Of a stretch of DNA of 64,000 nt, positions 1-64,000 are shown in pieces (the stretch's first letter is position 1; each line of letters opens with the position of its first letter). This DNA comes from Clytia hemisphaerica (taxonomy: Eukaryota; Cnidaria; Hydrozoa; Leptothecata; Clytiidae): contig CACVBU010000671.1 in assembly GCA_902728285.1 (NCBI GenBank), positions 310,001 through 374,000 on the forward strand. Direction: 5' to 3'. The notes beneath the pieces were generated by a model. The model ran no database searches. It saw only the letters and a program-made list of their open reading frames with translations, and had not been told where the DNA came from. Made by a program: the position numbers and the translations under genes.

Positions 1-8
1 CACTTTAT

Positions 9-853
9 GGACATGTTTTTTTTTGACTGTACCAAAATGCCGATTTTCAACCAACCCGGTTCAAAACGGCACTAACAGAGACAGCTGAACCCTTTCTTAT
101 CGTTATTCAAAAATTAAAAAAAAGATTAGTAGCTCTGTCCGATACTTTTTGTCCGATCTTAATAGCTTTTATGGAACTTAAGATATTGCTTGTTGAATCC
201 GGAGTATTTCAGGATGAAAAAAATCATAGTCTATTTCGGATTTATAAAGTCCGCTCTATATTTGGCCTTTGTCGTGTCCAATTTATATACGAAACTTATA
301 TCAGGGTGAAGCTAAAGGATTGAATTTTCACATCGATCTCTTTTTTTTGGAAAAAAACGGAGGAAAATGGGATCAAATTGATCATTTTTATAATCTAGGT
401 GCTAATTCTAATCGTATATATTTTCCTTGAGATTTTTGTTTAGTTGATAAGAAAGGAACGAACTAAAGAAAACGGGAATTGTTAAAATGAGTGAAAAATG
501 ATTAAAAAAGTCGTGATGATTGTTTTGATCATAACTCACTCCGGCCTTTAAAAAAATTACTCCTCAGGCTATTTTATGATTTTAGGCTACCTCAGGAATG
601 CATAGAAACCTCCTCAGGACCGAACAATGAGTCATGGAGTGAGATATGATCCAAAACACTCCATGATTAATTAATCCTGAAATACTCCGAATTTTGAAAT
701 TTCAAATAGCTCATTTTAAAGCCCTTCCCAAATTTCAATACATATCAAAATTTTGGGAAAATTCATCATGCGAATGACGAAATAATTAAAATAAAGTGAT
801 TTTCACGATTTTCGAAAACCTGATTTTGGTACAGTCAAAAAAAAAACATGTCC
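9..853. mobile_element. non-autonomous TIR element, 845 bp
   Basis: The two ends are inverted copies: the left end starts GGACATGTTTTTTTTTGACT and the right end finishes in its complement, with GTACCAAAAT continuing the match inward. TTAT is present on both sides (5-8 and 854-857), consistent with a 4-bp target duplication. The interior has no convincing ORF. It appears to have inserted into the end of another small inverted-repeat element that continues at 854-1092. The superfamily is not assigned. Confidence 0.7.
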
Positions 854-1092
854 TTATAAGAATGTCCGTGATTAAGATGACCAAAAAATTAAGAATATGC
901 TAAGAATATCACAATCATAGAATTTTGCTACTCAAGCTAAGAATGCCATTTTTAGACCGTATTCTAAATTATAAATCATCAATTAGGATCCTGACCAAAG
1001 AATGCTGTAAGACTATTTTAGGAAGATTTTCCCAAAAAAGTTAAGAATCCATGATGAAATGGATTTACACCATTCTTATAAAAAAAGCGTGT
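854..1092. mobile_element. MITE-like element interrupted by the 9-853 insertion
   Basis: The right end reads CTTATAAAAAAAGCGTGTAA. The left side, CTTATAAGAATG, is its inverted partner but its tip lies at positions 1-8, separated by the nested element. The interior contains repeated AAGAATG/TTAAGAA motifs. A related copy with the same kind of tips lies at 14232-14485. It lies in an intron of the helicase gene. Confidence 0.5.
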
Positions 1093-1154
1093 AACTCGTC
1101 GTAAATAACGAAAAGAAACAAATCGGTTACGAAAGTCTGATATTCAATACTTAC

Positions 1155-1334
1155 TTATTGTGGTTCTCAAAAGCCATTTTGGCCATCATTTGAGGTTTCA
1201 ATTGCAAATGATCACCGATCATTTCGAACTTCACCGTGTCTTCACCGAGACATGAAAACAAGAGAGGCTCCAATACTTCACTAGCCTCTTCCACCAGAAT
1301 GGCAAACGGTTTGATCTTGCGGATAGACTCCAAC
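1155..1334 (-). CDS. ZNFX1-like exon: helicase motifs II and III
   Basis: Reads LESIRKIKPFAILVEEASEV followed by LEPLL, then FEMIGDHLQLKPQMMAK. VEEASE is the DEAD-box-equivalent motif II of NFX1-type SF1 helicases (VEEA instead of DEAA/DECG), and GDHLQLKP is motif III. Acceptor TTTAAG and donor GTAAGTAT are visible. No further exon is recognisable to the left, so the gene continues outside the window. Confidence 0.8.
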
Positions 1335-4300
1335 CTTAAAGACAAATATAAATTTTTAATTGCTGAGGATTCACAAAGATTTTTCTAATGCATAGGAATC
1401 ACTACAGGACAGAATCTTAAAAATAACCTGAAACTCAAAGCAGTTATTCATCTGATTCATACTTTCTGAGTTTATCACGTTTAAAAAGTTGGTTATAAAA
1501 AGGAAAGACCAAACAACTCTCAAAAAGTCATAAGCTAAAGAGATCAGAAAGATAATGGCCCTGCTTGAGGCATTTATCAGTTGTTGGTCTCCTCAAAATA
1601 AGACTTCGACATGTTGTCCAGCAAAAGCAAAAGTCATAGTCAATGATGCCAAAGGCAATCTGAAATCGGTTCAAGGATAAAAGGAAAAAGTACTCAGCTT
1701 TTGGCTAACAATAAATTAAAGATTAGGCATAAACCTTCCAATACATCCAACTATGGTTCCACCAATGACAGTCTTGCTTTCGTAGACACGTGACTTTGCT
1801 CGAACTTTCGATTTGTGGTATTCTTCTCTTGCAACTTCTATCTCGTAGTTTCGTTTCACATTTAATTTTGCTAACAATTCTTTGTATTTCTTCTCTAAAA
1901 GAGATGCTTGTGCTAAACGATCTTCTGTGTTCATTTCCCATGACCATTGAGAAACAGGAATCAGATTGACCTAAGATAGAATTATACTAAATTTTTACAT
2001 ACAAAACTATGGTAAAACAATGATAGATTGTAGTAGTGTGGCATTGTAGTACTTCTCAATGTATCAAATAGCGACAACATATCAAAATCGTAAAATGCTG
2101 TAACTTTCAAAACGAAAGACGTTCTACCTTTTCTTCTTGTTCATCTACAGTTGCGACCATATCTTCATCTTCCTTGTTTTTATCAATTTCTTCTTCTTCT
2201 CCACCAATATCTTCTCGTTCTTCCATTCCCAACACATCTTTCATATGCTCATACTGATCATCAAAGAAATCGTCTTCATCGTCCGGGCGGCTCAAATCTT
2301 CATCTGGCAACGGTTCATCTTCTGTGTATGTATCGTGATATTCTTCCTCCCCGTCTACCACATCATTATTTGGGGCACTTCCTTCAGTTGCTGCTTCAAC
2401 ACTTTGACCAGATCCGAAGGTCCCAGCCCCAGCAGGTTCACCTTGACTACCTGCTTCAGCTGTCTCCTTAGACGCACTTTCAACTGTATCTTTGTCATTT
2501 AATAATGAAGCTGTCTCATTTGATTCTGCATGGTATGTGGTATCCCAAGAGTGGGTTCCAGTTTCTTTTTCAGCTTCCAGGTCCCCGTACTTCTTTATAT
2601 GATCATTGCAATAAGCGTGTCCAGCCAATGGTTTCCCTTTGCATGGCTTGCCCTTCTTAGTTGTTGCTTTGCAGTATTTGTAAGACTTTGGAGTTTTTGG
2701 TTGCTCTTTCGGTTGTATCTTAGGTTTATGCTTTTCACAAAATGGTTCACCCCTGGATGCGACATAATCTGTACATTTTTTGCCTCCCTCTACGTGCTTT
2801 CATATCGGAAAAGCATGATCTTGACAGTAAGAAGTCTTTGGGACAACCTCGTTCAAGCAAGAGTCTTCTCCTGTCATTGCAGTACAAAGTGGATGGTCAG
2901 CACACGTGTTCCTTGGTTCTTCGTCTTCAGCAGCATTGGCAACTTTGTCTGGTGCATTTCGAACGCAAACAAAACAAGCATGGTCTTCACAAAAGGTCTG
3001 TGGTGGATCCATTCGGACTGCTAAACAAACCTCTTCGCCCTCAAATTTGCATGCATGGTCTTCACAGAAGAATTGGTGTGTAGGCAGACGGAGATTGCTA
3101 CAAACCGATATGCCTTGCTCGTTAACCAACTGACAGATGTGCTGATAGCAGTATGACACACCAATCGCATTAACATTTATGAAGCAGTCAGCTACACCAC
3201 ATTTTGGTAAAGGGTATCTTCCTATGATCCATTGAAATAGGATCTCTGGAACAGGTTTGTTGTAATGAGCAACTCTTTCCGAAAGCGTTTCGATGTCTTT
3301 GTTTTCCAACTTCAGTTTCCCCACTCGTTCCATATGACCAGTCTCCATATTTGGTTCAATTCTTGCAGAAAACAGATCATTCCAAAGGTTGGTAATGTTG
3401 CAATCACTGTATCCAGAATCTTCAGATTCAGAGTCTGATTCTACATCTTGTTCCTCCTTCTCCAAAAAGCTTTCAATCTTCTGCACACGAGCAATGATGT
3501 TGCATAGATAAGTTGCAGCATTGTAGCTTGCTTTATTTTTTGCATCTTGCTCCTCCTTTGAAGTCGGCTGTGAGCCTTGGTGTGCCTGGTGTCCACTCAA
3601 AGGGGATAAGTCATCTTTGATCTGTTGATAACGGGTCTTCTGTTGATACAGATTGGTCAGTGTGTTTTTATACTTCCGAGTGACATCCACATAACTTCTC
3701 TGATTTTGCTCTAGATAATGATGCAGACTTGGATTTTGACTTGATCCGATCCGCAACAGAGACAATGAACCTTCTGCTTTCACCAGATCAACCAAAAACT
3801 CATCTATTGCATGATTCTTGTATGACAAAACCAAGATTGGCATCTCCAGAACTTGACACGTGTTAATCCAAGCTTGACGGATCATAATCAAGGCACGGAC
3901 AATGACGACTCCGAGATACGATTTGCCTGTCCCCGGTGGCCCTTGTGTTAAATGAACAGGTTCTACAAAAGTTTCGATGAAGCTTTTGAGCTGCTCACGA
4001 TCAAGCGTTGTTTTTTTTATTAAATCACGCAACTTTTGTTTGAGCCGGCTGGTTTCATTAGGATTATCTCTCCTGATTTGAATCAACGGCTCCAATTTAC
4101 TTTGATCAACCATGAAATCGACAAGGTTCTCAATACTCGGCATATTATACGACTGTTCTTCGTCACTTTCGCTCTCGTCATCGTCGTCAGATCTGGGGTA
4201 ATCGTCTTGATAAGAGCTTAGCCGACGTCGCTGTTTTCTTGCCGATAACTTTTGAAATTCTTTGTCAAAATCTATGGGTGCCGTTTTTCCACCGATTGAG

Positions 4301-7300
4301 ATATTCAACAAAGCACCTAAAATAGAGAAAATTTAAGGTGACTTAATTTCTTTTGAGGCACATAAAGCTAAATGTTTCTGAATTCAGGATTAATTAAACT
4401 GTAGTCTTGATAACGGGTAGGTTATATCGCAGGACAGGTTAGGTTTTCAAGCTCTTTAGAAGTTGGTCTAGTGCTTGCAACACAAGCAATCAGGCGAGTG
4501 TATACAAGTACTACGAGAAAAAAGTCAAGCCTGTTCACACTTTTGATTTCCTACCGGATTTCTGTTTTTTAACAGTAACAAAAAAGACAAACAAAATCAA
4601 AACGCCTGGACTATTGTGATACTCTTTGAATTGTGATCAGCTTTTTTTTTTGGTTTTAACTCTTTCTAGGACTTTATTTGTTGAAAAAAGTCGTGAAAAT
4701 CGATCAGGAAAAGAATTTTGGTCAAAGCAAATCAAAATCTTTCAGGTTTTTTTGCGCACAATGACTTAATGAAAAGTATGAAAGAGGAAGAAACTGAATA
4801 AGAAACTGACATACCGTCATTGAAAGGTAAAGTTGACAGTTGGAGATCTTCTAACGCTTTCAGCACTGGAATGTGTTCAGGTACAAAGGTCATGCAATCG
4901 ATAACAACCACATGATCACCTGGTCTCAACTCATTTTCACCGTCATCCTTGCTGTCACGTAAATCGGACACTACCATCTGGCCACCTTCTCTCCTTTTGA
5001 ACTCGTCCCGCGCGTCACGATCATATTGTTTAACCTGAAGAGTGAACGAAAAATATTTATGGAATTTATCTTTTTCACTTTAAAATACCTTTTAATCTCA
5101 TTCCTTTCTCAGAAGCGGTGTTCAATTGACGAGGATAGTAAATAAGAAAACATGTTGCTTATATGTTGCTTCACCCTATTAGCCCCAGGGGGGGTAGAAC
5201 CTACCACGCTGGTGTTCTTTTGTGTATATCTCGGAGAAAAATTTTCGAAACGACTTGAAACATTCTGACTTTTAATAAAATCTTATTAAGAGTACTTGCG
5301 CAAATTTTAGGGTCATACGTCCACTAGATCAGGTTTTATGACTTTTATTGAGAAACTTGACATAAAACCAAGCTAAAAACGCTTAAAACTCAAAATTTTA
5401 AAATTGCGATAATTTCTGAAGTATTGATCCAATCATATTCAAATTTTGACAGGTGATGGGTATTAATAACGTGATTTAAAAAACAACTAAAAATTTTTTT
5501 GAAAATGCATCAAATTTTGAAAATGTTACTCATTTTCAGCATGAATTTTAAATATAAAATCTTAATGGGAAATACAAATCCGGCAATAATGTTAAAGAAG
5601 AACCTTTTATCTTTCAGAATCTTCAAACAGAATCTCAATATCTTTATTGGTTCAACCGTGAGAGACACTTTTGTGAACCATATATTTTTGCTTTTTTCCG
5701 ACAGGTGGAAATTTTGTGATGACGTCATCGCTTTTTGGATTATATTTTTCTTTCCGCTTGCCAACCGGAAAAAATAACAAGATGCCTATTCAGTTGAAAG
5801 CCCAGGGTAGAGTTGAAACAGTTGGATGGGGAATTTACCACGTGGTTTCACACACACGTCAGATTGAAAGTAAAATCTATCGTCCGATTCCGAAATCACT
5901 TCTTTTTTTTGCTTGAGAAAAGTTGAAGATTCCTCTCCTGCCCTTCAGGTTATAAACTCAACCTATAGGCCTTTTCAAGATTATATTTGGTGCAATAACT
6001 GCCTGCCAATAACTTTTGATACCATCCCCATGCTGTTTATGTCCTTTGTTGAGTTTTCAAGTGCTACTTTTATGAATAAAGTAAAACTTCTAATAAACTT
6101 TTTAAGAGATCAATAACCATAGCAATAATTTGAAAACATGACGAATTTCGTGAAAACGTCAATTTTAAGTCTTCTAAATTCATTTCGCCTATTAAAAAAT
6201 AAAATTAAGAAAATTTCATTGTTTCCTACCTCAGCCCAAATGATACGATCAGTTCTCTTTAATGGTGCATTTCGATCTTGAACTTTAACCACAGCTACTA
6301 GACATGACACCTTTAATCTACTTGTGGATTTCCAATGAATTTGCTGTTGAGGTGGTTTACGGCAATCCATGCCAAATAAGTAAATTCTACCCTCGAAATC
6401 AACAGATTTGACGGTAAAATCGTAGATGTGAGTTGATGCCATTCCTTTCGCATCTTTAGGACCCATAAGCCTTTGCTTGGCTCCCATACAACACCTGGAA
6501 CACAAGCCACCTCTGTGTCTCATATTCTGACAGACATAAGAAACAGTATCCTTCCTGCAACTTCGACAAACCTCGGCTCGATTACCGTTTGGAACTTGCC
6601 ATAACACCTGTGCAAAAAAACATTTAACGTTTACTTTATTCGAATAAATAAATAATTCCAAGATTACTTTTCTTGGATGAGATATTAATTTTTTGAACTC
6701 TAAAGTTTAAAAAGTGTTGGCGGCAAAAAACTAAATTTCTGTTGGAACACTGGGGCTCTCGTTCACTGCCATGAAAATGTCAGCTTAAATAGACTAATTT
6801 CCTTGAGGGATATTTCCACGTTGCAACATAATGCAAAAGCTCAAAAGAACGGACTTGTGGATACGTATACCATTTGTTACGGAAGAAGTATATTCTAAGT
6901 TTTTAAAATGACCGTTACTTTTGTCCAACAACTTTTATAATGAGCAAAAAAAAAAATTAAATTTCTTGTTTTTTTTCTTTGCAATTTTGTTGTGGTCAAT
7001 TTCTAAATTACGTCATTTTACTTACCGTGCCACATTCCTTTGTGGCGCCTTGTTGACGATCACGACATTTCGGACTCAATGCTTTATTCCCGTCTTCGAA
7101 CGTCAATCCAATCCAGAGCCGACAGATCGTATCAAAATAATCCTTCTTGTCTGAATAAACACCTTGAGACCTTTTATCCCCAGGCACCTTCATTTTTGGG
7201 AGATAATTTGCTTGAAAATATTTTGGATCGGATAACCATTCAATGGTAGCATTTTCCCAACGTGAAACTTCTGAAGCAGCTCTTCGTTTGTCTTTTTTCT

Positions 7301-10300
7301 TTGCATCTTTTCGTGATTCTTTTGTAGATGCTTTCGTTTTGATGGTCCATTCTGTGAGAAAAGTGACAGTTAAGTTTTTTAGTATTGAAAATCTTTCAGC
7401 ACATTTTGCGAAATCTCATCCCTTGCCTTTCACTTTGTACTTTGTGCTATTTGTGAGACATTTTGAGATAGGGCTGTTATACATTTTGAGACAGGGCTGT
7501 TAAACATTTTGAGACAGGGTTGTTAAACATTTTTAGAAAGTATGTCACAAAAGTTGTCTTTCGAATTTACGACGGTTATAAAAAATCTAAATTATCTTAC
7601 ACCCCTGTGTCACAGATCCACTGGGACCCCAGCCCTACTGGAAAATCTGGCAAAAATTTCGTCCCAGCCGGTAGGAAAAGAATACCCTGGAATTTTAGCC
7701 GCATTGGGAAATTGACTTATATCTCATCCCCATTTTTATCCCCACTGAGGAAAGAAGTTCCACTGGGGTTGCGAGACAGTTATCTTTTTTAAATAATTTT
7801 CAATAATAACAACGATTTATTTATACCTTTTTCCAGACTCTCGATCATGTCGGTGATTTTGTTACTTTTTTCACGATGTTGTTTATTTGACATGACGATC
7901 AGATCATACACTTTGCTCAAAATAGCCGACAATTGAATTTTGACTTCTTCGTGTGCCTCAGGCCATTCGATTTGAAGTAGTCGCTGTAAAAGAAGATTTT
8001 TAAGTTCTTTAAAGTACACTGCGATTTAGACACAAAGTTTGTCGTCAAATCGTTCTCTATATGACAGAATCTCTGAACTTTAAATAGCTGTAGTATTTCT
8101 TTGGGTATTTGAGTACAAGATCTGTTGCAGTTTTTTTTTTGCTCAGCATTTCATCTTGTAATCAACTTTGGTTCTAAAGGTTGGCCCCTATTATTGTGTT
8201 GGAAGTCAAATAGTCTATCCACTCTATGTAGTATTCTTGGCTCAGCGATCATATAGTTTCATTTCTTGGAAAACTGAAAACCGCTAAATATTTTATTGTG
8301 AATGTGAATTCAGGCTCGAAATATTCTATTTATAGAATCACTTTAATAATTTATAACTCAAAGGGAAACCTCAGATGATGGAATAAACATGTATCAATAT
8401 TGTTGAATGACCCAAAACCACCTTATTTTCATGACATGCAGCAAATGTGGAAAGTAGAATAAGTGAAGACAAAGAAAACTTAAAGCAACCCCAACCAACA
8501 AAATACATAGGAGTCTTCATAAATCGAATCTCTATAACTCGAATAAGCTCTCTAATCCTTCTAGGTAAAAATGCCTTAAATAAATCAATCGAAATTTCGA
8601 TAATTCGAAAAGAATTATGTTCCTATGCATGTTCGAGTTATGGAGACTACACTGCAGAATGCAATCGCTTCTATTCTAAACAACCTCACCTCCACATAAT
8701 ATAACACTTGCTCAACATGGACAACAGAAGCTTCTTCATAACCAAAGTCACCCTTCGTTTTTGCATAATGATCAACATAGATATCGACCACTTCTTTACA
8801 ATGTGCAATCATTGGAGGTTCTTCAAACATGAAAGATGCTCTCAACTTTGCCATTGTGGTGATTAAAATCTCAACCTGGTGGATCTTTAACTGCTTGCAC
8901 ATTTTGAAGGCTCGCCGATAAATAGAGGAGTTTTGTTCGACCACACTTCCAATATTTTTGGCTTTGGCTAAAAGTTGGATGAACATGATTTCCTGATCAA
9001 TATTGTTTGCACTTCTCGCTGGGTTGCTCAGTGCAGCATTAGCAGATATGGTTCCATCTTTATTGGTTTTACATTTATAACATTGATTACGGTTGGCGAA
9101 GTTTCCAGATTCACCGCAGGCGAGACAAGTCCAATTTGGTCCACCCTGCTGACCCCCACCACCTGGGTTGGAGCCTCCTCTGTTGCCTCCTCTACCCCCT
9201 CTTCCACCTCCTCTACCGCAGTTACCACCACCACCACCAGCGCTGCCAGCTCGTCCAAGGTTTCCATCACCTCGAGGTGGAGTAGCAGCGTTCAGACCTT
9301 TTGGAGTATGGCATTTAAAGCAATCAGTTCTCCGCGAAAAGTTAGTTTCGCGACAATTAGGACAAAGCCAATCTCCATGATAATTGCCACCACCTCCACC
9401 ACGTGAATGACCACCTCGACCTCCACCTCTTCTTTGTCCTCCATGGTTCTAAATGAAAAAGAAATTAAACTTAATCAATCGGTTTTATACTTCTACAGGA
9501 GCAATAATGGTAATATCTACCTTTCTATTCTTGGATTTTTTTAACGTTACGTCAAAAAAACTGTAGAAGTTAAAAGTTTCAGGGTAATTTCAACGTCATT
9601 TTAGATATTAAGGTTTAACATAGGGAGGGCACTCAATTGGTCCGACCCACGACATGTGCCGCCCTTAAGGGTAGATTTTTCGTAATCATTGAAATGCACT
9701 GTAAGGGTTTACTTTTGATAGAGTGCACTATACGGGTTTTCTTTTAGCTGGATACACTGTAAGGGTGTTTTTAGGGACTGCTGAAATGCAAAGCTGACAG
9801 TATAAATCTGATATATCTTTATAGTTGTGACTCGTACCCATTTTAATTTGTACATTGTGTCGACATGTTACGCTCATTTTCAGGTGGTTTCAGCAAAAAA
9901 GATTATACAATCAAACTACAATGTAAGAAACTTTCGATAAAATGTACTGTAAGGGTACAATTTCATTGCTCAAGTGCTACACTGTAAGGGTCAGAATTTG
10001 AGAGCCACTTTTTTGGCGGCACATTGAGCCGTTTAGAAATCGAGTGCCCCTTACTTTGACTTTTTGAAGAAAGAATAAATTTGAACAAATTGTCAAAAAA
10101 ACTGTTTTAATCGCAGAGGATCAATTTCCCAATATTTAAAACTCGAATAACTGATGGTTATTCAGCCTATAATTGCCCCTAAGGGAAATAGAAATTGCTT
10201 TACACAACTGAAAGTTCGAATAACTAAAGTTCGAACATAGTATAAGAAAGCCGCGGCTGGAATGATAACATCTGAATTTCTGCTGTTCTATCTCTGTCGT

Positions 10301-11280
10301 ATTTGATGACTATTTGTTGATCAAGAAATAAGTAATGTAGCATCTTTAATGGTAATTTTATTGGTTTGTCGTTAATACTTATTTCTCACTGCGTTTTAGA
10401 CATTAATGATATGCCCTTGATAATACACTTGCAATATGAAATCATTGTGCAGGAAAGATCAACAATAAGAAATTCAAACAAGCACAAAATGGCTGGACTG
10501 AAAGAACTCAAAAATTAATAAAGTGCCCTCGAAATGCATTCACAATATCTCAGTGAAATCTTTTTAGAAATCAATGAAATAGAACATCAAGATAATTCTG
10601 TGAAAATTTCAAGCCAGCACCTTCAAAATTTATCATTCAAACTGACAGGAAAGTTTTCATCTTGAATATATTTCTTATAATTTTAATTTTGGCGAAAAAC
10701 TATCGTTTCCACAAAATACCCCTAAAATATGTCTAAAATCAGTTCAAGTTTTCTATTGGGTACAGATTCAAAAATATCTAGCAATAAAAAAACTTTTTGT
10801 GAAGGAAAATAAGAAAATATTTCAAACACTATCTACCAATAATAAACTGACAATCTTGATGTTCTTATAAAGCTTGGAGACAGAGATAGAACAGCAATTA
10901 ACTGAAAAGACAATGCAGTACATATTCCAGTCGCGGCTTTTTTATACTATGGTTCGAATAACCGATATTGTTTTTGCCTGAGTTGAGTAAACAAATCCAA
11001 GAGGAATGCCATCTGTGTTCGAATAACCGAATTTTTGAATAAGTGCAGGTTCGAATAACCGGGAGTCTCCTGTATTTCTTTTTGTACAATAAAAAAATTC
11101 TATTACCTGTGGGCTTCCACCAAGAATACCAGCTCCATTCAAACTTGTGTTGCTTCCATACAAATCATTGTTAAGACTCTGGTTGGAACCTCCGTAGCTT
11201 GTGGCTCCTCCGAGGCCGCCTCTACCATGCCTCCTTCCTCTGCCTCTACCGCGTCCACCTCCTCTACCTCTATCGTTCAT
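1155..11280 (-). CDS. ZNFX1: ZNFX1-like (NFX1-type zinc finger) RNA helicase gene, partial, multi-exon
   Basis: Minus-strand gene assembled from nine exons: 11107-11280, 8690-9448, 7827-7983, 7026-7351, 6230-6607, 4815-5034, 2128-4316, 1735-1970 and 1155-1334, most with GT-AG borders. The domain order is an RGG-rich N-terminus, two RanBP2-type zinc fingers, a charged linker, and an SF1 helicase core with Walker A GPPGTGKS, a long acidic and Cys/His-rich insert, then motif II (VEEASEVLE) and motif III (GDHLQLKP). This matches ZNFX1-family helicases, which in animals act on RNA in antiviral sensing and small-RNA inheritance. The paired RanBP2 fingers at the N-terminus are not part of vertebrate ZNFX1 as I know it. 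The C-terminal helicase motifs and NFX1 fingers would lie left of the window. An in-frame TGA at 2800-2802 raises the question of a pseudogene or a sequence error. The acceptor before the first ATG exon suggests a 5' UTR exon further upstream. Confidence 0.85.
1735..1970 (-). CDS. ZNFX1-like exon (between motifs I and II)
   Basis: Encodes VNLIPVSQWSWEMNTEDRLA, a coiled charged segment (EIEVAREEYHKSKVRAKSRV) and ESKTVIGGTIVGCIGR, the motif Ib-like strand that precedes motif II in UPF1-like helicases. Acceptor CTATCTTAG and donor GGAAG|GTTTAT are both visible. It reads in phase into 1155-1334. Confidence 0.7.
2128..4316 (-). CDS. ZNFX1-like exon: Walker A, Cys/His-rich insert, acidic tail, in-frame TGA
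   Basis: A 2.2-kb exon. After an S/D/E-rich segment it has helicase motif Ia context and GPPGTGKS (motif I), then PILVLSYKNHAIDEFL. It continues into an insert with repeated C-x-DH patterns (FCEDHACKF, FCEDHACFVC, CADHPLC, YCQDHAF, FCEKHKPK, YCNDH), probably zinc-binding, and ends in a strongly acidic tail (DEDLSRPDDEDDFFDD). The frame is open except for one TGA at 2800-2802, between HAFPI and KHVEGGKKC; the Cys/His periodicity continues on both sides. A donor at GAAAAG|GTAGAA joins in phase to the next exon. The premature stop may be a real inactivating mutation, a sequencing error or read-through. Confidence 0.75.
4815..5034 (-). CDS. ZNFX1-like exon (region before Walker A)
   Basis: Encodes VKQYDRDARDEFKRREGGQM then VVVIDCMTFVPEHIPVLKAL and LSTLPFND, with acceptor CTCTTCAG and donor GTATGTCA. 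The combination D-C-M-T-F-V-P-E plus PVLKAL plus LPF is the conserved block just before the P-loop in ZNFX1-type helicases as I recall the family. Confidence 0.7.
6230..6607 (-). CDS. ZNFX1-like exon (Cys-rich patch and beta-rich region)
   Basis: Carries CRSCRKDTVSYVCQNM and GGLCSRCCMGAKQRL, so six clustered cysteines that could bind zinc, then DFTVKSVDFEGRIYLFGMD and LKVSCLVAVVKVQD. It is bordered by TTTTGCACAG acceptor and GTAGGAAA donor. The beta-strand-like part resembles the region of ZNFX1 proteins preceding the helicase domain. Function unknown. Confidence 0.65.
7026..7351 (-). CDS. ZNFX1-like exon (pre-helicase region)
   Basis: A Lys/Arg-rich stretch (SRKDAKKKDKRRAASEVSRW) leads into WLSDPKYFQANYLPKMKVPG and a segment with Cys residues near the end (CRDRQQGATKECGT). 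It has clear acceptor (CTCACAG) and donor (GTAAGTA) signals. The region precedes the helicase core, as in NFX1/ZNFX1-type proteins, but is not itself diagnostic. Confidence 0.65.
7459..7535. repeat. tandem repeat of a MITE tip, about 28-bp unit
   Basis: Three head-to-tail copies of CATTTTGAGACAGGGCTGTT with small differences. The core GAGACAGGGnTGTT is the right tip of the ACACCCC MITE family found in this window, so this looks like a local amplification of an element end. Confidence 0.7.
7599..7780 (-). mobile_element. ACACCCC-family MITE, internally deleted copy
   Basis: One end is ACACCCCTGTGTCACAG followed by the family's ACTGGGACCCCAGCCC block. The interior has the GGCAAAAATTTCGTCCC and TTTTAGCC blocks, and the other end is CCACTGGGGTTGCGAGACAG. 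Compared with 13319-13599 the middle is missing. It lies in a ZNFX1-like intron. Confidence 0.7.
7827..7983 (-). CDS. ZNFX1-like exon (helical linker)
   Basis: Encodes RLLQIEWPEAHEEVKIQLSA and continues to ITDMIESLEKG. It begins after a TTCTTTTACAG acceptor and ends at a GTATAAAT donor. It is helical and charged, and is placed in the gene only by strand, order and splice signals. No domain recognised. Confidence 0.6.
8504..8651. mobile_element. short pogo-like MITE
   Basis: Tips TACATAGGAGTCTTCATAAA and the inverted GTTATGGAGACTACA, with subterminal ATAACTCGAATAAG and TTCGATAATTCGAA. The TCGAAT/ATAACTCGAA subterminal words and TA at the borders are typical of pogo/Tigger (Tc1-mariner) non-autonomous copies. 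It lies in the intron just downstream (minus-strand sense) of the zinc finger exon. Confidence 0.55.
8690..9448 (-). CDS. ZNFX1-like exon: two RanBP2-type zinc fingers and RGG linker
   Basis: Opens at an acceptor (TTCATTTAG) and encodes a second RGG/GGG tract. Finger 1 is DWLCPNCRETNF followed by CFKC, a Gly-rich linker follows, and finger 2 is NWTCLACGESGNFANRNQCY followed by KC. Both fit W-x-C-x2-C-x3-N-x6-C-x2-C RanBP2 fingers, which in other proteins bind single-stranded RNA or ubiquitin. After the fingers comes a helical region that starts near the segment IDQEIMFIQLLAKAKNIGSV. The exon ends at VEQVLYYVE with a GTGAGG donor. The Gly-rich DNA gives long proline-rich antisense ORFs that are not genes. 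Confidence 0.8.
9622..10051. mobile_element. TIR element with GTAAGGGT subterminal repeats (copy 1)
   Basis: Left end AGGGAGGGCACTCAATTGG then ACATGTGCCGCC; right end GGCGGCACATTGAGCCG then ATCGAGTGCCCCT, which is its inverted partner. Between them the word CACTGTAAGGGT (with variants) recurs at least six times. No ORF. No clear target duplication. It occupies ZNFX1-like intron 1. A second copy is at 11977-12413. Confidence 0.65.
10139..11075. mobile_element. pogo-like long-TIR element in ZNFX1-like intron 1
   Basis: The right end is GGGAGTCTCCTGTA preceded by repeated GGTTCGAATAACCG. About 10220-10300 and 10885-10960 are inverted copies sharing CATAGTATAAnAAAGCCGCG and GCTGTTCTATCTCTGTC. 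The TTCGAATAAC words and TACAGGAGACTCCC tip fit pogo/Tigger-type non-autonomous elements. The left boundary is uncertain. No transposase ORF in about 0.9 kb. Confidence 0.55.
11107..11280 (-). CDS. ZNFX1-like exon 1 (RGG-rich N-terminus with ATG)
   Basis: Starts MNDRGRGGGRGRGRGRRHGR and continues Gly/Ser/Asn-rich to GGSPQ, ending at a donor (CAG|GTAATA on the minus strand). RGG tracts are typical RNA-binding, low-complexity segments. A pyrimidine-rich acceptor ending in TTTTAG lies just upstream of the ATG, so a non-coding leader exon probably precedes it. The next coding exon is about 1.66 kb away, and the intron between is almost filled by two repeat elements. Confidence 0.75.
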
Positions 11281-11976
11281 TACCTAAAAAAGAAAATCAA
11301 ATTATTCAAAAAAAACAACCAGCACAAATCAGGTCAAATAAACGGGTTGCAAAATTACAATCAAACATGTGATTACTCGAAAAATTTCACGTGGTTTTTA
11401 TTCCCATGTTACTTGCTTTACAACTTACAGCTGGTAACTTTATTAGTGTCAATAAATTCGAACCAATCAGAAATAAATGTCATGTAACAAGCACAAAAAA
11501 ATTCTAGTAAAAACGTGATTTGTCTTCAGACTTTAATTTTGCAATCTGTGTATTAGCACCGGTGTAAGACATTATTTTTTAAATGAGCTCCAATAAAACA
11601 TCAGCCAGTCTTCAGAACAATTATTATAAGTCTCAGAACCTGATTGATGAACTTGTAAAAGCTGATTTAGCACCTTAGAAATCTTCTGGGCAAATGTTTT
11701 TTCCATATTCCGTATGAAAAATCATGGATTAGACAACATCCTTGCACTTGCGTTAATAAAATTGGTTTGCTTTGCTCATTTTTTGATCATGTGATTAAAT
11801 AATGGAACTGACCCAAAGAAGAATGTTTGGCAACTTTTTTTCTTAATTTTTGTTATTTTAACAAAGAAAAAGGGTTTACTGTCTGATAACTATTACTTTA
11901 CAACCCGATGATATATTAGCTGGCTGTGCACACCAACCCAATCAATTTCAAAAAGATTTCAAGTCAAACATCATTT
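11281..11976. other. putative upstream region of the ZNFX1-like gene
   Basis: No gene recognised. This lies directly 5' of the first ATG exon on the minus strand. It holds the acceptor for a likely leader exon but no clear promoter element that I can support. Confidence 0.3.
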
Positions 11977-12413
11977 GGCACTCATATGATCTGGCCTACA
12001 TCATGTGCCGCGCTTAAGGGTGGGATTTTTCAACATCCCAAAATGCACTGCAAGGGTGTGTTTCTGTGAGATTGCACTACAAGGGTTGAATTTTAAAACA
12101 AATTCAAAATAATTGTTAAAAAGAAAGGTTTTTACTTCTCGTTTGTTTGAAAAAGTTTCTATTGTCTGATAATTACAACAGCTGACAAGAATAATTTTCT
12201 CAGTTTTTCTTTGAAACAGGATATTTCCCAAGCTTCTTCTTTCACGCAGGTTTACAGCTGAGGAATATAGTGCACTATAAGGGTTGGGAAAAGCAAAAGA
12301 AAACCCACTGAAAGGATACCTTTTCAGCCATATTGAACTGCACTGTAAGGGTATGATTTTAAAAAGCAGATTTTGCGCGGCACATACCGTCGTTTCGAAA
12401 TCGAGAGCCCCCC
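11977..12413. mobile_element. TIR element with GTAAGGGT subterminal repeats (copy 2)
   Basis: Ends GGCACTCATATGATC...ATGTGCCGCGC and the inverted GCGCGGCACATACCG...ATCGAGAGCCCC. The interior repeats TGCACTGTAAGGGT and CACTATAAGGGTT. Same family as 9622-10051, diverged. It is followed by a C-run and a fragment of an ACACCCC-family end (CACTGAGACAGGG near 12430). Confidence 0.6.
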
Positions 12414-13318
12414 CCCACCCCCGGGGGCACTGAGACAGGGATATGAGCTCAAACTGAATATATCAAAATTTAGTCTATACGAGAGGCGTCATAGAGATAT
12501 GCGCGAGTAATATTAGATATCAAATACCCTACAAAAAGTCTCTTATACATCATTTATACTTTGGATCTTTTAAAAATTGAAGAAGTTAAGAATTTTGTCA
12601 ATTCTTTCCCTCGATTACGACAAAGATTTTGAAACCATTTGAAGAACAAATTTTTACTGTAGAAATAGTAGAAATGAATTATTCAATCACTACAAAAGGA
12701 TTTTTAAGCGAGCTGAAAATAATAACTTTAAATCGTAAATTGAAATAAAGATTGAAAATTACATCCCTTGTTATAGTGACAGGAAAATAACCCCCGGGAA
12801 TTTCGCCCCCGGAAAGTCCCCCCCCCCTCCAGAATAAAAAATAAAAACGCATAAATTAAAGTGTTAAAATACTAGGTGTCGATGTCAAATCTAGACAAAT
12901 GTATAAAGTTATTGCAGTTTATCTAAGATCTTGAATAATCTCAATGTTGGTCAAAATTAATGCAGGCAATTTTCTTGGGGCAAAATTCGCGTGGGCAAAT
13001 TCTAAAGAATCCCTACTTAAAGAATTAAAAATTTCCACCGGGGTGGTGAGACAGAGGTGTAAGAAAATAAGGTCTCCGTTGAGAATCTAAATTCTACTCT
13101 AATATTAAAATAAACCAAAAAAATTATATACGCTAAACGTGCCTTGCAGAATAATACAATATTATGTTCTTCTAATTTTGAATAATGATATAAATGGTAT
13201 GGTATAATCTCGAAAACTCCTAATTTGATTTGCAATAGTGCTTTTAGCAGATTTCAGTGTTCAAAATTGATGAAAACACTGGTGTTTTTTACGTGTCCGT
13301 TACTTTCAAAAGCTTCTA
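12414..13318. other. intergenic, fragment of ACACCCC-family MITE
   Basis: No gene seen. About 12990-13060 contains a degraded ACACCCC-family right end (TTCCACCGGGGTGGTGAGAC, then AGAGGTGT), and 12770-12835 has C-runs with the same flavour (CCCCCGGGAATTTCGCCCCC). The rest is AT-rich without recognisable content. Confidence 0.4.
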
Positions 13319-13599
13319 CTCACCCCTGTGTCACTGACCCACCCCAGTCCCGCTGGAAGATTTGGCAAAAATTTCGTCCCGGTGGGAAATTACCCTGAAA
13401 TTTCAGCCCCACTGGGAAATTGACTTTGATTTCATCTCCATTCAAAATTCAATGTTTAAATATTGCACTTCAAGCCCACCCCCACTGGATTTTTTAACCC
13501 TGGAATAATAGAATTTCTATCCCCATTGAGATTTCAGTTTTTATCCCCACTGTGAAAAAAAGTTCAACCAGGGCTGTGAGCCCTGTGAGACAGGGGTGT
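13319..13599 (-). mobile_element. ACACCCC-family MITE, near full-length
   Basis: Left tip TCACCCCTGTGTCACTGACC, right tip GTGAGACAGGGGTGT. It has the internal order of blocks also seen at 14932-15183 but on the opposite strand: GGGACCCCAG-type block, GGCAAAAATTTCGTCCC, GGGAAATTGACTTTGATTTC, AATAGAATTTCTATCCCCAT and ATTTTTATCCCCACTG-type block. No coding capacity. Confidence 0.75.
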
Positions 13600-14231
13600 C
13601 CAACTCAATGTATTTTTTAACCCATTTATTGTTTCATCCCTGCCCCATTGAACGAGTTTTGATCTCTAGCCAACATGTCTGAGACAGAGACAGGGATACT
13701 TATATGCAAAATAAGAGTAAAATAATAAAAAATATAAATCTTATAATTAGTATACGTTCGCATTACCCACCTAATTTTGAAATCAAACTCAATCGTTCGT
13801 TATCTTTGCAATGATTCTCTTATACTTATACCAAAACAAATCTCTCTTTCACATTTCTCGATCGAGCTCCAAACGACATAAAACCCTTCACGAGAAAGAA
13901 AAAAACTTAACAGACATCAACTAGAATCATTTCGCAAACTTCCATCGAACTTTCATAGAAATGTACATTTTTTTCTTTCTATTTTTAGGAATTGGCTTTC
14001 TTGGAAAAAAGGGGAAAACGTTGCATAATCAAACGCATGCTTTTGTTCATAAGAATATTCTAGGAATATTCGATACAGTAATGACAACTGCGAGGGAAAT
14101 TAAAACATCCGATGGAGAGTGCTACTTCCCTTACAAAAATTACTTATAAATAATGTAATTCTCCTTATCATAGATTCGACTCTTGACAACGAATCATGAA
14201 TTATTTTAAGTCATGTTATAACTTGTCCTGC
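13600..14231. other. intergenic, no recognisable gene
   Basis: AT-rich sequence with a further GAGACAGAGACAGGG fragment of a MITE tip near 13680. A 62-codon ORF at 13961-14149 has no recognisable features and I do not call it a gene. Confidence 0.3.
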
Positions 14232-14485
14232 TATACGTTTTTTTATAAGGACAAACCATATGAAAACATAACGCTTAGATGGGCAAAATATTAAGAAGAA
14301 GTTAAGAACATTTTTAGGCTTAAAGCATTCTATCACAGCAAATTTTCTAGGAGATTGTACAAAAATAATCACGAAATTGTGAAAATAAAATGAACATAAG
14401 AACATTTTTAAGCTTAAAACTTAAAAAGTTAAGAACATCCGAAGTTATCAAAAATTTAGAATATTCTTATGAAAAAAACGTGTAT
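14232..14485. mobile_element. MITE-like element with ATACGTTTTTTTATAAG tips
   Basis: Left tip TATACGTTTTTTTATAAGGA, right tip TTCTTATGAAAAAAACGTGT then AT. The interior repeats TTAAGAACATTTTTAGGCTT twice. Related in tips and in the TTAAGAA words to the element ending at 1092. Confidence 0.55.
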
Positions 14486-14796
14486 GTCTCAATGTTTGAT
14501 ATACTACTCTGTAAAACTGGCTAAATAAAAGCAATGGTTAATCACCATGGGCAAACACAATCACGTTGGTTTTCAATTATTGATGATGTAATTCATAGCC
14601 TTTGACTATTTGATCGAATGATATGCAGACGATTACGTGGGCAAAAAAACTTTGACTTCAAACTAAAGAAAGCCTTTAATAAGCTCTCTGAAATGATCTC
14701 TGATGTAATTGAGATTAGCAGCAAAGCATGACCTTTGTCTCAGGCCTAGTAGCATCTAATTAAAGTATCCAGGTTCGAAAAGATTGTGATTTTTTA

Positions 14797-15183
14797 ACAC
14801 ACTTGTGTCTTAGACCCGGGTGAGTCGTCAGCCCAACTGTAGTATTTGCGATATTTGGCCAAATTTTCGTCCCTGGTTGAAAAACTACCTTCTCAGTTAC
14901 TGACAAGTTGACATTAATTTCATCCACATTTACACCTCTGTCTCACAAGCCCCGGTGGAATTTTTTTTTTCAGTGGGGATAAAAATTCCTATTGAAATCC
15001 CAATGGGGATAAGAATTCTATTGTTCCAAGGTTTAAAAACCCAGTGATAATGGTTTTGGAGTGCAATTTTTGAATATGGAATTTCGAATGGGGATGAAAT
15101 TAAAGTCAAATTCCCATTGGGGATGAAATTCAAGGGTATTTTCCTGGGGCTGGGGTCCCAACGGGTCTGTGACACAGGGGTGT
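14797..15183 (+). mobile_element. two adjacent ACACCCC-family MITE copies (one partial, one complete)
   Basis: 14932-15183 is a complete copy: ACACCTCTGTCTCACAAGCC, GTGGAATTTTT, AGTGGGGATAAAAATTC, CCCAATGGGGATAAGAATTC, then CTGGGGTCCCAACGGG and TCTGTGACACAGGGGTGT. CATTT occurs immediately before the left tip and one base after the right tip, a possible target duplication. 14797-14926 is a partial copy in the opposite sense, starting ACACACTTGTGTCTTAGACC. Confidence 0.75.
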
Positions 15184-15345
15184 CCATTTGAAATTGTATT
15201 AAAAACTGGCGCTTTAAAACCATCCCACTGGAATATTTTAGCGTGGAGCAATAGAATTTCTATCCCCATTTGGACTTTGATAGAAAGATTTATCCCAATT
15301 GTGCGGGAAAAATTACCACCGAGGCTGCAAGACAGGGTTGTCTTT
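15184..15345. mobile_element. ACACCCC-family fragment
   Basis: Contains AATAGAATTTCTATCCCCAT, TTTATCCCAATTGTGCGGG and the end GAGGCTGCAAGACAGGGTTG, i.e. the inner and right half of the family, directly abutting the complete copy at 14932-15183. Another short fragment (TACCCTGTATCAGTGACCC) is at 15541-15590. Confidence 0.55.
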
Positions 15346-15747
15346 TACAATCCAAGATATATTTTGTTCAACGCTCAAGGCAAACATGTATGGAACAGAG
15401 ATTTGTCCGAACTGACCACCCACAGAATTAAAGAATCAAAGCTGTTTTTTATAATGATTAAAATAAAGTTCTTCTTTGCTATTGATGTCATTTTCATATG
15501 CCTTCTTATGCAGTTTCACAAATGGACAATATATGAGGGGTTACCCTGTATCAGTGACCCGGTTAAATCTTCCCGGTGGATTACATGGTGTAAACTATTG
15601 TCATGATTAAGCCCACTCAAAATCTATTGAAATTGTCTATACCCTTGTCAAACGTAATAAATTTATAGTCTTATACAGGTCAAGCATCGTATTATATGGG
15701 TCAACCTGGTCAGATCATGGTCTTAGAAAAATTTTTGACATATTCTT

Positions 15748-15900
15748 GGCGAATCTGTTAAATTGCGCGCCTTCTAAAAAGTGGCGCTCCTTGCGCGCCT
15801 AGCGCACCTGCGCTCCTTTTAATTTTTTGAGCGCCCTAATTTTTGGCGTGCTGTAATTTTTGCGAGCCTTATATTTTTTACACGTTTCTGACTTAACAAG
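15748..15900. repeat. solo end of a GCGCGCC-repeat element
   Basis: GCGAATCTGTTAAATTGCGC followed by repeated GCGCnCCT words (GCGCGCCT, GCGCACCT, GAGCGCCCT). This matches the tip and subterminal repeats of the complete element at 24263-25626 (GAGTCTGCTAATTGACGCGC). No matching right end is visible nearby. Confidence 0.5.
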
Positions 15901-18900
15901 TGTCTTGAAAAGTATAATTTGTTGCAAACCCGTTGCAAATGTAAAGAACCAGACACATAGTCTGAATCGCAGACCTCTATAGATATACTTCCTCTATAAA
16001 AGAAACTTTTTTCGCTAGAGGATGAGCAGAAGCCTACCAGACACAATGCTTTTTCTTGGTTATTGCCCCGCAGGGGCTTTTGTTGCTTCACGTAGCGGAC
16101 TTGCTCGCCAGAAAAATATTCATGTTCATGTTGTTTCGTTCGATTTTTTTCGTGATATTTTTTTAACTTTCGTGCATTTTACACAGAGCATTTGTGAAAG
16201 CGAGAAATCGAAAGTCCCGTCTGCACTGTCAGTCCACACAGCTAAGCTTTCACAAACAACAAACAGCACACAAGATTTCTGCTTGGTTAATATCTTTTTA
16301 ACGTAGTTGCTCAACTGGATTTACTTGAGGGACATTGTTTGCTACTAAATGAATAACTATCAAACTACTGATATTGGATCAAACCTTATACGATTGTCAG
16401 AATGGACGACATCTTCAATGACAGTGTGCTACACACACCCAGTTTACGCGCTGCTCTACCGAAACCCTACTGATATTATAAAGGCATAGAAAAAAGGGAA
16501 ATTGACTGTTAATTCATATTGTTTTTACCTATATAGTGACTTCATTTTGAAGGAAATTAAATTGAAATTTTAGCCTTGCGCCAAAACGTGCCAAAAACTG
16601 GTATACCAACATTGAGTTTCTTACAGAAGGTTTAGTGAGTGAGACATGCCAATGAGAATATACTATGACTAACATGAACTGATTCATTCTCGTGGACATT
16701 TGAAGCACAGTGTTACAGCAAAAAATGGTTGAGCATGGGGATCAGCGAGCAGAAAAATGTAAACAGAAGCGGAACAAAAGCCGAAAAACGATGGATTATG
16801 GAGTATTTGATGCTATTTTGTGAATAATTCTTTACGCCAATATTGAAGCTTTAGGAAACTTTAAAAATGCTGTTTATGTCACTGTGCCAGAACGGTACTT
16901 CGATATGTATGTATGCCGAAGATTTTCAGCCTCATATTATGAACAGACTCGAACACTCTCTCTACTAATACCACCACTGCACACTGTACCTTGTTGATGT
17001 TGAACGCAGGAGCCTACTTTGCTCAAATTAAAACTGAACAAACTTTTTGACTTTTTAGTGTTTAGAACCAGACGTCCAATAAAATACAAACACAATGTTG
17101 TACCTACCTGTGAAGTGAAAAGTTTTTGACCATGTTGACGGTGGTTACAACGGGACACGGTATCTGAAAATTGAAGACAAGATGAATCTGTTTTTATGGG
17201 AGCGAAACAAACACACTTGTTGAAATACAAAGTCTGGCACTACTTTAATTGGATCAATTTATATTTTGCAGGAATTACCTTAAGAGTATGAATTTATGCG
17301 AGGATAAATTAATGCAGGATTAATTAATGCAGAATTAATTAATAAGGCCCTAATTCGCATTATTTAAATTTGGCAATTTTTCAGCCAGTCACATTGAATA
17401 ATTCCGCATAATTATTTATTCTACCATTAATTTATACTCACGGTTGGGCATCCACTATCCACAAAATTTAAGCTTTTTGCAAGGACTTATTTTCGTGTTT
17501 TCCCACGTTAAGTTATTTTCAAAAAGTGATAAAATACGTTTTGGTATTTTTATGTATTAACAGTCCTTTCGTTGAAGAATCTCCGCTTTCTTGCTTGCCA
17601 GGGAAGTGGAAGTGGATTACAGCAATAGAAAAAATTGTGTACAGTGGCGGATTAGATGATGTTTTAATATTTTCATGGTGACTAATTTTCGCTAAAGGCA
17701 CCTTTTCAGATTTTCTTAGGATTTTATTTTAATATAGTCTTTCGTAAGTAAGAACAAAGGCTGTGAAATCCGGGAAATTTTTAATCCCTGTAAATTAATA
17801 CCTTTATTAAAAGTATCTGATTCAACTGCCAATTTTGAGAGCATATCTTTAGAGCAAATTCATATCTTTAGTAACCATGAAGAAATCTTATTCTAACTAA
17901 AAACTTTTTGCAGAAACACGTATAAAGATTGTTAAAGTTTTCCAGATAATTTTCAGTAACCTTTATGATACAAATAAATTATATCTACAGTATGCCACCA
18001 GTCCAAAGTTACTTACTTTTTAAATTTCAAATCAAATGACTGAAATTGTATTCAATTTAATGGAATTCACCTTTAATCTGCATTATGTATTCTTTATGGG
18101 AGGGAAAGCACTTTCAGTTTCACAGTACACATTCTTATGTTTGGGTTTTCAAAAGTGATTTTTATCTGGTGATTGAATAGAAAATCAACTTTGATATCAT
18201 TCTAGTTCTTAACATGTTGCGAAACCTGTAATGGTTTTAATTTAGGTCACTTTGCATCAGAAAGTGTAAATTTAACAGGTTTTTTTTTTGGATTGACACT
18301 TTCGTTATGTATGGATCTTACTGAGGAAATTTTAACCGCATGGGCTCGTGTTTCTTAACTTTAAACAGCTCTAGTAACATTGAGCACTTTTTATGAAGAC
18401 TCGCTTCACCAATTTATAGTCTGATTATGATTCCCTTGCTCTCTTCATGGCTAAGTTCCTCTGGGCTAATATCTGCCATCGGCGGGGCATTCATAGCGAC
18501 AGCTACTTGCTAGTTTAAATGGAAAAAAATTGGACATACTTTCCGGGATAAATTTTAGACTTTTCTCCAAGTTATTGGAAATAATGTGCTAAGTTTTCAT
18601 TTAAAAAATTCAAACGAAATTACAGTAATGGTTGGGTATGCAGAAGCAAGAGGATACTATGTATGAAAATCGGTTTTGTAACGGTAGAATACTACATAGG
18701 AGATTATTTTGACCATACTAAATGGTTCCGAGTAACTTGTGTTATTTTTTGACTAGCCATTTTGAGTTTTGATTTTTAAAGCACACCTCAGTGCTGTCAT
18801 TTCTTTTGTATTTCGATCTTGTTATTGATTTTGTAAAATGTCAAAAGAAGAAATCTTTTGATTCAGACTTTACGAGATAGCATTTTATTATTTGTTCAAA

Positions 18901-19614
18901 TTCGATTCTATTCTTTGATTTACAGCTTTGACATGCAAAACTGCATGCACCATTATCTATAAGCGCACCAGAATTTGAATAATTGAAAACATTTTAACCC
19001 TTTGTGCGCCTCTTTGGATTTTCGTTCACTCGTTGACCAAATATGGCTAAAAACGGTCAAAATCTCAAAGAAGTGAATTTCTAGAAAACTTTGGCATCTT
19101 TCACTTTTACCAAAATCTCTCCAAAAAGACCAAATTTGCAACTTTTTTGTGTTGATTTTGAAAGTGCATTTCATTTCCATCAAGTTAGGCTAAAATGAGG
19201 ATTTTAAATCGAAAATGGGGCTGGCAGGAAGGCTTCGCCCTCCTGCTCGTGCATACCCAACCATTATTGTAATTTCGTTTGGACTTTTTAAATAAAAATT
19301 TAGCACATCAAATAACCAAGAAAAAGCATTGTGTCTGGTTCTTCGGAAATTCCTCCGAATGGACGAAGCACAAAAAGTTATCACCAAAGCGCTCGAGAAA
19401 CAATCACAACACTTCCAGCAAATACACTAGTATCGTTACCAGGATTTCAACCTGACTTAACATTGCCATGGCAACTAACTGTAGAGAGTTTTTTCTGATA
19501 AAAACCATTTCAAAATGTGGCGTGAACTAAACATATGAAAATTTCACAGCTTTTATAGCTTTCAAACATGTCGAAATACCCAACGATGTCATTAGGGAAT
19601 ATAATTATACAATA
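15901..19614. other. intergenic block with two inverted-repeat pairs
   Basis: No gene recognised in 3.7 kb. CCAGACACAATGCTTTTTCT at 16037 has its exact inverted copy at about 19318-19343. GCTAAGTTTTCATTTAAA with AAACGAAATTACAGTAATGG at 18590-18650 is inverted at 19250-19305 (the GGGTATGC word is shared). These suggest one or two old long-TIR elements spanning parts of 16.0-19.4 kb. 17300-17350 has short TTAATTAATGCAG repeats. Small ORFs here lack any family signature. Confidence 0.4.
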
Positions 19615-19670
19615 ACACCCCTGTCTCACAGCCCCGATGGAACTTTTTCCTCAGTGTGGATAAAAATTAT
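19615..19670 (+). mobile_element. ACACCCC-family MITE, left end only
   Basis: ACACCCCTGTCTCACAGCCC, then GATGGAACTTTTTCCTCAGT and GTGGATAAAAATT, after which similarity stops. This is among the cleanest copies of the family tip. Confidence 0.65.
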
Positions 19671-20261
19671 ATCGATATTTTGCGCTAAACTTATCTGGAC
19701 AGTACGAAATAATATTTAGAGACAGTATAGCATCTAGTCATAACTCTAAAATTTCCATCCTCAATTTTGCTTCCGTATGATTTATAACATTCCAGAATTA
19801 ACCTGTAGTCATGATACCTGAGAAAAAAGGGACATTCCCACGAAGTCTTACAACCACAAACGATTTGGAAGCGCTCTAAATTAGGTAGGACGGGTAGAGC
19901 TTTTACTCTGAGTTCTAACACTAGACTTAAGACCTTAGGATCTGAAAAACTAAAATTCCAAGAATGGTTCCCGAATGGTCCAATAGGGCTCAGAATATAG
20001 CCTGGAAGTCTATAAACCCCTCCCAAATTGAAATATTCGAATGAATTTATCAATTTGCTCAAAAGTGACTTTTTCGAATCATTGAACATCAACCTCACAA
20101 CACTTAGGTTGCATACCTTTTAATGTTCAAAACCAAAAAGCTAAAACTGTTTCACTAAACTGCAAATGGTTTGGGTTTGTTTACCTAAACAAAGAAGCTT
20201 ATTCTCTACATAAAGTGGTAGCTGCATAATGTTGATAAGAAGAATGCTGCTTTCTTGCTAA

Positions 20262-23144
20262 AGAGACATAGACTTTTTACTATTCGACTCTTCAACCGTC
20301 AATACCATCCCTGAGCAACAAAATACCCAAATCCAGTTGGACCTTCTTAACGCCAACCGAAACAACTACAGCATAGCGCATCTTAACATACAATCTATTA
20401 AAAATAAGACTGCCCAACTTGAAGCCATGCTGCTAAAACACAAATTTGATATTCTAACAATCTCTGAGACATGGCTCGTTGACAATCCTGCACTGATCAG
20501 ACAACTCAACTTCTCCGGTTATCATCCTTTCAAGTACAATAACAGAAATGGTAAACGTGGGGGTGGTGTTGGAGCCTACTTTAAAGACGGCATCAAACAT
20601 CGCCCAAGAACTGATATTGATAAGAAGGACACAACGATCGAACACCAGTGGTTTGAAGTGAAGGGAAAGAAAAGTCGCTTTCTTATAGCCGTCTTCTATC
20701 AACCAAGTTCCGAAGATGTCGACAAACGCGCCTGGCTTCAAAAATTCGAAATATTGATATCATACGTTCACACCATCTGGTCTGATCCAATTGTGATCAC
20801 TGGTGACACAAATATCGATCTTCTGAAAGAGAACTACAACGTTGCTAACGAATATAAAGATACCCTAGATCGTCTAGGTTTACGTCAACAAGTGAAGAAA
20901 CCAACCCGGAAAGGAAAAACCTGCATTGACCATATCATCACCTCGTTTTCGAAAGTCGTCGGCGAACACGTAATACCCTGTTGCGAAATGAGTGATCATG
21001 ATGCACCTTTCGTCATCTGCAACCTCAGGAAACCAAGATTCGAACCAAGGTTTAAATACATACGTAATGAAAAAAACTTCGATATATATGCGTTTAAAAG
21101 CGATATCGCACAAGTACCATTTAATCTAGTTTACGCCTTCGACTCCGCCGAGGAACAGCTTGACATATTCAATGAACTGTTTACTAGCTGTCTTAGCCGA
21201 CATGCACCACTTGTAAAGCAGAAAATTACACGTCCGCCAGCTCCATGGTTGAAAGATCTCAATATCGGCGAGAAACAAAGAGAAAGAGATTACCTCCGCG
21301 CTAAGTGCCATGCCCCCGATGCCGAAGAGGGAGACTGGAACCTCTACCGTAAAGCTCGTAATGAACTAAAGACTCTCATTCGTGTAACCAAATCTTCTTT
21401 CTTCCGTCGTGCCCTATCCTCTAAACGACCGAAAGAGGTGTGGTCTACCATCCATCGTATCCTCAAGCCGAATCCTCAAAAGATCCACGCTGAGCCTGAC
21501 ACCCTCAACCAACACTTCAACACAACTGCTGGGAGACTACTTAATTCACAACCGAAACCAGAGCAGCTCCTTCACCAACTCATTGACGATCTACCTGAAT
21601 TTGATGACGCGTTCACCATTGCCCAAGTCTCCTACGCTGATGTTCGTAAAGCCATTAGAAATCTTCGGGACGATTGCTCAACCGGTCACGACCAAATGCC
21701 ATCAAAATACATAAAACTGTCCACAGATGAAATCTGCAGTCCGATATGTCACATCATTAACAGCTCTATTCAACAATCGATCTTCCCAAGTCAATGGAAA
21801 ATATCAAAAATCAGCCCAATTCCTAAAATTGAATCACCGAATGAGCCAAGTGATTATCGTCCAATATCGATTTTACCTATTCTATCAAAAGTTTACGGGA
21901 AACTCATCATGATACAAATGACAAACTTTCTTGAACACCAGGAACTCTTGTCACAATACCAATCTGGCTTTCGTAAGGGCCATTGCACTGTAACCACATG
22001 TATTAAAATCAAAAATGACATTCTGAAAGCTATGCACCACGGAGAGATCACACTTGCTGTTCTTGCCGATTTCTCGAAAGCATTTGACACCGTTGACTTT
22101 GAAACTCTGATAAAAAAGCTTCATTCGCTCCACTTCTCGAAGAAGTCCTTAAGTATTCTTGCAAACTACCTCAGCAGTCGACAACAGTACGTACAAATTG
22201 ATGATAAGAGATCACCCGTCTTAACTGTCACTAATGGTGTGCCGCAAGGGAGCATATTGGGTCCCGTCCTCTTTAACATCTATGTTCACGACATGGCATC
22301 TAAGACCACCGCCAAATGTGTTCAGTATGCCGACGACACCAGCATCTATCGTCACACCAAACCTGCCAACCTTGAACTAATTAGTCAAGAAGTTCAGAAC
22401 GATGTCAATGTTATCGAGGAGTGGTCACGCGACTCAAACTTAATCTTCAATGCAAAAAAGACAAAATCGATGCTCTTTGCCACCAGTCAAATGGCACGAA
22501 GACACGACTTTTCTTTTGAGATAAAATCAAACAACGAAATGATAATCGAGCGAGTTCCATCATTCAAACTGCTTGGTGTCACGTTTAACGAAAATCTCAC
22601 ATGGAACGCCCATGTTAAAAATGCGATAACGAAAGCTTACGGAACACATAAAAGTCTCGCGCTGATTAAACGTTATCTACCGTACCGACTTCGTTGCCAG
22701 CTTGCCGAAACCCTCGTCCTAAGTAAACTGGACTATGGTAATGCTGTCTTCAACAATGCACCAGACTACATTTTCAAACAACTACAAAAAATACAAAATG
22801 CCGCTGCCAGCTTTGTAAGAAAGAGTTATTCGCGGGAAACTGATGTCATCGCTATGAAATGGCTTCCGGTAAAGGAACGCTCGGACTACAGTATGGCTAG
22901 ACTCGCATGGAAATCCGTTAATATGAGTACTTGGCCAAAGTTTCTCCCAATGGAAAAATATGAGCAACCTATTACTAGGAACGACCGTACCGGTGGTACA
23001 AAATTGCGTGAATATTTGAATATTAATGGCTCGTTTGAATTTGAAGCTCCAAGAATTTTTAATGACCTTCCTGTCGTAACTCACTTGAATATAAAGTTTT
23101 CTGCAAAGAGGCGAAAAATGATTTCCTAGATAAAGCTCTTGCTA
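20262..23144 (+). CDS. LINE ORF2: AP endonuclease and reverse transcriptase, C-terminal frameshift
   Basis: Nicks target DNA and reverse-transcribes the element RNA. Numbering from the TTG at 20337: endonuclease motifs SIAHLNIQS (12), SETWL (43), GGGVGAYF, GDTNID (155), SDHDAPF (218). RT motifs DYRPISILPILSK (505), QSGFRKGH, ADFSKAFDTV (576, motif A), NGVPQGSILGP (632, motif B), YADD (663, catalytic). A C-terminal region follows. The frame is open upstream to 20262 but has no ATG, so initiation is unclear or the copy is truncated. At about 23094 a one-base shift replaces the expected end; the other frame reads VFCKEAKNDFLDKALARSLQ then stop at 23142-23144. Apart from this the ORF is intact, suggesting a young copy. 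Confidence 0.9.
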
Positions 23145-23530
23145 GAAGCCTGCAGTAGTACAAGCCTTATTTAAAGCTTTTTCTCGGCTTGATATCTTCT
23201 GCTATCTTCTCAGCATAAGCTTTTGTTTTACATATACTGACACTCAATCTCTAGTTTCTCGTATGCGATATCTCCCATAATCATTTAATGAAAAACTGCT
23301 TAATATTCCACTTTTTATATTGCAATACCCATATTAGTTTGTTAACAAGTCACAATTCTAGATACATTATAATCTCTTCTCTAGCACAAGCCATATTATT
23401 ACGTCAGTAAGCAATCATATTTCTTAATTTCATTAAAATTTTAAACCAAATATGTTACTTGAAATTTATTTTTATATACAGTATGATATGTTCATAGGCA
23501 CTGGTACAGACCCCTTCGCACTCGTATTTA

Positions 23531-23818
23531 ACACCCCTGTCTCAGTGCCCCGGTGGCATGGTTTCAGTACATGATTTTTTTCAGTACATGGTTTCAGTAC
23601 ATGATTTTTTCCTACGTCACTGCAGTAATCAAATTTTTATTGCACTCATTTGTGAATTGAGATATAAATTGAATAAAGACAGCAACAATAAAAAACAGTT
23701 CTTGAATTCCCAAGCCATTTAGGTCAGGACGATCACAAATGAGTGCAATAAAAATTTGATTACTGCAGTGACGTAGGAAAAAATCATGTACTGAAACCAT
23801 GTACTGAGACAGGGGTGT
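23531..23818. mobile_element. palindromic ACACCCC-tip MITE with TATTTA duplication
   Basis: Tips ACACCCCTGTCTCAGT and ACTGAGACAGGGGTGT, flanked by the exact 6-bp duplication TATTTA (23525-23530, 23819-23824). The inside is a strong palindrome: CAGTACATGGTTTCAGTACA through CACTGCAGTAATC to GCACTCATTTGTG is inverted on the right side, leaving about 78 bp of spacer. The left side also carries GCCCCGGTGG from the usual family and a duplicated CAGTACATG block. A diverged copy of the internal sequence is at 25037-25190. Confidence 0.85.
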
Positions 23819-24262
23819 TATTTAGTATCTATTCCATATGTCTATTCAATTCTTCGTTCACTTTTCTACATAGTCTCAATTAGCTCAATTAGTATTTACA
23901 ATTCCTATCTCCCATCCAATTTTGTATAGTCTAACTTAATTTATATTTCATCATCTGTTTCATTGGTGGTCTACCAGTATTATGTTTTTTTTGTTTTTTT
24001 TTAGGTAAAGTTAGTTATTTATTTTATGTTCACCTTAAAATATTGAAAATGACAAACAGGCCTTGCTATACCGGTTTTATCTTCGTTTGGCTGCATTCGA
24101 ATTTATTACTTCTGGTCGCGGGACTAGATATCGTCCCAATTCTGAGTTAATCTTCTGCTTACAATTACTAACACTCTACTTTGCTAGCGTAGCCGGTCAG
24201 AGCATCTCACTAGTATACTTAATAATTTTATAAATATAAATATTTTTTTCTAGACTTTGCAC

Positions 24263-25626
24263 GAGTCTGCTAATTGACGCGCCTTACGCGCCCACGCGCC
24301 CTCGTATTTTTAACGCACCTTCGCGCCTTACGCGCCCACGCGCCCTAAAATGCTACGCGCCCACGCGCCTACGCGCCCTGGTAATTTGACGCGCCCTAAA
24401 AATTTGACGCGCCCTGATAATTTGACGCGCCCTAAAAATTTGACGCGCCTTAAAATATCGACGCGCCCTGATAATTTGACGCGCCCTAAAAATTTGACGC
24501 GCCCAGATAATTTGACGCGCCCTAAAAATTTGACGCGCCCTGAAATATCGACGCGCCCTAAAAAATCGACGCGCCCTGAAATATCGACGCGCCCTAAAAA
24601 ATCGACGTGCCCTGATAATTTGACGCGCCCTGATAATTTGACACTACCTAAGTAGTGAAATGAAACACTTTTCTTTTTTTGATACTTTTTTAATGAGCCT
24701 AAAAATGTTTAGTTTTAGCTAACCATGCCTGTTTTGTGAAAAATTTATTTGGTGTAAAAAGCTTCTTACCTATATGCAAGTAGAAGTATTTTGCAGTGTT
24801 TTTGTTTCATCGTTTTTTTTCTAGAAGTTTATATTGTTTTAACATTTTTTTAAAAGTTTTTACTGTATTTTTAATACTGCACTTTTGCCTTATGGTAAAA
24901 AATCTTTTGATTGATTTGAAAATCAGTGTTTTCTCCATGTCTCATAAAGAATGTTGTTCTTATCCCAGTGTCGTTCTATGAGCGATTGAGGATACAAACC
25001 TTTTTCCCGAGTATTTTATTACCAAGCCATAATTCGTGTTTTCAGTACATGATTTTTTTCTACGTCACTGCAGTGATCAAATTATTATTTTAAATCACTC
25101 TTTTCCAAATTGAGATGTACATTTAACAAAGACAGCGACAATGGAAAACGTTTCAAAAATTCCCAAGTCAAAGATGATTACAAAAAGTTGGGTTTTCTGT
25201 GAAGGGACAAATTTGTGCATTTTCCCCTGTAAATTGAATAGAAATAACGTGTAGCATGCACAAATTCTATGAAATAGACTAATAAAGCGTACATAATGTG
25301 TACAGCCGATAAATGGAACGGGTCGACTTTAGGCTAATCCCTTAAGAAATGATCATTTTGCTAACGCCGACATTCTTTTATATACCAACCATGTATGATT
25401 AGACTGGTCCCATTATTCCGTCCGTCAAAACCGTCGAAAACTTAAGGCACATCAAAACCCTAGGGCGTGTCAAATTTTCAAGGCGCGTCGAAAATCTAGG
25501 GCGCGTCGGAATCATAGGGCGCGTCGAAATCATAGGGCGCGATGGCGCGTAGGGCGCGTAAGGCGCGAAGGCGCGTCAAAAATATGAGGGCGCGTGGGCG
25601 CGTAAGGCGCGTCATTTAGCAGACTC
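24263..25626. mobile_element. TIR element with GACGCGCCC subterminal repeats, 9-bp duplication
   Basis: TIRs start GAGTCTGCTAATTGACGCGC and continue through CTTACGCGCCCACGCGCCCT for about 60 bp. The left subterminal zone holds roughly twenty units of GACGCGCCCTAAAAATTT and variants; the right has the inverted set (AGGGCGCGTCGAAATCAT). The 9-bp duplication ACTTTGCAC flanks it exactly (24254-24262, 25627-25635). A 9-bp duplication fits Mutator-like elements, but no transposase is present. A 101-codon ORF at 24350-24655 is only the translated repeat. Confidence 0.85.
25037..25190 (+). repeat. diverged copy of the palindromic MITE interior
   Basis: TTCAGTACATGATTTTTTTC, CTACGTCACTGCAGTGATCA, then ATTGAGATGTACATTTAACA and AAAGACAGCGACAATGGAAA match 23570-23710 in order. 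It lies inside the 24263-25626 element, either as part of it or as a further nested insertion. Confidence 0.6.
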
Positions 25627-25735
25627 ACTTTGCACACATATGCTATATAATATTTTCAGCCGAAGAGCCAAATGTAAATTTTGGAGATTGAAATATATAT
25701 ACCATTATCATTATTATTGTTATTATTATTAAGAT

Positions 25736-26340
25736 CGTTGTTTTTATTCTTTTGTTGATTCAAGGCACGTTACCTTGGTCCAACTCTGCTTGCACGTCGG
25801 GACAACTGCTTTGACTCTAGCTAGTAAGTCAACCCATCAACAGAGATTGTTGGTTAGGCTCTATTCACACTTTCAACTTCGAGCTGTCGACGACTGGAAA
25901 CAACCTGGTGTTCTCAGTTCGAGTCAAGCTTACGTTTCCTTGGTCCAGACCATTGAGTTTAAAGCCCGAAGGGCTAGAAAAGAATCTCTAACCTTTCTCA
26001 GGCAAGAAAAAGTAAAGCCTTGAAAAATGCGCCGTATTTTTGACGACAGATTGAATCTAGCAATTCCTTTGTTTACGATTGATATTTTTTTCGAAATTTA
26101 GCGGTAAATTTTAGTTTCAATCTGTCATTTGTGTAAAAACCAGACGAGCCGCTCAAGGCCGCGCAACTTTGGTAGGATTTGTTGACTTCATCCTGGCAAA
26201 AAGTGAATGCTGGAAAGATGCTGTTACAAAAACATGGCTGAATGAAAACAAGATGAGACTCTATATGAAAAGTGACAAAATCAAAATATGACTTGAAGCT
26301 TTGAAAATTGATGTTAACTCCACTCATACATACTCTTAAT
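25736..26340. other. no recognisable gene
   Basis: A GC-richer ORF of 82 codons lies at 25775-26023 (from a non-ATG or ATG-like start). It has no motif I recognise and I cannot show that it is coding. The remainder is AT-rich. Confidence 0.25.
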
Positions 26341-26359
26341 TGATGTGCAAAAAAGAAAA

Positions 26360-26570
26360 CGCAGGTCTTTTTTTAGACTGGCGTGCCGATCGGGCACGAA
26401 CGGTATCACGCGGGAAAAGTGAGCGTAGGAGTTAGTTAAGCGTGGGAAATTTTGTCGGCGGCAAGGGATGAAAGCCCGACTGGAGCGAAACGCCAGGAAG
26501 GAAAAAACGGCTAAGCTGAAGCCCCAATCTCACACGGCCCGATTACGGCCGTGTCGAAATGAATGAACTT
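26360..26570. other. GC-rich island of unknown nature
   Basis: About 200 bp of much higher GC content than its surroundings, with self-complementary words such as GTGCCGATCGGGCAC and CACACGGCCCGATTACGGCC GTGT. It could fold strongly and may be a structured RNA, a LINE/SINE 5' region or a horizontally acquired piece. I find no rRNA, tRNA or ribozyme core that I can support. Confidence 0.3.
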
Positions 26571-27602
26571 TGAGAAATTCGTGAAATTAGAAATGAAAAC
26601 ATCCATCAAATTAGCAGATCGTGTTAATTTGATTTTGGGGGAGTGAGTGATTGGAACAAAAATGGCTGACTTCTAGTGTAAATTTTTACTTGAAAAGATG
26701 TTTTATTTCTTGCATCTTTTTTGATGTGTCTCTTTATTGTGTATGTGGCTTTTTCTTTATGGTTCTCTTCATGCAGAATTCTTCGACTCTTTTTGTTTTG
26801 CTTTGATTTGAGAGGCAAGAGGAGAAGATGGAAAATCTTATACATCAGTTTTCAGAACTTGTTCTACTTTTATATTTTTCATAACTGATTCAATTTTAGG
26901 AATGGAGTATTGAGCTTGCAAACACTATAGTCCAGGCAGTATGGGACACTTACCCCCACCTTGCCAGTGAACAAGGTTTTCGACTATTTTTGGGTTCCAA
27001 CACATCTATATTTTGAGGATTAAGATGGTTTTCAGGCTAACTACCTATCACCAATGTTGGGTAGGGCCCAAAGTGAGGGATGGTAGAGAAAATGGGGAGC
27101 AACTTATTTGCCTGGGGTAGGTCAGTTATTTTCCTTATATCTCAAAAAGTTGAAACGATACAGCTCTAAAAATTTATACATAAGTTGCAAACATACTAAA
27201 AAATATTCTCTCAAAATTTTGGGTCATTTCAATAAAAATTGAGTATTTCACAGACCAGAATATTCAAATTTGTCAAAAAATGACTTTGTTTTTGACAGCC
27301 AAATGATTTGGTGGCCAAAAATGTTTTCTACCTAAGCCTTTACATATAATAAATTTTTTTTGCTCCAATATACCAACTTGAAATTTTACAGACCCAAGAA
27401 TTCAGACCAGAATCTCTGAAAAATTCATTTTGGCAGTTCTACAATATGGGTAGAACCCCATTGGTATGTGCAGACGATAAGGGTCGTTTTTTTCACCTTT
27501 CAAAGTCTCTCTAAGGGTCGGAAAAATCAGAAAGTTTTAGATTAGTCTCTCTAATGGTCAGAAAATTCAGGATTTTTAGAAAATTTTCTATTCAGAAGAT
27601 TT
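26571..27602. other. no recognisable gene
   Basis: AT-rich. TCTCTCTAAGGGTCGGAAAA / AGTCTCTCTAATGGTCAGAA is a short imperfect tandem repeat at about 27505-27560. Nothing else supported. Confidence 0.25.
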
Positions 27603-29217
27603 TTGTTTGAAGAAAAACCAAGAATTCCTGCTACTTTGAGACGAACCGATTTCAAAATTCAAGAGTTAGAAGATGAATCGCTTGGATCGTTAAACTTGAT
27701 TATTGACAAATATGTTTTGTATCGAAAACGAGTTTCACTTGGTGAGATCGGAAAAACAGCTCAATTCTGGATGATATACCTTGACCTCATGCAAATCCAA
27801 ACGGTGGCACACACCGCAGTTCAAGAAAATATTTGGAAATCCCTGATGCATTGCTGGGAAGAGTTCTTACCAATGTATTTCATCCTCAACAAACGTAACT
27901 ATGCCAGGTATGTTCTGTCTAGTATTATACTGTTAATAGATTGAATCTCCTTTTAAGTGTTCAGCAAATCATTGAGCAATCGGTAAAGGTGATCTGTGCA
28001 GATAATAAAACTCCTCAAATTTTCCTCAGGTATGGATAGGTATGGATCCTATTACTACGAAACAATGACCAAACTTGAATTGAATTACCCCGGTACGGCA
28101 GGTGACTTATCACCATATGGTGTGTTCAAGCCCAAGATAGTTATCCTATAACGACAGCAGCAGATCAAAGAGGAGAGCAGACAATCAACAGAGATGCAAA
28201 GACCACTGGTGAGTAATTAATATCTTTCAAAACATTTTTACTTCAACCTTCAACGACGTTTTTATTAGTAAAGACTTCATAGTAAAAAAGAAAGAAACGG
28301 TAACAATGTTTAATATTAATATTTTAGGTGGAATCAAAGGATTTGCATCGGAGAAGATGAATGTTACTTGACTAAAAGATTTTTCCAAACCATCCACAAT
28401 AACGAAAAGTTTGACAGAATCGACATCGTGGCAGATACATATAGAGATTTCAGTATCAAATCTGGTGAAAGAGAGAAAAAGGGGCTCAGCCAAGAGAATA
28501 TTGATCAAATCAACTGATGGGAAGATACCAAGAGACATCGAAGCATTTTTCTCCAACAACGAAAACAAAACCCGCTTGACCAACTTAACTTTTGAATACA
28601 TCAATGAAAATCCTATCGAATGTTTGAAGCTGTTGAGTTGCAATCAGGTTGCTTTATCGTGAGATCAATGTTGTGATATCGTTTCGTCATCTGGAAGTCA
28701 ACCATAGCCGCAACTTGTCAGTGACCAAGAAGAAGCAGACACGAAAGTCGTACTCCATACTATTCAAGTATTATCAGAGAGTCCCTCAAGAAACCGAAAT
28801 GAAAAGCCAAAGTGCGTTTGAATCCGATCACCGTCGGGATATTATTGGATTGGGTACAATTGTTGAGAGGTCAAGGGTGCTATTTGATTATGGTACTAGC
28901 ACTAACCGCAAGAAGGTTTGGCTAAATGAAATATAAATGTCAACTGACCTACGCCAGGCACTGATAGGATTTCATGCCTTTACAGGCAACGACTTTCTTC
29001 GTTTCTTCGGAAAGGTAATCAAGGATGTTTGGACGTCCTCGCAAATGATGATGAAGCTGTTGAAGCTTTTACACAGCTTGGACGTGATTGGGATGTGACA
29101 AACAAAGTGAAAGAGGTCCTTGAAAGATATGTATGCAAAATCTACGGGTCAACGAAGAAAACGGTCAATGAAGCAAGATTTCAGCCCAGAAAGGGGTTGT
29201 TGTTGATCTGTCTTTGA
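27603..29217 (+). pseudogene. family A (PIN-like / HAxxGCD) gene, decayed copy 1
   Basis: Pieces occur in the order that I know for an uncharacterised multicopy invertebrate family. First TAQFWMIYLDLMQI with NYAR (27745-27910), then DQRGEQTINRDAKTTG (28155-28212), then GGIKGFAS (28328). Next come DRIDIVADTYRDFSIKSGER (28414) and KRILIKSTDGKIPRDIEAFF with NENKTRL (28485-28580), DQEEADTKVVLHTIQ (28718, acidic PIN/FEN-like core), GFHAFTGNDF (28969) and LGRDWDVTNKVKEVLERYVC (29077). Several frameshifts and stops separate them, so the copy is dead. The biochemical role of the family is not established; the acidic motifs suggest a FEN/PIN-type nuclease fold. Confidence 0.65.
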
Positions 29218-29889
29218 TCCCCGTTTGCCAATCTGTTTTCGAACTTCACTTAGAGAGGGCCAACTATGTAGCTAGAATTTGGAAACTGGCTGGGTTGGCA
29301 ATGATCGATGCTCCTCATCCATCAGGACATGGTTGGGATTTTGACGGGGACATCGAATAGATTGTCGAGATGTTTCTTGACGACATTACCACTCTATTCC
29401 TGTCACTGGAAGACAAAGACGAGAGTGGTGATGATACCGATTGTGATGAATGTAAACATAACGACTCAAAGTATGGCGAGGAAGAAAGTTATCGTGAAAA
29501 CAGTGATTTTGGAGAGGATGATTGATCAGGAAACTAAATTTACTAGGTCAATATCATTATGTTATATATTATAAACGGTGTCAAAATTGGCTTCAATACC
29601 TTCCGATTTCATTTTGGTCTGGAAAATACACGGCTTTAGAATATTTTTATATTATTTTTTGCCACCGCAGGGAGCCTAAAGCTCCCGAGGATGGCATTCA
29701 TAGTTTCACGCATAAGGAAAGTTGGGCAAACATCTCATAATTTTGCGCGCGTTTTTCAGTATTTTAGTTCCGCTTAACGGAACATATTAGCAATTAACGG
29801 TTATTTGATTTCCCGGAATGACGAGCGCGCTTCATTTTTGTTTTAAATATTCAGAATGCTCCGTCTAATCGTGCTGTAGTTTTGCTGTG
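29218..29889. other. 3' remnant of family A and AT-rich spacer
   Basis: About 29230-29330 still reads like coding relic (HLERANYVARIWKLAGLAMI in one frame), probably the C-terminal end of the family A copy, followed by an acidic stretch (DDTDCDECKHND). From 29600 to 29889 nothing is recognised except CGCTTAACGGAA-type inverted words around 29770-29800. Confidence 0.35.
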
Positions 29890-31987
29890 ATGGATCAATC
29901 CTATGATTTAGTTCAATACAGTAAACAAAGCACATACAAGGCAATAAAAACTACGAAACCTGAGGATTGGGCTAATTATAGGCGGCAGAGAAATTTGGTC
30001 GTTCAGCTAAACAAAAAAAATTTTTTTTAAAATTTTCTTCAGCAAAAATTCACATAAGTCTAAGCATTTCTGGGATGCTATCAAAACAAAATTTTCAGAC
30101 AAAAACTGCAAAGCTGAAGGAAAAGTTAAATTGCTTGAAAATTATATACTACATACATCTGATGAGAAGGTTGCCGATATTTTTAATTCATATTTTAATA
30201 GGATTACTGAGACACTTGAAATCCCAGCCTGGGAAGGTCAAACCACAAATCTAAATTCTAACCCTCTGGAAAAATACGAAGAACATCCAAGCATCAAAAA
30301 TATAATTTCTCAAAAAATCTCAGATGAGGTGTTTGACTTCTCCCAGGTTGAACAATCTGATGTCCTCAAAGCAATTTTTAAGTCTAAATAAATCAAAATC
30401 AGTTAGTGGGACTATACCGACTCGTGTGCTTAAGATTGCTGCAAATATCTGTGCTCCATTCCTAACTTCATGTTTTAACAAATGCGTCGTATCTGGAACT
30501 TTTCCAGATAGGCTAAAACTTGCAGACATAATTCCGAGTTTTGAAAAAGGCTCACTAACCGATAAAGTCAATTATAGACCAATCAGTTTACTCCCTGTTG
30601 TATCCAAAATCTTTGAGCGTTTGATTGTTAATCAATTAAATGCGCACTTTGAACCATGATTCTCCAAATTTTTGTGCGGTTTTCGAAAAGGTTATAGCAC
30701 TCAACATGCCATTTTGAATTTGATCAGAGATTGGCAGAGTGCTATTGCAAATAATAAAAAAGTGGGAGCGGTCTTAATTGACTTATCGAAAGCCTTTGAT
30801 TGTCTGCCCCATGATCTCTTGTTAGCAAAACTTTCTGCTTATGGACTCGGTCAGAGTTCCATCAAATTAATGCACAGTTATTTAAGCAATAGAAAGCATC
30901 GGGTAGGTATAGGTTCTCATCTTAGTTCATGGCTTGATATTTTGCTTGGAGTACCTCAAGGATCTATTTTAGGACCTCTGTTATTCAATATTTTTATTAA
31001 TGATCTATTTTATTTTATCAAGGAAATTTCAAATTTTGCAGATGATAATACTTTATCAACATCAGGTTCCAACATTGACGAGGTCAACTTAAACCTCTTA
31101 CGTAATCTGAGTGTTGTTCTTGATTGGTTTAAGCATAACTCAATGGTTGCTAACCCCTCTAAATTTCAATTAATTTATCCTGGTACTTTCAACGCAAATC
31201 TCTCTCTGTCTAGTGAGAATACCCACACGTCACCGAACTCTGCAAAAAATAAAATCAAAAACTTAGGGCTTTGCGAAGAATGAGAAACTTTATATTTCAA
31301 GACCAAACAAAGCTTCTTGTAAATTCTTACATTTTGTCACCTTTCAACTATTGCCCACTCGTCTGGATGTTCTGTGGTAAAGGGGGTAGCAACATGATTG
31401 AAAAATGCCACCACAGAGCACTCTGTGCTTTGAAGAATAAACAAAACTCGAGCTATGATACCTTACTAACTGATTGTAATGCGATAAGTGTACATGCAAG
31501 AAACCTAAAACTTCTTCTTACTGAAGTCTTTAAATCTATACATGGACTTGGACCTCGCATAATGCATGGTATATTTGTCACATTACAATCAAAGTATAAT
31601 CTTCGTTCTGGTCACACCTTGTCTCTCCCTTTATATAAAAAATACAACAGTGCCTTTGGAGTAAACACGTTCGATTTTAGAGTTGTTTCTACCTGGAACA
31701 AATTACCATCTTCTGTCGAATCTCAAGAAAATTTAGGCTCTTTTGTAAGCGCTCTAAAGGATGTTTTACCCACGTGCACTTGTAATATTTGTACATAGCT
31801 TTATATTTTATTATTATTGTTATTATTATGTTAATTAATTTATTATGAATATTTTCCTATTTTTCTTAGAAATTTTTTGTTTTGATTTTATGACCAGTTG
31901 GATTGGATTAGAACTTACTTTGTAAATTTCTGGATTGTTTTTACCCAACTTAAAATAAAGAGTAAAAAAAAAAAAAAAAAAAAAAAA
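29890..31987 (+). mobile_element. 5'-truncated LINE with poly-A tail, reverse transcriptase decayed
   Basis: Begins in the endonuclease-RT linker (EDWANYRRQRNLVVQLNKKN). It then carries RT motifs NYRPISLLPVVSKIFERLI, GFRKGYSTQHAILNL, LIDLSKAFDCLPHDLL (motif A), LGVPQGSILGPLLFNIF (motif B), NFADDNTLS (motif C, FADD) and a C-terminal domain (SPFNYCPLVWMFCGKG). Frameshifts occur near 30080, 30375 and 31270 and a TGA at 30658-30660. It ends with AATAAAGAGT and an uninterrupted A-run at 31964-31987, the mark of target-primed insertion. It belongs to a different LINE lineage from 20262-23144 (FADDNT rather than YADDTS). Confidence 0.85.
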
Positions 31988-33590
31988 GATGGCGGCTGAT
32001 GGAATCACCTTCTTGAAAAACTTTTTAACTGTTCTTGTTCATTTCAAGGTAAAATTGAATATATTCTGTTATGTTTCTTTAGCTTGATCTGTTTTATTTT
32101 TGCAGCTACTAAAGTTTTGATAAACAGATGACAGGATGATCTCACAGTTTTATAATTTACAGATTTGGACATTTTACCATTTTAAAAAAATGTTACATTT
32201 TTCAGGGGAATTTTCAAGGGGAATTTGAGCAACTCATTAATTTTGTCTCTCACCTCTCCAGGATCAAGAAGTTGGATGGGAAACTTGTGGAGAACATATG
32301 TTTTCAGTATACGCTGAGACCACGAAATGGAAGATTCCGATGTTACGAATTGATATTTCACACAACGATCAACGTCTTGTTATAATTTTGAGATTATGAC
32401 ATGGGATATTTCACACGACGTTCTGGTATCATTTTGAGCTACTGTCAACTGCTCTAACTTGGGACTATCTGACAGAACATGGGACGGCAATTCGGCCACC
32501 ATTTCACCGAACCTCCAAAGTCATTTGATTTGACTTAATGAACGGCGTATTAAAAAATACACGAAAACAAATTAGTTGTCAAAGAGATTTAACTACCGTG
32601 AAAAGCGCAGGTCAAAATCATATATTGACGCTGTGCCGACAAATAGAGATTCATTACGTGTTACGATTAGGAACCTTGTTTTGATCATTTTGTCAGAGTA
32701 TGAAAACCGCTGCCCACTTAGACGTGAAGATTTTAAGATAAGAAACTTTCAATGATAATGTGATGCAACTCTCAATGTTCACAAAATGCCAGCCCAAAGA
32801 TGTGTCCTTATGAAATTAATATATTCTTTTATCCTTAAATCAGTTGAAACTATTTCGAATCGCATTTTAACTAAGATTTCTCGCAAAATTAAGTTTTTCA
32901 AAATCAACGGACCAGCCTCTTTCTGTTCTTATAAAGTTATAAATTGATGTTTTTTGCTTCCAATGATGGTACATCAAAGAAAAGCCGCTTTGAATAGATT
33001 TATAAAAGATTTCAACGACCATTTAGGTCATTACCGAGACGTTTTCTCTCCATCTATATCTTTATTACCTTCATGGTGGAGACAGTCTTTTTGATGTTGA
33101 TGACGGTATAATTGTTTCATGCTATACTCTGCTTATAAACCAACCATATTTTGGGTGGTTTTTCACTGAGACTGTCTGGCGAAAATCGATTAGCTGAAAC
33201 AAAGAAAATTGATAGGAAAGCATTACTGACTCCCAAAACAGTTGTCAAAGCGTTTACAACCCTTTGAATTTGAAGAAAATTTTATTAAAAATCATCAACT
33301 CGCATATCAAGGGATTTAGAATTACAGCCTTCAAATGAACATTTTCTGTGACAAGATTCCTCGTCTTTTGTATCAAATCAATACAGATGAAAGTTTGCTC
33401 TTCAACTCTATTGGGAAAGAAAACACTTTTCCCATATGAACAATTTTTTACAAAAGAATCCCACTGCACATTCCGCTACTATTATGGCAACCAATTTATT
33501 TATGCTACCTTTTTCGCTTAATTGGTCATTAAGCCAAGAGAGGTCTACCCCTCTCTTGGAGAAGTGAAAAAGCACCCTTTCTGAATATTC
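31988..33590. other. decayed coding relic, unassigned
   Basis: A short open stretch opens at 31988 (MAADGITFLKNFLTVLVHFK up to a GTAAAATT donor). About 32600-32750 reads SKSYIDAVPTNRDSLRVTIR plus NLVLIILSEYENRCPLRRED in one frame, which looks coding but is flanked by stops. I cannot assign it. It may be an upstream part of the family B copy or an unrelated relic. Confidence 0.35.
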
Positions 33591-36500
33591 TGCAACAAAT
33601 GAATGTTTGGTCACAGAGGATTCAACATGACGATGAATCAAAAGTTTGCAAAAAGTGCATGAACACTTTAGTTTCAATAAAATAACATGAAGACACACTG
33701 AGACAAAGAAATTCTGAATTAAAGTATTTTTTTGAAAAACATTGGTATGGGAAAGAAAATATGACTTTGAATGACTCTCCTATTCGATTGAAGAGAGTTA
33801 ACGAGAATGAATTCTTGCAAGGAAAAAAAACAAGATTAGCCAAAACACTAACTCCACTGCAAGCAGCAACAACAACCCCAGTACCGTCAACACAGTGTGG
33901 AACTTCGCCACGAATGCAGAGCCAAGCATTGAAAATACAGGTACCCTCAGTACAACGCATAGTTCCAACACAAGTTCAAACACCAGCACTAAAAACAACA
34001 TTGGTATCCTCACAAGATGTAGCTTTAGCACAAGTTCCAACACCAACATCGAAGAAAATAACACTACTACCCTCTATACAACATTCAACACCACAAATAA
34101 TAGATTAACAGTAGATTAGGTATGTATTTCTTATAGCTAGTGAAAGTAATTGAATTTTTCAGCTGATCAAAATCAGTTTTTATCAGACACAAACAAAGGA
34201 AATCTACATATAAAATGGACAAAAGTAAATGTTTGACATACAACCTAAGATGTATTATTTACACTTGTAGGATTTAAGGTTTTAAGTATTTTAGCAAGTT
34301 TATACTTATATTTATCCACTTTATATGGACATATTTTACCCTTATAGTGCAGCCAGAAGTAAAAAGTCTTACCAATCCGGTGACAGCCAAACCTCTATCA
34401 TTACCTGTATCTATTGCAAATGTTAGAGTTCAGGATACTGGAGCACATTGCCCCTCTGATAAATTCACAAAGGTGATTCTTTAGTTATCTATTTACTTTA
34501 CATGGAAATTCTTTTGATTTGGGTGGTTTACTAAATCTTATTGCCAGCTGATAAATTTGAATATACCATATGTACTTGGAACATTCATCATATATTTTGT
34601 TTTTATATTGAGTCAGAGCTAACTGAAAGTTATCATTTTTTAAGGGTTGAAAATATAAAAAGCTTATTAAATTATTACAAAATTGTTATTTGAAATTGAT
34701 TTAAATACAGTATAATTGAATTGAATTGAATATAGTATGGCCACTTGTGGCGAGAAGGTTTTGATAGCCTAATTTAACATTTCACACATTGTTAAAAACC
34801 TATATCTTGCTCTTATTTTAGATATCAGTACAGTTTCCATACTCTTCCAAAGTATTTAAAATGGATTCAACTGACACACTTGGCATTGCAGTAAAATGTC
34901 TTGCAATGAATTCTATTCAGAAGGGCCTAAAAACTTTGATGAATGATGACATGTTGCGAAACATTATTCTTGGTCAGATGCTAAATTTTCTAACTGGGGA
35001 AATGGCTAAGTACAGGTCACAGAAAAGTGCTTCATTGTGCCCAAGAACACCATATGCCATCATGAATGTCACTTTGGAAAAGTTGAGAGACGAAACAAAG
35101 AGCACATGTCCAACATTATCGTCCCTTTTGAGGGGATGCCATCGACAGGGTGAGCTTTAAAGTAGTCTCTCCATGGCCTTGATGCTACCTACACTCACAA
35201 AGCCGTACATTGACATCATTTGCTTACAAAATTGGTTATTTCCTAAGATGGTCAGGTCTACGTTCATCGGTAAGCAAATTTCTTTATTTATAAAAAGTAT
35301 TATTCTTCCCATAAGTTAGTTTATTTACTAATTATTTTTTAGAAGGCCCCAACTTTGGATAAAGAAATTGGTGGAGAGGTCCTTTGGGGGCCAAGAACCA
35401 GCAGAAAAAAGTGCAAGCATGCAATTGGAAAAGTCTTTGGTCCTTTTCGGTCATTTTTCATGACACCACTTTTAAAAAAATATTCCCAAGAGTTGCCAAA
35501 AATTCGTGAAAAGAAAGTTCAACTGATAAATCGTAAAAAGAAAGAAAGGTGGGATCATTTCTAAAATTTTGTTATTTCAGTTACCCTAAAATGACCCAAA
35601 ATGGCCCAAAATACACCATATTTCTTGATGACGTCATCAAATAGCCAGGACGTTATAAATTTTGAAATTTACCAAAAAAAATTGGGCTTTTGGAAATGGT
35701 CATCATAAATTGCCTAAATAAAATAGGCCCAAAGCTTTTAAAAAAATTTCTACACTTTTCTATTGTGGTTCTTATACTTAACCCCTAAGGGAACTCCCTA
35801 CTAAAGTTCACCTGTATTCTATTTTATTATGGTAAAGACGTAATACTACATGACTAGAATATTGTTATGCGCCCTTATGTCATTAATCACTTAATCATGC
35901 ACGCTTAGAGTTCTACCAGGAGAATCATTTTACTTGTCATAAACAAAATTTAAGTTAATGAGAATGTGATGTTGCAGAGCTTAGAAAACTATATCACCTA
36001 GTAAAATCACCTGGTTTAATAACATAGCTTGAAAGTGAGTGGTTATTGTACTATAGTCAGATTCAAGGATTTGACAAAACCACATTGACATTTATCTAGG
36101 TACTGCTAGTACTAAGCAACCTAGGGGCTACTCTAAGACAATATCTTTTACGCCTATCCACTGTAATTTCATCACTTTCTTTATTGTGCAAGGCAGTCAA
36201 TGTCTTCCAAATAGATGCAATTCGATGACACACTTGTTTTTTATTATCGTTTTGTATTTGTATTTGTTTATTATTGATATTGACTTGTAATGACTAAAAG
36301 CAATTGTTTTTGAAAATTAGATTGGAAAGTTTGAAAATTATTCTTTGAAACTCTTTCTGAAAAAAAGGTAGTTTCCTCCAATTTACTATGTGGTGACTTT
36401 TTGAGATAAAGTTAGTTCTTCTGCAATGTAAGAACCACATTTCACATTCCAAAAATAAGGGGTTAACAGATCAAGAGAGTGTAAATATTTCCATAATGTA

Positions 36501-37519
36501 CAGTATTGTAAAACTCTCCTGCTTTGTTTACATCTGCTTTACTTCTGCTTAAAGGTTTGGTTCCCAATATTTAGAGCTTTGTATGCACACCTTTTGTTGT
36601 TTTCAGGCAATGTCTGTGTTGGCTCAAATGGGACTTACGGTAGATGGAAGGAGTTTAACAAGAGAGATACTGAAAATGAGTGAACACCACGACGACGAAA
36701 GAGGTTATACAATGGAAAATCGCCAGCAATAGATGTACCGCTGAGAAGAAAACATTGCGATTTCTGAGAAGATTTTTTGAAAAAACTGCGGCAAAAACTG
36801 AAACCGTATTGCTGCTTATGAACCTCTTATGTAGCGAACTACCAATCGAAGCAATCTACGAAGAAGATCCTGAGGCATATGTCCCTATCTTTGATGATGA
36901 CTTACTTGCTGTATCTCAAAATTTCGTCCAGCAAATGAAAGACTCAAAGATTTCTGTGCCCAACCTGACAAACCTTTGTACAACCTATTTGTCGAATGCA
37001 GAACCTGATCCCACCTTTGATGTATCTCTTGACCGGATTAAACTCAACCCCTGTCCGAAATCTAGTTTCACTGGTGACAACTGTGATATGCACGTACAAA
37101 CCCGTCAAAAGAGTAACATTAATCCAAACAAATCCTTCCATTGGTTTCACTTCTATGCGATTAGAGACTCTGTTTCCGGCGACCATCTCTCCGAATTCCA
37201 CACTGTTCGTTTGAAGGATATACCGATCAGGAACTTTCTTCCAACAAATGACGATCTCTCCATGCTTAAAAGAGATTTCATTCTGTTATGTTTAAGGATT
37301 GTTGTCCTAAAGGTAAAAAGCCTGCACAATTTCAAGGACTGTGCTTTTTGGCACATACCTCATCATTACTCTAAAGAAGCAGCTGAAAAAACAGTTGAAG
37401 TAAGTTGTACACTGTAGTTCTTGCTAATTTTTCCGTTCGCATAAATGAGTAATTAGTAAAATCAAATAAAGTAAAGAAAAGAAAACAGAATCAAGCGGAA
37501 TTTCACAACGTCGTTAATT

Positions 37520-38790
37520 TTTGTGCAGTTCTTCAAAAATGGTTGAAATTTAGCAAAATCAAAAACATGAACGAAAAAACCGACAAAAAGCAAGAAAAAC
37601 AACCATTTGAAGAAGCTAAACAAAACCAAACATGCACTCCCACCTCCTGCTCAGATGACGATGACCAAAACCGTCTAAAATGCCGAAATTGCCACCGCAT
37701 GGTACACTACGAGTGCACACAATTACCGCTTTATCAGCTGCAAATTTTTGCCAACACTTATAACGAACAATATCTATGTCAGAATTGCGTGCGGATAACA
37801 CGATCTCTAATGAGTAAAATAGGTGAGAACTCGTATCATATGATGCAGAGGGAGATTGAGAAGAAGGACGACGTCATTAAAAAGCTCAAAAACCAGCTAG
37901 CCAAGAACCGCAGCCTTAAGAACGATATCGAAAACATCTTAACCAATAAGATGGCTGACTTTGAAATAAAAACCAAGCAGATTATAAAAGAAGAAATAAA
38001 GCAAACGACGAATTACATAGAGAAAACATCAGAAAAAACATACGCTGAAATAACTAAGAAACACAAGGATAATTTGAAATCAGCAGTGAGAGAACACCAA
38101 CAAGAAAACAAGAATGAAGAAAGAGACATCGAATCAAGAAAACGAAATATTATTATACATGGAATGGTGGAATTAGAGGTAGACAACAAAGAGGAACAAC
38201 AGGAACAGGACAAAATAGATATTGCAGGTATACTAGGTAACATTGGCGTTCAAGATATCAAACCGTCCCACCATCATCGCATTGGACAAAACCAAAAAGG
38301 GCTACATTGGCGTCCAATCAAGTTGATCTTAAAAAGTATAGAGGAAAAAGAACGGATAATGCAAAATCTGCATAAGCTGAAACGATTCAATGAAATTGGT
38401 GGCTTTAGCATCACAGACGACTTCACCATCAACGAAAGAAAAATCATTAAAGATATGTGCCAAAAGGCGAAAAAAATGAATTCAAAAAATGACGATTTCG
38501 TTTGGCATGTAAGAGGAAGCCCTAGAACAAACCTTCGCCTAGTTCGAAAATCTAGGACAAAGACCAAAACAACGTCTTCTCTTCTGTCCATATCTTCTGA
38601 CGACTGGACGACAGATGAAGAATTAGACAATTTATAAATCTAAAATTATTTCGTAGAGGTCGATAGACCTGTGAAATATAATTCTATGAATAAATTTACA
38701 CCCATTTAATTTTTCAATTTGTATTTTGTTGTAATTCCACAAAGGCGACCGTTGTAATAATAAACTCGGCGATCAAATCTAAATCTAAAT
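37520..38790 (+). mobile_element. HAL1-like LINE copy carrying only ORF1
   Basis: A complete-looking ORF1 (37567-38637) is followed by only about 150 bp ending in GGCGATCAAATCTAAATCTA AAT, an (AAATCT)n-type tail. No endonuclease or RT follows. It sits within the intron between two family B coding blocks, same strand. I could not identify a target duplication, and the 5' boundary is approximate. It may be a mobilised ORF1-only derivative or an internally deleted LINE. Confidence 0.65.
37567..38637 (+). CDS. LINE ORF1 protein: PHD-like zinc finger, coiled coil, RRM-like domain
   Basis: 356 residues from the ATG at 37567. The N-terminal zinc finger is LKCRNCHRMVHYEC with CQNC about 30 residues on (PHD/ESZ-like, as in CR1-group ORF1 proteins). 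A long charged coiled coil follows (IEKKDDVIKKLKNQLAKNRS onward). The RRM-like core begins ESRKRNIIIHGM, has the RIGQ...RPIKL and KERIMQNLHKLKRF elements and ITDDFTINERK. This arrangement binds element RNA and acts as a nucleic-acid chaperone in the LINE particle. The frame is fully open, unlike the host family B pseudogene around it, which implies a younger insertion. Confidence 0.85.
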   Translation: MNEKTDKKQEKQPFEEAKQNQTCTPTSCSDDDDQNRLKCRNCHRMVHYECTQLPLYQLQIFANTYNEQYLCQNCVRITRSLMSKIGENSYHMMQREIEKKDDVIKKLKNQLAKNRSLKNDIENILTNKMADFEIKTKQIIKEEIKQTTNYIEKTSEKTYAEITKKHKDNLKSAVREHQQENKNEERDIESRKRNIIIHGMVELEVDNKEEQQEQDKIDIAGILGNIGVQDIKPSHHHRIGQNQKGLHWRPIKLILKSIEEKERIMQNLHKLKRFNEIGGFSITDDFTINERKIIKDMCQKAKKMNSKNDDFVWHVRGSPRTNLRLVRKSRTKTKTTSSLLSISSDDWTTDEELDNL

Positions 38791-39399
38791 ACAACAATTG
38801 TATTTTCACTGCATGTACCACTGGGAATGATACCAAGGAATGAAAATTCAACCAAGGGAATGATGGAGATCATTGAGGAAATAAGTGAGAAATACGGATG
38901 GAAGACCTAGATGAGTTTTTTTTCATGGGAGGTGATCAAGTTACTGAGGATAGGGCAAGAGGTTGCCAAGGCGCAAGATGCGAAGAAGAGAATCGAAAAG
39001 ACCGTCTTGAACAACTTTGGTTCAAAATGAGGATTGGCACTTTGAACGAATCGCAAGGTACGAGTGGTAAATATTCATGATGCTGTTAACCCTCAAACGA
39101 TTTCATGATCCCTAAATTGGCTACTAAAGCAATCTTGTCTCACTTCTGTTCGTTATAATCTTCGTACTTAGACATCGCACAGAGGATTGCTTTGACATTA
39201 CACAATTATTTTTATTTTTTTAGTTTGTTTTGGATAAGCTTTCAAAAAGCCAATGCGTCTCCCACTCTGGAACATACTACAGCAATGCTATATATTTGGG
39301 GAAACAGTCATGCAGTAACAGATGTCATGGACAGCCACTACAATAAGATAAAGGAATTCTTTCAGTTCCATGTAAGTAGACCTTCTCTTAACAGTATAT

Positions 39400-39840
39400 A
39401 TATATATATAGTATGAAAATATAAATGTTTTCTCCTGTCAGACCTACAAACAACAAAGAATGGCCGAATTCTTTTTCCTCTTAGGGAGACGATGTTATAA
39501 TGAAAGGGTAATTAGTCCTTTCTGGGTCCCTCTGCCTTTATCCTGGCTTGGGACAGGCTGACTTTAATTTAAGACAGTCAGGCGACATTACCCCAGCGGC
39601 CTGTACAAAATGACAACAAACTCCAGGTAGACTGACAGGAGAAGAAAACAAAACATGAATCAGCAAAGGTGTAAGTAAACACCTTAGACTCCTTTGGAGC
39701 CGACTAACCTAGACACCAGGCAGGGGACATCCTCGCACATCCTGATGTACTAGGCAAATATATATAATATGAAAATATAAAATGTCTTCTCCTGTCAGAC
39801 CTACAAACAACAAAGATTATATTATATATTATATATATAT
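39400..39840. repeat. duplicated TGAAAATATAAATG...CAAACAACAAAG segment around a small inverted repeat
   Basis: ATGAAAATATAAATGTTTTC then TCCTGTCAGACCTACAAACA occurs at about 39412-39463 and again (with AATGTCTTC) at 39769-39818, each next to (TA)n. Between them the inverted word GTAGACTGACAGGAGAAGAA faces the first copy. This looks like a small fold-back element with partial duplication, or a tandem duplication. No coding content. Confidence 0.45.
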
Positions 39841-41385
39841 AAATGTACATTAGCATCCCCAACCCAGGAATATGTGGATTTGCCCTCCTTGAAAGAAAAA
39901 GGAAAGCTCAAACGAATTATTGACGGAAAATAAAAATAGGAAGGCTCCATTTCTCCCTCTTGGGGTGGCAATTAACACAAAAGTTAAGAGGAGTAAAAAC
40001 CTATTTCCTTCTCCTTCAGATATCAGCAATGTTTGTATCAGCCTTTCTTCAACACCTGACATACTCGGATTCTGGTAAAAAGGGGCTCAAACCTAAACGT
40101 AACGAGGTAAGCCGAATCTGACGTTATTATGATAAATGCCATCAAAAACTATACGTGAGGTTTGAATATTTTCACTTCCGGTCGATGTCGGATATATCCG
40201 AACCCTAGGGTTTATGTGTCGCACCAATGACTAGTTATCCGACTAGAGATGAGTACATATCATTTTTTTGCTGATATGGACATAAACTCTCAAAGTGGGC
40301 ACAAAGTTTGTCATTTCAGACAAAACCCCATTCAAGATGAGTCATTGGATCAAAAGAAATAAAAAAAAATGGCTAACCCATTACTTCCCATGATTTTCAA
40401 ACCTAAATCGAACGAAGAATAACCTTTATGACAGCTGTTCGTAATTTTCTTACGTGCACGTAAGTTTCCAGTCCTTTTAGACGAACGCAGTCCTTACGAT
40501 TTCGAGATTGCATATCCGTTAGATTGTTATGTTTTAACACATCCATTTAGAGCTTCAGCGTGGTGTGCGTAAAACATTCACAATCTGATCTCAGGTTTAT
40601 GATGCAGATTAGGGTTTGCGGGTTTAGGGATTTTTACTTAGGCTTACATGGCTAACCAATCAATGCACATCCTTCCCTGAATCCATTGTTCTCACATTTC
40701 TGACCAATAAGAACTGAGGAGCGAATTCCATAACTAGAAACCACATATATTCCAAACAACCATTTCGCAGACAAGATTGTGAAACCAGACTTCAGTACAG
40801 ATTTGCTATCACCTCAAGCAAAGCCAACAAATGGAGCTTGCCAAAATTACCGTGCCATCCACTTATCAGCACCCATCCAGTCTATCAAAAAGCTATAAGT
40901 GGCCCCGGGCAACATTTCCTAGGCATTATGTTAAAAATGGCCAATCTGATTGCTTGTTACATCCAATGTCTTCTTCATTTTTATGATTATGAGTTAATCT
41001 GGTCAGCAATTTCAACAATGTTGGAATACTATATATACCATTATCCAAAACAACTCACGTAGTCACATCGGAGAAACCTAGGTTCACAAAGCTTAAATAA
41101 ACCTAGGTTTACAGATATTTTTGTGCATTTGGGCTTCCATAGAATTTCGGAAATAGGGCAAAACCTCTTCGGTATTTCGGAATGCTGAAATTGTTTCGGT
41201 ATCGAAAATCCATGAATTTCTGCTTCGCAATTTCGGTATTATAAAGTTTTCATCCCCCTTTTTCGGAATTCATACATGAAAAATCAAATTTGATAAAAAA
41301 TTAGTCAAAACGAGGAAAAATATCCAAAAAATTCGGTATCGGAATTGCAAGTTTTTTTTTCGAAGTGGCTATAGTTACGGCAGGT
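39841..41385. other. no recognisable gene
   Basis: AT-rich. 41140-41290 contains repeated ATTTCGGTATTTCGGAAT-like words reminiscent of the ATACCG repeats of the 59187-60821 element, but without visible ends. A 74-codon ORF at 40838-41062 has no signature. Confidence 0.25.
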
Positions 41386-42735
41386 TATTTTTAGTTTGCC
41401 GTTTCTCTAGCAGCTCCGTAACGGACTGGCTAAAGTTCCAGTAGATTGTTTTTTGTACAGCACCTGACCTCGAGAATGTAGGTGAAATTTGAATCAGACC
41501 TGAAAGATGTAGATTTGAATTTTTAAAAACAATGAATGTTTTCAATGAAATTTTGAACCTCCAAAATCCTTTCCCAGGGGTTAGTTTCATTACTTTCGAT
41601 AGATAGGCTAATTTTTTTGGTCCTTGAAGTTGACTCCCATTTCCGTTATAACCCCCAGAATGTAGGTTTGGTTTTATGGCTTTAAATCTAGTAATAGTAA
41701 AATGTTGATATTTTTTCAAATGGATTAATTATAACAGCAAATTTTAGAAATATTTTGTGCCAAAACAATATTCTAAAGAGCATTTTGTTATTTGTAGGTG
41801 AAAAGATTTGGTTGTTGAGAGCAGAATTTCAGTATTCATCCGAAATTATTAATTTCTAAGAGAAATTCATACTTTAGAAATATACTCTGACAAAAATTTA
41901 ACAAAGATATTAATTTTATGTGCTACAAATGAGGAAAGGTGAAAGAAAGGAAGAAAAGAAGAGACAAGAAAGTTGTTTTTATTTTGTAAGTTGAAAATTT
42001 TTTGTTAAAATATGTGAATAATGTAACTATACCCCTGCCTCATAGCCCCGTTGGAACTTTTCCCACAACGGGGACAAAGATTTCTACTAAAGTCCCAATG
42101 TGGATAGAAATTCTATTGTTCCAAACTTAGGCAAGTTTTCTAATTGGGGTGGGGTCCCAGCGGGTCTGGGATACGTCGAAAAAGCTCAAAATGTCAACAT
42201 AAATCATCTCTCAGGTAGTACTATCATGTTATGAAAGTACAACAAATAAGTTTTACATAATTTGACAAACTTTTTTGTGTTGGATTATGAAGGCCCAAAT
42301 TTGAAGGTCAACTAACCCCAAAAAGTAGGTCAAACATTTTCGTCAAAATATCTGACTTAGAACAATAAATTTTGAAATGGACTATTTTTCCCATTTCCTT
42401 TAGGAATAAGAAAATACCCCATCATCATAACTTAATTCCAATAGATTTCGATTTAGAGAAGATTTATTCAAAAAATGCCTCAATTCAGGCTGTATCCGAT
42501 CAACTTTGATTCAGATTTCTGTTGGAAAAAACTAATTCAAGTTTAAATTTTATGTCTATAAATGATAAGTAATATGTAACAGCAGGCTCTGTTACAACCT
42601 TTTATGAAGTTGAACTATCGTTAGGGCTACAACGCTAAAAAATGAGAAACCTACATTCTCGGGGTTTATTGCATTGTCGGGGTCAGGTGCTGTAGCTGAA
42701 TTGCCGGGACTATAGCCAGTCCGTTCTGGAACGGC
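41386..42735. mobile_element. long TIR element with a nested MITE
   Basis: Left CTCTAGCAGCTCCGTAACGG then ACTGGCTAAAG...CAGCACCTGACC...GAGAATGTAGGT; right side has the inverted series ACCTACATTCTCGGGG...GGTCAGGTGCTGTAG...CTATAGCCAGTCCGTTCTGG then AACGGCTAGAG. The arms are about 80-100 bp and diverged. The interior (no ORF) contains an ACACCCC-family copy at 42029-42173. A second inner ACCCCCAGAATGTAGG at 41650 suggests internal rearrangement. Confidence 0.6.
42029..42173 (+). mobile_element. ACACCCC-family MITE, internally deleted, nested
   Basis: ATACCCCTGCCTCATAGCCC, GTTGGAACTTTTCCC, AATGTGGATAGAAATTC, ATTGTTCCAAACTTAGG, then jumps to GGGGTCCCAGCGGGTCTGGG. The last ACAGGGGTGT tip is degraded. 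It lies inside the 41386-42735 element. Confidence 0.65.
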
Positions 42736-42807
42736 TAGAGTAATGGCACCTTTTAAATTTGGCAGATACAAAGTAAATAGTAGATTTTTCAACTTTGTGG
42801 ATGTGCT

Positions 42808-42893
42808 AGATGGCCGAGTGGATAAAGAAAGAAGCATCTCAATCTCTGAACAAATTTTGAATACAAGGACCCAAGTGACCTTTTCTGAGGGTA
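42808..42893 (+). pseudogene. tRNA-Ser/Leu-like relic or SINE head
   Basis: AGATGGCCGAGTGGATAAAG matches a class II tRNA A-box region (TGGCCGAGTGG). The expected B box (GGTTCGAATCC) is only weakly suggested by TTTTGAATACAAGG about 50 bases later, and the acceptor stem does not pair. At best a decayed tRNA or tRNA-derived SINE head. Confidence 0.3.
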
Positions 42894-43997
42894 GTAACAT
42901 TCCTCCGTAAAAATCTTTCATGAGATAGACATGTGCATTGCAGTTCATGGCGATGATGGATTTCAATGGACTCTGTTTGTGTGGACAAATGCATGCTGGC
43001 AAAAAAGCTGAAACCCAACCAAAATGTGTAGTTTGTTTTCATGTTTATGAAACAATGATAAACTAAATGTAAGTGTGTGAGATTTTGTCCCTTTCATGCT
43101 CTTGACATCTACCAGTTAACACTATGCTGCTAATGCCTTCAAAAGAAAGCTTAGCTATTATCTTTATCCTTGGTGGGACCATGCATGGAGTATAAAACAT
43201 AGGGTACTAGACAGCTAGATAGCTAAGTAATTGAATTATTGTTGAACGATGAAAAAATTGCATGTTTAGGTTGTTAGGTTGCTTCATGACTTTTTCGCTT
43301 TATGACATTTTTTGCTTTGCTTTCTGGTACTGGTGGTATAGACGTGAGCAATGAGCAATGCGGTATACTTCATATAACATATTTTTGAAATTTACAACAA
43401 AACAATATTATCTAAAATTCTGGCGACTGGTGGCTTGCTTGGTCTTGTATATGGTGGCATCACGACGGGACGCTGCTGGCATGACCAGACATGACAAGAC
43501 AAAAGTAAAAACTTTGATATAAATTTATGGAAAGAAATATTATTCAAAATTCTCATCTGTTATTATTAAAGGGACTTCGTATGTCAATACGAGATGAATT
43601 GTTTGTGTTTTCAAAACCAAGTTACCAACTACATAGATTGAGAAAGAATTCATAGATGTATATCACACATATAAATTTAAAAAATGATAGATCAAAATTT
43701 GTAGCCTTCCCCCCTTCCAACGAAGAGTTTAGATTTAGTATTTTCCGAAACTGTAACGTTCAAAGTATCTCTAAAAATGTAAAGTCACCAGTAATTTTTT
43801 TCTTCATTCTTCTCAATTGTTGAATTTTCCTTCATTGAAAATCATAGTAGTGATCTACTCAAGGATATTTAACTGCTTATGGAAACTGATGCATTTGTTA
43901 TATGATCTGGATGTTGGGTAATTTTTCCTAATCAAATGAAGCAATACTGTAGTTTCTTGGTCAATCGCATACGTCACTGAATTTATAACAATAACTG
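42894..43997. other. no recognisable gene
   Basis: AT-rich. GCTTGGTCTTGTATATGGTG and CCAGACATGACAAGACAAAA around 43437-43505 form a weak inverted repeat. Nothing else supported. Confidence 0.2.
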
Positions 43998-45532
43998 TAA
44001 CTGTAATATGATGATAACAGATAATTTTACTTGAGAAAATTTGTCAGATCTGGTCAAAACTAGACAAAGAAAAGGATGACAATTAAAAATCTAAAGTAAA
44101 CGGAAGAGAAAATTGCTTCAATCTTTTTTAATAAGAACAACTTTAAGTGTCGAGGCTGGGAATGACAAAAATAAGAACATTTAAAACTGAAGAACACATC
44201 AAAGCTAAAAACGTACAATTTCTTACAGAAATAAGGACAAAATAAAGTAAAATCGATCAGAAAGTTGTAATTCTAAGATAATAGTTCATTTCAAAATCTT
44301 TCATAAAGAATGAAAAAATTTAGAGCAAAAAGTCAAAATCTATAGTAATTAGTACTTGTAATCTCAGGGTTATTAGGGAAATTCGGCATAAATTTCCCGA
44401 GGTCAATTTAGAAATTTAAAACATTTCTAAATTTGACCGAGGGTAATTTATCCAGAATTTTTAATTGAATTATAATTATAATTCAATTAATTCAATCAAT
44501 TGCAGTGTCTTTAAGTTCTCTCTCGTACTTGACAATAAGGAATATTGGAAGATTTTTGTTTTGGTAGTTTTTTAATATTTTTTTTCTTTTGTAGAAATTG
44601 TAAACATTGTAAAGATTACCTTTGTAGTATTTCTTTAAAATAAAACATTTAACTTGAATGTTTACCAACTACTATAGATTTTTGTTTACTTATCTCATGG
44701 TTGATTGAAATTCGAATAACGTTTTTGCTTACGTTAATCTGTAATTTCCTGCGAACTTGTAATTTCCCTCCTAGCTTTTGCAATTTCCCTCCGAGATTTT
44801 GTAATTTCCCTCCGAGATTTTGTAATTTCCCGCAAAAGTGAAATTTCCATCGTTTGAAAATGCATCACCTTTTTCGAATTTCTTACTAACTTCGAAGGTT
44901 AAGTAAATGGAATGCTATCCAATTAAAACTCAATTCACATTTCTATGACTTTTTTGAGACCTCTTTTTAAAGTAGATTAATTTCCATTGTTAAATTGACG
45001 TCTTTCAGAATTTTTAGAATTTCAATCCAAACCATGAGATTAACCAGGAATCCCATGCTTGTTTTCGTAAAATTCTGGATAAATTACCCTCGGTCAAATT
45101 TAGAAATGTTTTAAATTTCTAAATTGACCTCGGGAAATTTATGCCGAATTTCCCTAATAACCCTGAGATTACAAGTACTAATTACTATAGATTTTGACTT
45201 TTTGCTCTAAATTTTTTCATTCTTTATGAAAGATTTTGAAATGAACTATTATCTTAAAATTACAACTTTCTGATCGATTTTACTTTATTTTTTCCTTATT
45301 TCTGTAAGAAATTGTACGTTTTTAGCTTTGATGTGTTCTTCAGTTTTAAATGTTCTTATTTTTGTCATTCCCAGCCTCGACACTTAAAGTTGTTCTTATT
45401 AAAAAAGATTGAAGCAATTTTCTCTTCCGTTTACTTTAGATTTTTAATTGTCATCCTTTTCTTTGTCTAGTTTTGACCAGATCTGACAAATTTTCTCAAG
45501 TAAAATTATCTGTTATCATCATATTACAGTTA
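43998..45532. mobile_element. fold-back element: two arms of about 465 bp, nearly identical inverted copies
   Basis: 43998-44462 and 45068-45532 are inverted copies with only a few mismatches, starting TAACTGTAATATGATGATAA and ending at the ATAAATTACCCTCGG block. The spacer of about 605 bp has a ATTGAATTATAATTATAATT CAAT palindrome at its left side and four repeats of TTGTAATTTCCCTCCGAGA. No ORF. The low arm divergence implies recent insertion or gene conversion. I see no convincing target duplication. It ends eight bases before a splice acceptor of the ZSWIM-like gene. Confidence 0.85.
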
Positions 45533-45540
45533 TCACGCAG

Positions 45541-48420
45541 GAAAATTTTGTGCAGCTTTGGAAAAGTGATTGTCGCACTTTGGCGGCTGCAATTAAGGGT
45601 AGTCGGCTGAGCAAAACAAAGAAATGTGTTGAAAAACTAGTTTGTTCGGAAGTCAAGTACTGCTGTGTTCATAGTCGGTAGAAATTTACTTCACGTGGGA
45701 CTGGTAAAAGGAGCTTCCTAGTAAGTTTGATTATTAATTTTGTTTTCTGGCTGGTTGGAATTTATGAATGGACTTTAGATTCATATAAAATTTACTTCAA
45801 TTTGTTTTTGATTTCTTCTAGCACTTTGAAGTCAGATTACCTCTTCTTGATGAACACAACCACGAGCTCAATGAGATAATCTCTCAGTTATTTATCAATG
45901 ATAAGTACAACCGGACTTTTCAACATTTTCAATTGTTTTGTTTGTAAGTTGCAATTGTAGAATTAAAATTTTTCCTTATTGCATTATAGGTCAGAAATCT
46001 TTGCAAACAATAGAATATCTTCTATATAAAATTTATGAAATGACAGAATTTGATCTTGTGATTCATAAAAAAACTAATGTCCCTTTCTTAAACGATGATT
46101 CGATTCAATGTAATACAAACTACCACTTTTTATTATTTTCTTTATTTATCTCAAAGAATTTATTTAAGTATCTTCCCCAACAGAGGAAACTGCCAGATGA
46201 CTTAATAAAAAGGCCAAAAACTTGATGGATCTCCAAGTCAACAAAAAAATGCTGAAGAACCAACTTCAAGCGGAGAGCGGTAAGGTGGTTGTTCTGAAAG
46301 ATTTGAGTAACCTCGCACAAAATAGTCAGAATAAAGATACCTTTGTTGAATTCATAAATATCCTGAGAAACCAATATGGTATGTATTTCACTAGACTTCA
46401 ATGAACACAAAAATTCCTGTAAAGTATGTTTTGAATAGCGTATATTTAGAATTTGAGAAGTAAGTATCGTTGCTGGCACCTTAACATTTCCTTTAGTTGT
46501 TTATTCTACAATTTCATAAACCATACTGTCAGGACAGAGTGTTTCAAATATTTTAGTACATAAAGATCCTCACAACTTTTTCACATTCCAAACATTATTC
46601 ACTTTCTCTTATCATTCTTCGCAATTTTGGAGATGAGTCATGATAATTTTTATATAAAGATTATTACTTATTAATGATGATGGTCGACAACTCTCCTACA
46701 ACCCTTCTTTTAGGTCGCGCTGTGGAATTAAACGTGAGCGAAAATGGAGATTTTATTGAGTTCTTCTTTCAGGACGAGGTTATGAAGGGAGACTTTGCCT
46801 CGTTTCCAGAAGTCATGTGCATTGAGGCCACATATAAACTACTAGAAATTCGTTTACCAGTGTATATTTTCTTAGTGGGGGATTCGATGGGTCTCAGCGA
46901 GGTAGTTGGGGTTTCTGTTTTGGTCAATGAGATGAAAGAGACAATCAACTGGCTTATTGATACATTTAAAAAGCTGAACCCTAATAAACTGAGAGTTGTA
47001 ATGGCAGATAAAGATTTTAACGAACGTGACACTATTTCAAGATTATGGGGTTGTGCAGTGTTAATCTGCCTTTTTCATTCATTAAACGCTTTCAAAGGGG
47101 GCCTAGCTGACCTCAAAATATCCAAAACTGATTCAGACACAGCCAAAGAACTGTTTGAAAAGATGTATTATTCTTTTTCTATGGATTTTTACAATGACAC
47201 TTACAACGATCTGAAGCTTTGGGAAACACGCCAATTTGGGACTACTTCTATAAAAATTGGCACCCAGTTCGTCAGGACTGGGTTAGATGTTTTAAAGCAC
47301 TCCATGGTAATTTTCTAAACTCAACGAATAACAGATTATTAGAAAGCTTCAATTCAAAATTAAAATCTGTTATTAAAAAGTAGTTCCTTTGAAGATTTTG
47401 TGAAAGTTTTTTTTACTGTCCTTTATGCATTGAGAGACGAGAGAGATGGTATAGTTGCCAAAGTCAGCAACAAGAAAAAGGTATTTACGAACACCTCACC
47501 CTCTGAGATTGAAATTTCCTACTTGACAAGCTATTCTGCAGACTTTGCTATCAAAGAATTTAAAACTTCAGAGAATTATAAATTGAAACAATCCAACGAG
47601 AATCTTGATCACACATGTTCTTGCTATTTTAACAAGTCAATGAGGAGCCCCCCCCCCAGCGGACCCTCAATTCACGCGATCACGCAATTTTTTTCGAAAT
47701 TCACGCATTCACGCAAATTTTCCTCGAGTTTCACGCAATAACCCGATTTTTCAGGAAATTGTAAAATTATCAGGAAGAATCGGGGAAACACTGGAAAATC
47801 GGGAAAACTGCACATGATCGGCGGATAAAAGGGAAAATTCACGTATTCACGCACAAAATAACCCAGTTTCACGCATTCACGCAATCAAAAAGTGAATTTT
47901 CACGTTCACGCAAGTTTTTTCAATTCACGCATACACGCATTTTTTTTCCAATTTTCACGCATTCACGCAACCAAAAATGCCTATTCACGCATTCACGAAA
48001 ACCGCTGGGGGGCCCCAATGAGACTGCCATGTAAGCATAATTTGCTTATATAGGGCAGAAAATGATCTAAAACTTTTTGACCCTGATACTTGTGATCCTA
48101 GATGGTCTCAAGAGTATTATTACCAGCATCAGAGATTATATTCTTATCAACAAAATAAAAGTTTTTCGATGAATCGATCAATCAGTGTTTCTGTATCCAC
48201 GCCAAGAGACTTGAAAAAGATGAATCATAACGAAAAACTCCGAGATGCTAATAACGTTTGCACAAAGCTTGATAATCTTGCATGTGAAGTGATTCCTTCG
48301 AAAGAAAACTCAATCTGCTCAAAGAACTACAAAGAATTTGGGAAAATAATGACGAAACAAGTGTTCTTTTCTGGTCGGGTATGTTTTTGCAAGCACAATT
48401 TTCTTTTCATTTTCTTAATC
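45541..48420 (+). pseudogene. ZSWIM/MULE-type transposase-like gene, decayed, N-terminal and catalytic part
   Basis: Exon 45541-45720 (NFVQLWKSDCRTLAAAIKGS ... KYCCVHSR, TAG at 45679, KFTSRGTGKRSFL) has good splice signals. Exon 45822-45905 reads HFEVRLPLLDEHNHELNE. YLPQQRKLPDDL at about 46170 and LQVNKKMLKNQLQAESGKVV at 46230 differ by a one-base shift. The RNase H-like core (46674-47340) has FPEVMCIEATYKLLEIRLPV (normally IDATYK, so the first catalytic Asp is Glu here), RVVMADKDFNERD (second Asp), and a frameshift near 47235. NWHPVRQDWVRCF and NNRLLESFN (Glu region) follow in another frame. The SWIM finger CSCYFNKSM...RLPCKH is split by the 47645-48015 element. ZSWIM1/3-like genes derive from Mutator-type transposases. 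Multiple disruptions make this copy inactive. Confidence 0.8.
47645..48015. mobile_element. 371-bp TIR element inserted in the SWIM zinc finger exon
   Basis: Tips GAGCCCCCCCCCCCAGCGG and CCGCTGGGGGGCCC are inverted partners. The flanks carry the exact duplication CAATGAG (47638-47644 and 48016-48022; 6 or 7 bp because the tip can be drawn two ways). Near each tip is a field of TTCACGCA repeats (TTCACGCATTCACGCA). No ORF. Removing the element and one duplication joins CSCYFNKSM to RLPCKH, the canonical C-x-C...C-x-H SWIM finger. Confidence 0.9.
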
Positions 48421-51386
48421 TAGTAGAAGAGAATTAGCCAAATTATCACCCGAAACCGGAAAAAAATTGGTATAAAGCTGAAATTTTGCACAAAGCTCAG
48501 GGAAGGTGTCAGAAAAGACATATTAAAAATCCCCACCTTCAGCACCTTGGTGTCATCAGATATTGGGCATAATCCATAATGGCTCCCAATAAAAAATATC
48601 AAAATTAAAGTTTTTCAAACATAGACATATTATACATCAATCGATCGGAATTTTAGTACTGAAAACTTTTTTGCCTACGAAAAAGTCTGAAATTGTACTG
48701 AATGTGAGTAAATTAAACTCAACCACATGTCGGTATGGAACCAAATTCCATCAAAATCAGATTTTTTTAAATCTCATAAGAAGTGTTATATCGTTGGCTG
48801 TTAAGGCTGAACAAAAATAAAAAAACTGCTTTAAGTTACAAAATGTTAAGAATAAGAGTATATTAATCCCTTTTCTATGATGTCACGAAAGCTCGTGAAA
48901 GTTCTTAGGGCTCACCTTAGCTCTTAGGGCTCTTAGGGCTCACCTTTTAGTGCAGAGTGCCCTTGTTAACCACATCACATGTACCCTGATAAAAGAAAAC
49001 AAGCTCACTATCAAAGGCCTTGATTTGGTATATGAAAAGGCAATGGATGAAGGTTTCTCAAACGAACATCTCGTATCGCTAAGTGAAACCAAAGTCTTCA
49101 AAGATTGAGAATAAAGTTTAGCTTCCTTCTCAACCACCATGTCAGAGAAATCACGAACCGCTAAGCTATGGTTATCGTACATCGGCTAAGTGAAGATCTT
49201 AAAGGAATTCATTGTAGCTGAAATAAGTTTCAATTGGTACGTCCATATACAGGCTATCAACAAGATGAAAAACCTTTTTGCAGCAACTGGTCATCGAAAT
49301 TACGTAAAGTGTTCCCGCATCTACGTTCAAGAAATGAAAAACTGGATACCCATGTAAGCGAACACCTGAGAAGGTCATCAAAAGAATCCTCCCGAGACAT
49401 CTTAGTAATACATGATAACGAGGCACCGTATTCCAAGGAAAGATGTCTCTCCAACAATCACAACAAAAGTCAACTAATCAGACTTCTGCAAAATGCATTT
49501 CAAGCGAGAGGTCACACATTAAAGATCTGCATGATTGTTAAAGATGCATTGGAATGTGGTGAAAGCAACGACGTTGTGGTAGCGGATGATACAGATGTTG
49601 CTGTCATGCCCCTGTATCATTGGAACGAAGAAGACCACCACGATACATACCTACTACAAGAATCTATCTTATCTTTCTGACACATATTTAAAGAAAGCTC
49701 GAGTCTTTAAATTGTTAAACTATTGTTTCGTTCTTTGCTCTTCTTATTCTTACTGTTCTGAGTCTCTCGAACACCTCGTCCATGGAAACTGAGCTGCCTA
49801 AAGGCGCGAGAATTTTTAGGAGCCAGCCACCTAACTTAAGATATTCGTTATCATTTACTCATTTAGGACGTCAAAGAGCACCTACTCTTCATCCACGCTT
49901 GGTCTGGGTGTGAGTCTACCTCAGCGGTTTTCAATAAGGGAAAACCAAGCTTCCTTAGTCTCGTTCGGAAGTCGCAAAAGTTACAATCAGCTTCTAGAAT
50001 TATGACGCATACGTGGGCAAAGGAATCGACCATCGGAGAAACGGCAGTTGAAATCTTTGTTCAGCTTTTTTGATGGGAAAAGCCAGTCAAATTTGAGACA
50101 TATCCGGTAAGATATTATTCATCAACGCAAATCTTCAATTGTCCAAAAACTATTGTTTTATGTATAACAACAAGAAACAAAAGGACTAGCAAGCACCAAT
50201 ATATTACCTCTAGATCACGTAAATGTTTATTATGCATTACGATATTATGATCATAATATATCATCTCTTTTCAGCTACACCAAATACAAAGAAATGCTTG
50301 CTAATGGATTGATCGATCCAGAGAAGCTTCCCCCATCCGAACGAAGTGCTTATTATCATGGGTTAAGAGTTCACCTACAAATTATGCAATAGCTGCTGAT
50401 CGATGAGAAAGACACCACCTTCAAGCCAACTGATTGGAATTGGTATTAAGCTGTCGGACATTTCAAGCCAGCTGCAACTGGCAAGCCCTTAGCTCCACCT
50501 GAAATCTTAAATATAATAAGGTGCAAGTGCAAGCCATCATCCAAGAACCCATGTGGTACCAATCTGTGTTCCTGTCGAAAGAATGGTCTTAAGTGCATGT
50601 CGTCATGTGGTGGGTGTTACGGAGAAGGGTTAGTTATCTATCTCATACCATTATATTTAAGTAGGTGCATCTACTTGATCCAATGCAATGAAGCAATTAA
50701 ATCGAACTGAAAAGTGGAAAAGCTCTCCACCTGTAATATTGAACATTGAAACCTAGACATACTTCGTATTCTCTCATTTAAGCCAACGGATCGAAAACAA
50801 TACAACGAGTACAGTTTCGATGACAATGACAAGCATCAAGATGATGAGCACAGGAGCGTCTTTTCAGATATTTTTGGAGAAGGAAAAATATTCAGGATTT
50901 TGAAATTCAAATATATGTTATTCTTTATTTCCCGATTCCAACTTTAACTCATTCTTACTACAACAAAGTATAAAAAATTCTTTTGTGAAAATCAGCTTAA
51001 ATCGCTAACTTCAGTATACAAGCTTTTTCAGCCTTTAAGATTTGCTATCCAACGATTTATAACCCTTTGCATGATTAGAGAAATTAGTGTTTAAGTTCAA
51101 TTTACTCACATTCGGTACATTTTCAGACTTTTTCGTAAGCAAAAAAGTTGTTCAGTATTAAATTTCCGATCGATTGATATAAAATATGCATTTGTTTGGA
51201 AAACTTCAATATTGACAATTTTTATTGGGAGCCATTATGGATTATGCTCAATATCTCTGATGACGCCAAGATACTGAATGTGGGGATTTTTAATAATTTC
51301 TTTCCTGACACCTTCCCTGAGCTTTGTGCAAAATTTCAGCTTTGTACTAATTTTTTTTCCGGTCCAACCCTAATTCCCTTCTACTA
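48421..51386. mobile_element. 2.97-kb element with long TIRs carrying a family A gene copy
   Basis: 48421-48815 and about 51025-51386 are inverted copies (tips TAGTAGAAGAGAATTAG and CTAATTCCCTTCTACTA). They are diverged but collinear through AAAGCTGAAATTTTGCACAA, TCAGGGAAGGTGTCAG, TAATGGCTCCCAATAAAAA, ATCAATCGATCGGAA and AAAAAGTCTGAAA. AATCT precedes the left AGTAGAAG and AATCC follows the right CTTCTACT, a possible imperfect 4-5 bp duplication. Between the arms lies a single recognisable gene copy, family A (48960-50640), same strand. The element sits in an intron of the ZSWIM-like gene (donor VFFSGR|GTATGT at about 48378; acceptor ATTTCGCAG at about 51471). Confidence 0.75.
48960..50640 (+). 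pseudogene. family A (PIN-like, HAWSGC, CXC) gene, decayed copy 2
   Basis: Ordered segments: GLDLVYEKAMDEGFSNEHLV (49016), TAKLWLSYIG...VKILKEFI and NWYVHIQAINKMKNLFAATG (49157-49285), then KSQLIRLLQNAFQARGHTLK (49467). VVVADDTDVAVMPLYHW (49573; the acidic pair is the PIN/FEN-like signature), LFIHAWSGCESTSAVFNKGK (49877), PPSERSAYYHGLRVHLQIMQ (50332) and a TSO1/CXC-like zinc module CKCKPSSKNPCGTNLCSCRK with LKCMSSCGGC (50523-50630) complete it. Stops and frame changes interrupt it. It extends further C-terminally than copy 1 and shows that the family ends in a CXC domain, which in other proteins binds DNA. Being framed by long TIRs, it may be element cargo or the element's own gene. Function is not established. 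Confidence 0.7.
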
Positions 51387-52027
51387 ATCCTAGGATTAGC
51401 TCAAATTGTGTTTGTATAATATTATCATGAATTACTTAATTATTTCGCAGACGGTTCCTACATTCACTCAACGAAATTGTGTCATGTTTATGTTTATGTT
51501 TATGTTTCTTTTCTTTAAAGTTGATGCAAAGTAGTACAATGTGTACTTAGCTCGAGGCTAATCAATATCAACTACATTCATTCATTCATTCATTATAGGA
51601 CCACATCATGTAAACAATAGCAATGGAGAAAATGCTACTGACAAGACTACTGGTAAGTTAAATGTTGCAATTTGTTTATCTTGTGATAGGCTGTTTTGAA
51701 GTTTTCTGAATTAAATGTTCACTTTGGACATCATCATCAAATGAGTTTATGTCCCTGTGTTCATTATAGAATCACAACACGTAAAACCGTCAGGGACAAT
51801 TTAGAGAAGACTGTTGACCCACCATCTGGTAAGTTTGATGTTGTATATTTATCACCGTATAGAATCTCATTTTGAAGTTTTAATTTCAGCAAAATTTTGT
51901 ATTTTGGAATTAGTCCTTGCTCGAGTTTGACAACCCTATTCATTGGAAACTGACCTGGGCCATTTCGATGTATAAAATTGATAGTACTTTTCTATTTATA
52001 AAAAATACTGTATTACTTTATCTTTTA
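51387..52027 (+). pseudogene. ZSWIM-like gene, small exons including a duplicated pair
   Basis: After the ATTTCGCAG acceptor at about 51471 there are two short exon-like units, each with TTATAG acceptor and GTAAGTT donor: 51600-51651 (GPHHVNNSNGENATDKTTG) and 51769-51832 (a frame reading ESQHVKPSGTI then stop; another frame ITTRKTVRDNLEKTVDPPSG). Their similar lengths, borders and CACATCATGTAAAC / CACAACACGTAAAAC starts suggest tandem exon duplication. (TGTTTA)n and (ATTC)n microsatellites lie at 51485-51510 and 51575-51597. Confidence 0.4.
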
Positions 52028-53000
52028 AGGAGGTGGGGTATGGTGTCACAAGACATGTAGGATATGCAGAGCAGACAAGCAAGAAAACTTGGTATCCAGA
52101 ATTTCATCTTTCTATACTTTCAAAATTTCTAAACCTATAACTAACAAATCAAATCTTGGCCTGTAAGAGGTGAAACCCCTGTGAAACCCTACTGATAAAA
52201 ATATTTTTCATAGGTAAAGAAATTCTGTTTTTCGTCATTTTTATAGATCCACTCCTGAACAAAATGTTTATATACTGCACACAAATCAACTTTGTAAAAT
52301 TCGTAAGTTTTTTCCCCACTTAGGTTCGATGCTTGAAGTGCATTCCTGAAAGATATTATCATGAGAAGTGCCTTATCAAGACAAAAAAGAGAAATACTTG
52401 CTAAAGCCAGAGAAAGACTCGTCGTAAGTGTGCTTGATCTCCTAATTTCTAGTACCTTATAGTCTGAAATAAGCGGGATGGGTGGAAAATGTTTCAAAAT
52501 GTTATAGCAGAGAGGTTGTGGGGGATTGTGGCAGAGTGGAGTTGGAGGGGTTTCTAAAGATGTAAGAGTTCTTAAACAACCAGTGTGCATGGTTTCAAAA
52601 TACATTTATATCAAATTATCATTATATTTCTTCTTTCAGACCGCACAGGGGATGCAATCATTAAAGGAAGGGGAAGTTTTGTTGCGGAAACTTATAGACT
52701 TGAAGGTGAAGGTGTGTCATGGGTGCAAAGGATCCATTGCTAGTGGACCACACTTCGTCCACCACACGATATTTGCATCGCACGTAGAGAAAAGAGGAAG
52801 AAGTCCGTGCAAGCTTAACCAACTCTAATTCCTTCGTTCTGACAAATGTTCATTATCACCCTAGACGCTCCTGCATAAATGTCAATCCATCTTTCTTAAA
52901 AACATCGAAGGCTGTAAAACTTGACCAGACCTATAAAACTTTTTTGAAGGAAAATGGTATCTTTGGCTAGTAGTAGGGGGAAATTTTTTTTTTTTGAGGT
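52028..53000 (+). pseudogene. Cys/His-rich C-terminal modules of the ZSWIM-like gene
   Basis: GGGVWCHKTCRICRADKQEN (52029) and VRCLKCIPERYYHEKCLIKT (52325) together resemble a PHD-type finger split by an intron. 52640-52925 encodes GMQSLKEGEVLLRKLIDLKV KVCHGCKGSI, HFVHHTIFASHVEKR, then after a frameshift NVHYHPRRSCINVNPSFL. I know the VCxGC...H...YHPxxxCI pattern from transposase-associated invertebrate proteins. Their position downstream of the SWIM exon and same strand suggest that they are the C-terminus of the same gene. No function is assigned. Confidence 0.5.
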
Positions 53001-54070
53001 CGCTCGATTGTTTTGGTCAAAGAACTTGTTATACATTTTTCGAAAGCTACCAGGTAGGGAAATCAAAATAACTTAAGTTCCAATTTTTTTTCGGACACTT
53101 TGGTATGATTTTCGGACAAATATTACGGTCTCAGGCAAAAATCATAGGGTCAAAAATTAATGAAAATTTTAGCTTGAGAAAACAGAGACCTGTTGTATAT
53201 TTTTGAAAAGCTCTCAAGAAATAAGATTAGAGATATATTGCGAATATAGGCGATTTTAGTACCTAACTCGAGATATTGAGCTTCAAAAAGTGCAAAACAG
53301 CTGTTTCTGGCTAAATGACATGAAATTTTGCACAGATACACAAGACCATAAGCATTTTCTAAAAACAAAAAAAAATTTATTTTTTCAAAATGGCGGATAT
53401 TTGAAGCCAAAGTTTTGAACTGCTTGAAAATACCGGTTGGATTTGATTCTCAGTTATTCCCAGCCTGAGACTTCAAATTAATTTTTTTTTCAGATCCTGA
53501 AAGATCAATCCTTTAACTACCAAATATCAAAAATCTGTCGTAGAGAATTCATTTTCGGCTCAATAAATCAATTTTAAAGATGACCTATATTTTCCAAAAA
53601 TTCCCTAGCAACGCCCTAGCAACAAGGCTTTAACAGGCTACACCATGTACCGGAAGGCTCAAAAATTGGTTTTAATGATTGACAGTCCATTTCTGGACAG
53701 TCGTGATCCTAGACTGATCAGATCATTAGAGGATATTACTTTATATGCAAAAGAAATTCATAATTTTCACTGCGATGATATCAATCTATTCTGGTCAGTA
53801 GAATGGATTTTAGAAAAACGCTTTTAGAATCTTTAGAATTAAAGTTTTATTTTATTTCTTTTAGTGAACATAGAAGAAAATTATGATTGGTAGATAACAT
53901 GAAAAATATAAACAACAGGCATTAAAGTGGGTAGCTATGATGAAATGGAAAAAGTGTTTTCTAGGGAATGTCCAGCTTGTTTGTGAATAAATTGCAGACT
54001 GACATTTCTGAGGTAATGAACCAGATAGAGTTAAGGTATCAGAAGTGAAATATTCAAGAACTAGAAAGCT
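53001..54070. other. mostly non-coding; one exon-like ORF
   Basis: 53645-53827 encodes MYRKAQKLVLMIDSPFLDSR and continues open for 60 residues. It could be a terminal exon of the preceding gene, but no family signature or clear splice sites support it. The remainder is AT-rich. CCCTAGCAACGCCCTAGCAA near 53600 is a short repeat. Confidence 0.3.
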
Positions 54071-54402
54071 TTAAGGTCGCTTCCCACTCAGCTTCTTTTG
54101 GTCGCAGACCAATGCGCACGGCTCAAATATTGCATAAATTAAATAAATTAAGCCTTCAAGGCTTGTCGCTTTGAGCGCGATGAGAGTTGAAAATATTCTA
54201 CTTCTACTTCAATTGTTCTTTTTTGAGTAGCCAATCAGAAAAGAGAAAAACAAAAACATTCGAATCTTTTTTAAGATTTCGAGCGTCATGATTCGAATTA
54301 ATTTTTGTTTTTGTTTTCGAGTTAAAATTATTTGAAAAAAAGATTTTTACGAAAAGAGAAAAGTACAGATTAGTTGGAGTGTATTTGAATGAAAAGTTTA
54401 AA

Positions 54403-55727
54403 ATGAATGGAATGAACGAATGTGAATATAGATTTGATAGAGAAGAGCAGGATAGAGAAGAAAGTGAAGACGACCAAACGGATGAGATTAATGCAGCGGA
54501 AAGGGAAGAGTATAGAAGGATGATGGAGTTTCGCAGGAGCCAGGAGCAATATGCCCGGATGATGAGCCCTTTCCAGTTACTTCAACAGGCCGAGGGGAAT
54601 ATTGTAATGCCTGGAGGTACAAGCTATCTAGAAACACTCTCACCAACCATTGCCACGTTACCAGTAACCACCGAAAGCCAACAACCAAACCTATCAGCTA
54701 ACAACAAGAACCTCAAAGTAGTGTCGGATGAGAGCCTTATCCAAATCGTAAAACAATATCAAATTCTGTGGGGAACTTCTGGAAAATCTTTCAAAGATAC
54801 TGAAAGAAAAAATCGTTGCTAGATCGAGATCGGCAAAGAATTACACGCCGAACGTAAGTTAAATATTTTAATATTTTAGTACTTATTAAGTACTGGTAAA
54901 ACATTTCCATCAAAATCAAGGCTTCTTTTAGACCACTTGAATGAATAAATACATAACTGTATAGATTTTTGCTCGAAAGAATACTAAGGAACTTTCTTTT
55001 CTATTTTTAGCTGATGCTTTGAAAGTAAGATGGAGGACTTTGAAGGACGGTTTTTCAAGGGCATGGAGAAAACGAAATGAATATTTCAACGGTACCGGGA
55101 GACCAAGTGGCAAGGTTCGAACATGTCAGCATTTCGAAATGCTTCTTTTTTATGAAAGACAGTGTTACTAGCAGACAAAATAAGGGGTCTAATTTATCCC
55201 CGCAACAATCTTTAAATCAAACCATCTCGTTACCTTCAGATGATCTGGGAAGGCGAACACTCGACTTAAGAGTGGGCACCCAGAGTCAGATAACAGCTGG
55301 ACTTCAGAACCCTACACTTATCACAGATAATATTCAGAATACATCAATTGGTGTTCTTAATCCGCCAACTGGTCTTAATAATCCAAGAGCGTCAACTCCA
55401 ACCACAGGTTTCCAAAAGAGGATGGTATCCTCTTCCAATAATTTTTCAAAACCTGGAGCTAAAGAACGTGCTGCATTAAAACGCAAGAGTGAGGACCGCC
55501 GAGACGACATAGACACTCTGCTTGTTGGGACCCTAGCTTCTATGAATAAAAGTTCAATCAAAGAAAACGTAGTTCCACCCCAAAAAGAAGATTCAAGTGA
55601 TATGTTATTTTGTAAAAGCATAGTACCAATATTGGAAAAATTACCTAAGAAGAAGAATAGACAAGCCAGAATAAAAATTCAAGAAATACTTTACGAACTT
55701 GAAAGTGACTTTTATATTGATCTTTAA
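54403..55727 (+). pseudogene. Harbinger-associated MADF-BESS protein
   Basis: The first exon (from ATG 54403) has an acidic/Gln-rich start (NECEYRFDREEQDREESEDD) and opens a MADF domain (SLIQIVKQYQILWGTSGKSF), with a TAG stop at about 54820 just before IEIGKELHAE and a GTAAGTT donor. The second exon from about 55012 completes it (ALKVRWRTLKDGFSRAWRKR and the CQHFEMLLFYERQ helix). The frame changes near 55165, after which 55170-55727 is open and ends with a BESS-like motif (DMLFCKSIVPILEKLPKKKN...IQEIL). In autonomous Harbingers the Myb/MADF protein carries the transposase to the TIRs. Inactive here because of the stop and the frameshift. Confidence 0.8.
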
Positions 55728-55817
55728 CCATCTACAATTTTATTTTACACAACAACTTTTTTTGTTTTTCTAGAATAAAATATTTAAGTTTATCTTACAA
55801 ACTTTGGTGGAATCAAC

Positions 55818-56958
55818 CTATATAATATCTAAAAAATTGTGCAGGGCGACTATTGCTTTCGTAGGCTCCTGTGCAAGTTCAGCAGATGCTGTTATTGGCA
55901 TAGTGTGCAGAGGGGTCTGAACCCCCCCCATTAATATTTCATCCCCCCCTATAAAGGTATCCCCCCTATTTTTAAAATTTTTTGATCCCGCACCATTTAC
56001 AGGGGTCCGAGCCCCCAGCATATAATTTGTACTCCCAGTATTGGGGAAGAATTTTGATGAATGAAATATATTATTCAGTGTGAATTCGTACCAATAGTCA
56101 ATGAACTTGAAAACACTAGCAAATAAACAGTAAACTAATAATTTTTTAACCAAAAAGTTACTATCCCCCCCATTTTTATTTGATCCCCCCCTATAAGCTC
56201 AAACCCCCCATTTTAACTGGAAAATTGCCCATCCCCCCCTATAAAGCCTTCCTTGAAAACTCGGATCCCCCCCTTAAAAAAGGGGGGGGGTTCATACTAT
56301 GATTGGTCTGCTAAACAATCTAAAGCGAGATGTAGCTATTCCAAAAGCATTTTCAACAACTCGTCGTGCTCTCGATATTCGATAATTTGCAATAACTTTC
56401 TTTTCTTGTGGATCGGATCTAGGATAAGGTTCTACTAAATTATTGCGAAGAGGGAATGCTTCATCCCCTAAAAATACATAAGGAAAGCACTTGTTTGAAC
56501 CATTTAACTTCCTTGGATTTGGCAGGTCAAAATGTTCATTTATAATTGCACGTCCAAAGTTGGAACTGGCAAAACTACCTCCATTGCTTATCCTTCCATA
56601 GTCACAAATACCGATAACTGGCTGCGATAGTAGAAAATGCATCTCCTGTGATCAGATATCGCAACGTGATGCATAGTCGTTCATCAGGCTCGATTGTTTC
56701 ACGACGAAGGTTGCACTTACTGATCAAAGGACCAACCCAACTGAATAGTAACTGAAACCTGCTTGGGGTCATTCTAAAAAGCTTAAAAAAGTATTCATGA
56801 TAAAAAAGAGCAGCTTCTTTAACCAGACAATGAAACTCTCCTTTGTTTTTTCTAATCTTGTAAATATCTCTTATCCAAAACCGAGATGTTCTTTTTTCTT
56901 TTTCTCTTGTAATCTTCTTCTTAAAATCAGTAAAAGCAAAACTTGTTGATTGCCGCCA
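55818..56958 (-). pseudogene. Harbinger DDE transposase (HARBI1-like), deleted and interrupted
   Basis: The N-terminal part is SRFWIRDIYKIRKNKGEFHC with LVKEAALFYHEYFFKLFRMT and ETIEPDERLCITLRYLITGD (57-56.65 kb, minus). At about 56600-56625 the frame jumps straight to CDYGRISNGGSFASSNFG, so the region with the first catalytic Asp (GAIDGKH block) is missing. This continues with YVFLGDEAFPLRNNLVEPYP and YRISRARRVVENAFGIATSR (third catalytic Glu region). The 55899-56301 element then interrupts after RPI, and ITASAELAQEPTKAIVALHN then FLDII ends it at 55818. HARBI1-type transposases cut and paste the element. This copy cannot be active. Confidence 0.88.
55899..56301. mobile_element. 403-bp element with C-run ends inserted in the Harbinger transposase
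   Basis: Tips CATAGTGTGCAGAGGGGTCT then GAACCCCCCCC (left) and GGGGGGGGGGTTCATACTATG (right) share CATAGT and GAACCCCCC as inverted ends. The exact duplication ATTGG flanks it (55894-55898 and 56302-56306). Near both tips the words ATCCCCCCTATAAAG and TCCCCCCCAT recur. No ORF. Removing it with one duplication joins RLFSRPI to TASAELAQEPTKAIV as in HARBI1 proteins. Confidence 0.88.
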
Positions 56959-57544
56959 TATTTAAAAAAAAAATTTTGTTTTTGTTTTGATTTTGAATTT
57001 AAGCGCGCCGCTTTCTTTTTTTGAAAGTTTCAATGGAATGAGAAAATTGGTCGCCGACCAATTTTGGTCTGCGACCAAAAAAAGCTGAGTGGGAAGCGAC
57101 CTTTAGTAGAATTCAGAAATGATTAAAAATGGTAATATCATTAGAAAGCATCTGAAATTCAATGGTCCTTATTATTTCAATTCTGATATATTTTCTTTAC
57201 ATTACTTTGATTAGAATTCCATCTTATTTTTCCTTATTTTTGTCACAGAGTAGACCTTTTTTCAGGTTAGTTGAAAATTTACTTTGGGCATTGCTGTCAA
57301 ATTGCTTTAGGCATAAATTCAGAAATAAAACCGCTAAATGATCTTTTTTCAAAGGTTGAGATATGATTTCAAATTTAATTAAACTTTTTTTCAGAAATAA
57401 GATTTTATTCAAATTCTTAGTTTTCTGTTACAATTATTACAAGTAACAACCAGTTTGTCATATATTACAATGTTTCCTTCTTTAAAACACTTAATGTATT
57501 ATAGTAAAAACAGTATTCTATTAATGAAGCTTTGTATTCCATGC

Positions 57545-57782
57545 AGAATTTCATTAGAATTGATCAATTATTCAGTGTCGGCCATTTTGAATTTTCTAAA
57601 TAGATGATGGTGAAAGAAAAGGAAACCGAAAAGTGTTCTGTTGAATCCATCGATTCTTACAAATGTGGAAACAACAAGCAAAAGAGTGATGATACCCTTC
57701 GAACGGTCAAAATAAATGAATTGTGTGGTGATTCAACACACTTAATAATAAAGAACTTGATAATTGCACCTACAAAGAAAGC
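57545..57782 (+). CDS. possible 5' exon of gene X
   Basis: ATG at 57604 opens MMVKEKETEKCSVESIDSYK and the frame stays open to THLIIKNLIIAPTKKAA, where a repeat element begins. It precedes gene X on the same strand, but the join to the exon at 59118 is not visible in sequence and would have to be spliced across 57783-59117. Uncertain. Confidence 0.3.
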
Positions 57783-59094
57783 TGCCCTTACGAATTGTTT
57801 TGCAATTCAAATACATTCCAAGAACAATCCATTTGCAATTCAAAATCTGAATGTATTTGAAATATTTTGGAAATAAAAGAAGAACAATCCAAATGTGATT
57901 CACAATCTGAAATGCTTTTGAATTGTATTTTTGATTTTCAAAAGAGTTTTCGAATGTATTTCAAATACAATCCAGAATGGATGGTATTTGAAATGTCCAG
58001 GAAAACAAAAATAGCAACATTCGATAATTCAAATGTAATCCAGTACTGAGCATGCCCAGGCTTGTCAGAAAATCGAACTCCAAAATCAAAACAAACCACT
58101 TCAAGATTTTTCAGAGTCAAGGAAGGTTTACTTGAAAGACGGAAAGCTTTACAAATTATATTTTTAATGTGAAATACTCTAGAATGTATTATGAGGTTGT
58201 TGATTGTGGCTTTTTTGAAAAATGGTTGTTACATTATATGGCAATAATGTATGTAAGTTGTTGATTTTTTATGACTTTTGTACCTGTTCTAAATTTGCAT
58301 CAATATATTTGGTTTTAAAGGAAAAGATAGCAAAGAGGGGTCCGAGTTTTTAGCCATTTATTTTGCGATCTATAAACGGAGATCAGAGAAGCTGCTTGTA
58401 TACTTTTTAAATAAAATCTTACGTTTTGTAGGAGTCCATGTTCTGGAAGTCTTGATTGAGTTTCCACTAAACAACCTCATTCTTTTTCTTGAATGCTTGA
58501 ATGTTTTGAATTAAAAGGAGGTAACAGGTTTGTTAAATTTCATATGAGTATAAAATAATCTTTCTTGATAATGAAATTTATTTTCGTAATAAGCATTGCA
58601 AATTTTCTGAATCTTCTGGTGTTTTCAAATTCTGCCATCTTGTCCAATTTTAATTGCATTGCCCACAATGCATGATTTAGATTGCATTTGAAATGTGAAA
58701 TGTGCAATGGAATGACTTCTATGTTTCAAATACAATTCAAATTAGATATTTCAAAAACATTTCACAGATTGCTTTTGAAATGTGTTTTCGAAATGCTTTT
58801 GAATTGCTAACTATTTTCTTGTAAATTCACAATTCAAATACAATTCAAATTATACAATTCAAAAGCAGTTCATGGATTGCTTTTGAAATGTCATTATGAA
58901 GTGCATTTGAAGTGCTAACTATATTCTTAGAAATTCATAATTCAAATACAATCCAAATTATACAATCCAAAAGCAGTTCATGAACTGCTTTTGAATTAAC
59001 TGCGAAATGTATATGAATTATTATTTGAATTGTAACTGAACCTTCTTTGAAATACATTTGAATTGTACAATTCAAATACAATTCACATTCGTAG
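57783..59094. mobile_element. fold-back repeat rich in AATTCAAATACAATTC words
   Basis: Ends CCCTTACGAATTG and CATTCGTAGGGG are inverted partners. Both flank zones are packed with TTTCAAATACAATTCAAA and TGCTTTTGAAATGTnTTT units in both orientations, for about 400 bp on each side, around a unique core (58130-58560). No ORF and no certain target duplication. It is followed by a plausible splice acceptor (GATTTCTCAG, 59108-59117), so it may lie in an intron of gene X. Confidence 0.6.
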
Positions 59095-59117
59095 GGGTGG
59101 TTGATTTCTCAGCGCCT

Positions 59118-62100
59118 CAGCAATCTACTGCCTGATGATGCAAGTATTTGTGAGAGACATCGTTTACGATACGGAAAGAGTTTTCAGGGGGGGTTTCAGG
59201 GGTCTTAAATACCGTCATACCGACAAGATTTTGGGTCAAATACCGTAATACCGTCGGTGAAGGAAGCCTAATACCGATACCGATATTATATTTATGTTTT
59301 TTTTCTCGAAAATAATGAATTTTCAGTTATCAAATCTATTGTGTAGTAACAAATGAGAAATTGTACAAACAAGTTTTGTACTTTATGAGGCCCCCCCCAG
59401 TCAACCCTCAATTCTGGTATTCACGCACAAATTTTTGCCAATTCACGTATTCACGCGCGAAAAAAAACCATTTTTGCTTTTACATCTTTGGTTAAACGAT
59501 TGTGACCTTATTGGGCTAAATTTAACCTTTTTATGGTCTCTTTTAAACAGATTGACCTATTCTTATGGGATGGGCTGGAGTTTTTACAAGAGACTTCACT
59601 AATTGGTTATTTGAAGTAATAGAGATGACGCGTTCTTTAGAAAAAGTAACAAAATTGTTTTATTACAGGTTAACGACCAACCAAATCAAACGAGAGCCAA
59701 TAAAGTTTTTTGCTAGTTTTGTGACCTTATTCTCGATATCGTCCACTTTTTAAGGCCTCTTTTACAGCTATTTGAGCTTTCATAAAGCAATATTTTAGGT
59801 CTGCCGCGCCAAAGTTACTTGCTTGTTACGGGAGGCAAATGCAAAAATAAGCCTTTCCCCCAATAATTTCTTCTTCGCAGACCCATAAGATGTCTTTTAT
59901 ATTGAGAATTAATTCAAAATCGAGGTTTGGGCCAATCATGGTCTGAGAAGCCGTAGACTTCAACACAGGCTTCATAGAGGTGGTGCTGTGGTGGAACTAG
60001 AGGACGCGAATTCTAAAGTTTAACCCCCCCTATCGGAGGAAAGAAAAAAATATAAAGAAGAACGCGAGCGAAGCGAGCGCGAAAATTTTTCGAGAATTTT
60101 CGCTCTCCTTTGTTATTGAAAAACGGCCTTAATACGCTATTGTTAGCCAAGTATGCCTTGTTTGGTCATACAATTTTTGATTTTATTTAACACTGACCAT
60201 TTGTTGGCAAAAATATGGTACGGCGAGCGACGTACCTGCCGTACCCGGTGCGGCGTTCCAAGAGTTTCGCCCAAGGAAAAATTTAAAATTTAGAATGCCT
60301 AGATTGCCTGAAAACGCATCATGTGCATCATGATGTGAATTATTTTTTAATCGTTCGATGCTGCACAAGATGCTTTTAGAACTACTGGGTGCAGTATTTG
60401 CATCACAAAAGTTGTCACTAAAAAAATGCGCCCGCAGAAAAATAACAAAAATTGTTTAGTTATCGTAAAGTTTTGCTTATTTTGAATAACCTCACCATGA
60501 CAATAACTCAATAGGACATCCTAGATTGTGCGAGCGAAGCGAGCAAGAAAATTTTACTGGTTAAAATAGCGGAAGAGACTTATCTTTTTTGAAAATTTTT
60601 CTGCATGAAATTTATGAAGAAACTAAAAGATAAATAGTTTTATACCGAAATACCGTTTTTTATTGATAAAAATATCGAAATACCGACAAAAAAACAGGCA
60701 ATTTACCGATACCGGTAGAAAATGAAATACCGTAATCCCGTCGTTTTTTTCTCGTAATACCGATTTACCGGGGGTAAAAAGGCCCAATACCGTCATACCG
60801 TAAAAGTGAAAACCCCCCCCCTTTTCAACCACTGAAAAAGTGCAAATATCCAGGACATTTAGAAACAAAGAAAAAGCAATCTCTGAAACCAATGTCAATT
60901 TCGTTTGCTTATCAAACCGAAATGTTATATGGCAGTGCAGCAAAGGAGACGATAATTCCAATAGGCTCTCTTTGGTGTAGTCATTGCAGAACTGTCTTAC
61001 ACCCAAATAAAGTGGATCAACATGATGAAATGCTGAAAAAGCTTTGTCAAATTTGCTTTCAAACACATACTACTAAACAAAACGATAGGTAACTTTCCAG
61101 ATAGGTTCAATTTTCTTGGGGTTGTTATTCTCATTGAAAAATTGTCATTGTAAGTATTGAATACTATTAGGTGTGTATTAAAACTTGAAATAATTTATTT
61201 CAGTCCTGTAGAACTTAAAGATTCAATGTCACAAGATGAATTATCAGAAATCGAAATGGATCCCACTGGAATCAATGACAGTCTCGGTTATAGCACAGAG
61301 GAGTATGTACCAGGGAGTGATTTTGACAGCTGTGCCAAAAAAAACTCTACAAAGGATTGTGAAGAAAGCAAACATAGCAATCAACGAGGCCCCCCCAGCG
61401 GTTGGCGTGATGGCGTGATGGAGGGTTTTTCCTGGCGTGATGGCGTGAAATTTTGAAAAAAACGGCGTGATGGCGTGAAAATGAAGTGCCGGCGTGATCG
61501 TGAAATGGATTTTTTTTAGGCGTGATGGCGTGAAATGTGCAGTTCAGCGTGAACGTGAAAATTATATTTATTAGTTGAATAGTATTTCTATGTCCATTTT
61601 AGCCAATTTAGAGGGTTTAAATTTCAAAATTTTCTTGGTCTTTCCCAGCTATGGTGGGGCCTCCTATAGATCTCATTTTAAAACATAAAAGAAACCGTGC
61701 AAACAGTTCTATTCATCTGTCATTTATCCTTGTAACTTCCAATTGTTTTTAGGAGTTGCTAGCTAGTCTTCGAAATAAAGTCGAATGCTATGAGAGGGTC
61801 GAAAATTGAAAATTTTCCCTGTCAGCGCAAACCATGGTTGTGCTTCCTCTGTAACTAACATTTTACTCTCTTTCTTAGATGCTTATTTTTATAGATGCAT
61901 CCTTTATTTCAGTAAAAGATACATTTGTAGCAAAAGCCTTAAACAGAAAGAAGCAATATGTTTACTATGAGGTGTGATTTTAAGCAGATTGGTATTGATC
62001 AAAGGAATCCTGTGATGTTTAAACCATATTTTGGAAAAAAGAGAGTAAATGAGGACGATTTTAGCCATACTAAATTGAAAATTTCTCCTGTCGGCGTAAA

Positions 62101-63141
62101 CCATGGTTGCGCCTCCTCGTTCCCCTTTTGAAAACTATTCACACTAATTCACAATTAATGCCCATGGGTCCCGTCAACGGGGGACCAGGGAGCATGGCCC
62201 CTCATGTTGCTTGTACTTTTAAAAGATTTCCATTATTTTTACATGAATTATTTTTTAAATTGAATTGAAATGGGTCCTAAAATAGCACTTTGAGCCATTT
62301 CAAAATTCAAGAATTTTCTCCGTTACCCAACCATGGTGGGCTTTGTCAATTTACTCAAATATACCTCAGCCCTCAAACCGGTGCCCTTTGATGCGACTAG
62401 TTGTCCAACAATTTTTGGTATGCATAAGTCAAGATTACGTCATTTTTCCTATCGAAAACACCCGAAAAAACTGGAATTTGACCCCTGTGTATTACTAAAA
62501 ATAGAAAAACAGAGGTCAAATCACTTCCAGATTTTTCAGGAGTTTCCGATAGGAAAAATGATATAATCTTGACTTACGCGTATGAGGATGCCGAAAAACT
62601 GATTGACGACCAAACACACACCTATTTGTGGGCAAAAATTAAGTTTATATAACAAAAATATGAGCGTGAAAACTAAATTTTCTAGGTGTAATGCCGTGAA
62701 ATCGAAAAAAATTGGCGTGGTCGTGAAAATCAAATCTTTCAGGCGTGATGGCGTGAAATTGAAAAAAAATTGGCGCGATGGCGTGAATTTTTGGTCCGCT
62801 GGGGGGGGCCTCATCAACGCGATACTAGAGAATATAGCACCTGGTCAGGTAGATTACGAGAGGAGTGTTTCCAGAAATATCAACAGGAGAAAGAGGAACA
62901 GCAACTGTTGGCATATCTAGATCAAGCAATACGCGATGCTCCTGGAAGGAACACACAAATACAATTACTTTCCATTGTTTGCAAAAAGGATTACGAGGAA
63001 AAGTATATTTACAGTGAAGATGAGTTGATGATACAATTCCAAGGTGTAACTTCCTATGAAATCAATAAGATCGGCCACCTGTCTGGTTGGCATTTTACAG
63101 ACCAGAATGTAAACTTGATCAGATCATGTATTGACTGATTT
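59118..63141 (+). CDS. gene X: Cys/His-rich protein with two elements inside its exons
   Basis: Coding segments: 59118-59186, [59187-60821 element], 60828-61088, intron with GTAACT donor and ATTTCAG acceptor, 61204-61386, [61387-62812 element], 62820-63141 (stop; last residue 63138). With both elements and one duplication each removed, the frame is open throughout. It reads a zinc-binding-like N-terminus (LLPDDASICERHRLRYGKSF, then CKYPGH), IIPIGSLWCSHC...CQICFQTH, an acidic S/D/E linker (STEEYVPGSDFDSC), and a helical C-terminus (RLREECFQKYQQEKEEQQLL; SEDELMIQFQGVTSYEINKI). The C-x2-H...C-x4-H and PIGSxWCxxC pattern resembles the N-terminal module of uncharacterised invertebrate multicopy genes, possibly relatives of family B. 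AATAAA at 63188. No function known. Confidence 0.6.
59187..60821. mobile_element. 1.6-kb ATACCG-repeat TIR element in gene X exon
   Basis: Left GGGGGGGTTTCAGGGGTCTT then AAATACCGTCATACCG; right CGTCATACCGTAAAAGTGAA then AACCCCCCCCC, the inverted partner. The exact 6-bp duplication TTTTCA flanks it (59181-59186 and 60822-60827). Subterminal zones repeat ATACCGTAATACCG. The interior has GAGCGAAGCGAGC words (60070, 60530), a GCGAAAATTTTTCGAGAATT TTCGC palindrome, and an apparent solo left end of the 61387-type family at 59392. No transposase. Removal restores RYGKSF joined to QPLKKCKYPGH in frame. Confidence 0.88.
59392..59465 (+). mobile_element. solo left end of the GAGGCCCCCC family, nested
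   Basis: GAGGCCCCCCCCAGTCAACC then CTCAATTCTGGTATTCACGC and TTCACGTATTCACGCG. Matches the left end of 47645-48015 (CAGCGGACCCTCAATTCACG) and lies inside the 59187-60821 element. No right end is seen. Confidence 0.55.
61387..62812. mobile_element. 1.43-kb GGCGTGATGGCGTGAAA-repeat TIR element in gene X exon
   Basis: Tips (G)AGGCCCCCCCAGCGG and CCGCTGGGGGGGGCCTC, the same tip family as 47645-48015. The duplication ATCAACG is exact at 61380-61386 and 62813-62819 (6 or 7 bp depending on how the first G is assigned). Both subterminal zones repeat GGCGTGATGGCGTGAAA; the core (61570-62640) is AT-rich with three AACCATGGTnGnGCCTCCT-like words (61840, 62100, 62328). No transposase. Removing it with one duplication joins SKHSNQR to DTREYST in frame. 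Confidence 0.9.
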
Positions 63142-63187
63142 ACTCGTTCGATTTGACTGAAATTTGTTCCTGAAGGCTGATTTGTCA

Positions 63188-63193
63188 AATAAA
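63188..63193 (+). terminator. AATAAA polyadenylation signal after gene X
   Basis: AATAAA about 50 bases after the gene X stop codon, a normal distance for a eukaryotic poly-A signal. It supports this as the 3' end of a transcribed gene. Confidence 0.5.
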
Positions 63194-63199
63194 AGAGAC

Positions 63200-63653
63200 T
63201 AGTAACAAAAAAAAATCAATTCCATGAGTTTATGGTACTTTTCAGACCGGTCTGTAAAATACACGTTGACCACCTGCTGGAACTCAGGAACTACTGAAGC
63301 TTTTGACTTGAAATGTTCACCATTTACGTCATTCTAATCAAAATATCTTGTGATCTAGACATCGAAACTTTGCAAACTGTATAATTTTTTGATAAAAGTC
63401 AAGGCATTTCGGCTTCGAAATTATTTATCTTGCAATTCTCTCAACGAAATGTTAACGTCATGGGAAAACGCCAAAACTGTCGATTTTTGGCCTAAAACTG
63501 GCCATTTTCGGCACCCCGTGTTCGGAACTTAAACAGAAACCCTATTTTTTAACTACTCTTAATTACTCTTTTAACTATTCTAATCAAATTGACCTTTTAA
63601 ATAGCAGTTTCGGATCACTTTTTATTTTTTTAAAGAATTTTTCATTTGCAAAT
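63200..63653. other. no recognisable gene
   Basis: AT-rich intergenic sequence between gene X and the pogo-like element. Nothing supported. Confidence 0.2.
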
Positions 63654-64000
63654 ACAGTTGACGCTCTCTAATTCGACATTCTATTATTTGATAAGCTCCC
63701 TTTTTCGATGGAAATTTGAAGTCCCTTGACCTGTCTTGATTGTTTTTCGCTCTCTTATTCGATTTAGGACTTTAGGACGGAGTTCAAACTTAGAACTTTC
63801 ACACTTTGACGTTCGAATTAGAATTTTGAAATTCGGTTCCTCAAAACGAAAGAAACAACAAATATCGAAGATTTCTTCGAAAGAACTTTGTCCTGGCAAA
63901 GATATTTGTCCCGATTCGTGTTCAAACCATTCGAGTCTCGTCTATATTTTTCTTTCTATTACTCTAGCTTTATAAATCGATATTTACCTCGTGGTTATCG
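63654..64000. mobile_element. left part of a pogo/Tigger-like element, running off the window
   Basis: TACAGTTGACGCTCTCTAAT then TCGAC, followed by TCTCTTATTCGATTTAGGAC and GACGTTCGAATTAGAATTT. The CAGTTGACnCTCTCTAATTCGA-type tip next to TA and recurrent TCGAAT words are typical of pogo/Tigger TIRs. The right end is outside the window. Confidence 0.55.

Follow-up and report, generated by a model that had tools for sequence, protein, structure and literature searches.

Inverted-Repeat Elements in Reading Frames of Clytia hemisphaerica: Target Duplications, Empty Sites, and No Open-Frame Excess at Related E1/E4 Insertions

Introduction

MITEs are short elements that carry terminal inverted repeats (TIRs), duplicate their targets at constant length, occur in many copies, and contain no long frame of their own. 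The elements described here share these features and differ from MITEs by a C/G homopolymer of variable length at or next to the tip and by word arrays inside the ends. PIF/Harbinger transposons, some of which have a MADF/BESS partner gene, are recognized by a DDE_Tnp_4 transposase, inverted ends, and a 3-bp duplication. In some introner families, an exonic position is combined with inverted repeats and target duplications, and GA 5' splice sites are reported for some families (PMC9860276). Dada DNA transposons produce 6- to 7-bp duplications and insert into small RNA genes, Dada-U6 and Dada-U1 are described as being without TIRs, and the hAT superfamily is assigned a duplication of about 8 bp (PMC3706591).

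We analyzed a 64,000-nt stretch of the Clytia hemisphaerica assembly GCA_902728285.1 (contig CACVBU010000671.1, positions 310,001 to 374,000 of the forward strand), referred to below as the window.

Results

An initial annotation of the window had proposed four TIR elements inside reading frames, each with an exact duplication. All four were located as proposed, and reading of the sequence detected an exact direct duplication on both flanks of each (Table 1). C/G runs in opposite orientations were present at or close to both ends of E1, E2, E3, and E4, and each element had a repeated word of its own, in agreement with the common run and differing words already described. The bounds of E2 and E3 stood, while those of E1 and E4 were corrected to the positions in Table 1. 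Similarly, duplications of 5 bp for E2 and 6 bp for E3 were retained, but those of E1 and E4 were 6 bp and not 7 bp in length, because family copies indicated that the seventh base belongs to the tip; for E1 this length was obtained by comparison with 27 other copies. A fifth insertion, E5, had been missed and had a duplication of 2 bp. E1 to E4 are real elements.

Table 1. Positions of the elements, their target duplications, and their hosts in the window
Feature	Position	Strand	Description
E1	47645-48016	+	MITE-like, 372 bp; GAG(G)-C run-AGCGG tip; TTCACGCATTCACGC word array
E1 left target duplication	47639-47644		AATGAG; repeat at 48017-48022
E1 host	46647-48423	+	Decayed MULE/ZSWIM1-3-like gene; PF21056, E = 4e-26; PF10551, E = 7e-8
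E2	55899-56301	+	403-bp element; tip CATAGTRTG and then C run; word array ATCCCCCCCTATAA
E2 left target duplication	55894-55898		ATTGG, 5 bp; repeat at 56302-56306
E2 host	54074-57102		PIF/Harbinger-type transposon; inverted ends, TTA flanks, DDE_Tnp_4
Partner gene of Harbinger transposon	54292-55727	+	BESS motif at end, E = 3.5e-10; MADF weak in first part
Gene X stretch	57341-63068	+	Also present as one sister copy at C781; E5, E3, and E4 interrupt the window copy
E5	57785-59097		Fifth element; tip CCC(C)TACGAAT; 2-bp duplication TG; word array ATTCAAAT
E3	59187-60821	+	1,635 bp; G run-TTT(T)CA tip; AATACCGTCATACCG word array
E3 left target duplication	59181-59186		TTTTCA, 6 bp; repeat at 60822-60827
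E4	61386-62812	+	1,427 bp; GAGG-C run-AGCGG tip on each end; GGCGTGATGGCGTGAAA word array
E4 left target duplication	61380-61385		ATCAAC, 6 bp; repeat at 62813-62818

Deletion of the element plus one duplication yielded an open joined frame for E2, E3, and E4 and likewise for E1, as had been claimed. This restoration was qualified in two respects: the stretch around E4 is read in another frame by a sister copy, and for E1, E2, and E3 the combined length of element and duplication is divisible by 3, so that length is uninformative there and the evidence is carried by the stop-free join and by homology. The expected protein was detected across the join for E1 (SWIM finger) and E2 (DDE_Tnp_4), but both host frames were also broken elsewhere.

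E1 splits the SWIM finger (CxC..CxH) of its host gene, and a SWIM match (PF04434) crossed the join with an E value of 8e-4 and a score of 19.3 bits (cut-off, 19.6). The evidence for E1 consists of the duplication, the family, and a SWIM finger reading through the join of a frame that is broken at further places. The host is a decayed transposase-related gene.

The host of E2 is a PIF/Harbinger transposon. A DDE_Tnp_4 match (PF13359; E = 2e-12) spanned the E2 join, BLAST aligned inverted arms at 54073-54112 and 57064-57103 with 97.5% identity over 40 bp, and TTA was present on both sides (54071-54073 and 57103-57105). The transposase, the inverted ends, and the 3-bp duplication of this superfamily were therefore all found; the MADF match of the partner gene (E = 0.08) was below the cut-off. 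The host resembles PIF/Harbinger systems with a MADF/BESS partner in DDE_Tnp_4, 40-bp inverted ends, and TTA flanks and differs from them by its broken frames and in that Harbinger is here the target and not the inserted element. A search with the right part of this host returned 14 genomic candidates, including the window copy. Four Harbinger relatives were fetched, three of which (L090, L091, and L092) were ungapped across the E2 join, with base differences and gaps farther away, and the fourth (L093) diverged near the site. One full relative of E2 itself was detected (L041:5676-6065).

The resemblance of E1 to E4 to introners in coding-frame insertion, inverted repeats, and target duplications (described for some families in PMC9860276) raised the possibility that the insertions are spliced from the transcript and that the gene stays functional. 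Within the registers permitted by the duplication, no GT..AG or GC..AG excision was available on either strand for any of E1 to E4, and the hosts of E1 and E2 were decayed. A single GA..AG register exists in E1, but AG rarely terminates the duplication elsewhere in the E1 family. An introner reading was rejected on the GT/GC..AG criterion and is extremely improbable.

E3, E4, and E5 lie in a stretch, termed gene X, that had no Pfam match and was present at the DNA level in only two places, the window and C781. The C781 sister copy was without E3, E4, and E5 and had two frames uninterrupted by stops, 111 and 274 aa long; E5 was recognized because of its absence from this copy. The empty sites of E3 and E4 were each identical to the joined window sequence at 54 of 54 bases, and the E5 join was identical over 33 bases (47/58 over the whole ungapped stretch). 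Empty sites were consequently observed in sister or related copies for E2, E3, E4, and E5. In the E4 stretch, the sister copy is read in a different frame from the open one joined in the window, and the window has one additional A upstream of E4 and 4 bases fewer downstream. An E1-like tip was also observed inside E3, at 59388-59456.

The existence of one DNA-level sister copy and the lack of a Pfam match suggested that the host of E3, E4, and E5 may be a real host gene; gene X may also be a mobile gene, and the protein encoded downstream resembles a type often carried by mobile elements. Gene X could be a duplicated host gene of which the window copy was inactivated by E3, E4, and E5, with the C781 copy left intact. 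The restriction of gene X to two places and the stop-free frames of a sister free of all three insertions are consistent with such an event, but the sister is itself without the window stretch 60856-61136, and its second frame ends after 274 aa, with a similar-looking frame continuing in another register. We consider this inactivation possible but somewhat doubtful; it is compatible with a MITE-like origin of the insertions.

Families of E1, E3, and E4 were examined by BLAST searches of the 417-Mb genome in which 40 candidates were scored for each element. For E1, the 40 scored of 2,083 candidates gave 40 matches with 91 to 95% identity, while for E4 the near full-length matches among the 40 scored of 1,955 candidates had 82 to 91% identity. 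Scoring of 40 of 3,447 candidates for E3 detected at least 15 end-to-end copies including that of the window, and the 14 others had 92 to 96% identity. With the longest stop-free frames inside E1 to E5 being 84 to 100 aa, these repeated families bore out the proposal of non-autonomous TIR transposons. The fetched copies (27 of E1 and 10 of E4) carried the GAGG-C run-AGCGG tip with minor variations, and E1 and E4 have a 16-bp inverted tip in common. A G run-TT(TT)CA tip was present at both ends of 10/10 fetched E3 copies, with an interrupted run in L073 and L087.

An exact 6-bp duplication was detected in 31 of these 37 E1 and E4 copies (window copies excluded), in a count that permitted small tip shifts and hence made an exact match somewhat easier; the exceptions were L004, L010, L015, L022, L026, and L053. 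When wider limits were applied to 27 E1 copies including that of the window (L013 was not matched), three were without any duplication and two had one of 5 bp. All 12 E3-type copies examined had a duplication of at least 6 bp. These results supported the expectation of a consistent duplication of 5 to 7 bp, and the E1/E4 targets approximated N-T-W-W-A-N. The suggestion that the elements form a group held for E1 and E4, with their 16-bp tip and 6-bp duplication, and for the 6 bp of E3, whereas E2, with 5 bp, and E5, with 2 bp, stand apart. A scan for paired C/G runs with duplications in the window and a 200-kb sample recovered E1 and E4 but missed E2 and E3, and so undercounts. Four extra C/G-tipped pairs with 9- to 10-bp matches (L036, L038, L039, and L045) were observed in the same scan.

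Assignments to Dada and to hAT were rejected. A 6-bp duplication is shared by Dada and E1, E3, and E4, but a 16-bp inverted tip is present in E4 and E1 copies, E1/E4 targets are varied AT sequences with duplications that differ from copy to copy, and the window hosts are protein-type frames. In E1/E4 and E3, a CAG-GG motif slightly inward of the tip, by a few bases, is reminiscent of hAT tips, but it is not at the tip, and the duplications are 6 bp (E1, E3, and E4) or 5 bp (E2) and not 8 bp.

The initial annotation had also held that the elements frequently land in exons, with the caveat that this might be an ascertainment effect. An open frame spanning the empty site was used as a proxy for an exon, which is crude and would miss short exons. 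The sites comprised those of 27 of the 39 other E1 matches and 10 E4 copies, taken from among the best BLAST matches and not as a random draw, and L012 and L014 share a target and flank, so that at most 36 are independent. Controls were 4,000 random sites in 200 kb from 20 contigs, with N-containing stretches skipped. The mean spanning frame was 76.1 aa at the 37 sites outside the window and 86.7 aa at random sites, and a one-sided Mann-Whitney test for longer frames at E1/E4 sites gave a P value of 0.98 (37 versus 4,000). Frames of at least 150 aa were hit at 3/37 sites against 4.1 expected, and those of at least 200 aa at 3/37 against 2.3 expected. Comparison with random positions in the copies' own flanks gave means of 79.0 versus 81.4 aa for 28 E1 sites including that of the window, where ends were set at a fixed offset and may be one or more bases off (as with the window's E1), and of 98.6 versus 103.9 aa for 10 E4 sites. 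Among the four longest frames hit by E1/E4 copies, three had retroelement or DUF6570 matches (BEL/Pao-type gag DUF1759, E = 2e-30; DUF6570, E = 1e-10; and a weak reverse transcriptase match below the cut-off, E = 2e-5) and one was matchless.

An exon preference is therefore not supported for E1/E4. As relatives of these elements lie in frames no more often than by chance, their seeming attraction to exons is probably an effect of where insertions can be recognized, and the ascertainment caveat is the better explanation. A transposase or its partners could in principle be drawn to exonic chromatin or sequence, and E1 to E5 do all lie within coding-similar stretches or gene X; given the lack of a surplus of spanning open frames at 37 copies elsewhere and a target motif that is a short AT core, a true preference for coding exons is very unlikely.

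Discussion

E1 to E5 are very probably ordinary non-autonomous cut-and-paste DNA transposons of MITE-like type, partly nested in other transposons and reaching 1.6 kb in the longest case (E3). This explanation draws on the observed ends and duplications, empty sites for E2 to E5, families for E1, E3, and E4, and the lack of an open-frame excess for E1/E4. Common TIRs were accompanied by a constant duplication length and many copies without their own transposase for E1, E3, and E4 and by an uninterrupted related site for E2, E3, E4, and E5.

A transposase encoded elsewhere in the genome would act in trans by cutting at the terminal repeats, and the short words adjoining the tips would most likely be its binding sites. 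Insertion would involve a staggered cut of 6 bases for E1, E3, and E4, 5 for E2, and 2 for E5, and subsequent gap filling would generate the direct duplication. Target choice by E1/E4-type elements would be governed mainly by the weak palindromic AT core N-T-W-W-A-N and hardly by whether a site is coding; the exonic appearance of the insertions stems from open frames being where an empty site is reconstructable. The hosts of E2 (a transposon) and E1 (a decayed transposase-related gene) are likely to be under little constraint.

A broader reading would make E1/E4 and E3 branches of one DNA-transposon lineage that has yet to be placed in a superfamily. Its hallmarks would be subterminal word arrays, C/G homopolymer tips that vary in length, and a palindromic 6-bp target, N-T-W-W-A-N (so far seen for E1/E4). 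Changes of word (TTCACGC, GGCGTGA, ATACCG) would then create new families with a fixed tip layout and cut stagger, and C/G-rich tips would have arisen convergently in several other families of this genome that differ in duplication length. Taken as a whole, this one-lineage reading is unlikely.

Under the preferred MITE-like explanation, these results indicate that apparent landing in exons can be an artifact of where empty sites are reconstructable, for which sister copies still holding the empty site offer a clean alternative. The recurrence of C/G-run tips across families of differing duplication length is a small puzzle. MITE-like families of this genome now have exact ends and a 6-bp duplication, which can be used in repeat annotation and in the hunt for their transposase.

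Element bounds and empty sites

The genome searched comprised 417,433,876 bases in 951 contigs, and its BESS and ZSWIM/MULE matches pointed to an invertebrate. Four inverted-repeat elements (E1 to E4) had been described in the initial annotation as carrying exact flanking duplications; all four were present, and exactness was verified by script. The ends of E1, E3 and E4 were placed by comparison with family copies. Using the stretch of gene X between E3 and E4 as the query, two candidates were detected, the window's own included, leaving one sister copy (L089, at C781). The predicted empty sites, in which the element and one duplication copy are removed, were identical to L089 at 54/54 positions for E3 and at 54/54 for E4. 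For E2, a query with the right-hand portion of the Harbinger transposon that it interrupts yielded 14 candidates; among the four fetched, the join was ungapped in three (L090, L091 and L092). The observation is real, and sister copies confirmed it for E2, E3 and E4, with corrected lengths. Support for E1 came from its duplication, its family and a SWIM match across the join. The fourth Harbinger relative, L093 (C792:143660-143960), departed from the other three near the position of E2, where another insertion or an element end is possibly present.

Alignment of gene X to L089 also detected a further insertion without a counterpart in the sister copy, designated E5. Its predicted empty site was identical to L089 over 33 bases around the join and matched at 47/58 positions over an ungapped stretch, the remaining mismatches being due to an indel difference on the left.

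Positions and flanking duplications of elements and other features
Feature	Position	Strand	Ends, repeats or match	Duplication
E1	47645-48016			AATGAG, exact
E2	55899-56301			ATTGG, exact
E3	59187-60821			TTTTCA, exact
E4	61386-62812			ATCAAC, exact
E5 (inverted-repeat element)	57785-59097		tips CCCTTACGAAT / CCCCTACGAAT; ATTCAAAT word array	TG (2 bp)
Putative MULE-type element	24263-25626		75-bp inverted ends (95%); GGGCGCGT word array	ACTTTGCAC (9 bp)
AAA_11 helicase-like frame	2800-4332	minus	PF13086, E 7e-11	
CCC-G run family	L036:5851-6184			
CCC-G run family	L038:8423-8713			
CCC-G run family	L039:3384-3719			
CCC-G run family	L045:3241-3594			

Elsewhere in the window, the long ends and 9-bp duplication of one element suggested a MULE type, and the AAA_11 frame is possibly an NFX1/ZNFX1-type gene.

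Interrupted hosts

The host of E1 matched ZSWIM1-3 RNase H-like and MULE sequences, was broken in frame elsewhere too, and may be a mobile or a domesticated gene. E2 interrupts a transposon of PIF/Harbinger type whose inverted ends measure 40 bp and which is flanked by TTA on either side; a DDE_Tnp_4 match runs through the join, and the partner gene ends in a BESS motif. No Pfam match above the cut-off was found for gene X in the window or sister copy, nor any match among solved structures for the sister copy's second frame. Removal of E4 had been proposed to restore a frame matching the expected protein. The joined frame was indeed open, but the match was wrong, because the sister copy reads this site in another frame; relative to it, the window copy of gene X has gained an A upstream of E4 and is four bases shorter downstream.

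Duplication lengths and relations among elements

Duplications of 7 bp had been assigned to E1 and E4. The length was examined in 37 copies, consisting of 27 of 39 other E1 matches and ten E4 copies. Each end of the E4 copies carried the tip GAGG-C run-AGCGG, which varied little; in E1 copies one end had this tip, and at the opposite end the G run was mostly followed by CCCC. Given these tips, an exact 6-bp duplication was present in 31/37 copies; the seventh base is accounted for by the tip, and the 7-bp length was discarded. Twelve E3-type copies were compared: the window copy, a short copy at L045:1626-1837 and ten of the 14 others that run from end to end. The duplication was at least 6 bp in all 12 and exactly 6 bp in 10. 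A 6-bp stagger is thus common to E1, E4 and E3. E2 had a 5-bp duplication, a length that would also fit a relative (L041:5676-6065), where one side carries an additional A. Among the exact E1/E4 duplications (31 copies), T occupied position 2 in 20 and A position 5 in 25, with A or T at position 3 in 25 and at position 4 in 27; the target preference is a palindromic N-T-W-W-A-N.

The ends of E1 and E4 aligned with 71% identity across 149 bp and 83% across 66 bp. As tip and stagger are also shared, these two most likely represent a single lineage. The tip and subterminal word of E3 are its own, and the element contains an E1-like tip at 59388-59456. Its middle (window 59700-60385; E3 positions 514-1199) recurred with 94-95% identity in several copies in which the neighbouring parts were spaced differently, so E3 has subfamilies with internal insertions or deletions. 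The proposal of a single group was upheld in part: E1 and E4 share tip and stagger and E3 shares the stagger, but E2 and E5 differ in stagger. The elements therefore do not form a single group served by one transposase.

C/G-run tips were common in the genome. A 200-kb sample contained E2-type ends (L035, L041 and L044), an E3-type copy (L045) and another four C/G-tipped pairs. These four (L036, L038, L039 and L045) represent a further family, with CCC-G run-TACTTAGGCA and similar ends matching over 9-10 bp, which probably has an 8-9 bp duplication.

Insertion into open frames

Frequent landing in exons had also been proposed. As a proxy, the longest open frame spanning each empty site was determined for the 37 E1/E4 copies outside the window, drawn from the best-matching copies, and for 4000 random sites in the 200-kb sample (20 contigs). 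Mean lengths were 76.1 and 86.7 aa (medians, 58 and 69), respectively. Frames of at least 150 aa were hit by 3/37 copies (4.1 expected) and those of at least 200 aa by 3 (2.3 expected), and controls placed within the same flanks agreed. The four longest frames hit comprised one with DUF1759 and weak protease matches (BEL/Pao type), one with a weak reverse transcriptase match, one with DUF6570, a domain known from Helitrons, and one without a match (L059). Overall, E1/E4 insertions hit coding frames at about the expected rate, the recognisable frames being those of other mobile elements, and exon targeting was not supported for these copies.

Class of the elements

Introners mostly use GT..AG or GC..AG excision (PMC9860276); no excision register of E1 to E4 gives either, and this reading was rejected. 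The Dada U6 and U1 groups, as described in PMC3706591, enter small RNA genes and lack terminal inverted repeats, whereas E1/E4 carry inverted tips. The original reading of non-autonomous transposons was right. Overall, the biology is ordinary; the recurrence of C/G-run tips and the transposase behind the 6-bp stagger pose a modest puzzle.
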